Of a DNA stretch of 36,660 nucleotides, positions 1 to 36,660 are shown piece after piece; the first letter of the stretch is position 1, and each line of letters starts with the position of its first letter. The notes under the pieces are model-generated. The model was not told the origin of the DNA, did not search any database, and saw only the letters and a program-made list of their open reading frames with translations. The DNA lies in the IMG/VR virus record IMGVR_UViG_3300021519_000025, positions 1-36,660 of that record; one strand, given 5' to 3'. A program made the position numbers and the translations under genes. The DNA comes from a virus.

Positions 1-1
1 T

Positions 2-133
2 CCTCACTGGATTAATCATTCACTTCCAGGCTCTCCTCGCATTACAGATCTGACTCAGAGAGAGCGGAAGGAATACCTCGACGGCTATGCCTATAACGAG
101 GATAACGGCGACAAGAAGGACTATGGCTGGTAA
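2..133 (+). CDS. C-terminal fragment of an unknown protein (gene enters from the left edge)
   Basis: An open frame runs from the left edge to a TAA at 131-133 and encodes the last 43 residues of a protein. The tail is hydrophilic and rich in Asp, Asn, Lys and Tyr, with an ending of the type KKDYGW. Codon choice is GC-rich (CTC, GAC, GGC, AAC), like the next genes and unlike the AT-rich genes after about 1.4 kb. No start is visible and I recognise no family. It could be a short phage accessory protein. The frame and codon bias are the only support. Confidence 0.45.
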   Translation, partial: PHWINHSLPGSPRITDLTQRERKEYLDGYAYNEDNGDKKDYGW

Positions 134-155
134 CTAAACGAAACCGGAAATAATC

Positions 156-185
156 CTTTACATCCACTGCTCTTTATGGTAGTAT
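156..185 (+). promoter_or_regulatory. Early-type promoter, weaker match
   Basis: CTTTACA at 156-162, a 17 bp spacer and TAGTAT at 180-185. This matches the window's repeated early promoter (consensus GTGTACA-N17-TATAAT) with changes in both boxes. The expected transcription start is about 192, which is the first base of the next gene. Confidence 0.45.
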
Positions 186-191
186 GACAAT

Positions 192-551
192 ATGATGAAT
201 GATCTCCTCACTGCCCTCGACGATCTGGACGTCCAGATCGCCTCCGCAATCGAATCGAACACCGAGGAGGTGACGGCGACGGATCTTAAGCTGGATCCGC
301 GCTCTTACTATGGTTCGATGAATGTCTCTATCGATGGCATTGCTGTCGAAGGCTCTACACGGACTCTCAACTACTACGGTGGCTTCGAGTACGTCGACGA
401 TGAACATGTTCGGAAGTACGGAAGATGGACTTTCTACACTTCAGCTTCAGAGCGTGTTCGTGAGCATCTCTATCACGTGCTCTCTCCGGATGATGCGCGC
501 CAGCTCAAGGGCGAGTACGGTGATATTCGCGATGAAGAAGATATGGAATGA
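192..551 (+). CDS. Unknown acidic early phage protein
   Basis: This 119-residue protein has no recognised domain. It opens with a short leucine-rich amphipathic stretch (MMNDLLTALDDLDVQI), continues with a Tyr/Gly-rich middle (YYGG around residues 61-64), and ends in a very acidic tail (IRDEEDME). No Shine-Dalgarno sequence precedes the ATG; the putative promoter just upstream would start RNA at or next to the start codon, so the message may be leaderless. It is first in a run of small same-strand genes. Position and size suggest an early host-modifying or accessory protein, but that is inference only. Confidence 0.6.
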   Translation: MMNDLLTALDDLDVQIASAIESNTEEVTATDLKLDPRSYYGSMNVSIDGIAVEGSTRTLNYYGGFEYVDDEHVRKYGRWTFYTSASERVREHLYHVLSPDDARQLKGEYGDIRDEEDME

Positions 552-563
552 AGGTACCCTTTT

Positions 564-881
564 ATGACTAAGAGAGAATCCCTCGAGGCTGCTATCAAGC
601 TCGCGCGCAATAGTTTTAAGCTTGGATATTCGCAGGAAGATCCTGAATCATATATGCAAACGATCATTTTAGCGGCTGCAGCTCATCTAGAGACTCTTCC
701 TCGTACTAAGACGGTCGATCGTTTCCTTTTGACGTATTGGTCTTTGACATATCAATATACAGTCACTCAGCTCTTTGATGACGAAGAGCGCGCAAAGTAT
801 ATGGCTACACTCAATGGCTCAACTGCTCTTGTGCATAAGATCTCGACAGTTGAATGGATCGATCCGGAGTGTCATTCATAG
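564..881 (+). CDS. Unknown small helical phage protein
   Basis: A 105-residue protein that looks mostly alpha-helical, with an Ala/Leu-rich segment near residues 36-43 (ILAAAAHL) and an aromatic-rich stretch (LLTYWSLTYQY) near residues 54-64. It starts 12 bp after the preceding stop. Its own TAG stop (879-881) overlaps the start of the next promoter motif. No enzyme motif, signal peptide or zinc site is visible and I recognise no family. Confidence 0.6.
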   Translation: MTKRESLEAAIKLARNSFKLGYSQEDPESYMQTIILAAAAHLETLPRTKTVDRFLLTYWSLTYQYTVTQLFDDEERAKYMATLNGSTALVHKISTVEWIDPECHS

Positions 882-910
882 TGTACATCCTTCTCATTGT
901 ATGATAGAAT
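881..910 (+). promoter_or_regulatory. Early-type promoter (TAGTGTACA class)
   Basis: GTGTACA at 881-887, 17 bp spacer, TAGAAT at 905-910. The TAG just before TGTACA is the stop codon of the preceding gene. It would drive the small-gene cluster starting at 933. Confidence 0.65.
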
Positions 911-932
911 AGACTATATCATGGAGCAAAAA

Positions 933-1103
933 GTGAAGCATCTCTTCGAACTCGTTATCAAGTCTCTCAACTCTGACATCGCGTTAAAGTACAATCCGAC
1001 CATTCGCAAGTGGGAGGCTCTCTCGTCTGAGAACAAGGTTCTCGCTCGTCGTAAGAATGTCGAGGGTCTCGTCGCAGCGCTGAATGAAGCGGAGGTGGCG
1101 TAA
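933..1103 (+). CDS. Unknown 56-residue early protein (GTG start)
   Basis: I chose the GTG at 933 because GGAG at 923-926 sits 6 bp before it. The in-frame ATG at 921 would lie about 4 bases after the predicted transcription start and has no ribosome binding site. The product begins MKHLFELVIKSLNS and is basic in the middle (RRKNVEG). The TAA stop overlaps the ATG of the next gene, so the two are probably translationally coupled. No family recognised. Confidence 0.6.
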   Translation: MKHLFELVIKSLNSDIALKYNPTIRKWEALSSENKVLARRKNVEGLVAALNEAEVA

Positions 1104-1417
1104 TGGCTTTCTATACGTTCTATCAGAACAACTCAGGCGGAATTTTTTTCTCTCCAGCTCAGTACGTCATCATCGAAGCAGATTCTTTTGAAGATGCAAA
1201 CTCCATCGCGCTAGACCATGGTCTTTACTTCAATGGTGTCGAGGATAAACATGACTGTCCATGCTGTGGCGATCGTTGGCATCCTTTCTATTATGAGACT
1301 AGCCGGACTGATGTTCCGATGATCTACGGCTCGACTGATTATGTCTCGGAGCGGAGTACTCTCGTCGTCTATGCAAGCGGCGTAACTAAGCTATTCAATA
1401 GCGATGGTCTGCTATGA
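1103..1417 (+). CDS. Conserved phage protein with a CPCCGDRW metal-binding motif
   Basis: This 104-residue protein starts MAFYTFYQNNSGG and carries CPCCGDRW near residues 51-58, a compact cysteine cluster typical of a zinc site. The N-terminal aromatic stretch plus DCPCCGDRW resembles a small protein family found widely in tailed phages, mostly without known function. The ATG overlaps the preceding stop (TAATG) and its own end overlaps the next gene by 4 bp, so it belongs to a coupled operon. I assign no biochemical role. Confidence 0.75.
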   Translation: MAFYTFYQNNSGGIFFSPAQYVIIEADSFEDANSIALDHGLYFNGVEDKHDCPCCGDRWHPFYYETSRTDVPMIYGSTDYVSERSTLVVYASGVTKLFNSDGLL

Positions 1418-1575
1418 CGAATTCAATGTCTACTTTTATGTCAGCAATTGTAATAACTGCTGTATTTGTGTTTGTGTTTATTATCGTATTTGCTGCGTCA
1501 TATTACATTAGTCATTCAATTATCAATTTTACTTCTACTTCTACTCTCGAAACAAATGGAAATATTATTCGATGA
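1414..1575 (+). CDS. Small single-pass membrane protein
   Basis: This 53-residue ORF starts at an ATG overlapping the preceding stop codon (ATGA) and ends in TGA at 1573-1575, overlapping the next ATG by 4 bp. Residues 9-29 are a continuous hydrophobic stretch (Val, Ile, Phe, Ala), so it is very likely an inner-membrane peptide with a short polar tail rich in Thr and Ser. The overlaps on both sides support a real gene. Function unknown; small phage membrane peptides often affect lysis timing or superinfection, which is only a possibility here. Confidence 0.6.
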   Translation: MTNSMSTFMSAIVITAVFVFVFIIVFAASYYISHSIINFTSTSTLETNGNIIR

Positions 1576-1868
1576 CATCTCTTCTAGAAAAGATTGCGCA
1601 GGAATTATATACTTCGCGAATTATATACTTTGGTACAGATAATGAATTACTTCCAAATGATGAACGGCATGAATTTTATATGTTTCAAGCAAATACAGTT
1701 CTGAACGCAGTAGCTTCTGTTATTGAAGAACGAAAAGAAAAATGGTCGCTTGAACGCAGCGCTGCAGCTCGTTCTGATTTTGCAGCTTCGCTTAGGTTCT
1801 CTACTAAGATGGTTGAAGCTAGCGAAATTGCTACTTCTCTTCGTTCCTATGGGAAGAATATGTCATGA
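1572..1868 (+). CDS. Unknown 98-residue early protein
   Basis: It starts with ATG at 1572, overlapping the previous stop, and overlaps the following gene by 4 bp at its end. The sequence is mostly helical with charged segments (IEERKEKWSLERSAAARS near residues 51-68). No metal site, transmembrane segment or enzyme motif is visible. The unbroken ATGA-coupled series from 1414 to 2050 is the best evidence that it is translated. Confidence 0.6.
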   Translation: MTSLLEKIAQELYTSRIIYFGTDNELLPNDERHEFYMFQANTVLNAVASVIEERKEKWSLERSAAARSDFAASLRFSTKMVEASEIATSLRSYGKNMS

Positions 1869-2050
1869 ACGATTATGAAAAAGATGAATTAAACCGTCTA
1901 CGCGTACTCGAGAAAGATTATGACATTCTTTCCGAGAAAGTACGCGTACTGCGTGCTCGTGTACATGATCTAGAAGATTATATCCGTGCATCTTTTGCCG
2001 CGGCAATTGCTATGGTTGGACGCGATTCATCTTATAATTTTCGGGATTAA
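1865..2050 (+). CDS. Small coiled-coil protein
   Basis: A 61-residue protein whose residues 5-42 form a convincing coiled coil: leucine and valine recur every three or four residues among charged ones (LRVLEKDYDILSEKVRVLRA). It probably forms a dimer or trimer. It starts with an ATG overlapping the preceding stop. A GTGTACA at 1959-1965 lies inside it but has no -10 box at the right spacing. Function unknown. Confidence 0.6.
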   Translation: MNDYEKDELNRLRVLEKDYDILSEKVRVLRARVHDLEDYIRASFAAAIAMVGRDSSYNFRD

Positions 2051-2054
2051 TTTC

Positions 2055-2234
2055 ATGTTAACAACACGTTTGATTGATTATTTTGCTGAGATTGAGTCGT
2101 GTCTTATTAGTATTTCCGGAGCTCTTCGTCATCGTAAGCAACCACAAGACGTGCATTTTCATCTTGCCTTAAAAGCATGCCGCGATGGTACAGATTTAGT
2201 TAATCGCATTAATGAGGATTCGCTTCCGTCATAA
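2055..2234 (+). CDS. Unknown 59-residue protein
   Basis: I chose the ATG at 2055 (MLTTRLIDYFAEIESC) because GGGA at 2043-2046 is about 8 bp upstream; the frame is open further back, but that part overlaps the preceding gene. The product is His- and Lys-containing with no recognised motif. It is the last gene of the early cluster; about 117 bp of apparently non-coding DNA follows before the methyltransferase. Confidence 0.5.
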   Translation: MLTTRLIDYFAEIESCLISISGALRHRKQPQDVHFHLALKACRDGTDLVNRINEDSLPS

Positions 2235-2351
2235 TTAAAAACTATAGTCTCATGTTAAACACATGCATCACGCGCGATCAGCTGGTAGGGCTTGTTCAGA
2301 TCCGCTATATAGTATTAGGATAAATGATCAATAATAGATTGAGTTTAAATT

Positions 2352-2900
2352 ATGACAGTATTAAAGATTCATCTTGGTTGTGGACCTAGATATATTCCTG
2401 GTTTTTATCATATCGACATTCAACATTATCCTCATGTTGATAAAAACTGTCGAGTAGAAAATCTATACTTCCTAAAAAACGAATCAGTAGATTTAATTTA
2501 TGCTTCTCATGTTCTAGAACACTACGGCAGATTTGCCGTAAATTCAGTTTTAGAAGAATGGATTAGAGTACTTAAACCTGGTGGTGTTCTACGACTTTCT
2601 GTTCCAGATTTTGCTGCTTCGGCGCGTCTCTATACAGAAGGGAAATTTCCTGATGGTGTATACAATGTAATTGGCGCTGTAAATGGCGGCCAAAAGAATG
2701 CATATGATTTTCACAATGTCATATTTGATACACGTGATTTAACTGAACGTTTAAAGCTAACTGGATTTTCATCTGTTCGGTCATGGGACTGGAGAACAAC
2801 TGAACATGCAGCAGTCGATGATTATTCACAGGCGTATTTTCCACATATGGACAAAGAGAATGGCACTCTCATGTCACTCAATCTAGAAGGAGTAAAGTAA
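2352..2900 (+). CDS. SAM-dependent methyltransferase (COG4627-like)
   Basis: A 182-residue class I methyltransferase. Motif I is HLGCGPRYIPGF at residues 8-19, followed by the acidic ribose-binding residue in YHIDIQ. The family block VDLIYASHVLEHYGR lies near residues 46-60, followed by RVLKPGGVLRLSVPDF near residues 73-88. This pattern matches predicted methyltransferases often found in polysaccharide gene clusters. It lies 3 bp upstream of two glycosyltransferase-like genes, so all three may modify one substrate: host surface glycan, phage DNA or a virion glycoprotein. The substrate cannot be read from the sequence. Confidence 0.8.
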   Translation: MTVLKIHLGCGPRYIPGFYHIDIQHYPHVDKNCRVENLYFLKNESVDLIYASHVLEHYGRFAVNSVLEEWIRVLKPGGVLRLSVPDFAASARLYTEGKFPDGVYNVIGAVNGGQKNAYDFHNVIFDTRDLTERLKLTGFSSVRSWDWRTTEHAAVDDYSQAYFPHMDKENGTLMSLNLEGVK

Positions 2901-2903
2901 AAC

Positions 2904-4193
2904 GTGACTGATATAGTATTCATTGTAGATGGTTTTGCTTCTGACGGATCACTTATTACAGCGTTTGATAGAATCAAATTTATCTCAGATAACTGGCAAG
3001 AGAATTGTTTTTCTAAGCATAAGAATATCTTTCAACAATCAATGGGTGAGAGAGTAAAATTTATTCCGTATTCAGAGATCAAAGAATTTGATCCAGCAAT
3101 CAAGTATTTCTATTTTATGCCAATGAATGATTGGCATTGTACTGCACAAATTATGTTTAATCTACTTTCAAGGGAAATGCAGAATAGGTTTGCAGAAAAT
3201 GGAGTATCATTTTACTTTTGCCAAGATCTTGAAATGTATCCAAATCAAGATATTAATTTCTTTGCAAACTATATTGGATGGTTAAACCTTTGTAAATTTG
3301 CTCATTCTCGGCCGGAAATTTCTATCTATTTTGCAATGGCATCAAAAATTGCACCAAGATATCTATCATCGCTTACTGAAATCTTTAAAGATGCAGTAAA
3401 ATTTGTTAATTCGCCACTGCTTATTTCATTTGGTATCTCAGAACTTGAGAAGAAGAATGGAGATCTAAAAGTATTCTCAACTAATGTACGTGAACAATAC
3501 TTCTCAACCGATAAGCAAAAGATGTTCATGTCTCTTACACGCGATCCAAAGTATCATAGAATGACAATGCTTCACGGACTTCGTTATTCTGGTCTTCTAG
3601 ATGATGGTTTTGTTTCCAATCTTCTTGCTAGACCATATGATTCTAGATCAATTAAATCTAATTCACTCTATTCGCGCAGAATTCGAGCTGACATGCTTGA
3701 TAATATACCAGCCATAGCTTTGGATGATCCTGCGCGAGTATGGAATACTTCAATTGATACCGGTATCTCTGGTGATATTCCCGTACAGTTTATGGCAGCA
3801 TCATGTTATGATCTTATTCAAGAGACTGCTACTAACTATGAAGGAAATGAATTAGTTATAGATATGGCAGTTGTTACTGAGAAGACAGTTAAGAGTCTAC
3901 TCTTCGGTCGACCATTCATGATTAATGGTGGTGAAGGATGTCTTTCAGTACTTCATTCATGGGGATTTAAGACCTATCCAATGCTCTTTGACGAAAGTTA
4001 TGATACATTAGAAGATTTTGTTGATCGTCAAGAAGTAATTGTATCTAATGTTGCTAGGTGGAAAGGTAGACACTCAGAGTTTATGGCTCGAATCAAAGAA
4101 CCTGATGTAATGGCAGTCATCAACTATAATGTAGAGAGAATTCTTGCATTTCCAACTGAAGATGTAATGATCAAGGAGATTATGTCAGCATGA
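2904..4193 (+). CDS. Glycosyltransferase-like protein, paralogue 1
   Basis: A 429-residue protein with a GTG start, preceded by AGGAG about 11 bp upstream. The N-terminus (DIVFIVDGFASDGSL) and a central MFMSLTRDPKYHRM region are shared with the next gene. The C-terminal part has the order ETATNYE, then TEKTVKSLLFGRPFMINGG, then GFKTYPMLFDESYD. That is the EK...GRPF arrangement seen in GT-B glycosyltransferases of the exostosin or fucosyltransferase type and in many phage proteins of unknown specificity. The next gene starts within its stop codon. The glycosyltransferase call is a motif-level inference; donor and acceptor are unknown. Confidence 0.55.
   Translation: MTDIVFIVDGFASDGSLITAFDRIKFISDNWQENCFSKHKNIFQQSMGERVKFIPYSEIKEFDPAIKYFYFMPMNDWHCTAQIMFNLLSREMQNRFAENGVSFYFCQDLEMYPNQDINFFANYIGWLNLCKFAHSRPEISIYFAMASKIAPRYLSSLTEIFKDAVKFVNSPLLISFGISELEKKNGDLKVFSTNVREQYFSTDKQKMFMSLTRDPKYHRMTMLHGLRYSGLLDDGFVSNLLARPYDSRSIKSNSLYSRRIRADMLDNIPAIALDDPARVWNTSIDTGISGDIPVQFMAASCYDLIQETATNYEGNELVIDMAVVTEKTVKSLLFGRPFMINGGEGCLSVLHSWGFKTYPMLFDESYDTLEDFVDRQEVIVSNVARWKGRHSEFMARIKEPDVMAVINYNVERILAFPTEDVMIKEIMSA
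3771..3931 (+). repeat. Conserved DNA blocks shared with 5072-5229 (copy 1)
   Basis: Bases 3771-3842 (72 bp) and 3861-3931 (71 bp) are identical to 5072-5143 and 5159-5229 in the next gene. The short stretch between them (18 bp here, 15 bp there) and the sequences outside have clearly diverged. Confidence 0.95.
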
Positions 4194-5491
4194 GTGACAC
4201 AGATATTATATTCATTGTAGATGATTTTGCTGATGATGGATCTTTGTTAACGACATATGATCAAATCAAGACTATATCAAAGAATTGGCAAGAGAATCTC
4301 TTTACAAAACATAAAGCTATTTACCAGTCTGCTGTTGGTAATCGTGTTAAGTTTGTTAGATATGCCGATATTAAATTCTTTGATCCAACGATCAAATATT
4401 TCTATTTCATACCAATGAATGATTGGCACTGTACAGCTCAGATAGTATTTAATATACTTGATAAGAATATGCAAAAAGTATTTGCTGAGAATTCTGTATC
4501 TTTTTACTTTTGTCAAGATCTTGAGATGTATCCAAATCTCAATATTAATTTCTTCGGTAATTATCTAGGCTGGCTTAATCTCTGTAAGCAAGTTCATTCT
4601 TATTATGAAATTTCGGTTTACTTTGCAATGTGTTCGAAGATTGTTCCACGATACCTCGCAACACTAAGCAATACTTTTGCTGACATGATTCATTTTGTTA
4701 ATTCTCCAATAGAAATATTCTATGCAAAGGAAGAATTACTAAAGAAACTCCCGAATCTGCGCAATATATCTGCAACAATTAGATCTGAATATATGACTAC
4801 CAAGAAGCAAAAGATGTTTATGTCTCTTACTCGAGATTCAAAATATCATAGAATGACAATGCTTCATGGACTTAGAGCAGCAAATATTATTTCTGATGGA
4901 TTTGTTTCTAATCTTCTTCCAAGAACATATTCATCAGATAGTATTCTCTCTAAGACTTCATATGCAGGTTTTATACGAAATGATATAAATAATAATGGAT
5001 GCATCGATCGTATGATTGTTGATAATGCAGATTGGGCATATGATAACACTATCTATCCCGGTATTGCGGCCGGTGATATTCCCGTACAGTTTATGGCAGC
5101 ATCATGTTATGATCTTATTCAAGAGACTGCTACTAACTATGAATCTCCGATGGCAATTGATATGGCAGTTGTTACTGAGAAGACAGTTAAGAGTCTACTC
5201 TTCGGTCGACCATTCATGATTAATGGTGGACAGGGATCACTTGATGTTCTACGCCGTTGGGGTTTTAAAACTTACCCAATGCTTTTTGATGAAAGTTATG
5301 ATGCATGTGAGGATTTTATCGATCGGCAAGAAGTCATTACATACAATGTTTTAGATTGGTATGGAAAATATGATAAGTTCATGGAGCGCGTTGCTCAATC
5401 TGATGTACAAGATATAATTGACCATAATGTTGAACATATGCTTTCATTCCCAGTTGAGGAAATGTTAGTCAAGGAAATAGCTGTCTCATGA
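4190..5491 (+). CDS. Glycosyltransferase-like protein, paralogue 2
   Basis: A 433-residue tandem duplicate of the preceding gene; ATG overlaps the upstream stop (ATGA). It keeps all shared blocks: DIIFIVDDFADDGSL at the N-terminus, YFYFIPMNDWHCTAQI near residue 65, MFMSLTRDSKYHRM near residue 206, and TEKTVKSLLFGRPFMINGG followed by GFKTYPMLFDESYD in the C-terminal half. Most of the DNA differs at third codon positions, except for two blocks identical to paralogue 1. The pair may have different acceptor specificities, since differences concentrate in the central region (about residues 165-290). The glycosyltransferase assignment is by motif only. Confidence 0.55.
   Translation: MSDTDIIFIVDDFADDGSLLTTYDQIKTISKNWQENLFTKHKAIYQSAVGNRVKFVRYADIKFFDPTIKYFYFIPMNDWHCTAQIVFNILDKNMQKVFAENSVSFYFCQDLEMYPNLNINFFGNYLGWLNLCKQVHSYYEISVYFAMCSKIVPRYLATLSNTFADMIHFVNSPIEIFYAKEELLKKLPNLRNISATIRSEYMTTKKQKMFMSLTRDSKYHRMTMLHGLRAANIISDGFVSNLLPRTYSSDSILSKTSYAGFIRNDINNNGCIDRMIVDNADWAYDNTIYPGIAAGDIPVQFMAASCYDLIQETATNYESPMAIDMAVVTEKTVKSLLFGRPFMINGGQGSLDVLRRWGFKTYPMLFDESYDACEDFIDRQEVITYNVLDWYGKYDKFMERVAQSDVQDIIDHNVEHMLSFPVEEMLVKEIAVS
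5072..5229 (+). repeat. Conserved DNA blocks shared with 3771-3931 (copy 2)
   Basis: Two blocks of 72 and 71 bp match the upstream paralogue base for base, including synonymous positions. Confidence 0.95.
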
Positions 5492-5661
5492 TCCAGAAGC
5501 CTAAATTATTATTAGTATTAGCTATTGGTGGACTTTGTCTTTCATATCCTGCCACCATTAGCATTGAAAAAATAGTATCTGAGATTTCAGAATTCAATTT
5601 CTCTGACATGAATACAAATAGCAGTGAAGATAATAAGACCACTACTACAAAATTTTATTAG
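5488..5661 (+). CDS. Small exported or membrane-anchored protein
   Basis: A 57-residue ORF whose ATG overlaps the stop of the glycosyltransferase gene. It begins with lysines followed by a hydrophobic core (LLLVLAIGGLCLSY, residues 7-20), which reads as a signal peptide or membrane anchor. The rest is polar and rich in Ser, Asn and Thr (NTNSSEDNKTTTTKFY). There is a single Cys in the hydrophobic region but no clear lipobox. Coupling to the upstream gene supports translation. Function unknown. Confidence 0.5.
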   Translation: MIQKPKLLLVLAIGGLCLSYPATISIEKIVSEISEFNFSDMNTNSSEDNKTTTTKFY

Positions 5662-5686
5662 TCCTACATTCTAAAGTATAATTATA

Positions 5687-5716
5687 GTGTACATTCTGTC
5701 TAGAATGTTATATAAT
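5687..5716 (+). promoter_or_regulatory. Early-type promoter (TAGTGTACA class)
   Basis: GTGTACA at 5687-5693, 17 bp spacer, perfect TATAAT at 5711-5716. The triplet TAG precedes TGTACA here too, although it is not a stop codon of a gene. It drives the outer-membrane protein gene. Confidence 0.8.
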
Positions 5717-5721
5717 TAAAA

Positions 5722-5740
5722 AGGTCAGAAAAAATGACCT
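5722..5740 (+). promoter_or_regulatory. Hairpin at the 5' end of the outer-membrane protein mRNA
   Basis: AGGTCA (5722-5727) can pair with TGACCT (5735-5740) around an A-rich loop. The predicted transcription start is about 5723, so the hairpin would sit at the extreme 5' end of the RNA. Confidence 0.5.
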
Positions 5741-5774
5741 CCAATCAATCTCTTAATCACACAGGATTTTATAA

Positions 5775-6254
5775 ATGAAGAAGTATATTTTCACAGCCGC
5801 TGCTTTCGCTGTTGCTCTCGCTGGCGCTGCTTCGGCTCAAGCACAGGATGTATCAACCACTCGTTGGTTTGCTGGTCCTACTGTCGGATCGACCTGGACT
5901 CAGGGTTCGAATCTCGGTTTCAATGGTGGTTATCAGATTAACCAGTATTTTGCCATTGAAGCAAACTATGATCATGTATTCAATCAGTGGGGTAATAGCC
6001 CAATTGATCTAGCAACTGCAAATGTTACTCTTGGTTATCGAATTCCTCGTACTAAGTTGACACCCTATGCTCTTGCTGGTGGTGGTTATCAGTTTCAGTG
6101 GAATACCAATCAGGGTGTGTGGAATGTCGGAGGCGGGACAAAGATTGAACTTGCCAAGGATACCGATATGGATGTACGATATCGCTATGTCCAGGGTATG
6201 TCTAATCAGCAAAACGCAAATATTGTAACCGTCGGTGTTGCATTTAAGTTCTAG
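5775..6254 (+). CDS. Outer-membrane beta-barrel protein, phage-encoded
   Basis: A 159-residue protein with a classic signal peptide: MKK, a hydrophobic core, then ASAQAQ, with cleavage expected before D25. The mature part alternates polar and aromatic residues as in beta-strands (WFAGPTVGSTW, YFAIEANYDHVF, LTPYALAGGGYQFQW, MDVRYRYVQGM) and ends in the strand VTVGVAFKF with C-terminal Phe, the standard signal for BAM assembly. This fits a small eight-strand OmpA/Lom-type barrel. AGGA lies about 10 bp before the ATG, and the gene has its own strong promoter. It would act in the host outer membrane, perhaps masking receptors or altering the surface of the infected cell; that role is inferred. 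Confidence 0.8.
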   Translation: MKKYIFTAAAFAVALAGAASAQAQDVSTTRWFAGPTVGSTWTQGSNLGFNGGYQINQYFAIEANYDHVFNQWGNSPIDLATANVTLGYRIPRTKLTPYALAGGGYQFQWNTNQGVWNVGGGTKIELAKDTDMDVRYRYVQGMSNQQNANIVTVGVAFKF

Positions 6255-6273
6255 TTTATTCGAAGGTGCTTCA

Positions 6274-6411
6274 GTGTTTAAGCTAGCTCTATATACTCTT
6301 GGTATGGTTTTAGTAATTACTATTATCGGAATTCAATCCGGTGTTATTGTAATTACTAATACAAACAAGGTAGAATATCAGCGGCATAAGCACTGGAGCA
6401 TTGACGATTAA
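6274..6411 (+). CDS. Small membrane protein (GTG start)
   Basis: A 45-residue ORF starting at GTG 6274, with AAGG about 7 bp upstream. Residues 4-27 form one hydrophobic segment (LYTLGMVLVITIIGI and onward), followed by a short basic and polar tail with His residues (QRHKHWSIDD). It lies between the outer-membrane protein gene and the first tRNA, ending 3 bp before the tRNA. Likely a single-pass inner-membrane peptide; function unknown. Confidence 0.5.
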   Translation: MFKLALYTLGMVLVITIIGIQSGVIVITNTNKVEYQRHKHWSIDD

Positions 6412-6414
6412 TGT

Positions 6415-6491
6415 GGGCCCTTAGTTCAGTTGGTTAGAACGAGCCGCTCATAACGGTTATGTCGCAGGTTCGAGTCCTGCAGGGCCTACCA
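6415..6491 (+). tRNA. tRNA with CAT anticodon (Met or lysidine-type Ile)
   Basis: A 77-base cloverleaf with encoded CCA. Acceptor arm GGGCCCT/AGGGCCT, anticodon loop CTCATAA between AGCCG and CGGTT, T-loop TTCGAGT. CAT can be elongator Met or, after lysidine modification, Ile reading AUA; sequence alone does not settle this. Confidence 0.9.
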
Positions 6492-6495
6492 TTTT

Positions 6496-6717
6496 ATGCA
6501 AATAGATAAGAGTATAAGTAGTACATGCGCTCAATGCGGAGCCAATTGTGAATTACATGATCACTACTATGCTATAGGTTTAATGCATAAGTCGAGTAAT
6601 CATATTCATGTAATAGCACCATTATATTACGATGGAGTAAAAAATGAAGGTTATTGTTCTGCTCTTTGTGCTTCTATTTCCAAGCGGGTTTACTATGGCA
6701 CAGAGTGGAAACCATAA
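6496..6717 (+). CDS. Small cysteine-rich protein, possible zinc binder
   Basis: A 73-residue ORF 4 bp after the tRNA-CAT gene. It carries CAQCGANC near residues 11-18, a His pair (HDHYY) near residue 22, and CSALC near residues 54-58, a plausible zinc-binding set. No ribosome binding site precedes the ATG. The last 74 bp overlap the next gene in a different frame, which is unusual here and lowers confidence in one of the two starts. Function unknown. Confidence 0.45.
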   Translation: MQIDKSISSTCAQCGANCELHDHYYAIGLMHKSSNHIHVIAPLYYDGVKNEGYCSALCASISKRVYYGTEWKP

Positions 6718-7033
6718 TGATGGCCATTCTGAACTTCATGATTACTATAAGAAACTCTATATACCAGATAATCCAAATGCAGCACCTGGATCATGCTGTA
6801 ATGAAAGAATAATATTTCCAAATGGCACAACCATTGGTGATTGTAGACCAGTTAAAGCATGGTTAGATGATAATGGAATATGGCATGCTATAGCTGATGG
6901 CGAAGAAATAATAATACCAGATTCTAAAATCATACGTGATAATCAGCCACCTGCACCAGATGGAAATTCACATGCATGCATATCTTCATCTGGCATTCTT
7001 TATTGTTTTACACCCGGCCAAGCAAAGATATAA
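6644..7033 (+). CDS. Secreted protein resembling a rhizobial periplasmic family
   Basis: A 129-residue protein with a signal peptide (MKVIVLLFVLLFPSGFTMAQ; cleavage likely after the Ala at residue 19). The mature part has paired cysteines (GSCCNE, GDCRPV, HACISS, LYCF) that could form disulfides in the periplasm. The order CRPV...DG.W...PDG..HAC...YCF resembles small periplasmic proteins I associate with Rhizobiales. GGAG lies about 9 bp before the ATG. It may be a host-derived gene; its role in infection is unknown. Confidence 0.65.
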   Translation: MKVIVLLFVLLFPSGFTMAQSGNHNDGHSELHDYYKKLYIPDNPNAAPGSCCNERIIFPNGTTIGDCRPVKAWLDDNGIWHAIADGEEIIIPDSKIIRDNQPPAPDGNSHACISSSGILYCFTPGQAKI

Positions 7034-7040
7034 TTTAACA

Positions 7041-7070
7041 GTGTACAATTAGTTATAAATATGGTATTAT
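7041..7070 (+). promoter_or_regulatory. Early-type promoter with an embedded late box
   Basis: GTGTACA at 7041-7047, 17 bp spacer, TATTAT at 7065-7070. The spacer contains an exact T4-type late box, TATAAATA, at 7054-7061, so the site could fire both early and late. Confidence 0.65.
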
Positions 7071-7109
7071 GTATATAATGATTGTGATTAAAAAGAAGAA
7101 TAAATTGTA

Positions 7110-7259
7110 ATGCAGATTCGAATGTTAATTTTATGTTTAATCTATAACATGCTGATTCTATCAGCTACTGCATATATTGTTTTTTGGTTAAATTATAGTG
7201 GTTGGTGGTTTCTGCTAGCATTTGTTTTGCTAAGGTCTCCACCGGATAAATCTAAATAG
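7110..7259 (+). CDS. Small two-segment membrane protein
   Basis: A 49-residue ORF about 33 bases downstream of the predicted start of the 7041 promoter. It has two hydrophobic stretches, about residues 5-27 and 29-41, separated by NYSG, and a basic tail (RSPPDKSK). It would be a membrane hairpin with both ends on one side. AGAAG lies about 12 bp before the ATG. It ends 5 bp before tRNA-Val. Function unknown. Confidence 0.5.
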   Translation: MQIRMLILCLIYNMLILSATAYIVFWLNYSGWWFLLAFVLLRSPPDKSK

Positions 7260-7264
7260 TTTTT

Positions 7265-7336
7265 ACTCGGTTAACTCAGCGGTAGAGTGTCTCGTTTACA
7301 TCGAGAATGTCGGCGGTTCGAAACCGTCACCGAGTA
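7265..7336 (+). tRNA. tRNA-Val (TAC)
   Basis: Acceptor arm ACTCGGT/ACCGAGT, anticodon loop TTTACAT between TCTCG and CGAGA, T-loop TTCGAAA. The CCA end is not encoded (CAT follows the discriminator A). Confidence 0.9.
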
Positions 7337-7343
7337 CATAGAG

Positions 7344-7394
7344 TCTCCGTAATACAAATAAGCAATAGGTAAGACTTGTTTATATTCCAGAGTA
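7344..7394 (+). repeat. Decayed copy of the hairpin element
   Basis: Imperfect inverted repeat with the core AATACAAATAAG/CTTGTTTATATT around the loop CAATAGGTAAGA (7363-7374). The loop matches those at 8642-8653 and 10829-10840 closely. The late box of the intact copy (TATAAATA) has decayed to TACAAATA. Confidence 0.7.
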
Positions 7395-7400
7395 CTTCAA

Positions 7401-7548
7401 TTGTATTATACAATCTATAAAATAACGAATATTGTTAATGGCAAATACTATATCGGTAAATATCAGATAAAGCCAAATTAAGAACAGGCGAAAAAATTCA
7501 CAATTTGGTACTATGCGGATTACAGACGAAGTTAATAATAAAAAGTAA
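7401..7548 (+). pseudogene. Remnant of a GIY-YIG homing endonuclease
   Basis: The frame from 7401 reads LYYTIYKITNIVNGKYYIGK, nearly the N-terminus of the intact GIY-YIG gene at 8677, then hits a TAA about 25 codons in. From about 7490 a second piece reads KNSQFGTMRIT, matching the KNNSQYGSMWIT segment near the C-terminus of the intact gene. The start codon and the central part of the gene are missing. A decayed copy of the same hairpin lies just upstream, so this is the wreck of a second copy of the element. Confidence 0.8.
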
Positions 7549-7589
7549 CGACTTTAATCTCCTTAGGTTGGAGAAATGGAAGAGTTTAA

Positions 7590-7665
7590 GGGTCCCTAGC
7601 TCAGCTGGGAGAGCGGTAGCTTTGCAAGCTATAGGTCGCCGGTTCGATCCCGGCGGGATCCACCA
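7590..7665 (+). tRNA. tRNA-Ala (TGC)
   Basis: 76 bases with encoded CCA. Acceptor GGGTCCC/GGGATCC, anticodon loop TTTGCAA, T-arm with GGTTCGATCC. Confidence 0.95.
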
Positions 7666-7672
7666 AGTTTTT

Positions 7673-7746
7673 GCGGGTTAGACTGGAGAGCCCAGCGGTG
7701 GATTCATACTCCACTTTACACTAGGTCTGACCGGTCATGACCGCGG
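7673..7746 (+). ncRNA. tRNA-like structured element, possibly a degenerate tRNA
   Basis: GGTTAGAC (7676-7683) can pair with GTCTGACC (7725-7732). Inside lie two hairpins, CTGG/CCAG and GTGGA/TCCAC; the second has the 7-base loop TTCATAC with CAT in anticodon position. A normal T-arm is missing; a short GGTCATGACC palindrome follows. It lies between two good tRNA genes, so a decayed tRNA is the simplest reading. Confidence 0.3.
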
Positions 7747-7810
7747 CGGATCTTCTTTCAAAGCAATTTCTAATAAATTTTTGATGAATAAAGACTAAAT
7801 AAATTTATAT

Positions 7811-7896
7811 GGAAGGTGCTGAGGTTGGCTCCTCACCTAGTCTTGAAAACTAGAGTACGTTAACGCGTAATAGTTCGATGCTATCACCTTCCGCCA
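7811..7896 (+). tRNA. tRNA-Ser (TGA)
   Basis: 86-base type II tRNA with encoded CCA. Acceptor GGAAGGT/ACCTTCC, anticodon loop CTTGAAA, long variable arm around GTACGTTAACGCGT, T-loop TTCGATG. Confidence 0.9.
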
Positions 7897-7901
7897 AATT
7901 A

Positions 7902-7991
7902 GGATCTGTGGCCGAGTGGTTTAAGGCGATGCCTTGCTAAGGCATTGTGGTTTAATGGCCACCGCGAGTTCGAATCTCGCCGGATCCTCCA
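7902..7991 (+). tRNA. tRNA-Ser (GCT)
   Basis: 90-base type II tRNA with encoded CCA. Acceptor GGATCTG/CGGATCC, anticodon stem ATGCC/GGCAT with loop TTGCTAA, T-loop TTCGAAT. Confidence 0.93.
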
Positions 7992-7999
7992 GTTCCAGT

Positions 8000-8074
8000 T
8001 GGGGCGTCGCCAAGCGGTAAGGCAGCGGATTTTGATTCCGCCATTCCCAGGTTCGAATCCTGGCGCCCCGGCCA
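8000..8074 (+). tRNA. tRNA-Gln (TTG)
   Basis: 75 bases with encoded CCA. Acceptor TGGGGCG/CGCCCCG (U1, as usual for Gln), anticodon stem GCGGA/TCCGC with loop TTTTGAT, T-loop TTCGAAT. Confidence 0.93.
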
Positions 8075-8092
8075 GAAATATATTAATGAAGT

Positions 8093-8122
8093 GTGTACAT
8101 CATCCACTAAATATGATATAAT
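8093..8122 (+). promoter_or_regulatory. Early-type promoter before tRNA-Leu
   Basis: GTGTACA at 8093-8099, 17 bp spacer, TATAAT at 8117-8122. It would start RNA about 9 bases before tRNA-Leu(TAG), giving a re-start inside the tRNA cluster. Confidence 0.8.
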
Positions 8123-8137
8123 CTAAAAATAGGAAAT

Positions 8138-8222
8138 GCCCTGGTGGTGAAATTGGTAGACACTCAAGTTTTAGGTACTTGTGCTGCAAAGCGTAGGGGT
8201 TCAAGTCCCTTTCAGGGCACCA
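8138..8222 (+). tRNA. tRNA-Leu (TAG)
   Basis: 85-base type II tRNA with encoded CCA. Acceptor GCCCTGG/TCAGGGC, anticodon stem CAAGT/ACTTG with loop TTTAGGT, T-loop TTCAAGT. Confidence 0.93.
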
Positions 8223-8231
8223 TTACTTTTA

Positions 8232-8310
8232 GGTCCCTTAGCTCAGCTGGAATTAGAGCAACAGACTTCTAATCTGTGGGTCGCTGGTTCGAGTCCAGCA
8301 GGGATCGCCA
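8232..8310 (+). tRNA. tRNA-Arg (TCT)
   Basis: 79 bases with encoded CCA. Acceptor GGTCCCT/AGGGATC, anticodon stem ACAGA/TCTGT with loop CTTCTAA, T-loop TTCGAGT. The D-loop is slightly enlarged (CTGGAATTAGAG). It would read AGA, rare in GC-rich hosts. Confidence 0.9.
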
Positions 8311-8326
8311 ACTTAGGATTTATAAA

Positions 8327-8488
8327 ATGTTTATAGAAGTTGTAGAAATTAAAGATCGAGAAGATGGTGGAGCTGATATCATTTTTGATCTAGACAAAGA
8401 AGCAGTTCAGTTGTTGATTTCTTCTGCGATTAGAACAGCTTTAATGAATTCGATTAAGGCATCACTATCTGATCAAGATAATTTGTAG
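8327..8488 (+). CDS. Unknown 53-residue acidic protein
   Basis: I chose ATG 8327 (MFIEVVEIKDREDGG) because AGGA lies 8 bp upstream and the open frame further back runs into tRNA-Arg. The protein is acidic at the start, then has a helical AVQLLISSAIRTAL segment. Its TAG stop overlaps the next promoter (TAGTGTACA). Located inside the tRNA cluster; function unknown. Confidence 0.5.
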   Translation: MFIEVVEIKDREDGGADIIFDLDKEAVQLLISSAIRTALMNSIKASLSDQDNL

Positions 8489-8517
8489 TGTACAACTAAA
8501 ATAATATATGATATAAT
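8488..8517 (+). promoter_or_regulatory. Early-type promoter (TAGTGTACA class)
   Basis: GTGTACA at 8488-8494, 17 bp spacer, TATAAT at 8512-8517. TAG is shared with the stop codon of the preceding gene. It starts RNA just before the tRNA at 8526. Confidence 0.8.
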
Positions 8518-8525
8518 AGTTTTAT

Positions 8526-8614
8526 GGTCGTGACGGTGGGTATCGGGGAGGCCCTTATAAAGCCTTTAGCAGTAGATAACTGTTCTTCAGTGGGTTCGAG
8601 TCCCACCACGACTA
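8526..8614 (+). tRNA. Unusual type II tRNA, anticodon TAT by position
   Basis: The acceptor GGTCGTG/CACGACT and the T-arm GTGGG-TTCGAGT-CCCAC are clear, and a long variable arm (CAGT/ACTG) makes it type II. The anticodon loop CTTATAA puts TAT at 34-36, formally Ile(AUA), although bacterial type II tRNAs are normally Leu, Ser or Tyr. The anticodon stem has a C-A mismatch next to the loop. The D region (8535-8548) is short and makes no normal D-stem. No CCA is encoded. Real as a tRNA-derived gene; amino-acid identity uncertain. Confidence 0.7.
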
Positions 8615-8623
8615 CATAGGCGG

Positions 8624-8670
8624 TCCCAGAGTATAAATAAGCAACAAGTAAGACTTATTATACTCTGGGA
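8624..8670 (+). promoter_or_regulatory. Hairpin with late promoter in its stem, controlling the GIY-YIG gene
   Basis: The 5' arm at 8624-8641 pairs with the 3' arm at 8654-8670 with a single bulged A; the loop is CAACAAGTAAGA. The 5' arm contains TATAAATA (8632-8639). The 3' arm ends in GGGA (8667-8670), 6 bp before the ATG at 8677. Read-through RNA would hide the ribosome binding site; RNA started from the late box (about 8645, in the loop) would lack the 5' arm and expose it. T4 I-TevI is controlled this way. Confidence 0.75.
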
Positions 8671-8676
8671 TGCAGC

Positions 8677-9300
8677 ATGTTCTATACGATCTATAAGATA
8701 ACAAATACCGTTAACGGCAAGTACTATATAGGAAAACATCAGACTTTGGATCTAGATGATGGCTATATGGGATCCGGCAAGCTTATTGGAAGAGCTATTA
8801 AGAAACATGGTTTAGAATCATTCGCTAAAGAAATACTATTTGTTTTTGATACTGAAAAAGAAATGAACGTCAAAGAAGCAGAGATTGTAATTGTTTCAAA
8901 AGAAACCTATAATCTATGTGAAGGTGGTAAAGGCGGTTGGGGTTATGTTAATAGTAACCCTGATAAGTTTTTAACCGAAAAAAAGATGCTTAATCTGCGG
9001 TTACAGGGCACAAAAAATATAAAACATCTTATAGAGTATATTAATGATCCTTTACGAGAAAAACAACGTAAAAAAAATTCATTATTAGCTCTTCAAAAAG
9101 CAAGAGAAAAACTTCCATTTCACGGAAGATATCATTCAGAGGAAACCAAACAGAAAATCGGTTATAAAAATTCTATTAATCAGAGTGGTAAAAATAATTC
9201 TCAATACGGTTCAATGTGGATTACTAATGGTAAAGATAGTAGAAAAATAATGAAAAATAAAACCATCCCAGAAGGATGGCAACAGGGACGTATAATTTAA
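8677..9300 (+). CDS. GIY-YIG homing endonuclease (free-standing)
   Basis: A 207-residue protein with the catalytic domain at the N-terminus: YTIYKITNTVNGKYYIGK (residues 3-20) holds the GIY- and YIG-type motifs, followed by YMGSGKLIGRAIKKHG (about 30-45). The middle is Lys/Glu-rich. The C-terminus has SGKNNSQYG and then WITNG...IPEGWQQGR, DNA-binding modules common in phage homing endonucleases. It sits between two tRNA genes, a typical target neighbourhood, and a wrecked second copy lies 1.3 kb upstream. The hairpin in front probably limits translation to late RNA. Confidence 0.88.
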   Translation: MFYTIYKITNTVNGKYYIGKHQTLDLDDGYMGSGKLIGRAIKKHGLESFAKEILFVFDTEKEMNVKEAEIVIVSKETYNLCEGGKGGWGYVNSNPDKFLTEKKMLNLRLQGTKNIKHLIEYINDPLREKQRKKNSLLALQKAREKLPFHGRYHSEETKQKIGYKNSINQSGKNNSQYGSMWITNGKDSRKIMKNKTIPEGWQQGRII

Positions 9301-9310
9301 TTCGAATAAA

Positions 9311-9396
9311 GCCCGCTTGTTGGAATTGGTAGACAAACGAGACTTAAAATCTCGAGGCCATTGGCCGTGCCGGTTCGAGTCCGGCAGTGGGCACCA
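9311..9396 (+). tRNA. tRNA-Leu (TAA)
   Basis: 86-base type II tRNA with encoded CCA. Acceptor GCCCGCT/AGTGGGC, anticodon stem CGAGA/TCTCG with loop CTTAAAA, T-loop TTCGAGT. Confidence 0.93.
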
Positions 9397-9412
9397 TTAT
9401 AGGATGAATAGT

Positions 9413-9649
9413 GTGGAACAGCAAAACGATATTCTAGATATTCTAATCTATGAAGCAGATATTCTAATCTATGAAGCACAGACTAATGAATTTGTAGATG
9501 ACAAATATACGCAACTTGGCGAAATTATGATGCGCGCATACAGAGAAATCTCTGGACTACGTGATGAAGTTGATGATCTGCAAGAATCTCTTTGTTCAAT
9601 TGAAAAGATTGTAGCTGATACTTTTGCTCGAGCAGAAGATGGACGATAA
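9413..9649 (+). CDS. Unknown coiled-coil protein with a 7-residue duplication
   Basis: A 78-residue acidic helical protein. I prefer GTG 9413 because AGGA lies about 8 bp upstream; ATG 9404 is in frame and possible but overlaps the likely ribosome binding site. DILIYEA occurs twice in a row because of a perfect 21 bp tandem repeat (9437-9478). The second half (LRDEVDDLQESLCSIEKIV) looks like a coiled coil. Its end overlaps the dCMP deaminase gene by 11 bp, suggesting coupling. Confidence 0.55.
   Translation: MEQQNDILDILIYEADILIYEAQTNEFVDDKYTQLGEIMMRAYREISGLRDEVDDLQESLCSIEKIVADTFARAEDGR
9437..9478 (+). repeat. Tandem 21 bp repeat, two copies
   Basis: Identical units at 9437-9457 and 9458-9478, in frame, each encoding DILIYEA. 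A partial third unit (GATATTCTA, 9428-9436) precedes them. Confidence 0.9.
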
Positions 9650-10118
9650 TTGGTATAATACTTGGGATGATAAATGGCATCTTCGCTATCTTAAGATAGC
9701 TGCTGAAATAGCTCAATGGTCAAAAGATCCGTCTACTAAAATTGGCGCTGTATGTGTAGGAATGTCTGGTCAGATCCTTTCGCAAGGATATAATGGGTTC
9801 CCGCGCGGAATTGATGATCATGATCAGCGTCTTAATGATAGAGAGACAAAGTATAAGTATACAATTCACGCCGAGATGAACTGTATCTATAATGCATCGC
9901 TTTCTGGCATATCTCTTAACGGTTCTTCACTCTATGTGTATGGACTTCCTATATGTCATGAATGTGCAAAAGGTGTTATTCAGTCTGGTATTAAGAATGT
10001 GTACTGTACATTTGCTGATCTCTCAGATAAGTGGGCAGATTCCTGGGTTCTGTCTCAAGCAATGTTCAGTGAAGCAAAAATAACCTTCGGAATTTTTAAT
10101 ATCGATAGTGTGAAATAG
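9639..10118 (+). CDS. Deoxycytidylate (dCMP) deaminase
   Basis: A 159-residue zinc enzyme converting dCMP to dUMP, the substrate of thymidylate synthase. DPSTKIGAV near residues 29-37 is typical of the family. The zinc site is HAEMNCIYNA (about residues 73-82; His ligand and catalytic Glu) with PICHECAKGV (about 104-113; two Cys ligands). ATG 9639 gives a natural start, MDDNWYNTWDDKW; an upstream TTG in frame is less likely. It works with ThyX (31241) and NrdAB (31946-35560) to feed dTTP synthesis. Length fits T4 Cd (about 190 residues) minus an insertion. Confidence 0.9.
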   Translation: MDDNWYNTWDDKWHLRYLKIAAEIAQWSKDPSTKIGAVCVGMSGQILSQGYNGFPRGIDDHDQRLNDRETKYKYTIHAEMNCIYNASLSGISLNGSSLYVYGLPICHECAKGVIQSGIKNVYCTFADLSDKWADSWVLSQAMFSEAKITFGIFNIDSVK

Positions 10119-10120
10119 TA

Positions 10121-10150
10121 GTGTACAACCACATCGATATATGATATAAT
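10121..10150 (+). promoter_or_regulatory. Early-type promoter (TAGTGTACA class)
   Basis: GTGTACA at 10121-10127, 17 bp spacer, TATAAT at 10145-10150. It lies directly after the stop codon of the deaminase gene and drives the small gene at 10176 and the DNA-binding protein gene at 10380. Confidence 0.82.
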
Positions 10151-10175
10151 AGCTTTAAGAATGGAGATTGATGTT

Positions 10176-10358
10176 ATGAGTAATAGAGATTATGTGCAAA
10201 TCGAGGTTCAGATTGCTGGAAACTGGCAGTCAGCGTCTTCTACGCTGAATGACCCCCAGATATATCTGGCCGAGATGAAGAGCGTGCAGAAGTTATATCC
10301 AGGTCTGCCACGTGTTCGAACTATGGATAGTGATAATCGTCTACTTGACATGCTTTAA
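10176..10358 (+). CDS. Unknown 60-residue early protein
   Basis: I chose ATG 10176 (MSNRDYVQIEVQIAG) because GGAG at 10163-10166 lies 9 bp upstream; the in-frame ATG at 10161 overlaps that site. The N-terminal half looks like beta-strands (VQIEVQIAGNWQSA) and the rest is mixed. Codon use is GC-richer than in its neighbours. No family recognised. Its close tie to a strong early promoter suggests early expression. Confidence 0.55.
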   Translation: MSNRDYVQIEVQIAGNWQSASSTLNDPQIYLAEMKSVQKLYPGLPRVRTMDSDNRLLDML

Positions 10359-10379
10359 TATTAAGAGGAAATGCATAAC

Positions 10380-10652
10380 ATGACTACTACTACCAGCAAG
10401 AAGAAGCTCGTTAACTCGTTTAAGAATGGTTCTGAGTTTACGGCTAATCAGATTGCATCACGATTTGCGGTTGCTAATCCGACCGCTTTGATTACTAACC
10501 TCCGTCAGGCTGGTTATGCAATCTATGCTAACCGTCGGACCAATAGCCGTGGTGAGACTTACACGAAGTATCGTATGGGTCGTCCTACTCGACAGATGGT
10601 TGCTGTCGGCTACACTTTTCTTGGTGCTGACCAGTCCGGTCTTACGAAGTAA
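10380..10652 (+). CDS. Small winged-helix DNA-binding protein
   Basis: A 90-residue basic protein. ATG 10380 is preceded by AGAGGAAA about 8 bp upstream. FTANQIASRFAVANPTALIT (residues 20-39) reads as a helix-turn-helix, with a recognition helix in NPTALITNLRQAGY and a wing in IYANRRTNSRGETYTKYRMG. The layout (N-terminal basic arm, HTH, wing) is that of small phage transcription factors or nucleoid binders. Codons are GC-rich, which may mean high expression. A candidate regulator of the early-to-late switch, but its target is unknown. Confidence 0.65.
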   Translation: MTTTTSKKKLVNSFKNGSEFTANQIASRFAVANPTALITNLRQAGYAIYANRRTNSRGETYTKYRMGRPTRQMVAVGYTFLGADQSGLTK

Positions 10653-10691
10653 CATATATATAACTAAAATCTAAGCGTAGAGTATCTTTGC

Positions 10692-10730
10692 ACGCAGAGT
10701 GATGAACTTGTAAGTCGTGCGTTTTCTTTT
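10692..10730 (+). terminator. Weak intrinsic terminator after the winged-helix gene
   Basis: GCACG pairs with CGTGC around a loop that can form an inner ACTT/AAGT stem, followed by GTTTTCTTTT. It lies directly before tRNA-Asn. Confidence 0.4.
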
Positions 10731-10802
<72 letters not shown>

Positions 10803-10810
10803 CATAGAAC

Positions 10811-10858
10811 CCTTACTAGTATAATAAGCGATAGGTAAGTCTTATTATACTAGTAAGG
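10811..10858 (+). repeat. Solo hairpin element between two tRNA genes
   Basis: Perfect 18 bp inverted repeat: 5' arm 10811-10828, loop CGATAGGTAAGT, 3' arm 10841-10858. It matches the hairpin before the GIY-YIG gene in loop and inner stem, but no endonuclease follows: only ATGTTTCTA remains before tRNA-Thr begins at 10871. Likely scar of a deleted element. Confidence 0.85.
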
Positions 10859-10870
10859 ATTATGTTTCTA

Positions 10871-10945
10871 GCCGAGGTAGCACAGCGGTAGTGCAGGGCT
10901 TTTGTAAAGCTCAGGTCGGGAGTTCGATCCTCTCCCTCGGCACCA
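10871..10945 (+). tRNA. tRNA-Thr (TGT)
   Basis: 75 bases with encoded CCA. Acceptor GCCGAGG/CCTCGGC, anticodon stem GGGCT/AGCTC with loop TTTGTAA, T-loop TTCGATC. Confidence 0.93.
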
Positions 10946-10963
10946 TTTATAAAGTTGAGTAAA

Positions 10964-11527
10964 ATGCCTGCTACGTTTGTAATATCAGACACACATTTTG
11001 GACATGACAATATTTGCAAATTTAAACGTGCAGATGATTCTCCTCTTCGTCCATTCTCTTCGTCACAAGAGATGGATGAAGAGATGATTAAGCGTTGGAA
11101 TGATCGAGTTAGACCTAAGGATAGGGTTTATCATCTTGGCGATGTCCTAATCAACAAGAAACATTTTGGAACACTTTCTAGGTTGAATGGAGATAAAGTA
11201 CTAATCAAGGGTAATCACGATATTTTTGGTCTTAAGTATCTAGAGTATTTTCGTGATATTCGAGGATGCCATGTTTTGAATGGAATGATCTTTAGTCATA
11301 TTCCAGTTCATAAGTCTAGTCTAGGCCGATTTGGCTGTAATATTCATGGACATTTGCATTCTAATAGAGTGTTGACTGAGTCTGGTGATATTGATAAAGA
11401 TTACTTTTGTGTTAGTGTCGAGCATACAGATTACACTCCAATGTTGCTCGAGGATGTATATAAGAATGTTGTAAATCAGGGCGGAGCAGTTGGCTTCCGT
11501 CACGGTAACTATACAGCAGTTACATAA
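10964..11527 (+). CDS. Calcineurin-like metallophosphoesterase
   Basis: A 187-residue protein with the full metal-binding set: DTHFGH (about residues 9-14), HLGDV (about 61-65), GNHD (about 85-88), FSHIPVH (about 111-117) and HGHLH (about 127-131). These motifs bind two metal ions and hydrolyse phosphomono- or diesters. I prefer ATG 10964 (MPATFVISDTHFGH); TTG 10955 in frame is an alternative. It lies between tRNA-Thr and tRNA-Pro. Substrate unknown; small phage members of the family may act on RNA ends or cyclic nucleotides. Confidence 0.85.
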   Translation: MPATFVISDTHFGHDNICKFKRADDSPLRPFSSSQEMDEEMIKRWNDRVRPKDRVYHLGDVLINKKHFGTLSRLNGDKVLIKGNHDIFGLKYLEYFRDIRGCHVLNGMIFSHIPVHKSSLGRFGCNIHGHLHSNRVLTESGDIDKDYFCVSVEHTDYTPMLLEDVYKNVVNQGGAVGFRHGNYTAVT

Positions 11528-11603
11528 CTGAGAGTAGCTCAATTGGTAGAGTACACCGTTTGGGGCGGTGATGTTGCAGGTTCAAGTCCTGTCTCTCAGA
11601 CCA
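11528..11603 (+). tRNA. tRNA-Pro (TGG)
   Basis: 76 bases with encoded CCA. Acceptor CTGAGAG/CTCTCAG, anticodon stem CACCG/CGGTG with loop TTTGGGG, T-loop TTCAAGT. Confidence 0.93.
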
Positions 11604-11604
11604 T

Positions 11605-11658
11605 AAAGATATCCGATTATAAATATGAAATATATCATATTATAATCGGATATTTTTT
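11605..11658 (+). promoter_or_regulatory. Hairpin with late promoter in its stem, controlling the endolysin
   Basis: Bases 11609-11628 pair with 11635-11653 with a single bulged A, and A605-607/T655-657 extend the stem. TATAAATA occupies 11618-11625 in the 5' arm; the late start would be about 11631, in the loop. The 3' arm carries CGGAT just before a T-run and the ATG at 11659, so read-through RNA hides the ribosome binding site and late RNA exposes it. The same hairpin plus T-run may terminate tRNA transcripts. T4 lysozyme gene e is regulated by this design. Confidence 0.75.
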
Positions 11659-12396
11659 ATGCAAATTTCACCGAAACTTCTTCGTCGGCTTTGCCCGACC
11701 TCCAAACAAAATATCATCGAAGGAGTCGCTGAATACTTTAATAAGTATGCTTCATCATATGGTGTTACAACTGAAAATAGAATCTGTAACTTCTTTGCTC
11801 AGGCTGCACATGAGACAGATCATTTTCAGACTTTAAGAGAATATGCTGACGGATCCGCATATGAAGGTCGATCTGATCTTGGAAATGTGCATCCTGAAGA
11901 TGGAAGAAGATATAGAGGAAGAGGCATCTTCCAATTAACTGGAAGAGATAATTATAGAATCTTTGGAAAGAAGCTTAATTTAGATCTAGAAAATAATCCA
12001 GATCTTGCTGAGCATCCAGAAGTATCAGTACGTATTGCACTTGAATACTGGAAAGATCGTCATCTAAATGAATATGCCGATAATGATAACATCGAATTAA
12101 TTACTACTAGAATTAATGGTGGTCTTAATGGATTTGATGAACGTAAGCATTATCTTCAGTTAATGAAAAATCTAATTAACACAGATTTAGACATAATTAA
12201 GAAAGGTGACACTGGTCCAGAAGTAAAATATATTCAGGAAATTCTAGTTTCATTTGGATATAAGATCTCAACCGACGGTATCTTCGGACCCGGTACAGAA
12301 ATGGCAGTTAAACAGTTCCAAGCATCATGTCATGGTCTAACTGCTACTCCAGGTGTGGTAGATGCGAATACACTTCATTTTCTAAAAAAAATCTAA
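11659..12396 (+). CDS. Endolysin: GH19 lysozyme/chitinase-like with peptidoglycan-binding domain
   Basis: A 245-residue lytic enzyme. Residues 1-175 match the GH19-type phage lysozyme fold: FFAQAAHETDHFQT carries the likely catalytic Glu (E52), followed by YRGRGIFQLTGRDNY (about 85-99) and a substrate-cleft segment ending INGGLNGFDERKHYL. Residues about 181-243 are a PG_binding_1 domain (KKGDTGPEVKYIQEIL, then DGIFGPGTEMAVKQFQ). There is no signal peptide, so it needs the holin encoded next to reach peptidoglycan. The hairpin and late box upstream suggest late-only translation. Confidence 0.92.
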   Translation: MQISPKLLRRLCPTSKQNIIEGVAEYFNKYASSYGVTTENRICNFFAQAAHETDHFQTLREYADGSAYEGRSDLGNVHPEDGRRYRGRGIFQLTGRDNYRIFGKKLNLDLENNPDLAEHPEVSVRIALEYWKDRHLNEYADNDNIELITTRINGGLNGFDERKHYLQLMKNLINTDLDIIKKGDTGPEVKYIQEILVSFGYKISTDGIFGPGTEMAVKQFQASCHGLTATPGVVDANTLHFLKKI

Positions 12397-12425
12397 ATAA
12401 TAACAAAAATAATGAGGAAAATACC

Positions 12426-12956
12426 ATGGATCTCTTAAAAGGCGCAAGTGATATTCTAAGGGTCGTAGCACCCGTATTTGGCACAGTTATCGGTGGACCT
12501 CTAGGTGGAATGGTTGCTACTCGTTTGTCAGAAGTACTCCTAGGTAAAGGTGATGCAACATCAGAAGAATTATCGCAAGCTCTCGAACGTGCGACTCCTG
12601 AGCAGCTCGTAGAAATTAAGAGAATAGAATCTGAATTTACTGTTCATATGAAAGAACTAGACATCGATTTAGATAGAATCGCTGCTGGTGACAGAGATTC
12701 TGCTCGAAAAAGAGAAATGGTAGTAAAGGATTGGACTCCTAGATTTATTGCAATATTAACTATTGTTTCATTCTTTTCATATATTGGCATGGTATCATTT
12801 TATCCATTCAATACTCAACCAAATATGGAATTCGTAAATCTAGCTATTGGCTGGATTGGTGGCGTAGCAACTTCAGTAGTATCATATTACTTTGGTTCAT
12901 CGTCAAGCAGCAAAGATAAGAATGAACTTATTGCTAAAATGAATTTTAAGAATTAA
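12426..12956 (+). CDS. Holin, three-TM GTA type
   Basis: A 176-residue protein starting MDLLKGASDILRVVAPV; ATG 12426 has GAGGA upstream, whereas the earlier in-frame start overlaps the endolysin. Residues 10-35 are a Gly-rich hydrophobic segment (VFGTVIGGPLGGMVA). A charged middle (LERATPEQLVEIKRIE) follows, then two membrane segments near residues 105-123 (FIAILTIVSFFSYIGMVSF) and 138-158 (LAIGWIGGVATSVVSYYFG), and a Ser-rich tail. This is the layout of alphaproteobacterial 3TM holins. It would permeabilise the inner membrane to release the endolysin. Confidence 0.85.
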   Translation: MDLLKGASDILRVVAPVFGTVIGGPLGGMVATRLSEVLLGKGDATSEELSQALERATPEQLVEIKRIESEFTVHMKELDIDLDRIAAGDRDSARKREMVVKDWTPRFIAILTIVSFFSYIGMVSFYPFNTQPNMEFVNLAIGWIGGVATSVVSYYFGSSSSSKDKNELIAKMNFKN

Positions 12957-12959
12957 AAT

Positions 12960-13394
12960 TTGAAACTATCGATACGCCGTGCTAAGAATAAAGATTTAGA
13001 CGATATAGTACAAATTGAAAGAATAGCATTCTCACATAATAGCTTTTCAAGACGTGCTATACGATATCACATTAGTAATAATCTAGTGCTTATCGCATTG
13101 CATAATAACAAAGCGTGCGGTATGATTATTGCTTCTTCTCTTAGTAAAAAAAGAAAGATACGCATATATTCTATTGCTGTTCATCCAGACTTTAAGAATA
13201 ATGGTATTGCTATTAAGCTTATGGAAAAAATGGAACGAATATCCAAGGCCGAAACTATTATTCTAGAAGTTGATTCTGACAATAATGCTGCTATTGGTCT
13301 ATATAAAAAGCTAAATTTCTTTCAATTTAGCACTTATAAACATTATTATGGTAATAATATGCATGCAATTAGGATGAAAAAAATATTTAATTAG
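12960..13394 (+). CDS. GNAT-family N-acetyltransferase (RimI-like)
   Basis: A 144-residue protein with TTG start, 3 bp after the holin stop. It follows the GNAT order: IRRAKNKDLDDIVQIERIAF (residues 5-24), a central strand IRIYSIAVHPDFKNNGIAIK with the acetyl-CoA-binding loop FKNNGIA in place of the usual RGxGxG, and LEVDSDNNAAIGLYKKLNF near residues 100-118. The acceptor could be a protein N-terminus, antibiotic or polyamine. Its TAG stop overlaps the next promoter. The altered pyrophosphate loop (NNGIA) weakens but does not exclude activity. Confidence 0.8.
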   Translation: MKLSIRRAKNKDLDDIVQIERIAFSHNSFSRRAIRYHISNNLVLIALHNNKACGMIIASSLSKKRKIRIYSIAVHPDFKNNGIAIKLMEKMERISKAETIILEVDSDNNAAIGLYKKLNFFQFSTYKHYYGNNMHAIRMKKIFN

Positions 13395-13423
13395 TGTACA
13401 TCATTCCCTAGATATGATATAAT
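13394..13423 (+). promoter_or_regulatory. Early-type promoter (TAGTGTACA class)
   Basis: GTGTACA at 13394-13400, 17 bp spacer, TATAAT at 13418-13423. Its first G is the last base of the acetyltransferase stop codon TAG. Confidence 0.85.
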
Positions 13424-13449
13424 TAGTCTATATTAAGGGAGTTTGAGTA

Positions 13450-13632
13450 ATGATTAAAGTTTCATATCTTGTGCGAGATGAAGATCGATACAATGGTTAT
13501 ACAGAAGAGCGCATAAAGCAGTTTGATAACATGGAACAGGTATATAATTTCATTAATGGTGTACGATTTAATCGTCGTGTAGAAGGTCGATCAATGATTG
13601 GAGCTCCACTAGTACTCAATTCTCCGGTATAA
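13450..13632 (+). CDS. Unknown 60-residue early protein
   Basis: ATG 13450 has GGGAG about 8 bp upstream and lies about 20 bases after the predicted start of the 13394 promoter, so expression is well supported. The product is basic and aromatic (KVSYLVRDEDRYNGY, then VYNFINGVRFNRRVEG). No family recognised. The stop codon lies inside a TATAAATA sequence (13628-13635). Confidence 0.6.
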   Translation: MIKVSYLVRDEDRYNGYTEERIKQFDNMEQVYNFINGVRFNRRVEGRSMIGAPLVLNSPV

Positions 13633-13635
13633 ATA
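13628..13635 (+). promoter_or_regulatory. Possible late promoter box
   Basis: Exact TATAAATA overlapping the stop codon of the preceding gene. The expected start (about 13641) is one base before the ATG at 13642, which would give a leaderless late message. May be chance. Confidence 0.3.
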
Positions 13636-13641
13636 GATATC

Positions 13642-13869
13642 ATGGAACAATATAATACAGACGACGGATCTTCTTTCCTCATTATTCCGGAACGTGCAGT
13701 ACGTAACGCTGCGCTATACATGGGTGATGAAGATAATTCGTTTACGCTAGTATTAGATAAAGTTCAAGCTTATAAAGACGCTGAGATGACTCCTCTGATT
13801 TTAATGAATCCAAAGGATCATAATGTATACGTTGTCGCTATCGAAACGTATGGTAAGAAACTAAACTAG
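13642..13869 (+). CDS. Unknown 75-residue protein
   Basis: It follows the previous gene by 9 bp and has no clear ribosome binding site of its own, so translation may depend on coupling or on a leaderless message. The product has an acidic N-terminus (MEQYNTDDGSS) and a strand-rich core (LILMNPKDHNVYVVAIETYG near residues 52-71). No motif recognised. Confidence 0.55.
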   Translation: MEQYNTDDGSSFLIIPERAVRNAALYMGDEDNSFTLVLDKVQAYKDAEMTPLILMNPKDHNVYVVAIETYGKKLN

Positions 13870-13972
13870 AGCCATTTACAAGTGAGGCTGTAGTAATTAT
13901 ATTATAGACTGGATATCGCTGGGTTAATCTGGGATATTCTTTATTTTAAACCTTGCCTTATAGGAGGTTCAC

Positions 13973-14491
13973 ATGGGCAACGACAGCGTATGGAAATTTG
14001 ACCATACATTTTCTGATCTAGATAAGTGGTCTAAGCACTTCATTGGTCTAGATAAAATGGTTGATACTATTCATAAATCAGCCGAACACGTCAACAAGAC
14101 GCTAAGTTCATATCCGCCATTTAATTTAAAGAAGACAGAAGAGAACAAGTATGTTCTTGAAATGGCAGTAGCCGGCTTCAGTAAGAATGATATTGAACTT
14201 ACTGTTGAAGGTGAAAAGCTGCTTATCAAGGGTAGTACTACACTCGATACTACTTTGGCAGATGGAATAAATCAGACTTTTCTTCATAAGGGAATTTCTG
14301 ACAGACCATTTACGCGTACATTTACTCTTGCTGATAATGTTGAGATTGTAAGTGCAGAGATGGTAAATGGCTTGCTAAAGATTTGGTTGGAACACTTGAT
14401 TCCAGAACATAAGAAGCCAAAGAAGATTGATATTGCTGGTGCAGAGTCTGCTCCTAGTAAACAGCTTCTAACAGAAGCAAAGGGAAAGTAG
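13973..14491 (+). CDS. Small heat-shock protein, Hsp20/alpha-crystallin family
   Basis: A 172-residue chaperone. The alpha-crystallin domain spans about residues 50-145: YVLEMAVAGFSKNDIELTVE and then FTRTFTLADNVEIVSAEMVN followed by GLLKIWLEH, the conserved G-L-L-x-I strand. The C-terminal tail has KPKKIDI, the position of the usual I-x-I oligomer contact. A near-perfect ribosome binding site (AGGAGG, 5 bp before ATG) predicts strong translation. Hsp20 genes occur in other T4-like phages, notably cyanophages, and may help virion assembly. The next gene starts 1 bp after its stop. Confidence 0.9.
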   Translation: MGNDSVWKFDHTFSDLDKWSKHFIGLDKMVDTIHKSAEHVNKTLSSYPPFNLKKTEENKYVLEMAVAGFSKNDIELTVEGEKLLIKGSTTLDTTLADGINQTFLHKGISDRPFTRTFTLADNVEIVSAEMVNGLLKIWLEHLIPEHKKPKKIDIAGAESAPSKQLLTEAKGK

Positions 14492-14492
14492 A

Positions 14493-14651
14493 ATGCGCTC
14501 GTTTTTAAAGAAGTTATGGGGTCACTTAACTATGCCTGGTGAGATACTTGCACAAAGTAAGTATTTAAGCCAGGCTACCGATACCGCAGACCTAGAGCGA
14601 CGTATGCGTGATCTACAAAAAGCTGAGACTAGACTTCGTCTTCATCTCTGA
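14493..14651 (+). CDS. DUF3563-like small protein
   Basis: A 52-residue protein starting 1 bp after the Hsp20 stop. The segment KYLSQATDTADLERRMRDL (residues 23-41) matches the core pattern of DUF3563, a family of short proteins in Alpha- and Betaproteobacteria (typically YLA.ATDL.DLERR.REL). It suggests acquisition from the host. It shares an operon with hsp20 and its TGA stop overlaps the first base of a strong terminator. Function of the family is unknown. Confidence 0.7.
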   Translation: MRSFLKKLWGHLTMPGEILAQSKYLSQATDTADLERRMRDLQKAETRLRLHL

Positions 14652-14680
14652 GAAAAGGGGCTTCGGCCCCTTTTCTTATT
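14651..14680 (+). terminator. Strong intrinsic terminator after the hsp20 operon
   Basis: Perfect 11 bp stem (AGAAAAGGGGC with GCCCCTTTTCT) capped by a TTCG tetraloop, followed by TATTT. It isolates the DNA polymerase operon from upstream transcription. Confidence 0.92.
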
Positions 14681-14707
14681 TACTCTGTTGTTATAATGTT
14701 ATATAAT
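14679..14707 (+). promoter_or_regulatory. Promoter for the DNA polymerase gene
   Basis: TTTACT at 14679-14684, 17 bp spacer, TATAAT at 14702-14707, directly after the terminator. The spacing matches the early promoters here; the -35 box is a weaker variant. Confidence 0.65.
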
Positions 14708-14733
14708 AGTATTGAATTGTTGAATGGAGTAAT

Positions 14734-17220
14734 ATGGCTTTCTATACAAACTTCTTTATCCGTGGTAGCAAGCTTTATATTAGAGGTTATGACAAAGGTC
14801 TTCCCTTTGATGATGTTCTATATTATAAACCATATCTCTTTGTATCTTCTAACAAAGGTACATATAAAACTATTGGTGGTAAAACTGTCGATAAGGTTGA
14901 ATTCTCTACCGTAAGAGAAGCTAAAGATTTCATTGAGAAATATAAAGATATCGATCAATTCCAGGTGTATGGATCGACTAATTTTGCGTATGTGTATGTC
15001 AACGATAGATTTAGCGGTGATGTAGATTTTGATGCATCTCTTCTGAATGTAATTACTCTTGATATTGAGTGTGATTCATCTGATGGATTTCCGAATATTG
15101 CACTTGCTGATAAAATGCTCACTGCTATTACTATTCGAAAAAATGGTAAGAGTTCAGCTGTCTTTAGTTATGGCGATTTTAAGACGAATGACCCAAATAT
15201 TTTCTATGTTAAGTGTGAAAACGAAGAAGATTTAATTAAGAAATTTCTAAAGGTCTGGACATCTGATGCATGGCGGCCTGATATTGTAACTGGTTGGTAT
15301 ATCGAGTTCTTTGATATTCCATATCTTATCAATAGAATATCGCGCATTCTAGGAATGGATTGGGCAAAAAAACTATCTCCATGGAAAATACTAGACGAAC
15401 GTAAGGTAGAATTCAGGGGCAAGGAGATTCAAAGCTTTAATATTACTGGCATTGCTGTTCTAGATTACTATCAACTATATCGTAAATTCAGTTTCTCTAA
15501 TCATGAAAATTACAAACTAGACTATATTTGTTCAGTAGAACTCGGTGAGAAGAAAGTTGATTATTCTGAATACGGTACTCTTCATGGACTCTATCATAAT
15601 AATTTTCAGAAGTTCATTGAATACAATATTCATGATTGTGTTCTAGTTGATAAACTAGATGATAAGCTAAAACTGATTGATCAGGTTATGGCTCTAGCAT
15701 ATGATGCAAAGGTTAACTTTACTGATACAATGACTACCGTCAGAGCATGGGATACTATCATTCATAATTATCTAATGAATGAACGAATTGTTGTACCACA
15801 GGTTAATCAGAATAGTAATATCAACTCGCTTGTCGGTGGTTACGTAAAAGATCCGGCCATTGGACTACATAAGTGGGTAGTATCATATGATCTGAATAGT
15901 CTTTATCCACATCTTATTATGCAGTATAATATTTCACCAGAAACATTTGCTGGCAGAATTGAAATTCCTTCTATTGATAAACTTCTAGATGGATGGGATA
16001 ATTATGAAACTATAGATACAACATTTGCATATGCTGCTAATGGTTGTATGTATCGTAAAGATAAGCAGGGATTTCTTCCAGCACTTATGGAAAAAATGTA
16101 TAACGATCGATCTAAGTATAAGAAGATGTCGATCGATGCTAAGAAAAAATATGAAATGACTAAAGATCCTGCTGATCAGCAACTTATCGCAAGATATCAT
16201 AATTTGCAGTTGGCTAAGAAAATTCAATTGAATTCGGCATATGGCGCTTGCGCTAATCCGTATTTTAGATGGTTTAACTTTAATCATGCTGAGGCTATTA
16301 CTACATCTGGCCAGCTTTCTATTCGTTGGATCGAAAAGAAAATGAATATCTTTATGAATCAGTTACTGAAGACTGAGAATGAAGACTATATCGTTGCTGC
16401 CGATACTGATTCGATCTATATCAACATGGGCCCAGTAATTGATCAGCTAAATGTTGGTAATAAGACAGACATCGAAATCTGTCGTATTATTGATAAATTC
16501 TCTGAGAGTAAAATAGTTCCATATATGGATAAATCATATATAGAACTTGCTGAGATGATGTCAGCCTATAAGCATAAGATGCAAATGAAGCGCGAAACCA
16601 TAGCTAATAAAGCTATTTGGAAAGCGAAAAAGATGTATATCATGAATGCAATCAACATTGAAGGTGTTGAATATTCAGAACCTAAATTGAAATTGCAAGG
16701 TATTGAAGCAGTACGATCTTCTACACCACATGTATGTCGTGACAATATCATGGAAGCTATTAAAATCATGTTAATTGGCGATGTATATGATCTTAGAAAG
16801 TTTGTTGATAACTTCAAGACAGAATTTATGAAGATGCCATTTGAAGCAGTAGCATTTCCAAGAGGTATTAAGGATTTGGGTTCTTACAGAGATGCATCTA
16901 ACATTTATAAAAAGGGAACACCTATTCACGTCAAGGGAGCTCTTATTTTTAATAGTCTTCTCAAAAAACATAAGCTGAAAAATATCCAGCCAATTTCAGA
17001 CGGCGATAAGATTAAGTTTGCATATCTTAAAGTTCCTAATCCTGTTAAAGATACGGTAATATCGGTTCCAGATTTTCTTCCGACTGAACTTGGACTAGAT
17101 GAATATATAGATAGAGACATGCAATTTCTAAAGACATTCATTGGACCAATATCTACCATTGCTACTATCATTGGATGGTCACTAGAAGACGTAGCCACAT
17201 TAGAGGATTTTTTCTCATGA
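14734..17220 (+). CDS. 43: Replicative DNA polymerase, family B (T4 gp43-like)
   Basis: An 828-residue polymerase with 3'-5' exonuclease. Exo I is LDIECD (D110, E112); Exo II is GWYIEFFDIPYL (Y189, D194); Exo III is YNIHDC. Polymerase motif A is DLNSLYPHLI, motif B KIQLNSAYG, motif C ADTDSIY, all intact. T4 gp43 is about 900 residues, so this is compact. GGAG lies about 7 bp before the ATG. The usual Asn of Exo II (GWN in T4 and RB69) is Tyr here. The next gene starts inside its stop codon. It would be loaded by the phage sliding clamp, which is not in this window. Confidence 0.97.
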   Translation: MAFYTNFFIRGSKLYIRGYDKGLPFDDVLYYKPYLFVSSNKGTYKTIGGKTVDKVEFSTVREAKDFIEKYKDIDQFQVYGSTNFAYVYVNDRFSGDVDFDASLLNVITLDIECDSSDGFPNIALADKMLTAITIRKNGKSSAVFSYGDFKTNDPNIFYVKCENEEDLIKKFLKVWTSDAWRPDIVTGWYIEFFDIPYLINRISRILGMDWAKKLSPWKILDERKVEFRGKEIQSFNITGIAVLDYYQLYRKFSFSNHENYKLDYICSVELGEKKVDYSEYGTLHGLYHNNFQKFIEYNIHDCVLVDKLDDKLKLIDQVMALAYDAKVNFTDTMTTVRAWDTIIHNYLMNERIVVPQVNQNSNINSLVGGYVKDPAIGLHKWVVSYDLNSLYPHLIMQYNISPETFAGRIEIPSIDKLLDGWDNYETIDTTFAYAANGCMYRKDKQGFLPALMEKMYNDRSKYKKMSIDAKKKYEMTKDPADQQLIARYHNLQLAKKIQLNSAYGACANPYFRWFNFNHAEAITTSGQLSIRWIEKKMNIFMNQLLKTENEDYIVAADTDSIYINMGPVIDQLNVGNKTDIEICRIIDKFSESKIVPYMDKSYIELAEMMSAYKHKMQMKRETIANKAIWKAKKMYIMNAINIEGVEYSEPKLKLQGIEAVRSSTPHVCRDNIMEAIKIMLIGDVYDLRKFVDNFKTEFMKMPFEAVAFPRGIKDLGSYRDASNIYKKGTPIHVKGALIFNSLLKKHKLKNIQPISDGDKIKFAYLKVPNPVKDTVISVPDFLPTELGLDEYIDRDMQFLKTFIGPISTIATIIGWSLEDVATLEDFFS

Positions 17221-17456
17221 ATATAGATGAAGATGACGACTTTGGATTTTCTGCAGTATCTGAACAAGAACTTAAGGACGGATTATCTGATAATCAAGAG
17301 ACAATTGATAAATTACATGGACTGAAAAAAATGATAATGCCGCTACTCAAGAATCTAATGAAAAACCCGGATAAAGAATATATTTTATGGCCAAATCGTG
17401 TAAAGAAAATTCAAGATTTTATTAAGAAAATGGATACTTATATTGAAAATAAGTAG
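17217..17456 (+). CDS. Small conserved protein coupled to DNA polymerase
   Basis: A 79-residue protein whose ATG overlaps the polymerase stop (ATGA). The N-terminus is very acidic (MNIDEDDDFGFSAVSEQEL), the C-terminus basic (YILWPNRVKKIQDFIKKMD). This acidic FGF-start plus WPNR pattern resembles small proteins next to DNA polymerase in other T4-like phages; I know no function for them. The acidic FGF motif could bind the clamp or a single-stranded DNA protein, which is speculative. Its TAG stop overlaps the uvsX promoter. Confidence 0.7.
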   Translation: MNIDEDDDFGFSAVSEQELKDGLSDNQETIDKLHGLKKMIMPLLKNLMKNPDKEYILWPNRVKKIQDFIKKMDTYIENK

Positions 17457-17485
17457 TGTATAAAAGTTCAAATTTGTTATATAAT
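17456..17485 (+). promoter_or_regulatory. Early-type promoter before uvsX
   Basis: GTGTATA at 17456-17462, 17 bp spacer, TATAAT at 17480-17485. The preceding TAG is the stop codon of the upstream gene. One base differs from the consensus -35 box. Confidence 0.75.
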
Positions 17486-17508
17486 GTAATATTATTAGGA
17501 GCATATGT

Positions 17509-18570
17509 ATGTCATTAAGAGATAGACTTATTAAGAGCAGTACAATCGAATTAACATCGACACTTGCAAATTCCGATGTTTTTACCAAGAAAGATATGAT
17601 TGCTACACCTGTACCAATGATTAATGTCGCTCTTTCGGGCGATGTTGAGGGTGGACTATCGGCTGGTGTTACAATGATTGCTGGACCATCGAAGCACTTC
17701 AAGACCGCCTTTGCATTGCTTATGGCTAAGTCATATCTTGATAAATATGATGATGCAGTTATTCTTTTATATGATTCTGAATTTGGATCTCCTCAGGCAT
17801 ACTTTGAGTCTTTTGATATTGATCTAAATCGTGTTATCCATACACCTATTACTGATTTCGAAGAGCTTCGGCATGATATGAGTGTGCAGATGGCTAATAT
17901 CAATCGTAATGATCATGTCATGGTCTTGGTGGATTCGATTGGTAATCTTCCTTCACGTAAGGAAGTACAGGATGCTATCGAGAAGGATGCTTCTCCTGCT
18001 GACTTTACACGAGCAAAGGTTAATAAGTCTTTCTTCAGAATTGTTACACCTAAGTTGAATCTCAAGAATATTCCCATGGTTGTTATTAATCATACATATA
18101 AGACCATGGAAATGTTTTCAAAAGATGTAGTTGGTGGTGGTACTGGTTCGTACTATGGTGCTGATAACATTTGGATTCTCGGAAGGCAACAGGATAAGGG
18201 TGCCGATAAGAAGATCGCCGGGTATGAATTTGTAATTAATGTTGAAAAGTCTCGCTTCGTAAAGGAGAAGAGTAAGATTCTTATTAATGTCAGTCATACT
18301 GTTGGTATTAATAAGTGGTCTGGTCTACTTGAGGTAGCAGTTGAAGGTGGGTTCGTTGTTAAGACTAAGCCAGGCAAGTATGCAGTAGCAGATCCGGAAA
18401 CTGGTGAAATCCTTGGCGATGAAATGAAGGAAGCAGATATTGATACTAATTCTGATATTTGGAAGATAATGCTTTCAAATGAAAAGTTCACTTCATATAT
18501 TCGCAATAAGTTTCAGCTTTCTACAAGTAATATTCTGCAAAACGACGAAGATGAATTGGCAGGAGAATAA
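17509..18570 (+). CDS. uvsX: UvsX, RecA-like recombinase
   Basis: A 353-residue strand-exchange ATPase. Walker A is GPSKHFKT at residues 59-66, the UvsX form rather than the usual RecA GPESSGKT. LLYDSEFGS supplies the downstream catalytic acid near residue 92, and VMVLVDSIGNL is Walker B. The region VVINHTYKT and GGGTGSYYGADNIWILGR resembles L2 and the C-terminal core of UvsX. AGGAG lies about 9 bp before the ATG. It promotes recombination-dependent replication and repair together with the helicase gene directly downstream. Confidence 0.95.
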   Translation: MSLRDRLIKSSTIELTSTLANSDVFTKKDMIATPVPMINVALSGDVEGGLSAGVTMIAGPSKHFKTAFALLMAKSYLDKYDDAVILLYDSEFGSPQAYFESFDIDLNRVIHTPITDFEELRHDMSVQMANINRNDHVMVLVDSIGNLPSRKEVQDAIEKDASPADFTRAKVNKSFFRIVTPKLNLKNIPMVVINHTYKTMEMFSKDVVGGGTGSYYGADNIWILGRQQDKGADKKIAGYEFVINVEKSRFVKEKSKILINVSHTVGINKWSGLLEVAVEGGFVVKTKPGKYAVADPETGEILGDEMKEADIDTNSDIWKIMLSNEKFTSYIRNKFQLSTSNILQNDEDELAGE

Positions 18571-19974
18571 ATGATAGAAAAGGTAATTCTAGCAAATCTT
18601 ACACTGAACGAAGAATTTGCTAGAAAGATTATACCATTCCTAAAGTCAGAATATTTTCATGATCAGGTTGATAAAACTTTGTATGGATTGATTGATGAAT
18701 ATTCTAAGAAGTATAATAAATTTCCATCAAAGGAAGCTCTAGCAATTGAGCTATCTGCCCGTGATAATTTAAGCGAAGATAATTTCAAGAAGTGTACTGA
18801 CTTCATTGAAACTATGGAACTAGACAATACAGATTTTGATTGGCTCGTAGATCAGACAGAGAAATTCTGTCAAGATAAAGCAATCTATAATGCTATTATG
18901 AAATCAATTCAAGTATTGGATGATAAAACTGGCAAACTAGCAAAGGGATCTATTCCTTCTCTTCTATCAGATGCCCTTGCAGTTAACTTTGATACTGATA
19001 TCGGTCATGACTTCATTAGCAATGCAGCAGAACGATTTGATTTCTATCATACTAAAGAGGCGAAGATTCCATTTGATCTTGACCTAATGAATAGAATTAC
19101 AAAGAATGGTGTATCACGTAAAACACTTAATATCATTCTTGCTGGCACTGGGGTCGGCAAATCGCTGTTTATGTGCCATATGGCTGCCAACAATCTAACT
19201 GACGGTCAAAATGTTTTGTATATTACTCTTGAAATGGCAGAGGAGAGAATTGCTGAGAGAATCGATGCTAATCTACTAGATGTTCCACTAGACGAGCTTA
19301 TGCTTCTTACGAAGGAGTCTTATCAATCAAAGATCGATAGAATTAAATCTAAGACAAAGGGTAGACTTATTATCAAAGAATACCCTACTTCTCAAGCTTC
19401 AGCGAATAACTTTAGGCATCTTATTCAAGAACTAAAGATTAAGAAAAACTTTATTCCAGATATTGTGTATATTGATTATATTAATATCTGTGCTTCTGCG
19501 AGGATCAAACATGGAGCCAACGTCAATTCTTATTCCTATATCAAAGCAATCGCAGAAGAGCTTAGAGGACTTGCCGTGGAGAACGATGTACCTATCATCT
19601 CTGCGACTCAAACAAATAGAAGCGGATTTACGAGCAGCGACGTGGGCTTGGAAGATACGGCAGAATCCTTTGGACTCCCAGCCACAGCTGATTTTATGTT
19701 TGCAGTCATCAGAACCGAAGAACTTGATGCACTCAATCAAGTACTGGTTAAGCAGCTCAAGAATCGCTATTCTGACCTTGGGTCTAATCGCAGGTTTGTT
19801 ATTGGCATTGATCGTGCAAGAATGCGACTTTATGATTGTGAGCAAGATGCTCAAGATGATCTTCTAGATGGGCCAGTTATGGATAAGACTGACTTTGGAC
19901 AGAAAGATTTTGATCGAACTAATGGTCAAAAGAAGAAGAAGTACACTAAAACTGTTTTTGAGGATTTTAAATAA
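18571..19974 (+). CDS. 41: Replicative DNA helicase, DnaB-type (T4 gp41-like)
   Basis: A 467-residue hexameric helicase. An N-terminal helical domain (about residues 1-150) precedes the RecA-like core. Walker A is AGTGVGKS at 191-198, followed by the LYITLEMAEERIAERIDANL block typical of DnaB, Walker B near IPDIVYIDYINI, and ISATQTNR (sensor Gln). It starts directly after the uvsX stop (TAA ATG). It unwinds DNA ahead of the fork with the primase at 30059. Length fits T4 gp41 (475). Confidence 0.95.
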   Translation: MIEKVILANLTLNEEFARKIIPFLKSEYFHDQVDKTLYGLIDEYSKKYNKFPSKEALAIELSARDNLSEDNFKKCTDFIETMELDNTDFDWLVDQTEKFCQDKAIYNAIMKSIQVLDDKTGKLAKGSIPSLLSDALAVNFDTDIGHDFISNAAERFDFYHTKEAKIPFDLDLMNRITKNGVSRKTLNIILAGTGVGKSLFMCHMAANNLTDGQNVLYITLEMAEERIAERIDANLLDVPLDELMLLTKESYQSKIDRIKSKTKGRLIIKEYPTSQASANNFRHLIQELKIKKNFIPDIVYIDYINICASARIKHGANVNSYSYIKAIAEELRGLAVENDVPIISATQTNRSGFTSSDVGLEDTAESFGLPATADFMFAVIRTEELDALNQVLVKQLKNRYSDLGSNRRFVIGIDRARMRLYDCEQDAQDDLLDGPVMDKTDFGQKDFDRTNGQKKKKYTKTVFEDFK

Positions 19975-20159
19975 TGTATAAGATTATTGATTTGCAAGAC
20001 GAGGGTCTCTATTGTATTGTAGAAGTACCGTCTGATCGTATTATCATGGCTAGTGATAATCAAAGTGTAGCAGAAAAATACGCTAAATCTATGAATAAAG
20101 GTTCAGGTTTTAACGGTTGGACACCAGAATTCTTTGTCCAGAATGATTTCGTTGTATAA
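19974..20159 (+). CDS. Small conserved protein after the helicase
   Basis: A 61-residue protein whose ATG overlaps the helicase stop (TAATG). The sequence IVEVPSDRIIMASDNQSVAE suggests a small alpha/beta fold. Tight coupling to the helicase gene supports translation and suggests a role in replication, but no function can be assigned. Its stop codon lies within the late promoter box of the small RNA downstream. Confidence 0.6.
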   Translation: MYKIIDLQDEGLYCIVEVPSDRIIMASDNQSVAEKYAKSMNKGSGFNGWTPEFFVQNDFVV

Positions 20160-20162
20160 ATA
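20155..20162 (+). promoter_or_regulatory. Late promoter box before the candidate small RNA
   Basis: Exact TATAAATA overlapping the stop codon of the gene upstream; expected start about 20168. Confidence 0.5.
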
Positions 20163-20167
20163 AGCTC

Positions 20168-20310
20168 ACTGACAGATTGGTATTGCGCTGCAGCGTAAGA
20201 GGCACAGAGTATATTTTAAACTAGGAAGAGCCGGGATCACGGTGGGGTTCCGCCCGGCCCAATCTGCATTGTTGATTATCAAGGGGAGATCGAAAGATCT
20301 CCCTTTTTTT
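20168..20310 (+). ncRNA. Candidate late small RNA with its own promoter and terminator
   Basis: CAGATTGG (20173-20180) pairs perfectly with CCAATCTG (20259-20266), closing a 94-base domain. Inside are a 6 bp hairpin TTGCGC/GCGTAA with loop TGCA (20183-20198) and a GC-rich hairpin GCCGGG/CCCGGC (20230-20258) with an inner CGG/CCG pair. A late box lies 6 bp before the expected start and a strong terminator ends the unit, predicting an RNA of about 143 bases. No ORF is visible. It resembles a tRNA in outline (8 bp closing stem, then TA, then a hairpin) but has no T-loop. Confidence 0.5.
20284..20310 (+). terminator. Strong intrinsic terminator
   Basis: Perfect 8 bp stem GGGAGATC/GATCTCCC with GAAA tetraloop, followed by seven T. 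It separates replication genes and the small RNA from the late block. Confidence 0.93.
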
Positions 20311-20314
20311 CTTT

Positions 20315-20322
20315 TATAAATA
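20315..20322 (+). promoter_or_regulatory. Late promoter box for the virion gene block
   Basis: Exact T4-type TATAAATA just after a terminator, 27 bp before the ATG at 20349. Confidence 0.7.
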
Positions 20323-20348
20323 ATATAAAACATCAAAAAGATTGAAAT

Positions 20349-21272
20349 ATGGCAAATCTTTCAGCAGCAGAACTATTAAAGCCGGGTAGAGAATATAGAA
20401 CTGCCGTCATTATAAGAAAAATGAATGACGGTGAAAAATTTGAATTATCTAATGGCAAAACAGTACAATTTAAAAATAGTAAAAAGATTATAGATATTCT
20501 TAAAACCAATAATGCTGCAGCAATTAACAGCATTAAATTTTTAGGTATTGATGATAAAATTTATAAATTGTCAGACATTAAGAAAAATGCTGAGTTTGGT
20601 GGGAAAGGTGACAGAGCTGGTGTTATCAAAGAAGATATGGCACTTAAATCTCTGAATGATCAACTTAATTCTATAAAGAAAAATATTTCAAAATCATTTG
20701 TTCCCATGGATATAAATGGCAAAATTCATAAAGTAATTAGAGCGGAAAGTACTTCAGGAACGCCAAAGTCTGATTTCCATCTAATAGATATCGATGGAAA
20801 AGAATGTGTATGGATATCACATAAAGATGGAAAATCTCCAAAAGATTTTCAACAATGGGGCGGCATATCTCAGAGAATTGAACCACTAATTTTTGGCCAT
20901 CCAGAAACACAAAAATTCATTAAAGATCTAAAAGTAATATATCCTAAAGGTCTACCATCAGCGACATCACTTCGAAGAAAAATTAAAGACAAAAAACTAA
21001 AGATGTTGTCTGTATATGGTAATAAGTTTGGTTCTATGTTAGGTCAACAAAATGTTTCTATTCTTTTACAGGGAAATGTAGAAGTAATATCAGCTGGTTC
21101 TGAGTACAAATTAAAAGCAAATCATGTACACTATAATGGTGAATCTGTAGATGGAAATGGGTTTGATCCTTCATTGCTAGCCGTATTTAAAGGTGATCGA
21201 TCAGATGCTGGTATAAAAGGAACCAGAATTACTATTGCACCCTATGATGGTAGAAAAGCTGAAGATTTCTAA
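20349..21272 (+). CDS. Conserved phage protein, possible PD-(D/E)xK nuclease fold
   Basis: A 307-residue protein. The N-terminal part (MANLSAAELLKPGREYR) and the AEFGGKGDRAGVIKED segment near residues 82-97 recall proteins of other T4-like phages. The central block TPKSDFHLIDIDGKECVWIS followed by HKDG and then FQQWGG (about residues 139-171) places an Asp before a strand and a Lys at the end of the next, as in PD-(D/E)xK nucleases. That is a pattern guess, not a proven fold. It is first in the late operon and its stop overlaps the next start (TAATG). Confidence 0.6.
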   Translation: MANLSAAELLKPGREYRTAVIIRKMNDGEKFELSNGKTVQFKNSKKIIDILKTNNAAAINSIKFLGIDDKIYKLSDIKKNAEFGGKGDRAGVIKEDMALKSLNDQLNSIKKNISKSFVPMDINGKIHKVIRAESTSGTPKSDFHLIDIDGKECVWISHKDGKSPKDFQQWGGISQRIEPLIFGHPETQKFIKDLKVIYPKGLPSATSLRRKIKDKKLKMLSVYGNKFGSMLGQQNVSILLQGNVEVISAGSEYKLKANHVHYNGESVDGNGFDPSLLAVFKGDRSDAGIKGTRITIAPYDGRKAEDF

Positions 21273-21979
21273 TGTATTTTACAGAATTTCTTTCTGAGCA
21301 AAAACGAAAGATACTTCATGTCTTTGACATGGATGAAACACTATTCCATTACCCAGATCCAAAAACTGAAGCTAAGATTCATGTCAAGAATTCAGCTGGT
21401 GAACGAGTAAAGTCTCTTACTAATGTTCAATTCAATAACCATAAATTAGAGCCACATCACAATTATGACTTTTCAGAGTTCAAGTCCTCTGATGTATTTA
21501 CCAAGTCTGCTCATCCTATTAACAAGATGATTAAACGTCTAAAAAACATCCACCGTCGCAATCCGCATGTTGAGATCCTTACAGCGCGTGCAGATATGGA
21601 TGATAAGGATAAGTTTGGATCTCATTTAAAAAAACACGGTATTGATATTAATAAAATTCATGTGCGTAGAGCAGGTAATCTAGATAAAGGAACACCAGCT
21701 GAACGTAAAAAGAGTATTGTTTCTGGTTTAATTAAAAATCATGGCTACGATGAAGTACATCTTTATGATGACTCTCATACCAATCTTAATCATTTTCTTA
21801 GTCTAAAACAGCATCATCCAGATACAAAATTGGTAGCGCATCATGTACAACATAATAAAGATACACACACTACATCTATAAATAAAGCGATAGCAACTAG
21901 TTTAAACCACGAGACTGAGCATGGTGGTTTGTCTTTTTATTCGCCAGACGAGCGTAAGAGAATTAAGGAAAATTCATGA
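21272..21979 (+). CDS. HAD-superfamily phosphatase with capsid-targeting-like leader
   Basis: A 235-residue protein. HAD motif I is HVFDMDETLF (D19, D21), motif II is LTARAD (T104), the motif III lysine is K147 or K148, and motif IV is HLYDDSHTNL (D166, D167). It resembles polynucleotide 3'-phosphatase-type HAD domains, so nucleic acid ends are a likely substrate. The N-terminus MYFTEFLSEQ ends in L-S-E, the kind of site cut by T4 prohead protease, just before the catalytic domain. The next gene overlaps by 4 bp. The C-terminus is His-rich. Confidence 0.75.
   Translation: MYFTEFLSEQKRKILHVFDMDETLFHYPDPKTEAKIHVKNSAGERVKSLTNVQFNNHKLEPHHNYDFSEFKSSDVFTKSAHPINKMIKRLKNIHRRNPHVEILTARADMDDKDKFGSHLKKHGIDINKIHVRRAGNLDKGTPAERKKSIVSGLIKNHGYDEVHLYDDSHTNLNHFLSLKQHHPDTKLVAHHVQHNKDTHTTSINKAIATSLNHETEHGGLSFYSPDERKRIKENS
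21877..21884 (+). promoter_or_regulatory. Possible internal late promoter box
   Basis: Exact TATAAATA inside the HAD gene, about 92 bp before the start of the nucleotidyltransferase gene at 21976. May be chance. Confidence 0.3.
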
Positions 21980-23187
21980 AAACTTTTATGCGATTTATAA
22001 CTGAAGAGACAGAAGAAAAGACAGGTAAGCCTCTTAAGCATCTCACACATGTTGAAGATCACATTATTCATTCTGGCAATGAAGGTGTAAAGAAAGCAGC
22101 TGATGTTCTAGATGATGTGCATAATTCTTTGCTAGGAAAAAAGAGTTCAACGAAAATTAGTACAAAATATGATGGTGCACCTTCAGTAGTATTTGGACAT
22201 CATCCTAAGAATGGTAGATTTTTTGTTGCTACTAAATCTGCTTTTAATAAGAATCCAAAGCTTAATTATACAGAAAAAGACATTGAAGCAAATCATGGTC
22301 ATGCGCCAGGACTTGTTTCTAAGTTAAAGACTGCGTTGAAGCATCTACCAAAGATTGCGCCAAAGCATGGTGTATATCAAGGTGATCTTATGCACACAAA
22401 AGAAGACATCAAGAAGCATGGAAAAGAATTAAGATTTACACCCAATACTATAACCTATCATGCCGATGCTGATTCTGCGCATGGTAAATCAATACATCAT
22501 TCTAAATTGGGAATGGTAGTTCATACCAAATATGAAGGCAAAGGCGATCTAGAACACATGCATGCTACACCACATGTAGATCGTGAGAAATTTACTCATC
22601 ATCCAGATGTGCATAATATAGATCCTACAGTAAAAGCTGATTCATCTCATTATACACCAAAGGAACAGCAAAAATATCATGAGGCTATGAATAAAGCCAA
22701 GAAAACATATCATCATATGGATCCATCTGCACTTGATAAATTAAAGGGCCATGAAGTTGATTTGGAAGCGCATGTAAATGATATGGTGCGTAAGGATGGC
22801 ACACCATCAACATCTGGATATATTAAGCATATTTCTGATAAATCAAATAAAGAAATTGATAAAGTAAAAACAGAAAAATCTAAGCAACAGAGACGTGAAA
22901 AATTAGCTAATACTATTAAACATATCTCTGATCATAAAAATCATTTTGATAAGGCTCTCGAGCTTCACAAACATTTAGCAGATGCTAAAAATGTTCTTAC
23001 TGGTGTAATGGCTAAGAATCAAGAATTTGGCCATACAATTGGCGGGGCCAAGACCGGTCCAGAAGGTGCTGTCGCAGTTACTAAGCATGGTGACATGTCG
23101 AAATTTGTTGATAGAAAGCAATTTTCTAGACAAAATTTCTTAGCCGGAAAAATGCAGCAGGCTAAAAAAGAGGCTCAACAAAAATGA
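21976..23187 (+). CDS. Ligase-like nucleotidyltransferase (KxDG motif) with capsid-targeting-like leader
   Basis: A 403-residue protein. STKYDGAPSVVFG has K64 in K-Y-D-G, the nucleotide-accepting lysine motif of ATP-dependent DNA and RNA ligases. FFVATKS (about 82-88), VYQGDLM (133-139, like motif III) and LGMVVHTKYEG (about 178-188, like motif IV) follow in ligase order. The C-terminal half is helical, Lys/His-rich. I recall related uncharacterised proteins in other T4-like phages. The N-terminus MKTFMRFITEE closely resembles the T4 internal-protein leader MKTYQEFIAEA. It is coupled to the HAD phosphatase upstream and the nucleotidylyltransferase downstream. Confidence 0.65.
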   Translation: MKTFMRFITEETEEKTGKPLKHLTHVEDHIIHSGNEGVKKAADVLDDVHNSLLGKKSSTKISTKYDGAPSVVFGHHPKNGRFFVATKSAFNKNPKLNYTEKDIEANHGHAPGLVSKLKTALKHLPKIAPKHGVYQGDLMHTKEDIKKHGKELRFTPNTITYHADADSAHGKSIHHSKLGMVVHTKYEGKGDLEHMHATPHVDREKFTHHPDVHNIDPTVKADSSHYTPKEQQKYHEAMNKAKKTYHHMDPSALDKLKGHEVDLEAHVNDMVRKDGTPSTSGYIKHISDKSNKEIDKVKTEKSKQQRREKLANTIKHISDHKNHFDKALELHKHLADAKNVLTGVMAKNQEFGHTIGGAKTGPEGAVAVTKHGDMSKFVDRKQFSRQNFLAGKMQQAKKEAQQK

Positions 23188-23801
23188 AAAAATTTAAGCA
23201 ATTCATAGCCGAAGAAAACGATTCACCGAAGAGACCAGCTGTATTAGCTTTTGGTCGTATGAATCCACCTACAACTGGACACTCCGTGCTAGTGAATAAG
23301 GTTCATGAATTGGCTAAGAAGCATGGCGCATATCATGAAGTAGTATTATCTGGATCTCATGATAATAAAAAGAATCCACTAGATTCTGCTACTAAATTGA
23401 AGCATGCCAAGAGATTCTTTCCACATACTAATATTAAATCTGCTTCTAAAACAGAACCTACACTCATGCATCATGCTGCGCGTCTAAGTAAAGCTGGTCA
23501 TGACCATTTAATTATGGTTGCAGGTTCAGATCGAGTTCCAGAGTATGAAAAACTTCTTCATACATATAATGGAAAAGCAGATAAATCAGGTAAAATTCCT
23601 TTTAGTTTCAAGAAAATCTCTGTAGTTTCTGCTGGTCATCGTGATCCAGATTCTGAAGGAGCCGAAGGTATGTCGGCATCAAAAATGAGAGAACATGCTA
23701 AGAATAATAAATTCAAAGAATTTCGTAAGGGTGTGCCAGATCATGTATCTGATGAACATGCCAAGGAATTATTTCATGATGTAAAAAAAAGAATGTCATG
23801 A
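23184..23801 (+). CDS. Cytidylyltransferase-fold enzyme, NMN-adenylyltransferase-like, with leader
   Basis: A 205-residue protein. GRMNPPTTGH (residues 24-33) is the T/HxGH nucleotide-binding motif and MSASKMRE (163-170) fits the ISSTxxR motif of this fold; IMVAGSDRVPEY lies between. This set fits NadM-type NMN adenylyltransferases making NAD from NMN and ATP, although other nucleotidylyl transfers are possible. The leader MKKFKQFIAEE is nearly the T4 leader MKTYQEFIAEA, with I-A-E at the expected cleavage site. It overlaps both neighbours by 4 bp. Confidence 0.75.
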   Translation: MKKFKQFIAEENDSPKRPAVLAFGRMNPPTTGHSVLVNKVHELAKKHGAYHEVVLSGSHDNKKNPLDSATKLKHAKRFFPHTNIKSASKTEPTLMHHAARLSKAGHDHLIMVAGSDRVPEYEKLLHTYNGKADKSGKIPFSFKKISVVSAGHRDPDSEGAEGMSASKMREHAKNNKFKEFRKGVPDHVSDEHAKELFHDVKKRMS

Positions 23802-24232
23802 TGTCTGAAAAAAATAAAGGATTATGGGATAACATACACGCTAAGCGTAATAGAATTAAACATGGTTCTAATGAACGCATGCGCAGACCTGGTGAAAAAG
23901 GAAGACCTACAGCATCAGATTTTAAAGCATCGCAAACAACTAGTGAAGCTAGGTTGCAAATTATTAAAAGAATATTACATGAAGCAAAATATCAAGGCAG
24001 AGAAGTAACACTTAATAAACCAATGGCTGGTGACGTAAAAAAATCTAAAGTATTTGTGCGTGATCCAAGCACCAGCAATATCAAAAAAGTAAATTTTGGT
24101 GATAAAAGTCTAAGTATTAAAAAGCATATTCCGGCTAGAAAAAAATCATATTGTGCCAGATCTTCTGGTCAAGGCAATTTAACAAAAAAGACTAGTGCTA
24201 ATTATTGGTCTAGAAAAGCATGGAATTGCTAG
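23798..24232 (+). CDS. Conserved basic phage protein
   Basis: A 144-residue, strongly basic protein. The N-terminal part (GLWDNIHAKRNRIKHGS, then MRRPGEKGRPTASDF) and the C-terminal part (KKVNFGDKSLSIKKHIPARK, ending YWSRKAWNC) are blocks I recognise from uncharacterised proteins of many tailed phages. Between them, RILHEAKYQG contains L-H-E-A, a possible prohead-protease site near residue 62, so the two halves may be separated during capsid maturation. ATG 23798 overlaps the preceding stop; ATG 23801 is equally possible. Confidence 0.6.
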   Translation: MMSEKNKGLWDNIHAKRNRIKHGSNERMRRPGEKGRPTASDFKASQTTSEARLQIIKRILHEAKYQGREVTLNKPMAGDVKKSKVFVRDPSTSNIKKVNFGDKSLSIKKHIPARKKSYCARSSGQGNLTKKTSANYWSRKAWNC

Positions 24233-24241
24233 GAGCGCAAA

Positions 24242-25558
24242 ATGGCACAGTTCAGAAAAGACACGCATCAATACTTAAATCAAGAAAAGACTATATTTGA
24301 AGTAGTAATGCTTGCAGACCAATATGGTAATCTTGTTGGTCCAGCAAATCCAAGCGGTGCTGCAGTAGATGCTTTTGGTAGAGCTAGAGTGTCATTGCCA
24401 TTTACGCTATTTGACTCTAGTAATAGATATCAAGATAATGGAAAATTTGCAACAGCAAATACTGCTGGCGGAACATATGGGTTTGTATCCAACACAGCTT
24501 CTGTGAATCTTACTGTTAATACAACATCTGGCGCATCGGTCTATAGAGAAAGTTATAGAGTATTTGCATATCAGCCAGGCAAGTCTTTACAGATATTAAA
24601 TTCATTTGTAATGAATCCAGCTAAGGCTAATTTAAGACAAAGAATAGGTTACTTTACTGCAAATAATGGTTTTTTTGTAGAAAGATCTGGTGTGTCGACA
24701 GTATCTTTTGTTAAAAGGTCATATGTTACTGGCGCAGTTGTTGATACTCCGGTTTTACAATCAGATTGGAATGTTGATAAGTTAGATGGAACTGGGCCTT
24801 CATTATTAACTTTAAATTTAGATGATCCACACATCTTATTCACAGATGTAGAATGGCTTGGTGTTGGTTCTGTTAGAATGGGATTTGTGATAAATGGCGC
24901 ACCTATAGTATGTCATATTTTTAATCACGCTAATGTTGACGATGCTGCAAAGGGTGCGTATATGCAGACAGCTTCGCTTTGTGTTAGATATGAAATTGAA
25001 AATACTGGAAGCACTGCAGAATCAAGCATATTAAAGCAGATTTGCTCTACGGTGTTATCAGAAGGTGGATACGAGTTAAACGGAAAACCACGCGACATAG
25101 GTGTAGAACCAGCGTCAGCAAATCAGATCGCTCTTGCATCAATCGGAACATATTATCCAGTGGTATCAATTAGATTGAATCCTAGTTATCTAGATGCTAT
25201 AGTTATTCCAAAAAATATAAATCTATTGCCAATTAATGCCGCTAACTATAGGTATAAACTCATATCGGGCGGCACATTGACTGGTGCTGTATGGGCAAAT
25301 GTTACTACCGATTCTGTAGTGCAGTATAATACTAATACTACAGCTACAATTAGTGGCGGTAATACTTTTACTAGCGGTTATACTGCTGCTACTTCCCAGT
25401 CTAGAGATAGCGTAGATTTAAAAGATAACATTTTTAAGTATCAATTAGAAAGAAACAGTTTTACTTCTACCCCGCTTACATTTACGCTGGCTGTTACTTG
25501 CAGCGCAGCAACAAGCAACGTGTGTGGAAGTATGGCTTTCGAAGAAGTGGTATACTAA
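24242..25558 (+). CDS. Virion structural protein (likely)
   Basis: A 438-residue protein with few Lys/Arg and many Thr, Ser, Asn, Gly and Val, typical of beta-rich phage surface proteins. The segment AFGRARVSLPFTLFDSSNRY (about residues 45-64) is a block I associate with structural proteins of T4-like phages. The C-terminal part has long Thr/Asn-rich strands (TNTTATISGGNTFTSGYT). AGGAG lies 8 bp before the ATG. It has no capsid-targeting leader. Tail, fibre or head decoration cannot be distinguished from sequence alone. Confidence 0.6.
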   Translation: MAQFRKDTHQYLNQEKTIFEVVMLADQYGNLVGPANPSGAAVDAFGRARVSLPFTLFDSSNRYQDNGKFATANTAGGTYGFVSNTASVNLTVNTTSGASVYRESYRVFAYQPGKSLQILNSFVMNPAKANLRQRIGYFTANNGFFVERSGVSTVSFVKRSYVTGAVVDTPVLQSDWNVDKLDGTGPSLLTLNLDDPHILFTDVEWLGVGSVRMGFVINGAPIVCHIFNHANVDDAAKGAYMQTASLCVRYEIENTGSTAESSILKQICSTVLSEGGYELNGKPRDIGVEPASANQIALASIGTYYPVVSIRLNPSYLDAIVIPKNINLLPINAANYRYKLISGGTLTGAVWANVTTDSVVQYNTNTTATISGGNTFTSGYTAATSQSRDSVDLKDNIFKYQLERNSFTSTPLTFTLAVTCSAATSNVCGSMAFEEVVY

Positions 25559-25771
25559 ATGAAAAAACAATTAAAAGAAGCATCAAACCCAGCTCTTATT
25601 CGTGCTAAACTCATCAAACGAATATTAAACACAGCTCATAGTAAATCTGCTCATTTTAAGACTAAAGAAACTGCTGAACTTCAATCGAGAAACTCAGATG
25701 ATCCAGATTCGCGATTGGATGGAACAACTTCAGGTACAAGAATTTATAAAAAAAGCACTCCAGGTCAATAG
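25559..25771 (+). CDS. Small basic protein with capsid-targeting-like leader
   Basis: A 70-residue basic protein starting right after the structural gene stop. MKKQLKEASNPAL contains L-K-E-A, the best match in the window to the T4 prohead-protease consensus (L/I-x-E, then A or G). The rest (KLIKRILNTAHSKSAHFKTK) is Lys/His-rich and could bind DNA; the tail is polar. I predict an internal head protein or scaffold peptide; no family is recognised. Confidence 0.5.
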   Translation: MKKQLKEASNPALIRAKLIKRILNTAHSKSAHFKTKETAELQSRNSDDPDSRLDGTTSGTRIYKKSTPGQ

Positions 25772-25780
25772 ATCTTATAA

Positions 25781-25788
25781 TATAAATA
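25781..25788 (+). promoter_or_regulatory. Late promoter box before the Dps-like gene
   Basis: Exact TATAAATA, 22 bp before the ATG at 25811, in a short intergenic gap. Confidence 0.7.
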
Positions 25789-25810
25789 GTCGAAATATAG
25801 TAGGTAATTA

Positions 25811-26254
25811 ATGGCTGATAATAAATTAGTAGAACAACTTAAGATAGTGCAAGCTTCAACTTTTGCATTATATTTAAAGTGTCATAATTATCACTGGAAT
25901 ATTGAAGGCCCAGATTTTGCTCAATATCATTCATTTTTAGATACTCTCTATAATGAATTATGGACAGCTGTAGATGCTATTGCTGAACATACGCGTACTC
26001 TTCAGGTATATGTACCAGGATCATTGATTAGATTTAAAGAGCTTTCTGTCGTAGATGATGCTACTAGTATACCTAAAGCATTAAATATGCTTTCTAATAT
26101 TCGTGATGATAACCAAAAAGTTATCAGCGTATTAGAAAAAGCTCATGAGTACTCTGAATCTGCTAAGACATATGGCATAACCAATTTTCTAGAAGAGCGG
26201 ATTGATATACATTTTAAGCATGATTGGATGCTTAGGTCTATAACGAAAGCATAG
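25811..26254 (+). CDS. Dps/ferritin-like protein
   Basis: A 147-residue four-helix protein. LYLKCHNYHWNIEGPDFAQY (residues 19-38) and YNELWTAVDAIAEHTRTL (about 45-62) match the Dps family core, with a His and the Asp/Glu positions that form the intersubunit ferroxidase site (H-x3-HW, then D and E in DAIAEH). Dps proteins form 12-mers that bind iron and often DNA. Here the gene is late and lies among virion genes, as ferritin-like proteins do in some other T4-like phages, so it may be a virion component or protect DNA from oxidation. Confidence 0.8.
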   Translation: MADNKLVEQLKIVQASTFALYLKCHNYHWNIEGPDFAQYHSFLDTLYNELWTAVDAIAEHTRTLQVYVPGSLIRFKELSVVDDATSIPKALNMLSNIRDDNQKVISVLEKAHEYSESAKTYGITNFLEERIDIHFKHDWMLRSITKA

Positions 26255-26255
26255 T

Positions 26256-27353
26256 ATGTCAATTGTAAGTCAAGGTAAATTCCTAGGTAAATCAGCAGCT
26301 TTTAAATATAGAAAAGCCGGTGGTATAGACTCTGGTATAAAGTTATCAGCTCAACGTAAAGATAGTCTAGAAAAAAGAGCTATAAATGTTAAGCAAGATA
26401 GCGAAGTTGCAAGAACAAAGGAAGTATCTCGCCGCGAAAAAGAAAGAAAGCAAAGGCAAATTCAAATGGTTAAACGTGTATCAGAAGAGACTAATACAGA
26501 AAAAAGACAAAAAGTTATTGCAGTTGGTCGACCTGACACGGCTAATACACCATTTGAAATTAGTTCTAAACTTAATAAATTATCCCAAATCAAAAATAAA
26601 ATAATCGATGAAAACGAGGTAAAAACAATGACTTTTCAAAAATATCATAATCTGCCAGACTCATTGGTTTCGGCTGTTACTGCTGTCTTAGAAAGAGTAA
26701 AGAATCCTTTCATTGATGATGATAAGAAAATGAAATCAAAGAAAGATGATGATCAGGACGATGACGACGATACGGATATGAAGTCTAAGAAGAACGATGA
26801 TTTAGATGATGAGGATGAAGATGATTCTGATAAAATGATTGGAACCAGCGGCAAGAAGACTAAAGTAGAGTTGAAACCAAAGACACAGTCGGCCAATGAG
26901 GAGCTGAAGGGCAAGCAGCATAAGCTTGACAAGAATAAGAATGGTCGTCTGGACAAGCATGACTTCAAGCTGCTTCGTAAAGAAGAGACTGAGCTAGACG
27001 AAGTTGGTCTCTCCGACGAGGAAACGCAGCGTATTCTGACTAAGTTAAAAGAGAGTGATGATAAGGCTTATAAGTATCGTGATACAGATCCAGCTGATAA
27101 AGATAATGATTATGATGCTACTAAAGACAAGAATCCAGAGCACATTGTAATGCAGCTACGCAAAGCCAAGTCGCTAGGCGCCGCTAATCGTCCTATCCAC
27201 TTTCATGATGGTTCAAAGGTAAAAGTGTCTTCAGCTCATGTACAGAAGGCGCTAGACATGCATGGTTCTTTCAAGAGAGCACCAGCAAAGGACGAGTTTA
27301 CTCAGAAGTTGCAAGCCTCACACTCCTCGTTCAAGAAAGCTCTTGGAGAATAG
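26256..27353 (+). CDS. Chimeric acidic protein with an EF-hand-like loop and internal start
   Basis: A 365-residue ORF. Residues 1-120 are Lys/Arg-rich and helical. A second in-frame start at 26628 (MTFQKYHNLPDSLVSAV, residue 125) has GAGGT 7 bp upstream and begins like a protein type I know from other T4-like phages, so two products are possible. Then comes an Asp/Lys-rich low-complexity stretch (about 158-190), and KLDKNKNGRLDKHDFKLL (about 222-239) with the D-x-N-x-N-G-x-L spacing of a calcium-binding EF-hand loop. From about 26,870 the DNA becomes clearly GC-richer. Probably a virion or scaffold protein. Confidence 0.6.
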   Translation: MSIVSQGKFLGKSAAFKYRKAGGIDSGIKLSAQRKDSLEKRAINVKQDSEVARTKEVSRREKERKQRQIQMVKRVSEETNTEKRQKVIAVGRPDTANTPFEISSKLNKLSQIKNKIIDENEVKTMTFQKYHNLPDSLVSAVTAVLERVKNPFIDDDKKMKSKKDDDQDDDDDTDMKSKKNDDLDDEDEDDSDKMIGTSGKKTKVELKPKTQSANEELKGKQHKLDKNKNGRLDKHDFKLLRKEETELDEVGLSDEETQRILTKLKESDDKAYKYRDTDPADKDNDYDATKDKNPEHIVMQLRKAKSLGAANRPIHFHDGSKVKVSSAHVQKALDMHGSFKRAPAKDEFTQKLQASHSSFKKALGE

Positions 27354-27360
27354 AATAGTA

Positions 27361-27825
27361 ATGAAAAATTTCTTAAGCTTTGTCAAAGCTGAACAGTTAG
27401 ATGAACTATCAAACAATACAATAATATCATATAGAAATAAAGTATCATCTGTTCTCGGACGAAAAGGACAAGCAGATACAAATAAAGCATGGAAACATTC
27501 CGCGGGTCTAAATAGTGCTAGAATAAAATTAAATAATTTGCCTAGTCGAAAACAATTCGGAAGTGATACCAAACAAAAATATTATAGTGATCGTAAAATA
27601 GAATTAGCAAAACAAGAAAAAAGATCAAAAGAAGAAAAAGATCGTACTGCTATAATAAAAGCAAATCGTAAAAAGTATGGTACGCCTCAGCATCATTCTG
27701 ATCCATCTTCGTATGATCGTGATAGTCAGCCAATGAGTCATGCTAAAGGAGCTAATGGTAAAATGTATCCTGATGGTGAATGGTATCCAAAAGCAAATGG
27801 AAAGTGGACCAGGGATTATCCATAA
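27361..27825 (+). CDS. Internal-protein candidate with MKNFLSF leader
   Basis: A 154-residue very basic protein. I chose ATG 27361, 7 bp after the preceding stop, because the leader MKNFLSFVKAEQLDE resembles the capsid-targeting group; L-D-E at residues 13-15 is a possible cleavage site. TIISYRNKVSSVLGRKGQAD (about 19-38) recalls a repeated motif of T4-like phage head proteins. The C-terminal part (YPDGEWYPKANGKWTRDYP) is aromatic and distinctive. Lys/Arg content suits DNA contact inside the capsid. Confidence 0.55.
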   Translation: MKNFLSFVKAEQLDELSNNTIISYRNKVSSVLGRKGQADTNKAWKHSAGLNSARIKLNNLPSRKQFGSDTKQKYYSDRKIELAKQEKRSKEEKDRTAIIKANRKKYGTPQHHSDPSSYDRDSQPMSHAKGANGKMYPDGEWYPKANGKWTRDYP

Positions 27826-27826
27826 A

Positions 27827-27991
27827 ATGAAGAATTTCTTAAGCTTCGTTGAAGCCAAGAAACAAGACAAAAAAAAGAAGTTGGTGCCATCGGCACCAAC
27901 TATTGTCTCTTCTCCTCTAAGAGGCGCCAATCAAGATTATTCCGGCGTAAGCCCAAGCCATGACACCGCTGATTATACGGTAAGTGATTAG
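27827..27991 (+). CDS. Small protein with a duplicated MKNFLSF leader
   Basis: A 54-residue ORF starting 1 bp after the previous stop. Its first seven residues, MKNFLSF, match those of the preceding gene, and the DNA of that stretch is nearly identical, so the leader itself was duplicated. The remainder has a Lys run (KKQDKKKK) and a polar C-terminus (HDTADYTVSD). A perfect hairpin lies inside the gene at 27879-27901. Probably another packaged peptide; no function assigned. Confidence 0.55.
   Translation: MKNFLSFVEAKKQDKKKKLVPSAPTIVSSPLRGANQDYSGVSPSHDTADYTVSD
27879..27901 (-). terminator. Hairpin that would act as a minus-strand terminator
   Basis: Perfect 10 bp stem AGTTGGTGCC/GGCACCAACT with a 3-base loop, inside a small gene. 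On the minus strand it is followed by a T-rich run (CTTCTTTTTTTT), the layout of an intrinsic terminator; on the plus strand there is no T-run. Confidence 0.45.
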
Positions 27992-27995
27992 TAAG

Positions 27996-28003
27996 TATAA
28001 ATA
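27996..28003 (+). promoter_or_regulatory. Late promoter box before a structural gene
   Basis: Exact TATAAATA, 32 bp before the ATG at 28036. Confidence 0.7.
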
Positions 28004-28035
28004 TCAAAAGAAATTAGATTCAGGAGAATAACAAA

Positions 28036-28773
28036 ATGGCGCAATACGGTAGAAACGATCAGGCTGTTACAGCAAACAGTACTACGACAAGGGAAACCTC
28101 TATTGGTGCTCCAATTGGCACATATGCACTAGTATTGAAGGGCGGCGGCGCAAACGCGCATTTTGGTAATACCTCTGCTGGATCACGTGCTGCCACCGAC
28201 TTTAATATGTTTAGCAATGTTACTCCGGGCGCATTCATTAATAATATGGCTACTGGCATTTTCGGTGTATCTGCTACAGAAATGGCAAATAATACGACTA
28301 ATAAAGTTGCTGATCAGCCAGCACATGCTGGTTGGGTATATCGTAAGGCTGGAACAGGACCTGTTGTTACAGTGAGTATGACTGCAACCGGTGCTAGCGC
28401 ATATAATAACGCCGACGTTCTTGTTGCTAAGTCCACACAGGCTGGTGGAAATGCGACAATCTCGTTCGTTACTAATTCTACTGGTGGCAGTTTATCATTT
28501 ACAATTGCTAGCCCTGGCGCTGGATTCTTAGTTACAGCCATTCCAGTATCAAATTTAGTAATTACAAATTCTACTGGTGGAACTGCTGCAGGTAATTCTA
28601 CAGTAACTAATATTACAGTAACAGCAGGTGGCAGAGCCGGACGTGTACACACAGAAACTTTAGTAGCATTTGGTTCGCTTGGTTCAAATACAACTTCATC
28701 TACTGGTGTCGTTGGTGATCCTGCTACGGTTGCTGATTCGTCGGCCGATAACACATACTACCCAGGTAGATAA
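28036..28773 (+). CDS. Virion structural protein with inserted beta domain (likely)
   Basis: A 245-residue protein rich in Gly, Ala, Thr, Ser and Asn with almost no Lys. The N-terminal block MAQYGRNDQAVTANSTTTRE and GAPIGTYALV, with HFGNTSAGSRAATD, resembles structural proteins of T4-like phages. Residues about 109-205 form a Thr/Ser/Gly-rich insert (VTVSMTATGASAYNNADVLV) of the kind found as extra beta domains on phage surfaces; the block GGRAGRVHTETLVAFGSLG then resumes. A strong ribosome binding site (CAGGAG) and a late box suggest abundant late expression. Confidence 0.65.
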   Translation: MAQYGRNDQAVTANSTTTRETSIGAPIGTYALVLKGGGANAHFGNTSAGSRAATDFNMFSNVTPGAFINNMATGIFGVSATEMANNTTNKVADQPAHAGWVYRKAGTGPVVTVSMTATGASAYNNADVLVAKSTQAGGNATISFVTNSTGGSLSFTIASPGAGFLVTAIPVSNLVITNSTGGTAAGNSTVTNITVTAGGRAGRVHTETLVAFGSLGSNTTSSTGVVGDPATVADSSADNTYYPGR

Positions 28774-28795
28774 TACCTGTTTGGTATGATTTAAC

Positions 28796-29044
28796 ATGAC
28801 CGATAATGCAAAAAGAACTTCAGAGCTGCCAACTGCTAATACTATTGGCAGCTCTGATAGATTAGTATTTCTCTATCAAGCAAATGCATCTTCACCATCA
28901 ACTCGTACTATTACTCGCGCAAATTTTATTAAAAATGTAGTACCTGGTCCATATACAAATGATACGAATGCATCAGTTGCTGGTGTCGCGGTTCTAGGAC
29001 TCTACTATGACAGTACAGGATTAGTGAGGATTAGATTAATATAG
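28796..29044 (+). CDS. Small structural protein (likely)
   Basis: An 82-residue protein. AKRTSELPTANTIGSSDRLV (residues 5-24) is a pattern I associate with N-terminal segments of small structural or fibre-related proteins in T4-like phages. The rest is Thr/Ser/Asn-rich with a hydrophobic strand near the end (VAGVAVLGLYYDSTG). No leader. Located between structural and head-associated genes. Confidence 0.5.
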   Translation: MTDNAKRTSELPTANTIGSSDRLVFLYQANASSPSTRTITRANFIKNVVPGPYTNDTNASVAGVAVLGLYYDSTGLVRIRLI

Positions 29045-29051
29045 TATTAAT

Positions 29052-29441
29052 ATGAATGAAAAACTTACTGATGATAATTTTTTAATATACGCTGCTAAAC
29101 ATTATGATACATCCTATTGTTGCTCTACTGATGAGTTTTTACAAGATTTAAAAAGACTCAAGTATATTAAAAAATTATTAACTAGATATAATGAAGATGG
29201 TGAACTTAAAGAACAATTGATATTAAATCATATCATCGTGCTCAATAATGTTTTTGGTGCTGAGCATGCTTGTAGAATATTATATCTAAAACTTAAAAAA
29301 TATTTTGAACAGATTATACCATTTCTAGTGCTTTTAAATATCCTGCCTGATAAAATGTATAATATTGGTGTTGATAATATAATTCATCTTGATACTATAA
29401 TTATGGATTCTAATATAGTCGACAAACTTAGAAAGATCTAG
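29052..29441 (+). CDS. Conserved helical phage protein
   Basis: A 129-residue, mostly helical protein. DDNFLIYAAKHYDTSYCCST (residues 7-26), DLKRLKYIKKLLTRY (about 32-46) and LKEQLILNHIIVLNNVFGAE (about 52-71) form a block I recognise from conserved proteins of T4-like phages of unknown role. It starts 7 bp after the preceding gene and is followed 2 bp later by a leader-bearing small gene. Confidence 0.65.
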   Translation: MNEKLTDDNFLIYAAKHYDTSYCCSTDEFLQDLKRLKYIKKLLTRYNEDGELKEQLILNHIIVLNNVFGAEHACRILYLKLKKYFEQIIPFLVLLNILPDKMYNIGVDNIIHLDTIIMDSNIVDKLRKI

Positions 29442-29443
29442 GA

Positions 29444-29623
29444 ATGAAAAAATTATTAGAAACAGAATCAGTAGTACCAGTGAATGCTATGGGTGCTTCT
29501 TCTTCATCATCAGGTCCAATCCAGACATACGATCCACTGTTGAAAATCAAAAAGAATAAGCTTAAAAAATTCTCAAGCATGTTTAAACGTAAACAGTTGG
29601 AAAGTACTAATGGCAAGTCATAA
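29444..29623 (+). CDS. Small basic protein with capsid-targeting-like leader
   Basis: A 59-residue ORF starting 2 bp after the preceding stop. The N-terminus MKKLLETES contains L-L-E near residue 6. A Ser-rich linker (ASSSSSG) and a basic C-terminus (KIKKNKLKKFSSMFKRKQ) follow. Its last 14 bp overlap the next gene. It fits the packaged-peptide pattern of this region but has no recognised family. Confidence 0.5.
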   Translation: MKKLLETESVVPVNAMGASSSSSGPIQTYDPLLKIKKNKLKKFSSMFKRKQLESTNGKS

Positions 29624-30002
29624 ATATAATAATAATTCGAATCTTAATAGAAACTTAGAAAAATTATCTGAAATTCAATCAGACATTAGTAAGATATTAG
29701 CCGTGCACGAAGAAAGACTAAACCAACATGAGAAAACAACAGAGACTATAGTAGCTGGTTTAGAAAAACGTAGAATAGAAATAAATGCTGTTACATCAGA
29801 TTTTTATAAGGTTCTCGATACAAAAGCAGACAGAATTATGCTTGAAATCAAAGAAAATTATGTTAAAACTGCAGAACAACATGGTAAATTGCGCGATAGA
29901 ATGGTTAGTTTTGAAAAGTATATCTGGATGGCAATAGGTGCCAGCGTAGGACTCAGTTGGATATTTTCGTTCGTGGTAAACTTTCATAATCTGACAAAAT
30001 AG
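29610..30002 (+). CDS. Coiled-coil protein with C-terminal membrane segment
   Basis: A 130-residue protein with a long amphipathic N-terminal part (LEKLSEIQSDISKILAVHEE and then LNQHEKTTETIVAGLEKRR) predicted to form a coiled coil, and one membrane segment near residues 106-123 (YIWMAIGASVGLSWIFSFVV). The layout is that of small phage membrane-anchored proteins such as XhlA-type holin partners. It may help lysis or anchor a complex to the inner membrane; this is inference from layout. Confidence 0.6.
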   Translation: MASHKYNNNSNLNRNLEKLSEIQSDISKILAVHEERLNQHEKTTETIVAGLEKRRIEINAVTSDFYKVLDTKADRIMLEIKENYVKTAEQHGKLRDRMVSFEKYIWMAIGASVGLSWIFSFVVNFHNLTK

Positions 30003-30004
30003 TA

Positions 30005-30034
30005 GTTTACAACATAATCAATCTGTGTTATAAT
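30005..30034 (+). promoter_or_regulatory. Early-type promoter before the primase gene
   Basis: GTTTACA at 30005-30011, 17 bp spacer, TATAAT at 30029-30034. TAG precedes the -35 box here too, directly after the TAG stop of the upstream gene. It marks the return from late to early genes. Confidence 0.75.
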
Positions 30035-30058
30035 CCATATATGGTTATTTAATAATGG

Positions 30059-31123
30059 ATGATTATGGATTGGTTAGAAACAAAATACATTGGATTAGTA
30101 TCATCCAAGCTAGATCGATTCAAGCGTAAGTCTGGTTCAACATATAACTTTAGATGTCCAGTATGTGGAGACTCTAAACAAAATAAATCTAAGGCTAGAG
30201 GATGGATCTTCGATCGATCTGGTAAGTCTAGATTCTATTGCCATAATTGCAATGCATCGATGTCTATTAATGCATTCATTAAGTTTATTGATACTCAGCT
30301 TTATCAAGAATTTAAACTAGAGAAACTTAAAGAAACATCTTCTGGTCATGAACAAAAGCCAGTTATAACTCTCCATCAGTATAGACCTATCTTTGAAAAA
30401 GACATTGCTCTGAGAGGTCTTAAGCGTGTATCACAGCTTCATCATGATGACGCGCATAAAAAGTATATAGTCTCTAGACGTATACCATTTAAATTTCATT
30501 ACAAGTTGTATATCGTTAATGCATTCTTTGCATATGTCAATACTCTTATCCCAGATAAGTTTAGTGAAAAGGTTCTTGCTCATGATGAACCTAGATTATT
30601 GATTCCATTTATTGACAAAAAAAATAGAGTACATGCTCTGCAGGGTAGATCTTTTAATGAGTATTCTAAGAGTAAGTATATTACAATTGTGCTCGATGAT
30701 AGTGTGCCAAAGATTTATGGCCTAGATACGGTCAATGAAAAGAATACTATATATGTTACCGAGGGTCCGATTGACTCTATGTTTCTTGATAATGCAATCT
30801 CAACTGCTGGTGGTGATCTATCTTCTACGGTTAGAGTACTAGATAGTGAAAAGTTAGTTATTGTATATGATAACGAACGTAGATCAAAACATACTGTAGA
30901 GAAGATTTCGAAAGCTATTAGTGCTGGATATAAAGTTTGTATCTGGCCAGATACAGTAGTGTACAAAGACATTAACGATATGGTAAAATCAGGTATGAAA
31001 CCAGAATATGTACAACTTATAATTGAGCAAAATACATATTCTGGTCTTGCCGCTGAAATGGAATTAAATAAATGGAAGCGCGTAGACCTATTAAAGAACA
31101 AGAATTATTCTATGCGAAGTTAG
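30059..31123 (+). CDS. 61: DNA primase (T4 gp61-like)
   Basis: A 354-residue primase. The N-terminal zinc-binding domain has CPVCGD and CHNCNAS (four Cys; about residues 34-63), which recognises the priming site. The Toprim part holds YVTEGPIDSMFLDNAISTAG (about 234-253) with the catalytic Glu, and LVIVYDNERRS near residue 275 with the metal-binding Asp. It lays RNA primers at the fork with the helicase at 18571. ATG 30065 (MDWLE) is an alternative start six bases downstream. Confidence 0.9.
   Translation: MIMDWLETKYIGLVSSKLDRFKRKSGSTYNFRCPVCGDSKQNKSKARGWIFDRSGKSRFYCHNCNASMSINAFIKFIDTQLYQEFKLEKLKETSSGHEQKPVITLHQYRPIFEKDIALRGLKRVSQLHHDDAHKKYIVSRRIPFKFHYKLYIVNAFFAYVNTLIPDKFSEKVLAHDEPRLLIPFIDKKNRVHALQGRSFNEYSKSKYITIVLDDSVPKIYGLDTVNEKNTIYVTEGPIDSMFLDNAISTAGGDLSSTVRVLDSEKLVIVYDNERRSKHTVEKISKAISAGYKVCIWPDTVVYKDINDMVKSGMKPEYVQLIIEQNTYSGLAAEMELNKWKRVDLLKNKNYSMRS
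30957..30989 (+). promoter_or_regulatory. Possible internal early promoter before thyX
   Basis: TAGTGTACA at 30957-30965 and TAAAAT at 30984-30989, spaced 18 bp instead of the usual 17, inside the primase gene. It would serve the small ORF at 31072 and thyX. Confidence 0.35.
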
Positions 31124-31281
31124 AAGGTAAACACTGCGCTATAGATGATTTCTATAATAAAGAAAACTCAGCATTTTTTGTAGCTACAACTTATGGCTAT
31201 AATAGAAAAATACAAGAAATATTTACCGAAGGATTTAAGAATGCATTACGCGAAATTAGTAGCAAAAACAGAGCCATTTAA
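31072..31281 (+). CDS. Unknown 69-residue protein overlapping its neighbours
   Basis: This ORF overlaps the end of the primase gene by 52 bp and the start of thyX by 41 bp, in other frames, and fills the 117 bp gap between them. The product (MEARRPIKEQELFYAKLEGK) is basic with an acidic middle and no known motif. No ribosome binding site is evident. The gap would otherwise be non-coding, unusual in this compact region, so I list it with modest confidence. Confidence 0.4.
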   Translation: MEARRPIKEQELFYAKLEGKHCAIDDFYNKENSAFFVATTYGYNRKIQEIFTEGFKNALREISSKNRAI

Positions 31282-31903
31282 TATTGATGCATGCAATACA
31301 GCTGATGAATTTATTGCTTATTGTGCAAGAGTATCTAATCCGTCTAATCAATCTAATACAGAAACATCACCAAAATTACTTAAGTATTTGCGTAAGAACA
31401 AGCATTGGTCGGTTTTTGAAATGGCTCATGCGGTAATGGAAATTACTACTACGCGTGATATTGCACGACAAATTCTCCGACATCGTTCATTCTCTTTCCA
31501 AGAGTTTTCTCAGCGCTATGCAGATCCTACTAAAGATCTTGGATTTGAAATAAGAGAAGCGCGACTTCAAGATACAAAGAATCGTCAGAATTCAATTGCA
31601 ACTGATGATAAGACATTGAAAGGTACTTGGGAAGTAATACAGTCCAAGTGTATTGAACAAACTATTATTGATTATAAGTGGGCAATTGAACACGGTATTG
31701 CTAAAGAGCAAGCTCGTGCAATTTTGCCAGAAGGATTAACTGTATCGCGTCTTTATATGGCTGGCTCTGTACGAAGTTGGATTCATTACTGTCAGCTCCG
31801 TATGGCCAATGGTACACAACAAGAACATCGTGATGTAGCTACATCTTGTTGGTATGAATTAACAGCAGCATTTCCATCTCTACGCGATTCATTACAAGAA
31901 TAA
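31241..31903 (+). CDS. thyX: Flavin-dependent thymidylate synthase ThyX
   Basis: A 220-residue enzyme making dTMP from dUMP with FAD, NAD(P)H and methylene-folate. The family signature RHRxxSxxxxSxR is present as RHRSFSFQEFSQR (about residues 82-94). ARVSNPSNQSN near residue 29 and RMANGTQQEHRDVA near residue 187 are also typical. ATG 31241 is chosen because GAAGGA lies 7 bp upstream; the in-frame ATG 31193 is possible. It completes the route dCMP to dUMP (9639) to dTMP. ThyX rather than ThyA fits a rhizobial setting. Confidence 0.95.
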   Translation: MHYAKLVAKTEPFNIDACNTADEFIAYCARVSNPSNQSNTETSPKLLKYLRKNKHWSVFEMAHAVMEITTTRDIARQILRHRSFSFQEFSQRYADPTKDLGFEIREARLQDTKNRQNSIATDDKTLKGTWEVIQSKCIEQTIIDYKWAIEHGIAKEQARAILPEGLTVSRLYMAGSVRSWIHYCQLRMANGTQQEHRDVATSCWYELTAAFPSLRDSLQE

Positions 31904-31945
31904 ACCATAAATATTCAATACAAATAATATTGTCGGGAACATATA

Positions 31946-34231
31946 ATGACATTGATTGTAGTAAAGCGTGATGGACGTCGCGAGCCTCTTAATCTAGAAA
32001 AATTTCATAAAGTAACTATGTGGGCGTGCGAAGGTCTTGGTGGTGTCTCGGCATCTGAAATTGAAATGAAGTCAAGTATTCAGTTTTATAATGGCATCAA
32101 AACATCAGATATTCAAGAAACTCTTATTAAAGCTGCAGCCGATCTAATTTCCGAGGATACTCCAGGATATCAATATGTTGCTGGAAGACTTATCAATTAT
32201 CATCTCCGCAAAGAAGTATATGGTGATTATGCTCCGTGGGAACTTAGTAACCATATTATTGAAATAGTTTCGCATGGTTACTACGATGAAGCTATTCTTG
32301 GATATTATACTTTAGATGAAATGACAGAACTAAACAAGCATATTGATCATGATCGCGATTATAATATTGCATATGCTGGTATGGAACAGTTTCGTGGAAA
32401 GTATCTCGTTAAAAATCGAGTAACTGGTAAAATCTTTGAGACACCGCAGATGGCTATGATGCTTATTGCTATGATTTTATTTAAAGATTATCATCCAAAT
32501 AAACGACTGGAATGGGTAAAGGATTTTTATGATGCTGTCTCTACTTTTCAAATATCTCTCCCAACTCCAATCATGGCTGGACTCCGTACTCCACAGAAGC
32601 AATTTAGTTCGTGTGTCCTTATCGAAACTGATGATTCTTTGGATTCAATCACCGCTACTGCCTCTGCTATTACTAAGTACGTTTCTCAGAAAGCTGGTAT
32701 TGGAATCAATGCCGGTAGGATTCGTGCTATTGGTTCTCCTGTTAGGAATGGCGATACTTCGCATACTGGTGTTATTCCATTCTTTCGGTTATTCCAGGCA
32801 GCAGTACGATCGTGCTCACAGGGGAGTGTACGAAGCGGTGCAGCGACTCTATACTATCCTGCATGGCATCTGGAAGTAGAAGATCTACTAGTACTTAAGA
32901 ATAATAAAGGTACTGAAGATAATCGTATTCGTCATATGGACTATTGCGTGCAATTCAATAAAGTAATGTACGAAAGACTATTGAGTGGCGGTAATATTAC
33001 TCTATTCTCTCCGCATGATGTACCTGAACTATATGATGCTTTCTTTATTGATGTAGATAAATTCCGTGAACTTTATGAACGCGCCGAGAAGAATACAAAG
33101 CTTCGTAAAAAGACTATTCCTGCCATAACTCTATTTTCTACATTTTTACAGGAGCGTAAAGATACCGGCCGTATATATCTAATGAATGTCGATCATGCAA
33201 ATGATCATGGTTCATTCATTAAACATATGGCTCCAATTCATCAGAGTAATCTCTGCTGTGAAATTGATCTACCAACAAAACCAATCGATAATATTCTAGA
33301 CACAACTGGAGAAATCTCACTGTGTACACTCGCTGCTATAAACTGGGGAAAAATTCGTGAGCCTTCTGATTTTGAACGGCCTTGTACACTTGTTGTTAGG
33401 GCTCTTGACGCTCTACTTGATTATCAAGAGTACCCAGTGGCAGCTGCCAAAGTTTCGACTATGGACCGTCGTCCTTTGGGTGTTGGGATCATTAATTTTG
33501 CTTATTGGCTTGCTAGAAATGATCTATGTTATGACGGAATTGATTCCGTGGGCTTGGCTAAACTCCATGAATATCTCGAAGCATGGTCTTATTATCTTAT
33601 TAAAGCCTCTGTAGAATTAGCTCAAGAAAAAGGATCATGCGAAAAGACAACTGAGACTAAGTATTCTCTTGGTATCTTTCCAATTGATACATATAAGAAA
33701 GAAGTAGATGAACTAGTTAAACCTGTTTATAAGATGGATTGGGATAAGCTAAGAATAATTGCTTCACGATCAGGAATTAGAAATTCTACACTTATGGCTA
33801 TTATGCCAGCTGAAACATCTGCACAAGTTTCTAATTCTACTAATGGTATCGAACCACCGCGTTCTCTCGTATCTATTAAGCAAAGTAAAGATGGTGTTAT
33901 GAAGCAGGTCGTGCCTGATATCAGACGACTTAAGAATAAGTATGATCTTCTCTGGGATCAGAAATCGCCGGAGGGATATATCAAGATCTGTGCAGTAATC
34001 CAGAAGTTCGTAGATCAGGGTATTTCTGTTAACACATCATATAATCCACTTCATTATAAAGGTGAACAGATTCCTATGTCCGAACTCATGCAACATATTG
34101 TAATGTGTTATAAGTATGGGTTGAAACAACTCTATTATTTTAATACATTTGATGGTGCTGGTGAAATTGAACTCCCTGAATTAGAAGCAGTAACTATCGC
34201 AGATGATGATTGCGATTCTTGTAAAATTTAA
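31946..34231 (+). CDS. nrdA: Ribonucleotide reductase class Ia, large subunit
   Basis: A 761-residue subunit reducing NDPs to dNDPs. An ATP-cone lies at the N-terminus (VVKRDGRREPLNLEKFHK, residues 4-21). Active-site features: SSCVLIETDDS (first redox Cys), SNLCCEIDLPT (radical Cys plus catalytic Glu), CTLAAINWG (second redox Cys), YYFNTFDG (Tyr pair in the radical path), and the C-terminal CDSC pair that restores the disulfide. PAETSAQVSNSTNGIEPPRS forms the phosphate-binding loop region. A CATAAATA sequence (31906-31913) and GGGA precede the gene. It pairs with NrdB at 34466. Confidence 0.97.
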   Translation: MTLIVVKRDGRREPLNLEKFHKVTMWACEGLGGVSASEIEMKSSIQFYNGIKTSDIQETLIKAAADLISEDTPGYQYVAGRLINYHLRKEVYGDYAPWELSNHIIEIVSHGYYDEAILGYYTLDEMTELNKHIDHDRDYNIAYAGMEQFRGKYLVKNRVTGKIFETPQMAMMLIAMILFKDYHPNKRLEWVKDFYDAVSTFQISLPTPIMAGLRTPQKQFSSCVLIETDDSLDSITATASAITKYVSQKAGIGINAGRIRAIGSPVRNGDTSHTGVIPFFRLFQAAVRSCSQGSVRSGAATLYYPAWHLEVEDLLVLKNNKGTEDNRIRHMDYCVQFNKVMYERLLSGGNITLFSPHDVPELYDAFFIDVDKFRELYERAEKNTKLRKKTIPAITLFSTFLQERKDTGRIYLMNVDHANDHGSFIKHMAPIHQSNLCCEIDLPTKPIDNILDTTGEISLCTLAAINWGKIREPSDFERPCTLVVRALDALLDYQEYPVAAAKVSTMDRRPLGVGIINFAYWLARNDLCYDGIDSVGLAKLHEYLEAWSYYLIKASVELAQEKGSCEKTTETKYSLGIFPIDTYKKEVDELVKPVYKMDWDKLRIIASRSGIRNSTLMAIMPAETSAQVSNSTNGIEPPRSLVSIKQSKDGVMKQVVPDIRRLKNKYDLLWDQKSPEGYIKICAVIQKFVDQGISVNTSYNPLHYKGEQIPMSELMQHIVMCYKYGLKQLYYFNTFDGAGEIELPELEAVTIADDDCDSCKI

Positions 34232-34244
34232 TAGGATCTAGATA

Positions 34245-34469
34245 ATGAAAACTTATGTATACAATGAACTCAGTGTAAGCGGTGATGATTTAACCATCGA
34301 ACTCAATGAAGATCAGATCATGGATGAATATTGGGATTATTGGTGGACACAGATTACAAAGGCAGGCCATATGAAACATTCAGCTGCATATGAAATTCTG
34401 CGCAAATGTCTTAGACAGGCATGTATTGACGACTTTGTAATTACTAATTACGCGAGTGAAAAGCAGTGA
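34245..34469 (+). CDS. Small protein between nrdA and nrdB
   Basis: A 74-residue acidic protein with a striking aromatic run (MDEYWDYWWTQITKAG, about residues 26-41). The ATG lies 13 bp after the nrdA stop and its end overlaps nrdB by 4 bp, so all three are translated together. I recall similar small genes in this position in other T4-like phages but no known function. It might modulate the reductase; that is a guess from location. Confidence 0.65.
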   Translation: MKTYVYNELSVSGDDLTIELNEDQIMDEYWDYWWTQITKAGHMKHSAAYEILRKCLRQACIDDFVITNYASEKQ

Positions 34470-35560
34470 GTGTATTTGATATCGGTTCACCCCGTGATCG
34501 TACTAAATCTAAACTATTTTTTGATGAACCAGTTGCGATCGCAAGATATGATGTACATAAGTATGCATGGCTTGATAAGTTAACTGAAAAGCAATATGGA
34601 TTTTTCTGGCGGCCGCAGGAAGTAGATATTACTAAAGATACTAAAGACTTCAGAGCTCTATCTCATCATGAACAACACATTTTCACTTCAAATCTAAAGA
34701 GACAAATTCTTCTCGACTCTGTCCAAGGTAGAGCTCCTATTGCAGCATTCGGTCCAATTTGTTCTCTTCCTGAATTGGAATTGTGGTTAGCAGCTTGGAC
34801 GTTTTCTGAGACTATTCATTCCAAATCATATTCATATATTATTCAGAATGTATATTCTAATCCATCAACTGTATTTGATACTATTCTAGATATTAAAGAT
34901 ATTGTAGACTGCGCAAAAGATATTAGTAAGTACTATGATGATCTCATTGAGTGTAATGAGATGCTAAGTAGTCATTCGACACATAGTATTGATAAGTATG
35001 ATCATAAGAAATCGCTTTGGCTGGCTATTATGTCAGTGAATATTCTAGAAGGTATTCGCTTCTATGTCTCATTTGCATGCTCATGGGCATTTGCCGAAGT
35101 CAAAAAGATGGAAGGCAACGCCAAGATCATTAAGCTTATTTGTCGTGATGAAAATCTTCATCTAGCAGCAACACAGCAACTTATTAAGACACTGCCACAG
35201 GATGATAAAGACTTTGCAAAAATCGCTAAGCAGACTGAGAAGGAATGTATCGCGATGTTTAATTCGGCGGTTGAGCAAGAGAAAGCATGGGCCAAATATT
35301 TATTCAAGGATGGTTCTATTATCGGACTAAACGAAAATCTACTCAATAGTTATATCGAATGGACAGCCAATAAGCGAATGACAGCAATTGGTTTAATTAC
35401 ACAGTATAAAGGTGGATCTAATCCTCTTCCATGGACTTTAAAATGGATTTCTGGATCTGATGTTCAAGTGGCTCCGCAGGAAACACAAATTAGTTCATAT
35501 ATTGTTGGTGGTGTTAAACAAGATATTAATGGCGAGACGTTCAAGGGTATGAGTCTATGA
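34466..35560 (+). CDS. nrdB: Ribonucleotide reductase class Ia, small subunit
   Basis: A 364-residue R2 subunit. All di-iron and radical residues align with E. coli R2: the Asp in KDFRALSHHEQHIF, FSETIHSKSYSY (Glu, His and the radical Tyr), LEGIRFYVSFACS (Glu) and RDENLH (Glu, His). VQVAPQETQISSYIVGG near the C-terminus precedes the tail that binds NrdA. It starts within the end of the preceding gene, and the following gene overlaps its stop codon. Confidence 0.97.
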   Translation: MSVFDIGSPRDRTKSKLFFDEPVAIARYDVHKYAWLDKLTEKQYGFFWRPQEVDITKDTKDFRALSHHEQHIFTSNLKRQILLDSVQGRAPIAAFGPICSLPELELWLAAWTFSETIHSKSYSYIIQNVYSNPSTVFDTILDIKDIVDCAKDISKYYDDLIECNEMLSSHSTHSIDKYDHKKSLWLAIMSVNILEGIRFYVSFACSWAFAEVKKMEGNAKIIKLICRDENLHLAATQQLIKTLPQDDKDFAKIAKQTEKECIAMFNSAVEQEKAWAKYLFKDGSIIGLNENLLNSYIEWTANKRMTAIGLITQYKGGSNPLPWTLKWISGSDVQVAPQETQISSYIVGGVKQDINGETFKGMSL

Positions 35561-35742
35561 AGAATAGATTACGCACAACTAAGATACGAAAGCCACATCA
35601 AAAAGATTGGCCACCATATAAGTGGTATATGGAGGTTGATAAACTTGTCAAACTGAGACAAAAATATCTTGATGATGAAGTTAATGATATTTATAATTTT
35701 GTTGAAGATATATTCCAAAGGCCTCTCATTATAGATAAATAG
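35557..35742 (+). CDS. Unknown 61-residue basic protein
   Basis: The ATG overlaps the nrdB stop (ATGA). The N-terminus is basic (MKNRLRTTKIRKPHQKDWPP), followed by an acidic helix (YLDDEVNDIYNFVEDIFQ). It has no zinc site or membrane segment. Coupling to nrdB supports translation. It ends 4 bp before the GIY-YIG gene. Function unknown. Confidence 0.6.
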   Translation: MKNRLRTTKIRKPHQKDWPPYKWYMEVDKLVKLRQKYLDDEVNDIYNFVEDIFQRPLIIDK

Positions 35743-35746
35743 GTGT

Positions 35747-36151
35747 ATGACATGGACATACGGCATAAAAACATTCACCAGTGATGATATAGATGGGAAC
35801 TACGGTTTTGTTTATATCATTACTAACACTGTCAATGACCGAAAATACATTGGTAAAAAGTGGTTCTGGTCTTTACGTAAGAAAAAGATCAAGGGGAAAA
35901 AACGCGCTAAGCGTGTTAAGCTAGAATCTGATTGGAAAGATTACTATGGATCTTCAGCCGAATTACTAGCTGACATAGAAAAATATGGTAAAGATAATTT
36001 CAAGCGCGAAATATTAGTACTCTGTAAGACTAAAGGAGATACTTCATATCATGAAGCTAGACTTCAGTTTGAATTTAGAGTACTTGAATCTGATGAGTAT
36101 TACAACTCGTGGATTATTTGTAAAGTAAGGAAGAATCATATTTCGCTATGA
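35747..36151 (+). CDS. GIY-YIG family endonuclease-like protein
   Basis: A 134-residue protein. YGFVYIITNTVNDRKYIGKK (residues 19-38) carries the GIY- and YIG-type motifs; DYYGSSAELLADIEKYGKDN and FKREILVLCKTKGD follow, with the catalytic Glu likely in the YHEARLQFEF segment. Unlike the homing enzyme at 8677 it is only the nuclease domain without DNA-binding modules, and resembles compact GIY-YIG proteins of other T4-like phages. It is in the nrd gene series. The last 38 bp overlap the end of the convergent HNH gene. Confidence 0.82.
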   Translation: MTWTYGIKTFTSDDIDGNYGFVYIITNTVNDRKYIGKKWFWSLRKKKIKGKKRAKRVKLESDWKDYYGSSAELLADIEKYGKDNFKREILVLCKTKGDTSYHEARLQFEFRVLESDEYYNSWIICKVRKNHISL

Positions 36152-36635
36152 AATTTGCTTTACCTCTCCACCACCCAGGCGGAACTTGTTCATGTGGAAA
36201 TATATGAGAATTCATAACACCATTAGTAATTCTTATTTTTCCACTGGTAGATGGTGGGCCCTTTTCAACTATTCGACCTTTCGCCCAACCCATATGAATG
36301 AATATAGGCACTTCATTTGGTTTTAAGAACTTACTCATTAGACCATTATTATACCAAACTGACCCAGCGTGACCGTGCGTAGTATTGATTTTCTTTCTCA
36401 TTTGCTTAAAAGATGCGGGTGTAATATTAGGATATTTTGCACAATATGCACATCTTATTGATAAATTATCTAAATTATAGTTTTCTTTATCACCATTTTT
36501 ATGGTATAATAAAAGATATGAGGGTAAAGTTTTAGTTGGCTCGAGTTGCTTAAGCCAAATCCCAGCCTTGCATATCTCACAGTAACAGCCATTTTCAGTG
36601 GCTAGCCACCATACTATTTGTTCAATTGTGTTCAT
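36114..36635 (-). CDS. HNH homing endonuclease (minus strand)
   Basis: A 173-residue protein. The HNH core is YHKNGDKENYNLDNLSIRC with CYCEIC and CAYC pairs giving a four-Cys zinc site (about residues 17-68). The C-terminal half has two copies of a DNA-binding module of the form NG...P..GWxxGR: VWYNNGLMSKFLKPNEVP followed by GWAKGR, and RITNGVMNSHIF followed by PPGWWRGK. The same module ends the GIY-YIG enzyme at 8677. It is convergent with the upstream series and its 3' end overlaps the neighbour. No ribosome binding site is visible; the frame stays open to the window edge, so the true start may lie outside. Confidence 0.85.
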   Translation of the reverse strand: MNTIEQIVWWLATENGCYCEICKAGIWLKQLEPTKTLPSYLLLYHKNGDKENYNLDNLSIRCAYCAKYPNITPASFKQMRKKINTTHGHAGSVWYNNGLMSKFLKPNEVPIFIHMGWAKGRIVEKGPPSTSGKIRITNGVMNSHIFPHEQVPPGWWRGKANFIAKYDSSLLYK

Positions 36636-36640
36636 ATAAA

Positions 36641-36648
36641 TATTTATA
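36641..36648 (-). promoter_or_regulatory. Late promoter box directly before the HNH gene
   Basis: TATAAATA on the minus strand, inside the palindrome TATAAATATTTATA, so a box also reads on the plus strand (36635-36642). The expected minus-strand start falls on the A of the HNH ATG. Confidence 0.4.
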
Positions 36649-36660
36649 GAAATTCGCGGG

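Follow-up and report, generated by a model that had tools for sequence, protein, structure and literature searches.

In phage T4, the internal proteins IPI, IPII, and IPIII are basic cargo with a short N-terminal leader (aromatic residues at positions 4 and 7, isoleucine or leucine at 8, and glutamate at 10) and a gp21-type cut site, and Alt is an example of a packaged enzyme. Within this capsid-targeting sequence, residues 4 and 7 serve targeting and residues 8 and 10 serve processing (PMC9026906). Among T4-like cyanophages, for which NATAAATA is the reported late promoter (PMC2984593), a cytidylyltransferase is present in S-SM1 virions (PMC3037559), and the published S-CREM2 virion list (PMC10665884) includes a SAM hydrolase, a kinase, a cytidylyltransferase, and a small protein, all encoded by genes with a leader of this kind. 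The window, i.e., the whole stretch of 36,660 nucleotides that was analyzed, likewise contains leader-bearing genes, arranged in an island as follows:

20281..20306, + strand: intrinsic terminator-like hairpin with a T tract (11-bp stem, then TTTTCTTTTA), closing the gp41 side
20315..20322, + strand: TATAAATA, late promoter element of T4 type, 34 nt upstream of the first island gene
20349..21272, + strand: first island gene, 307 aa, phrog_13937, function unknown, without a canonical leader
21272..21979, + strand: HAD phosphatase-like protein, leader MYFTEFLSE/Q, fits the strict motif with one residue fewer before the first aromatic
21976..23187, + strand: DUF6267 ligase-like protein, leader MKTFMRFITE/E, fits the strict motif
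23184..23801, + strand: HIGH-type nucleotidyltransferase (cytidylyl/NMN adenylyltransferase-like), leader MKKFKQFIAE/E, fits the strict motif
23798..24232, + strand: 144-aa basic protein, leaderless, its C-terminal part fused to the nucleotidyltransferase in Melnitz
24242..25558, + strand: virion structural protein family phrog_1645 (8.5e-121)
25559..25771, + strand: 70-aa basic protein, weak leader MKKQLKEA, fails the strict motif
25781..25788, + strand: TATAAATA element, 30 nt upstream of a Dps/ferritin-like gene
27361..27825, + strand: 154-aa basic protein, near-canonical leader MKNFLSFVKAEQLDE, F4/F7 kept, glutamate displaced
27827..27991, + strand: 54-aa protein, near-canonical leader MKNFLSFVEA shared with 27361, F4/F7 kept, glutamate displaced
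27996..28003, + strand: TATAAATA element, 40 nt upstream of gene 28036
29444..29623, + strand: 59-aa protein, weak leader MKKLLETES, related to the virion-annotated S-SCSM1 ORF97

All seven N-termini that an earlier note had listed as sharing a T4-like leader were found at ORF starts; the likeness is canonical in the three enzymes, whose genes overlap, and near-canonical at 27361 and 27827, but those at 25559 and 29444 are too weak to count on their own. The note's rule of L/I-x-E within the first 15 residues was loose and was replaced by a strict regular expression for the mutationally defined T4 residues 4, 7, 8, and 10 (aromatic or F/Y/L at 4 and 7, I/L/V/M at 8, and E at 10), with which the HAD, DUF6267, and nucleotidyltransferase proteins agree. 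In 16 genomes or contigs this motif lay far above chance: it was present at 51 of 2009 N-termini and at 18 of 9354 internal methionines (odds ratio 13.5, p=1.5e-24; homologues are not independent, and the p-values here and below are optimistic). Among IMG/VR genes, 269 of 1982 carried it versus 5 with the reversed motif, in a set that is enriched because its loci were retrieved through cassette genes. Applied to T4 as a positive control, the expression selected ipII, ipIII, and gp61.1 out of 256 gene calls. Homologue searches blind to the leader recovered it in strict form on 96/123 DUF6267, 45/99 nucleotidyltransferase (about half of these homologues being without it), and 7/13 HAD proteins; a strict-leader scan of gene N-termini in HTVC008M found none, and the leader is therefore degenerate or lost in some phages. 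Motif finding by EM, given no prior, returned F-x-x-[FY]-[LI]-x-E from both large families (DUF6267 and nucleotidyltransferase), and the unsupervised consensus, M-x(1-2)-F-x-x-[FY]-[LI]-x-E, equals the four critical residues of the T4 capsid-targeting sequence.

The leader was also modular. In relatives it recurred on about 35 otherwise unrelated sequence clusters, including an adenylate kinase (PF00406, 3e-41) and an NT5C-like HAD protein, and one locus (L263) held four consecutive unrelated genes that each start MKTFKEY[LI]. Mere family conservation was ruled out as an explanation because unrelated clusters share the leader and because fusions of DUF6267 with the nucleotidyltransferase bear it at the N-terminus only, never at the junction. 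The mature parts of leader proteins were basic (median pI 9.4 vs 5.7). The analyzed record is a fragment without head genes, so this phage's own gp21 and gp23 are unseen, and longer relatives were used instead: seven encoded, within one genome, gp21 and a gp23 with an [LI]-x-E cut site, and the predicted gp23 cut sites of relatives (FLSE, FLTE, FLAE, ILTE, and LLTE) match that of the leader. A lack of enrichment near head genes, which the note had named as a refutation, is not the right criterion, as the leader was concentrated between gp41 and gp61 (37/290 genes vs 10/1517 elsewhere, p=6e-22) and not next to the head genes. Such islands often have their own T4-type late promoter amid replication genes. 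An TATAAATA element stood ≤200 nt upstream of DUF6267 or nucleotidyltransferase genes at 9 of 30 places and upstream of none of 93 early genes (p=1e-6); gp22, gp23, and gp18 likewise have it upstream, and no exact copy was found in the range searched upstream of T4 61.1, ipII, and ipIII.

The resemblance to the T4 sequence claimed by the earlier note was thus upheld, at the four critical residues and at the gp23 cut site of relatives, as was the placement of the leader on HAD phosphatase, ligase-like, and NMN-adenylyltransferase-like proteins. We consider the leader to be a T4-type capsid-targeting sequence, with a probability of about 0.84, by which marine T4-like phages probably bring preformed enzymes into the cell. 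The island genes would be transcribed late; by binding to the scaffold core, the leader would bring the enzymes into the prohead; gp21 protease would cut after [LI]-x-E, freeing mature enzymes amid the packaged DNA; and these would then enter the host together with the genome. For this phage itself, targeting, cutting, and injection are inferred.

The three enzymes were assigned from sequence and predicted structure, and none had a meaningful sequence relative in the PDB. The HAD protein matched phrog_415 (polynucleotide kinase, 1.9e-9) and, by Foldseek, a HAD domain (2.8e-5), with catalytic residues D19, D21, T23, T104, K146, D166, and D167 (DxDxT, Ser/Thr, Lys, and DD) invariant in 15 sequences. 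The DUF6267 protein (PF19782, 5.9e-95) looks like a nucleic-acid ligase: K64, D66, and G67 of a KxDG motif, along with E363, G364, and V366, were invariant in 39 sequences, and its best Foldseek matches were ligases, albeit weak (E≥0.016). Its AlphaFold2 model had a pLDDT of 90, with residues 1-20 below 50, i.e., the leader is a low-confidence part of an otherwise confident model. The protein at 23184 appears NMN-adenylyltransferase-like, with matches at the level of the broad family: phrog_3041 (2.1e-58, labeled cytidyltransferase in PHROGs) and, just above the cut-off, the CTP_transf_like family PF01467 (1.9e-4), with NPP[TH]xGH and SAS..R motifs conserved in six sequences.

The cargo may act in early host takeover or counter-defence, and our tentative choice among such roles is nucleic-acid end repair, because the phosphatase, ligase-like, and nucleotidyltransferase genes overlap translationally and the last two are often fused in relatives. 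A rather unlikely alternative is that the packaged proteins serve NAD metabolism, the nucleotidyltransferase making NAD+ as an NMNAT to refill pools depleted by host defence, with the HAD protein as a nucleotidase and DUF6267 as an adenylate-transferring partner. In published annotation, homologues of the nucleotidyltransferase are NMNATs with a proposed role in raising NAD (PMC9602691, PMC10665884), its HIGH-type motifs (GRxNPPTxGH and SASKxR) are conserved, and the leader occurs on the NT5C-like HAD protein and the adenylate kinase; against this, the breadth of the Pfam match, the PHROGs label, the lack of a PDB sequence relative, and the ligase-like character of DUF6267 all weigh on the other side.

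Published virion mass spectrometry bears on packaging itself. In S-CREM2, four of five strict leader genes were virion-detected (Fisher p=0.0014 vs non-structural genes) and the majority of other non-structural genes were not, and virions of S-SCSM1 and S-SZBM1 contained nucleotidyltransferases that are homologous to that of the window and bear the leader (PMC9602691, PMC9146016). Cutting would be expected after FLTE in S-CREM2 ORF154 and ORF14, after FLEE in S-CREM2 ORF6, after FLKE in S-SCSM1 ORF91, and after FIIE in S-SZBM1_140. Published virion mass spectrometry has no record of DUF6267 or HAD members; Melnitz is the nearest isolate with a leader on its DUF6267 protein, in a looser form. 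The S-SZBM1 DUF6267 protein, which is leaderless, is not in the published virion list; S-SCSM1 ORF90, an island gene considered as a DUF6267 homologue, was ruled out by BLAST, and S-SCSM1 therefore provides no virion presence for DUF6267. Authors of the virion studies allowed that proteins in their lists could be carry-over, and the motif is modeled as a short helix, so it could be argued that it is a helix for assembly or membrane binding that has nothing to do with packaging, and that abundant late proteins were carried over in CsCl preparations. This is improbable, however, given that the motif equals the T4 capsid-targeting sequence at its four tested residues and the same phages' gp23 cut site, and that in S-CREM2 the leader marks the proteins that were detected. 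Chance or low-complexity likeness among Met-Lys starts, which the loose fit of 25559 and 29444 might suggest, is very improbable in view of the odds ratio, the reversed-motif comparison, and the concentration in one island, and is already refuted for the three enzymes.

If the leader is indeed a capsid-targeting sequence, an ambiguous finding, enzymes in cyanophage virion preparations that could be contaminants, would become a testable rule: a tag of ten residues would tell, among the hundreds of unknown proteins of abundant marine T4-like phages, those that are packaged and delivered. Many candidate early effectors and proteins of counter-defence would become recognizable by sequence alone, and the leaders would provide natural tags to load enzymes into phage heads. 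More speculatively, marine T4-like phages (Kyanoviridae and relatives) might, by means of a general, swappable tag, deliver a conserved kit for the repair of nucleic-acid ends (HAD phosphatase, DUF6267 ligase, and nucleotidyltransferase) together with variable effectors (SAM hydrolase, kinases, and adenylate kinase, with even Cas9 among them) at genome entry. The enzyme kit is not as new as was first suggested, since NMNAT-like proteins had been reported in cyanophage virions, with the authors' reservation about carry-over. As a system, the tag is known from T4; reports of its wide use on a conserved cassette of enzymes seem to be lacking among open-access papers, in which searches on capsid targeting with cyanophage returned a T4 review only and those on DUF6267 returned none.

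The internal proteins of T4 inhibit type IV restriction enzymes and are small and lineage-specific; the cargo here, by contrast, is a conserved enzyme set that marine T4-like phages encode in their gp41-gp61 island. The T4 PNK-RNA ligase system for tRNA repair would be a comparable end-repair pair to the 3'-phosphatase-type HAD and KxDG ligase-like proteins, the ligase activity of DUF6267 being predicted. T4 produces its repair enzymes once infection is under way, and they are not known to be packaged. Packaged head proteins of phiKZ and SPN3US likewise lose propeptides to a prohead protease that is a gp21 relative (PMC9026906), but at a different motif, S/A-x-E, and without a short T4-type leader. 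Also close are the NMNAT/cytidylyltransferase, kinase, SAM hydrolase, and Cas9 proteins of cyanophage virions (S-SCSM1, S-CREM2, S-SZBM1, and S-SM1): the first belongs to the same nucleotidyltransferase family as that of the window, with the S-SCSM1 and S-SZBM1 copies in the same gp41-gp61 island, those in S-CREM2 are leader-bearing, and Cas9 has a leader at about residue 17. The reports on these virions do not mention a targeting signal and allow for contamination, whereas the leader offers both a mechanism and a prediction.

The 36.7-kb IMG/VR virus fragment carries T4-type replication genes, and the genes of interest lie in an island that follows them:

Features of the window
14734, gp43
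17509, uvsX
18571, gp41
20281-20306, terminator-like hairpin, which with the late element parts the replication genes from the island
20315, T4-type late element TATAAATA
20349-30002, island, after gp41 and before gp61
30059, gp61, then thyX, nrdA and nrdB

Twelve tRNA genes occupy a single stretch (6415-11603), and the genes scanned in the window yielded no head genes. The earlier note had listed seven N-termini as T4-like capsid-targeting leaders; all seven are present, but only three have the strict motif, taken from T4 mutagenesis in which residues 4 and 7 govern targeting and residues 8 and 10 processing (PMC9026906). These belong to a HAD phosphatase-like protein (21272), a DUF6267 ligase-like protein (21976) and a HIGH-type nucleotidyltransferase (23184), with successive genes overlapping at 21976-21979 and 23184-23187. 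Compared with this motif, the proteins at 27361 and 27827 keep the aromatics with the glutamate displaced, and the leaders at 25559 and 29444 are weak.

A search across 16 genomes or contigs found the strict motif at 51 of 2009 called N-termini vs 18 of 9354 internal methionines; in T4, the positive control, the matches were ipII, ipIII and gp61.1. Among IMG/VR loci, selected by the enzyme cassette, 269 of 1982 genes matched, against five for the reversed motif. To guard against circularity, homologues in viral contigs were recruited with domain alignments trimmed of the leader; a strict leader was present in 96/123 DUF6267, 45/99 nucleotidyltransferase and 7/13 HAD homologues. An EM search of the same N-termini, with methionine removed and no pattern supplied, returned F(89%)-x-x-[FY](91%)-[LI](95%)-x-E(93%) for DUF6267 and a nearly identical motif for the nucleotidyltransferase; none was shown by the HAD set alone, which is too small. 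Because homologues are related, all p-values reported here overstate independence.

The leader behaves as a module. With it removed, leader proteins fell into ~35 sequence clusters, nine with at least two members, and a few singletons are likely chance matches. Its carriers range from an adenylate kinase (PF00406, 3e-41) and an NT5C-like HAD to several basic proteins of unknown kind; on one contig (L263), four consecutive unrelated genes, one a HAD homologue, start MKTFKEY[LI]. Where DUF6267 and the nucleotidyltransferase are fused, the leader stands at the N-terminus and is missing from the junction; such a fusion points to joint action of the two proteins. A C-terminal module (KSFCARM...DPDSRINK.LRKWNC; DUF6321/phrog_11180-like) of 23798-24232 and relatives is shared by several leader proteins, and in Melnitz it follows the nucleotidyltransferase in a single fused protein. 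The HTVC008M island (L039) has seemingly degenerate leaders that retain the aromatics and have the cut site shifted downstream (MLSFTGYSNLSEA, MKSFKDFQNVNE), a hint of a two-part signal.

Leader genes are concentrated between gp41 and gp61 (37/290 vs 10/1517 elsewhere, p=6e-22; S-CREM2, whose gp41 and gp61 are far apart, omitted). Packaging into proheads needs late expression, and late elements fit this: the window holds 13 vs 5.8 expected, and across genomes an exact element precedes DUF6267 or the nucleotidyltransferase by no more than 200 nt in 9/30 cases and gp43, uvsX, gp41, gp61, thyX, nrdA or nrdB in 0/93; it is frequent upstream of gp22, gp23 and gp18, which encode capsid and tail proteins. 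The late promoter reported for T4-like cyanophages is NATAAATA (PMC2984593). A Dps/ferritin-like gene within the island (25811-26254) has its own TATAAATA element.

Published virion lists of cyanophages contain leader proteins. That of S-CREM2 (PMC10665884) includes a SAM hydrolase (MKDFDSFLEE), ORF13 (MKDLHSFLTE), an APH-like kinase (VKRFDAFLTE) and a cytidylyltransferase (MKNFSSFLTE); these make up four of the five genes with a strict leader (p=0.0014 within the non-structural set), and the fifth, starting at an in-gene GTG, is probably spurious. ORF136, also listed, has a looser leader, and a Cas9-annotated protein reported in virions (OR473000 7704-10313) has leader-like KPLRFASFMAEAA near residue 17. 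S-SCSM1 ORFs 89, 90, 91, 92, 93, 95 and 97, annotated virion proteins, all lie between gp41 and gp61, ORF91 being the nucleotidyltransferase (MKSFLQFLKE). Proteins detected in S-SZBM1 virions include the nucleotidyltransferase (140; MRFRQFIIE) along with 136 and 139, its neighbours in the island; the leaderless DUF6267 protein of this phage (141) was not among them. A cytidylyltransferase is present in S-SM1 virions (PMC3037559). Carry-over could not be excluded by the authors of the virion studies. Window protein 28036-28773 starts MAQYGRND, which resembles the start of S-SZBM1_136 (MSLYGRTD), a virion protein with strong detection that is encoded at the same island position. The small proteins 29444-29623, S-SCSM1 ORF97, S-CREM2 ORF160 (N-terminus) and S-SZBM1_134 resemble the part of gp23 that directly follows the cut site (APTNAVG...GPTAGFDP), and two of them have been annotated as virion proteins or detected as such. 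These small proteins may mimic the N-arm of the capsid protein.

Packaging of the three enzymes is predicted with high confidence. The finding is broader than the earlier note stated, since the leader is in general use across this group of phages; virion-borne enzymes as such had already been proposed for these phages. Island genes would be transcribed late, as promoter elements suggest, and the leader would direct entry into the prohead core, consistent with the statistics and published virion data. By motif identity, the gp21 protease would cut after [LI]-x-E, the form of the gp23 cut sites predicted from sequence in these phages (FLSE|A, FLTE|S, FLAE|A, ILTE|A, LLTE|A), and by T4 precedent the cargo would be released into the host with the genome.

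For the cargo's task there are two main candidates. Nucleic-acid end repair has roughly one chance in three. HAD catalytic residues are invariant in 15 sequences, with a Foldseek match to HAD and a weak PHROG polynucleotide-kinase match. The DUF6267 protein (PF19782) has invariant K64-x-D66-G67 and EGxV (39 sequences) and a confident model (pLDDT <50 in the first 20 residues only), whose fold matches are mostly DNA and RNA ligases at E 0.016 or worse. NAD metabolism is the somewhat less probable candidate. The nucleotidyltransferase has conserved HIGH-type motifs and a broad family match only. A counter-defence role is a fair expectation, since T4 genes in the gp41-gp61 slot include anti-toxin genes (PMC9391042). 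T4 gene 61.1 (NC_000866 18966-19130; 54 aa, function unknown) occupies the same slot with a canonical leader, MKTFKEFIKED, and may encode an unrecognised internal protein. The mature parts of leader proteins are basic (median pI 9.4 vs 5.7 for other genes), as are the T4 internal proteins.
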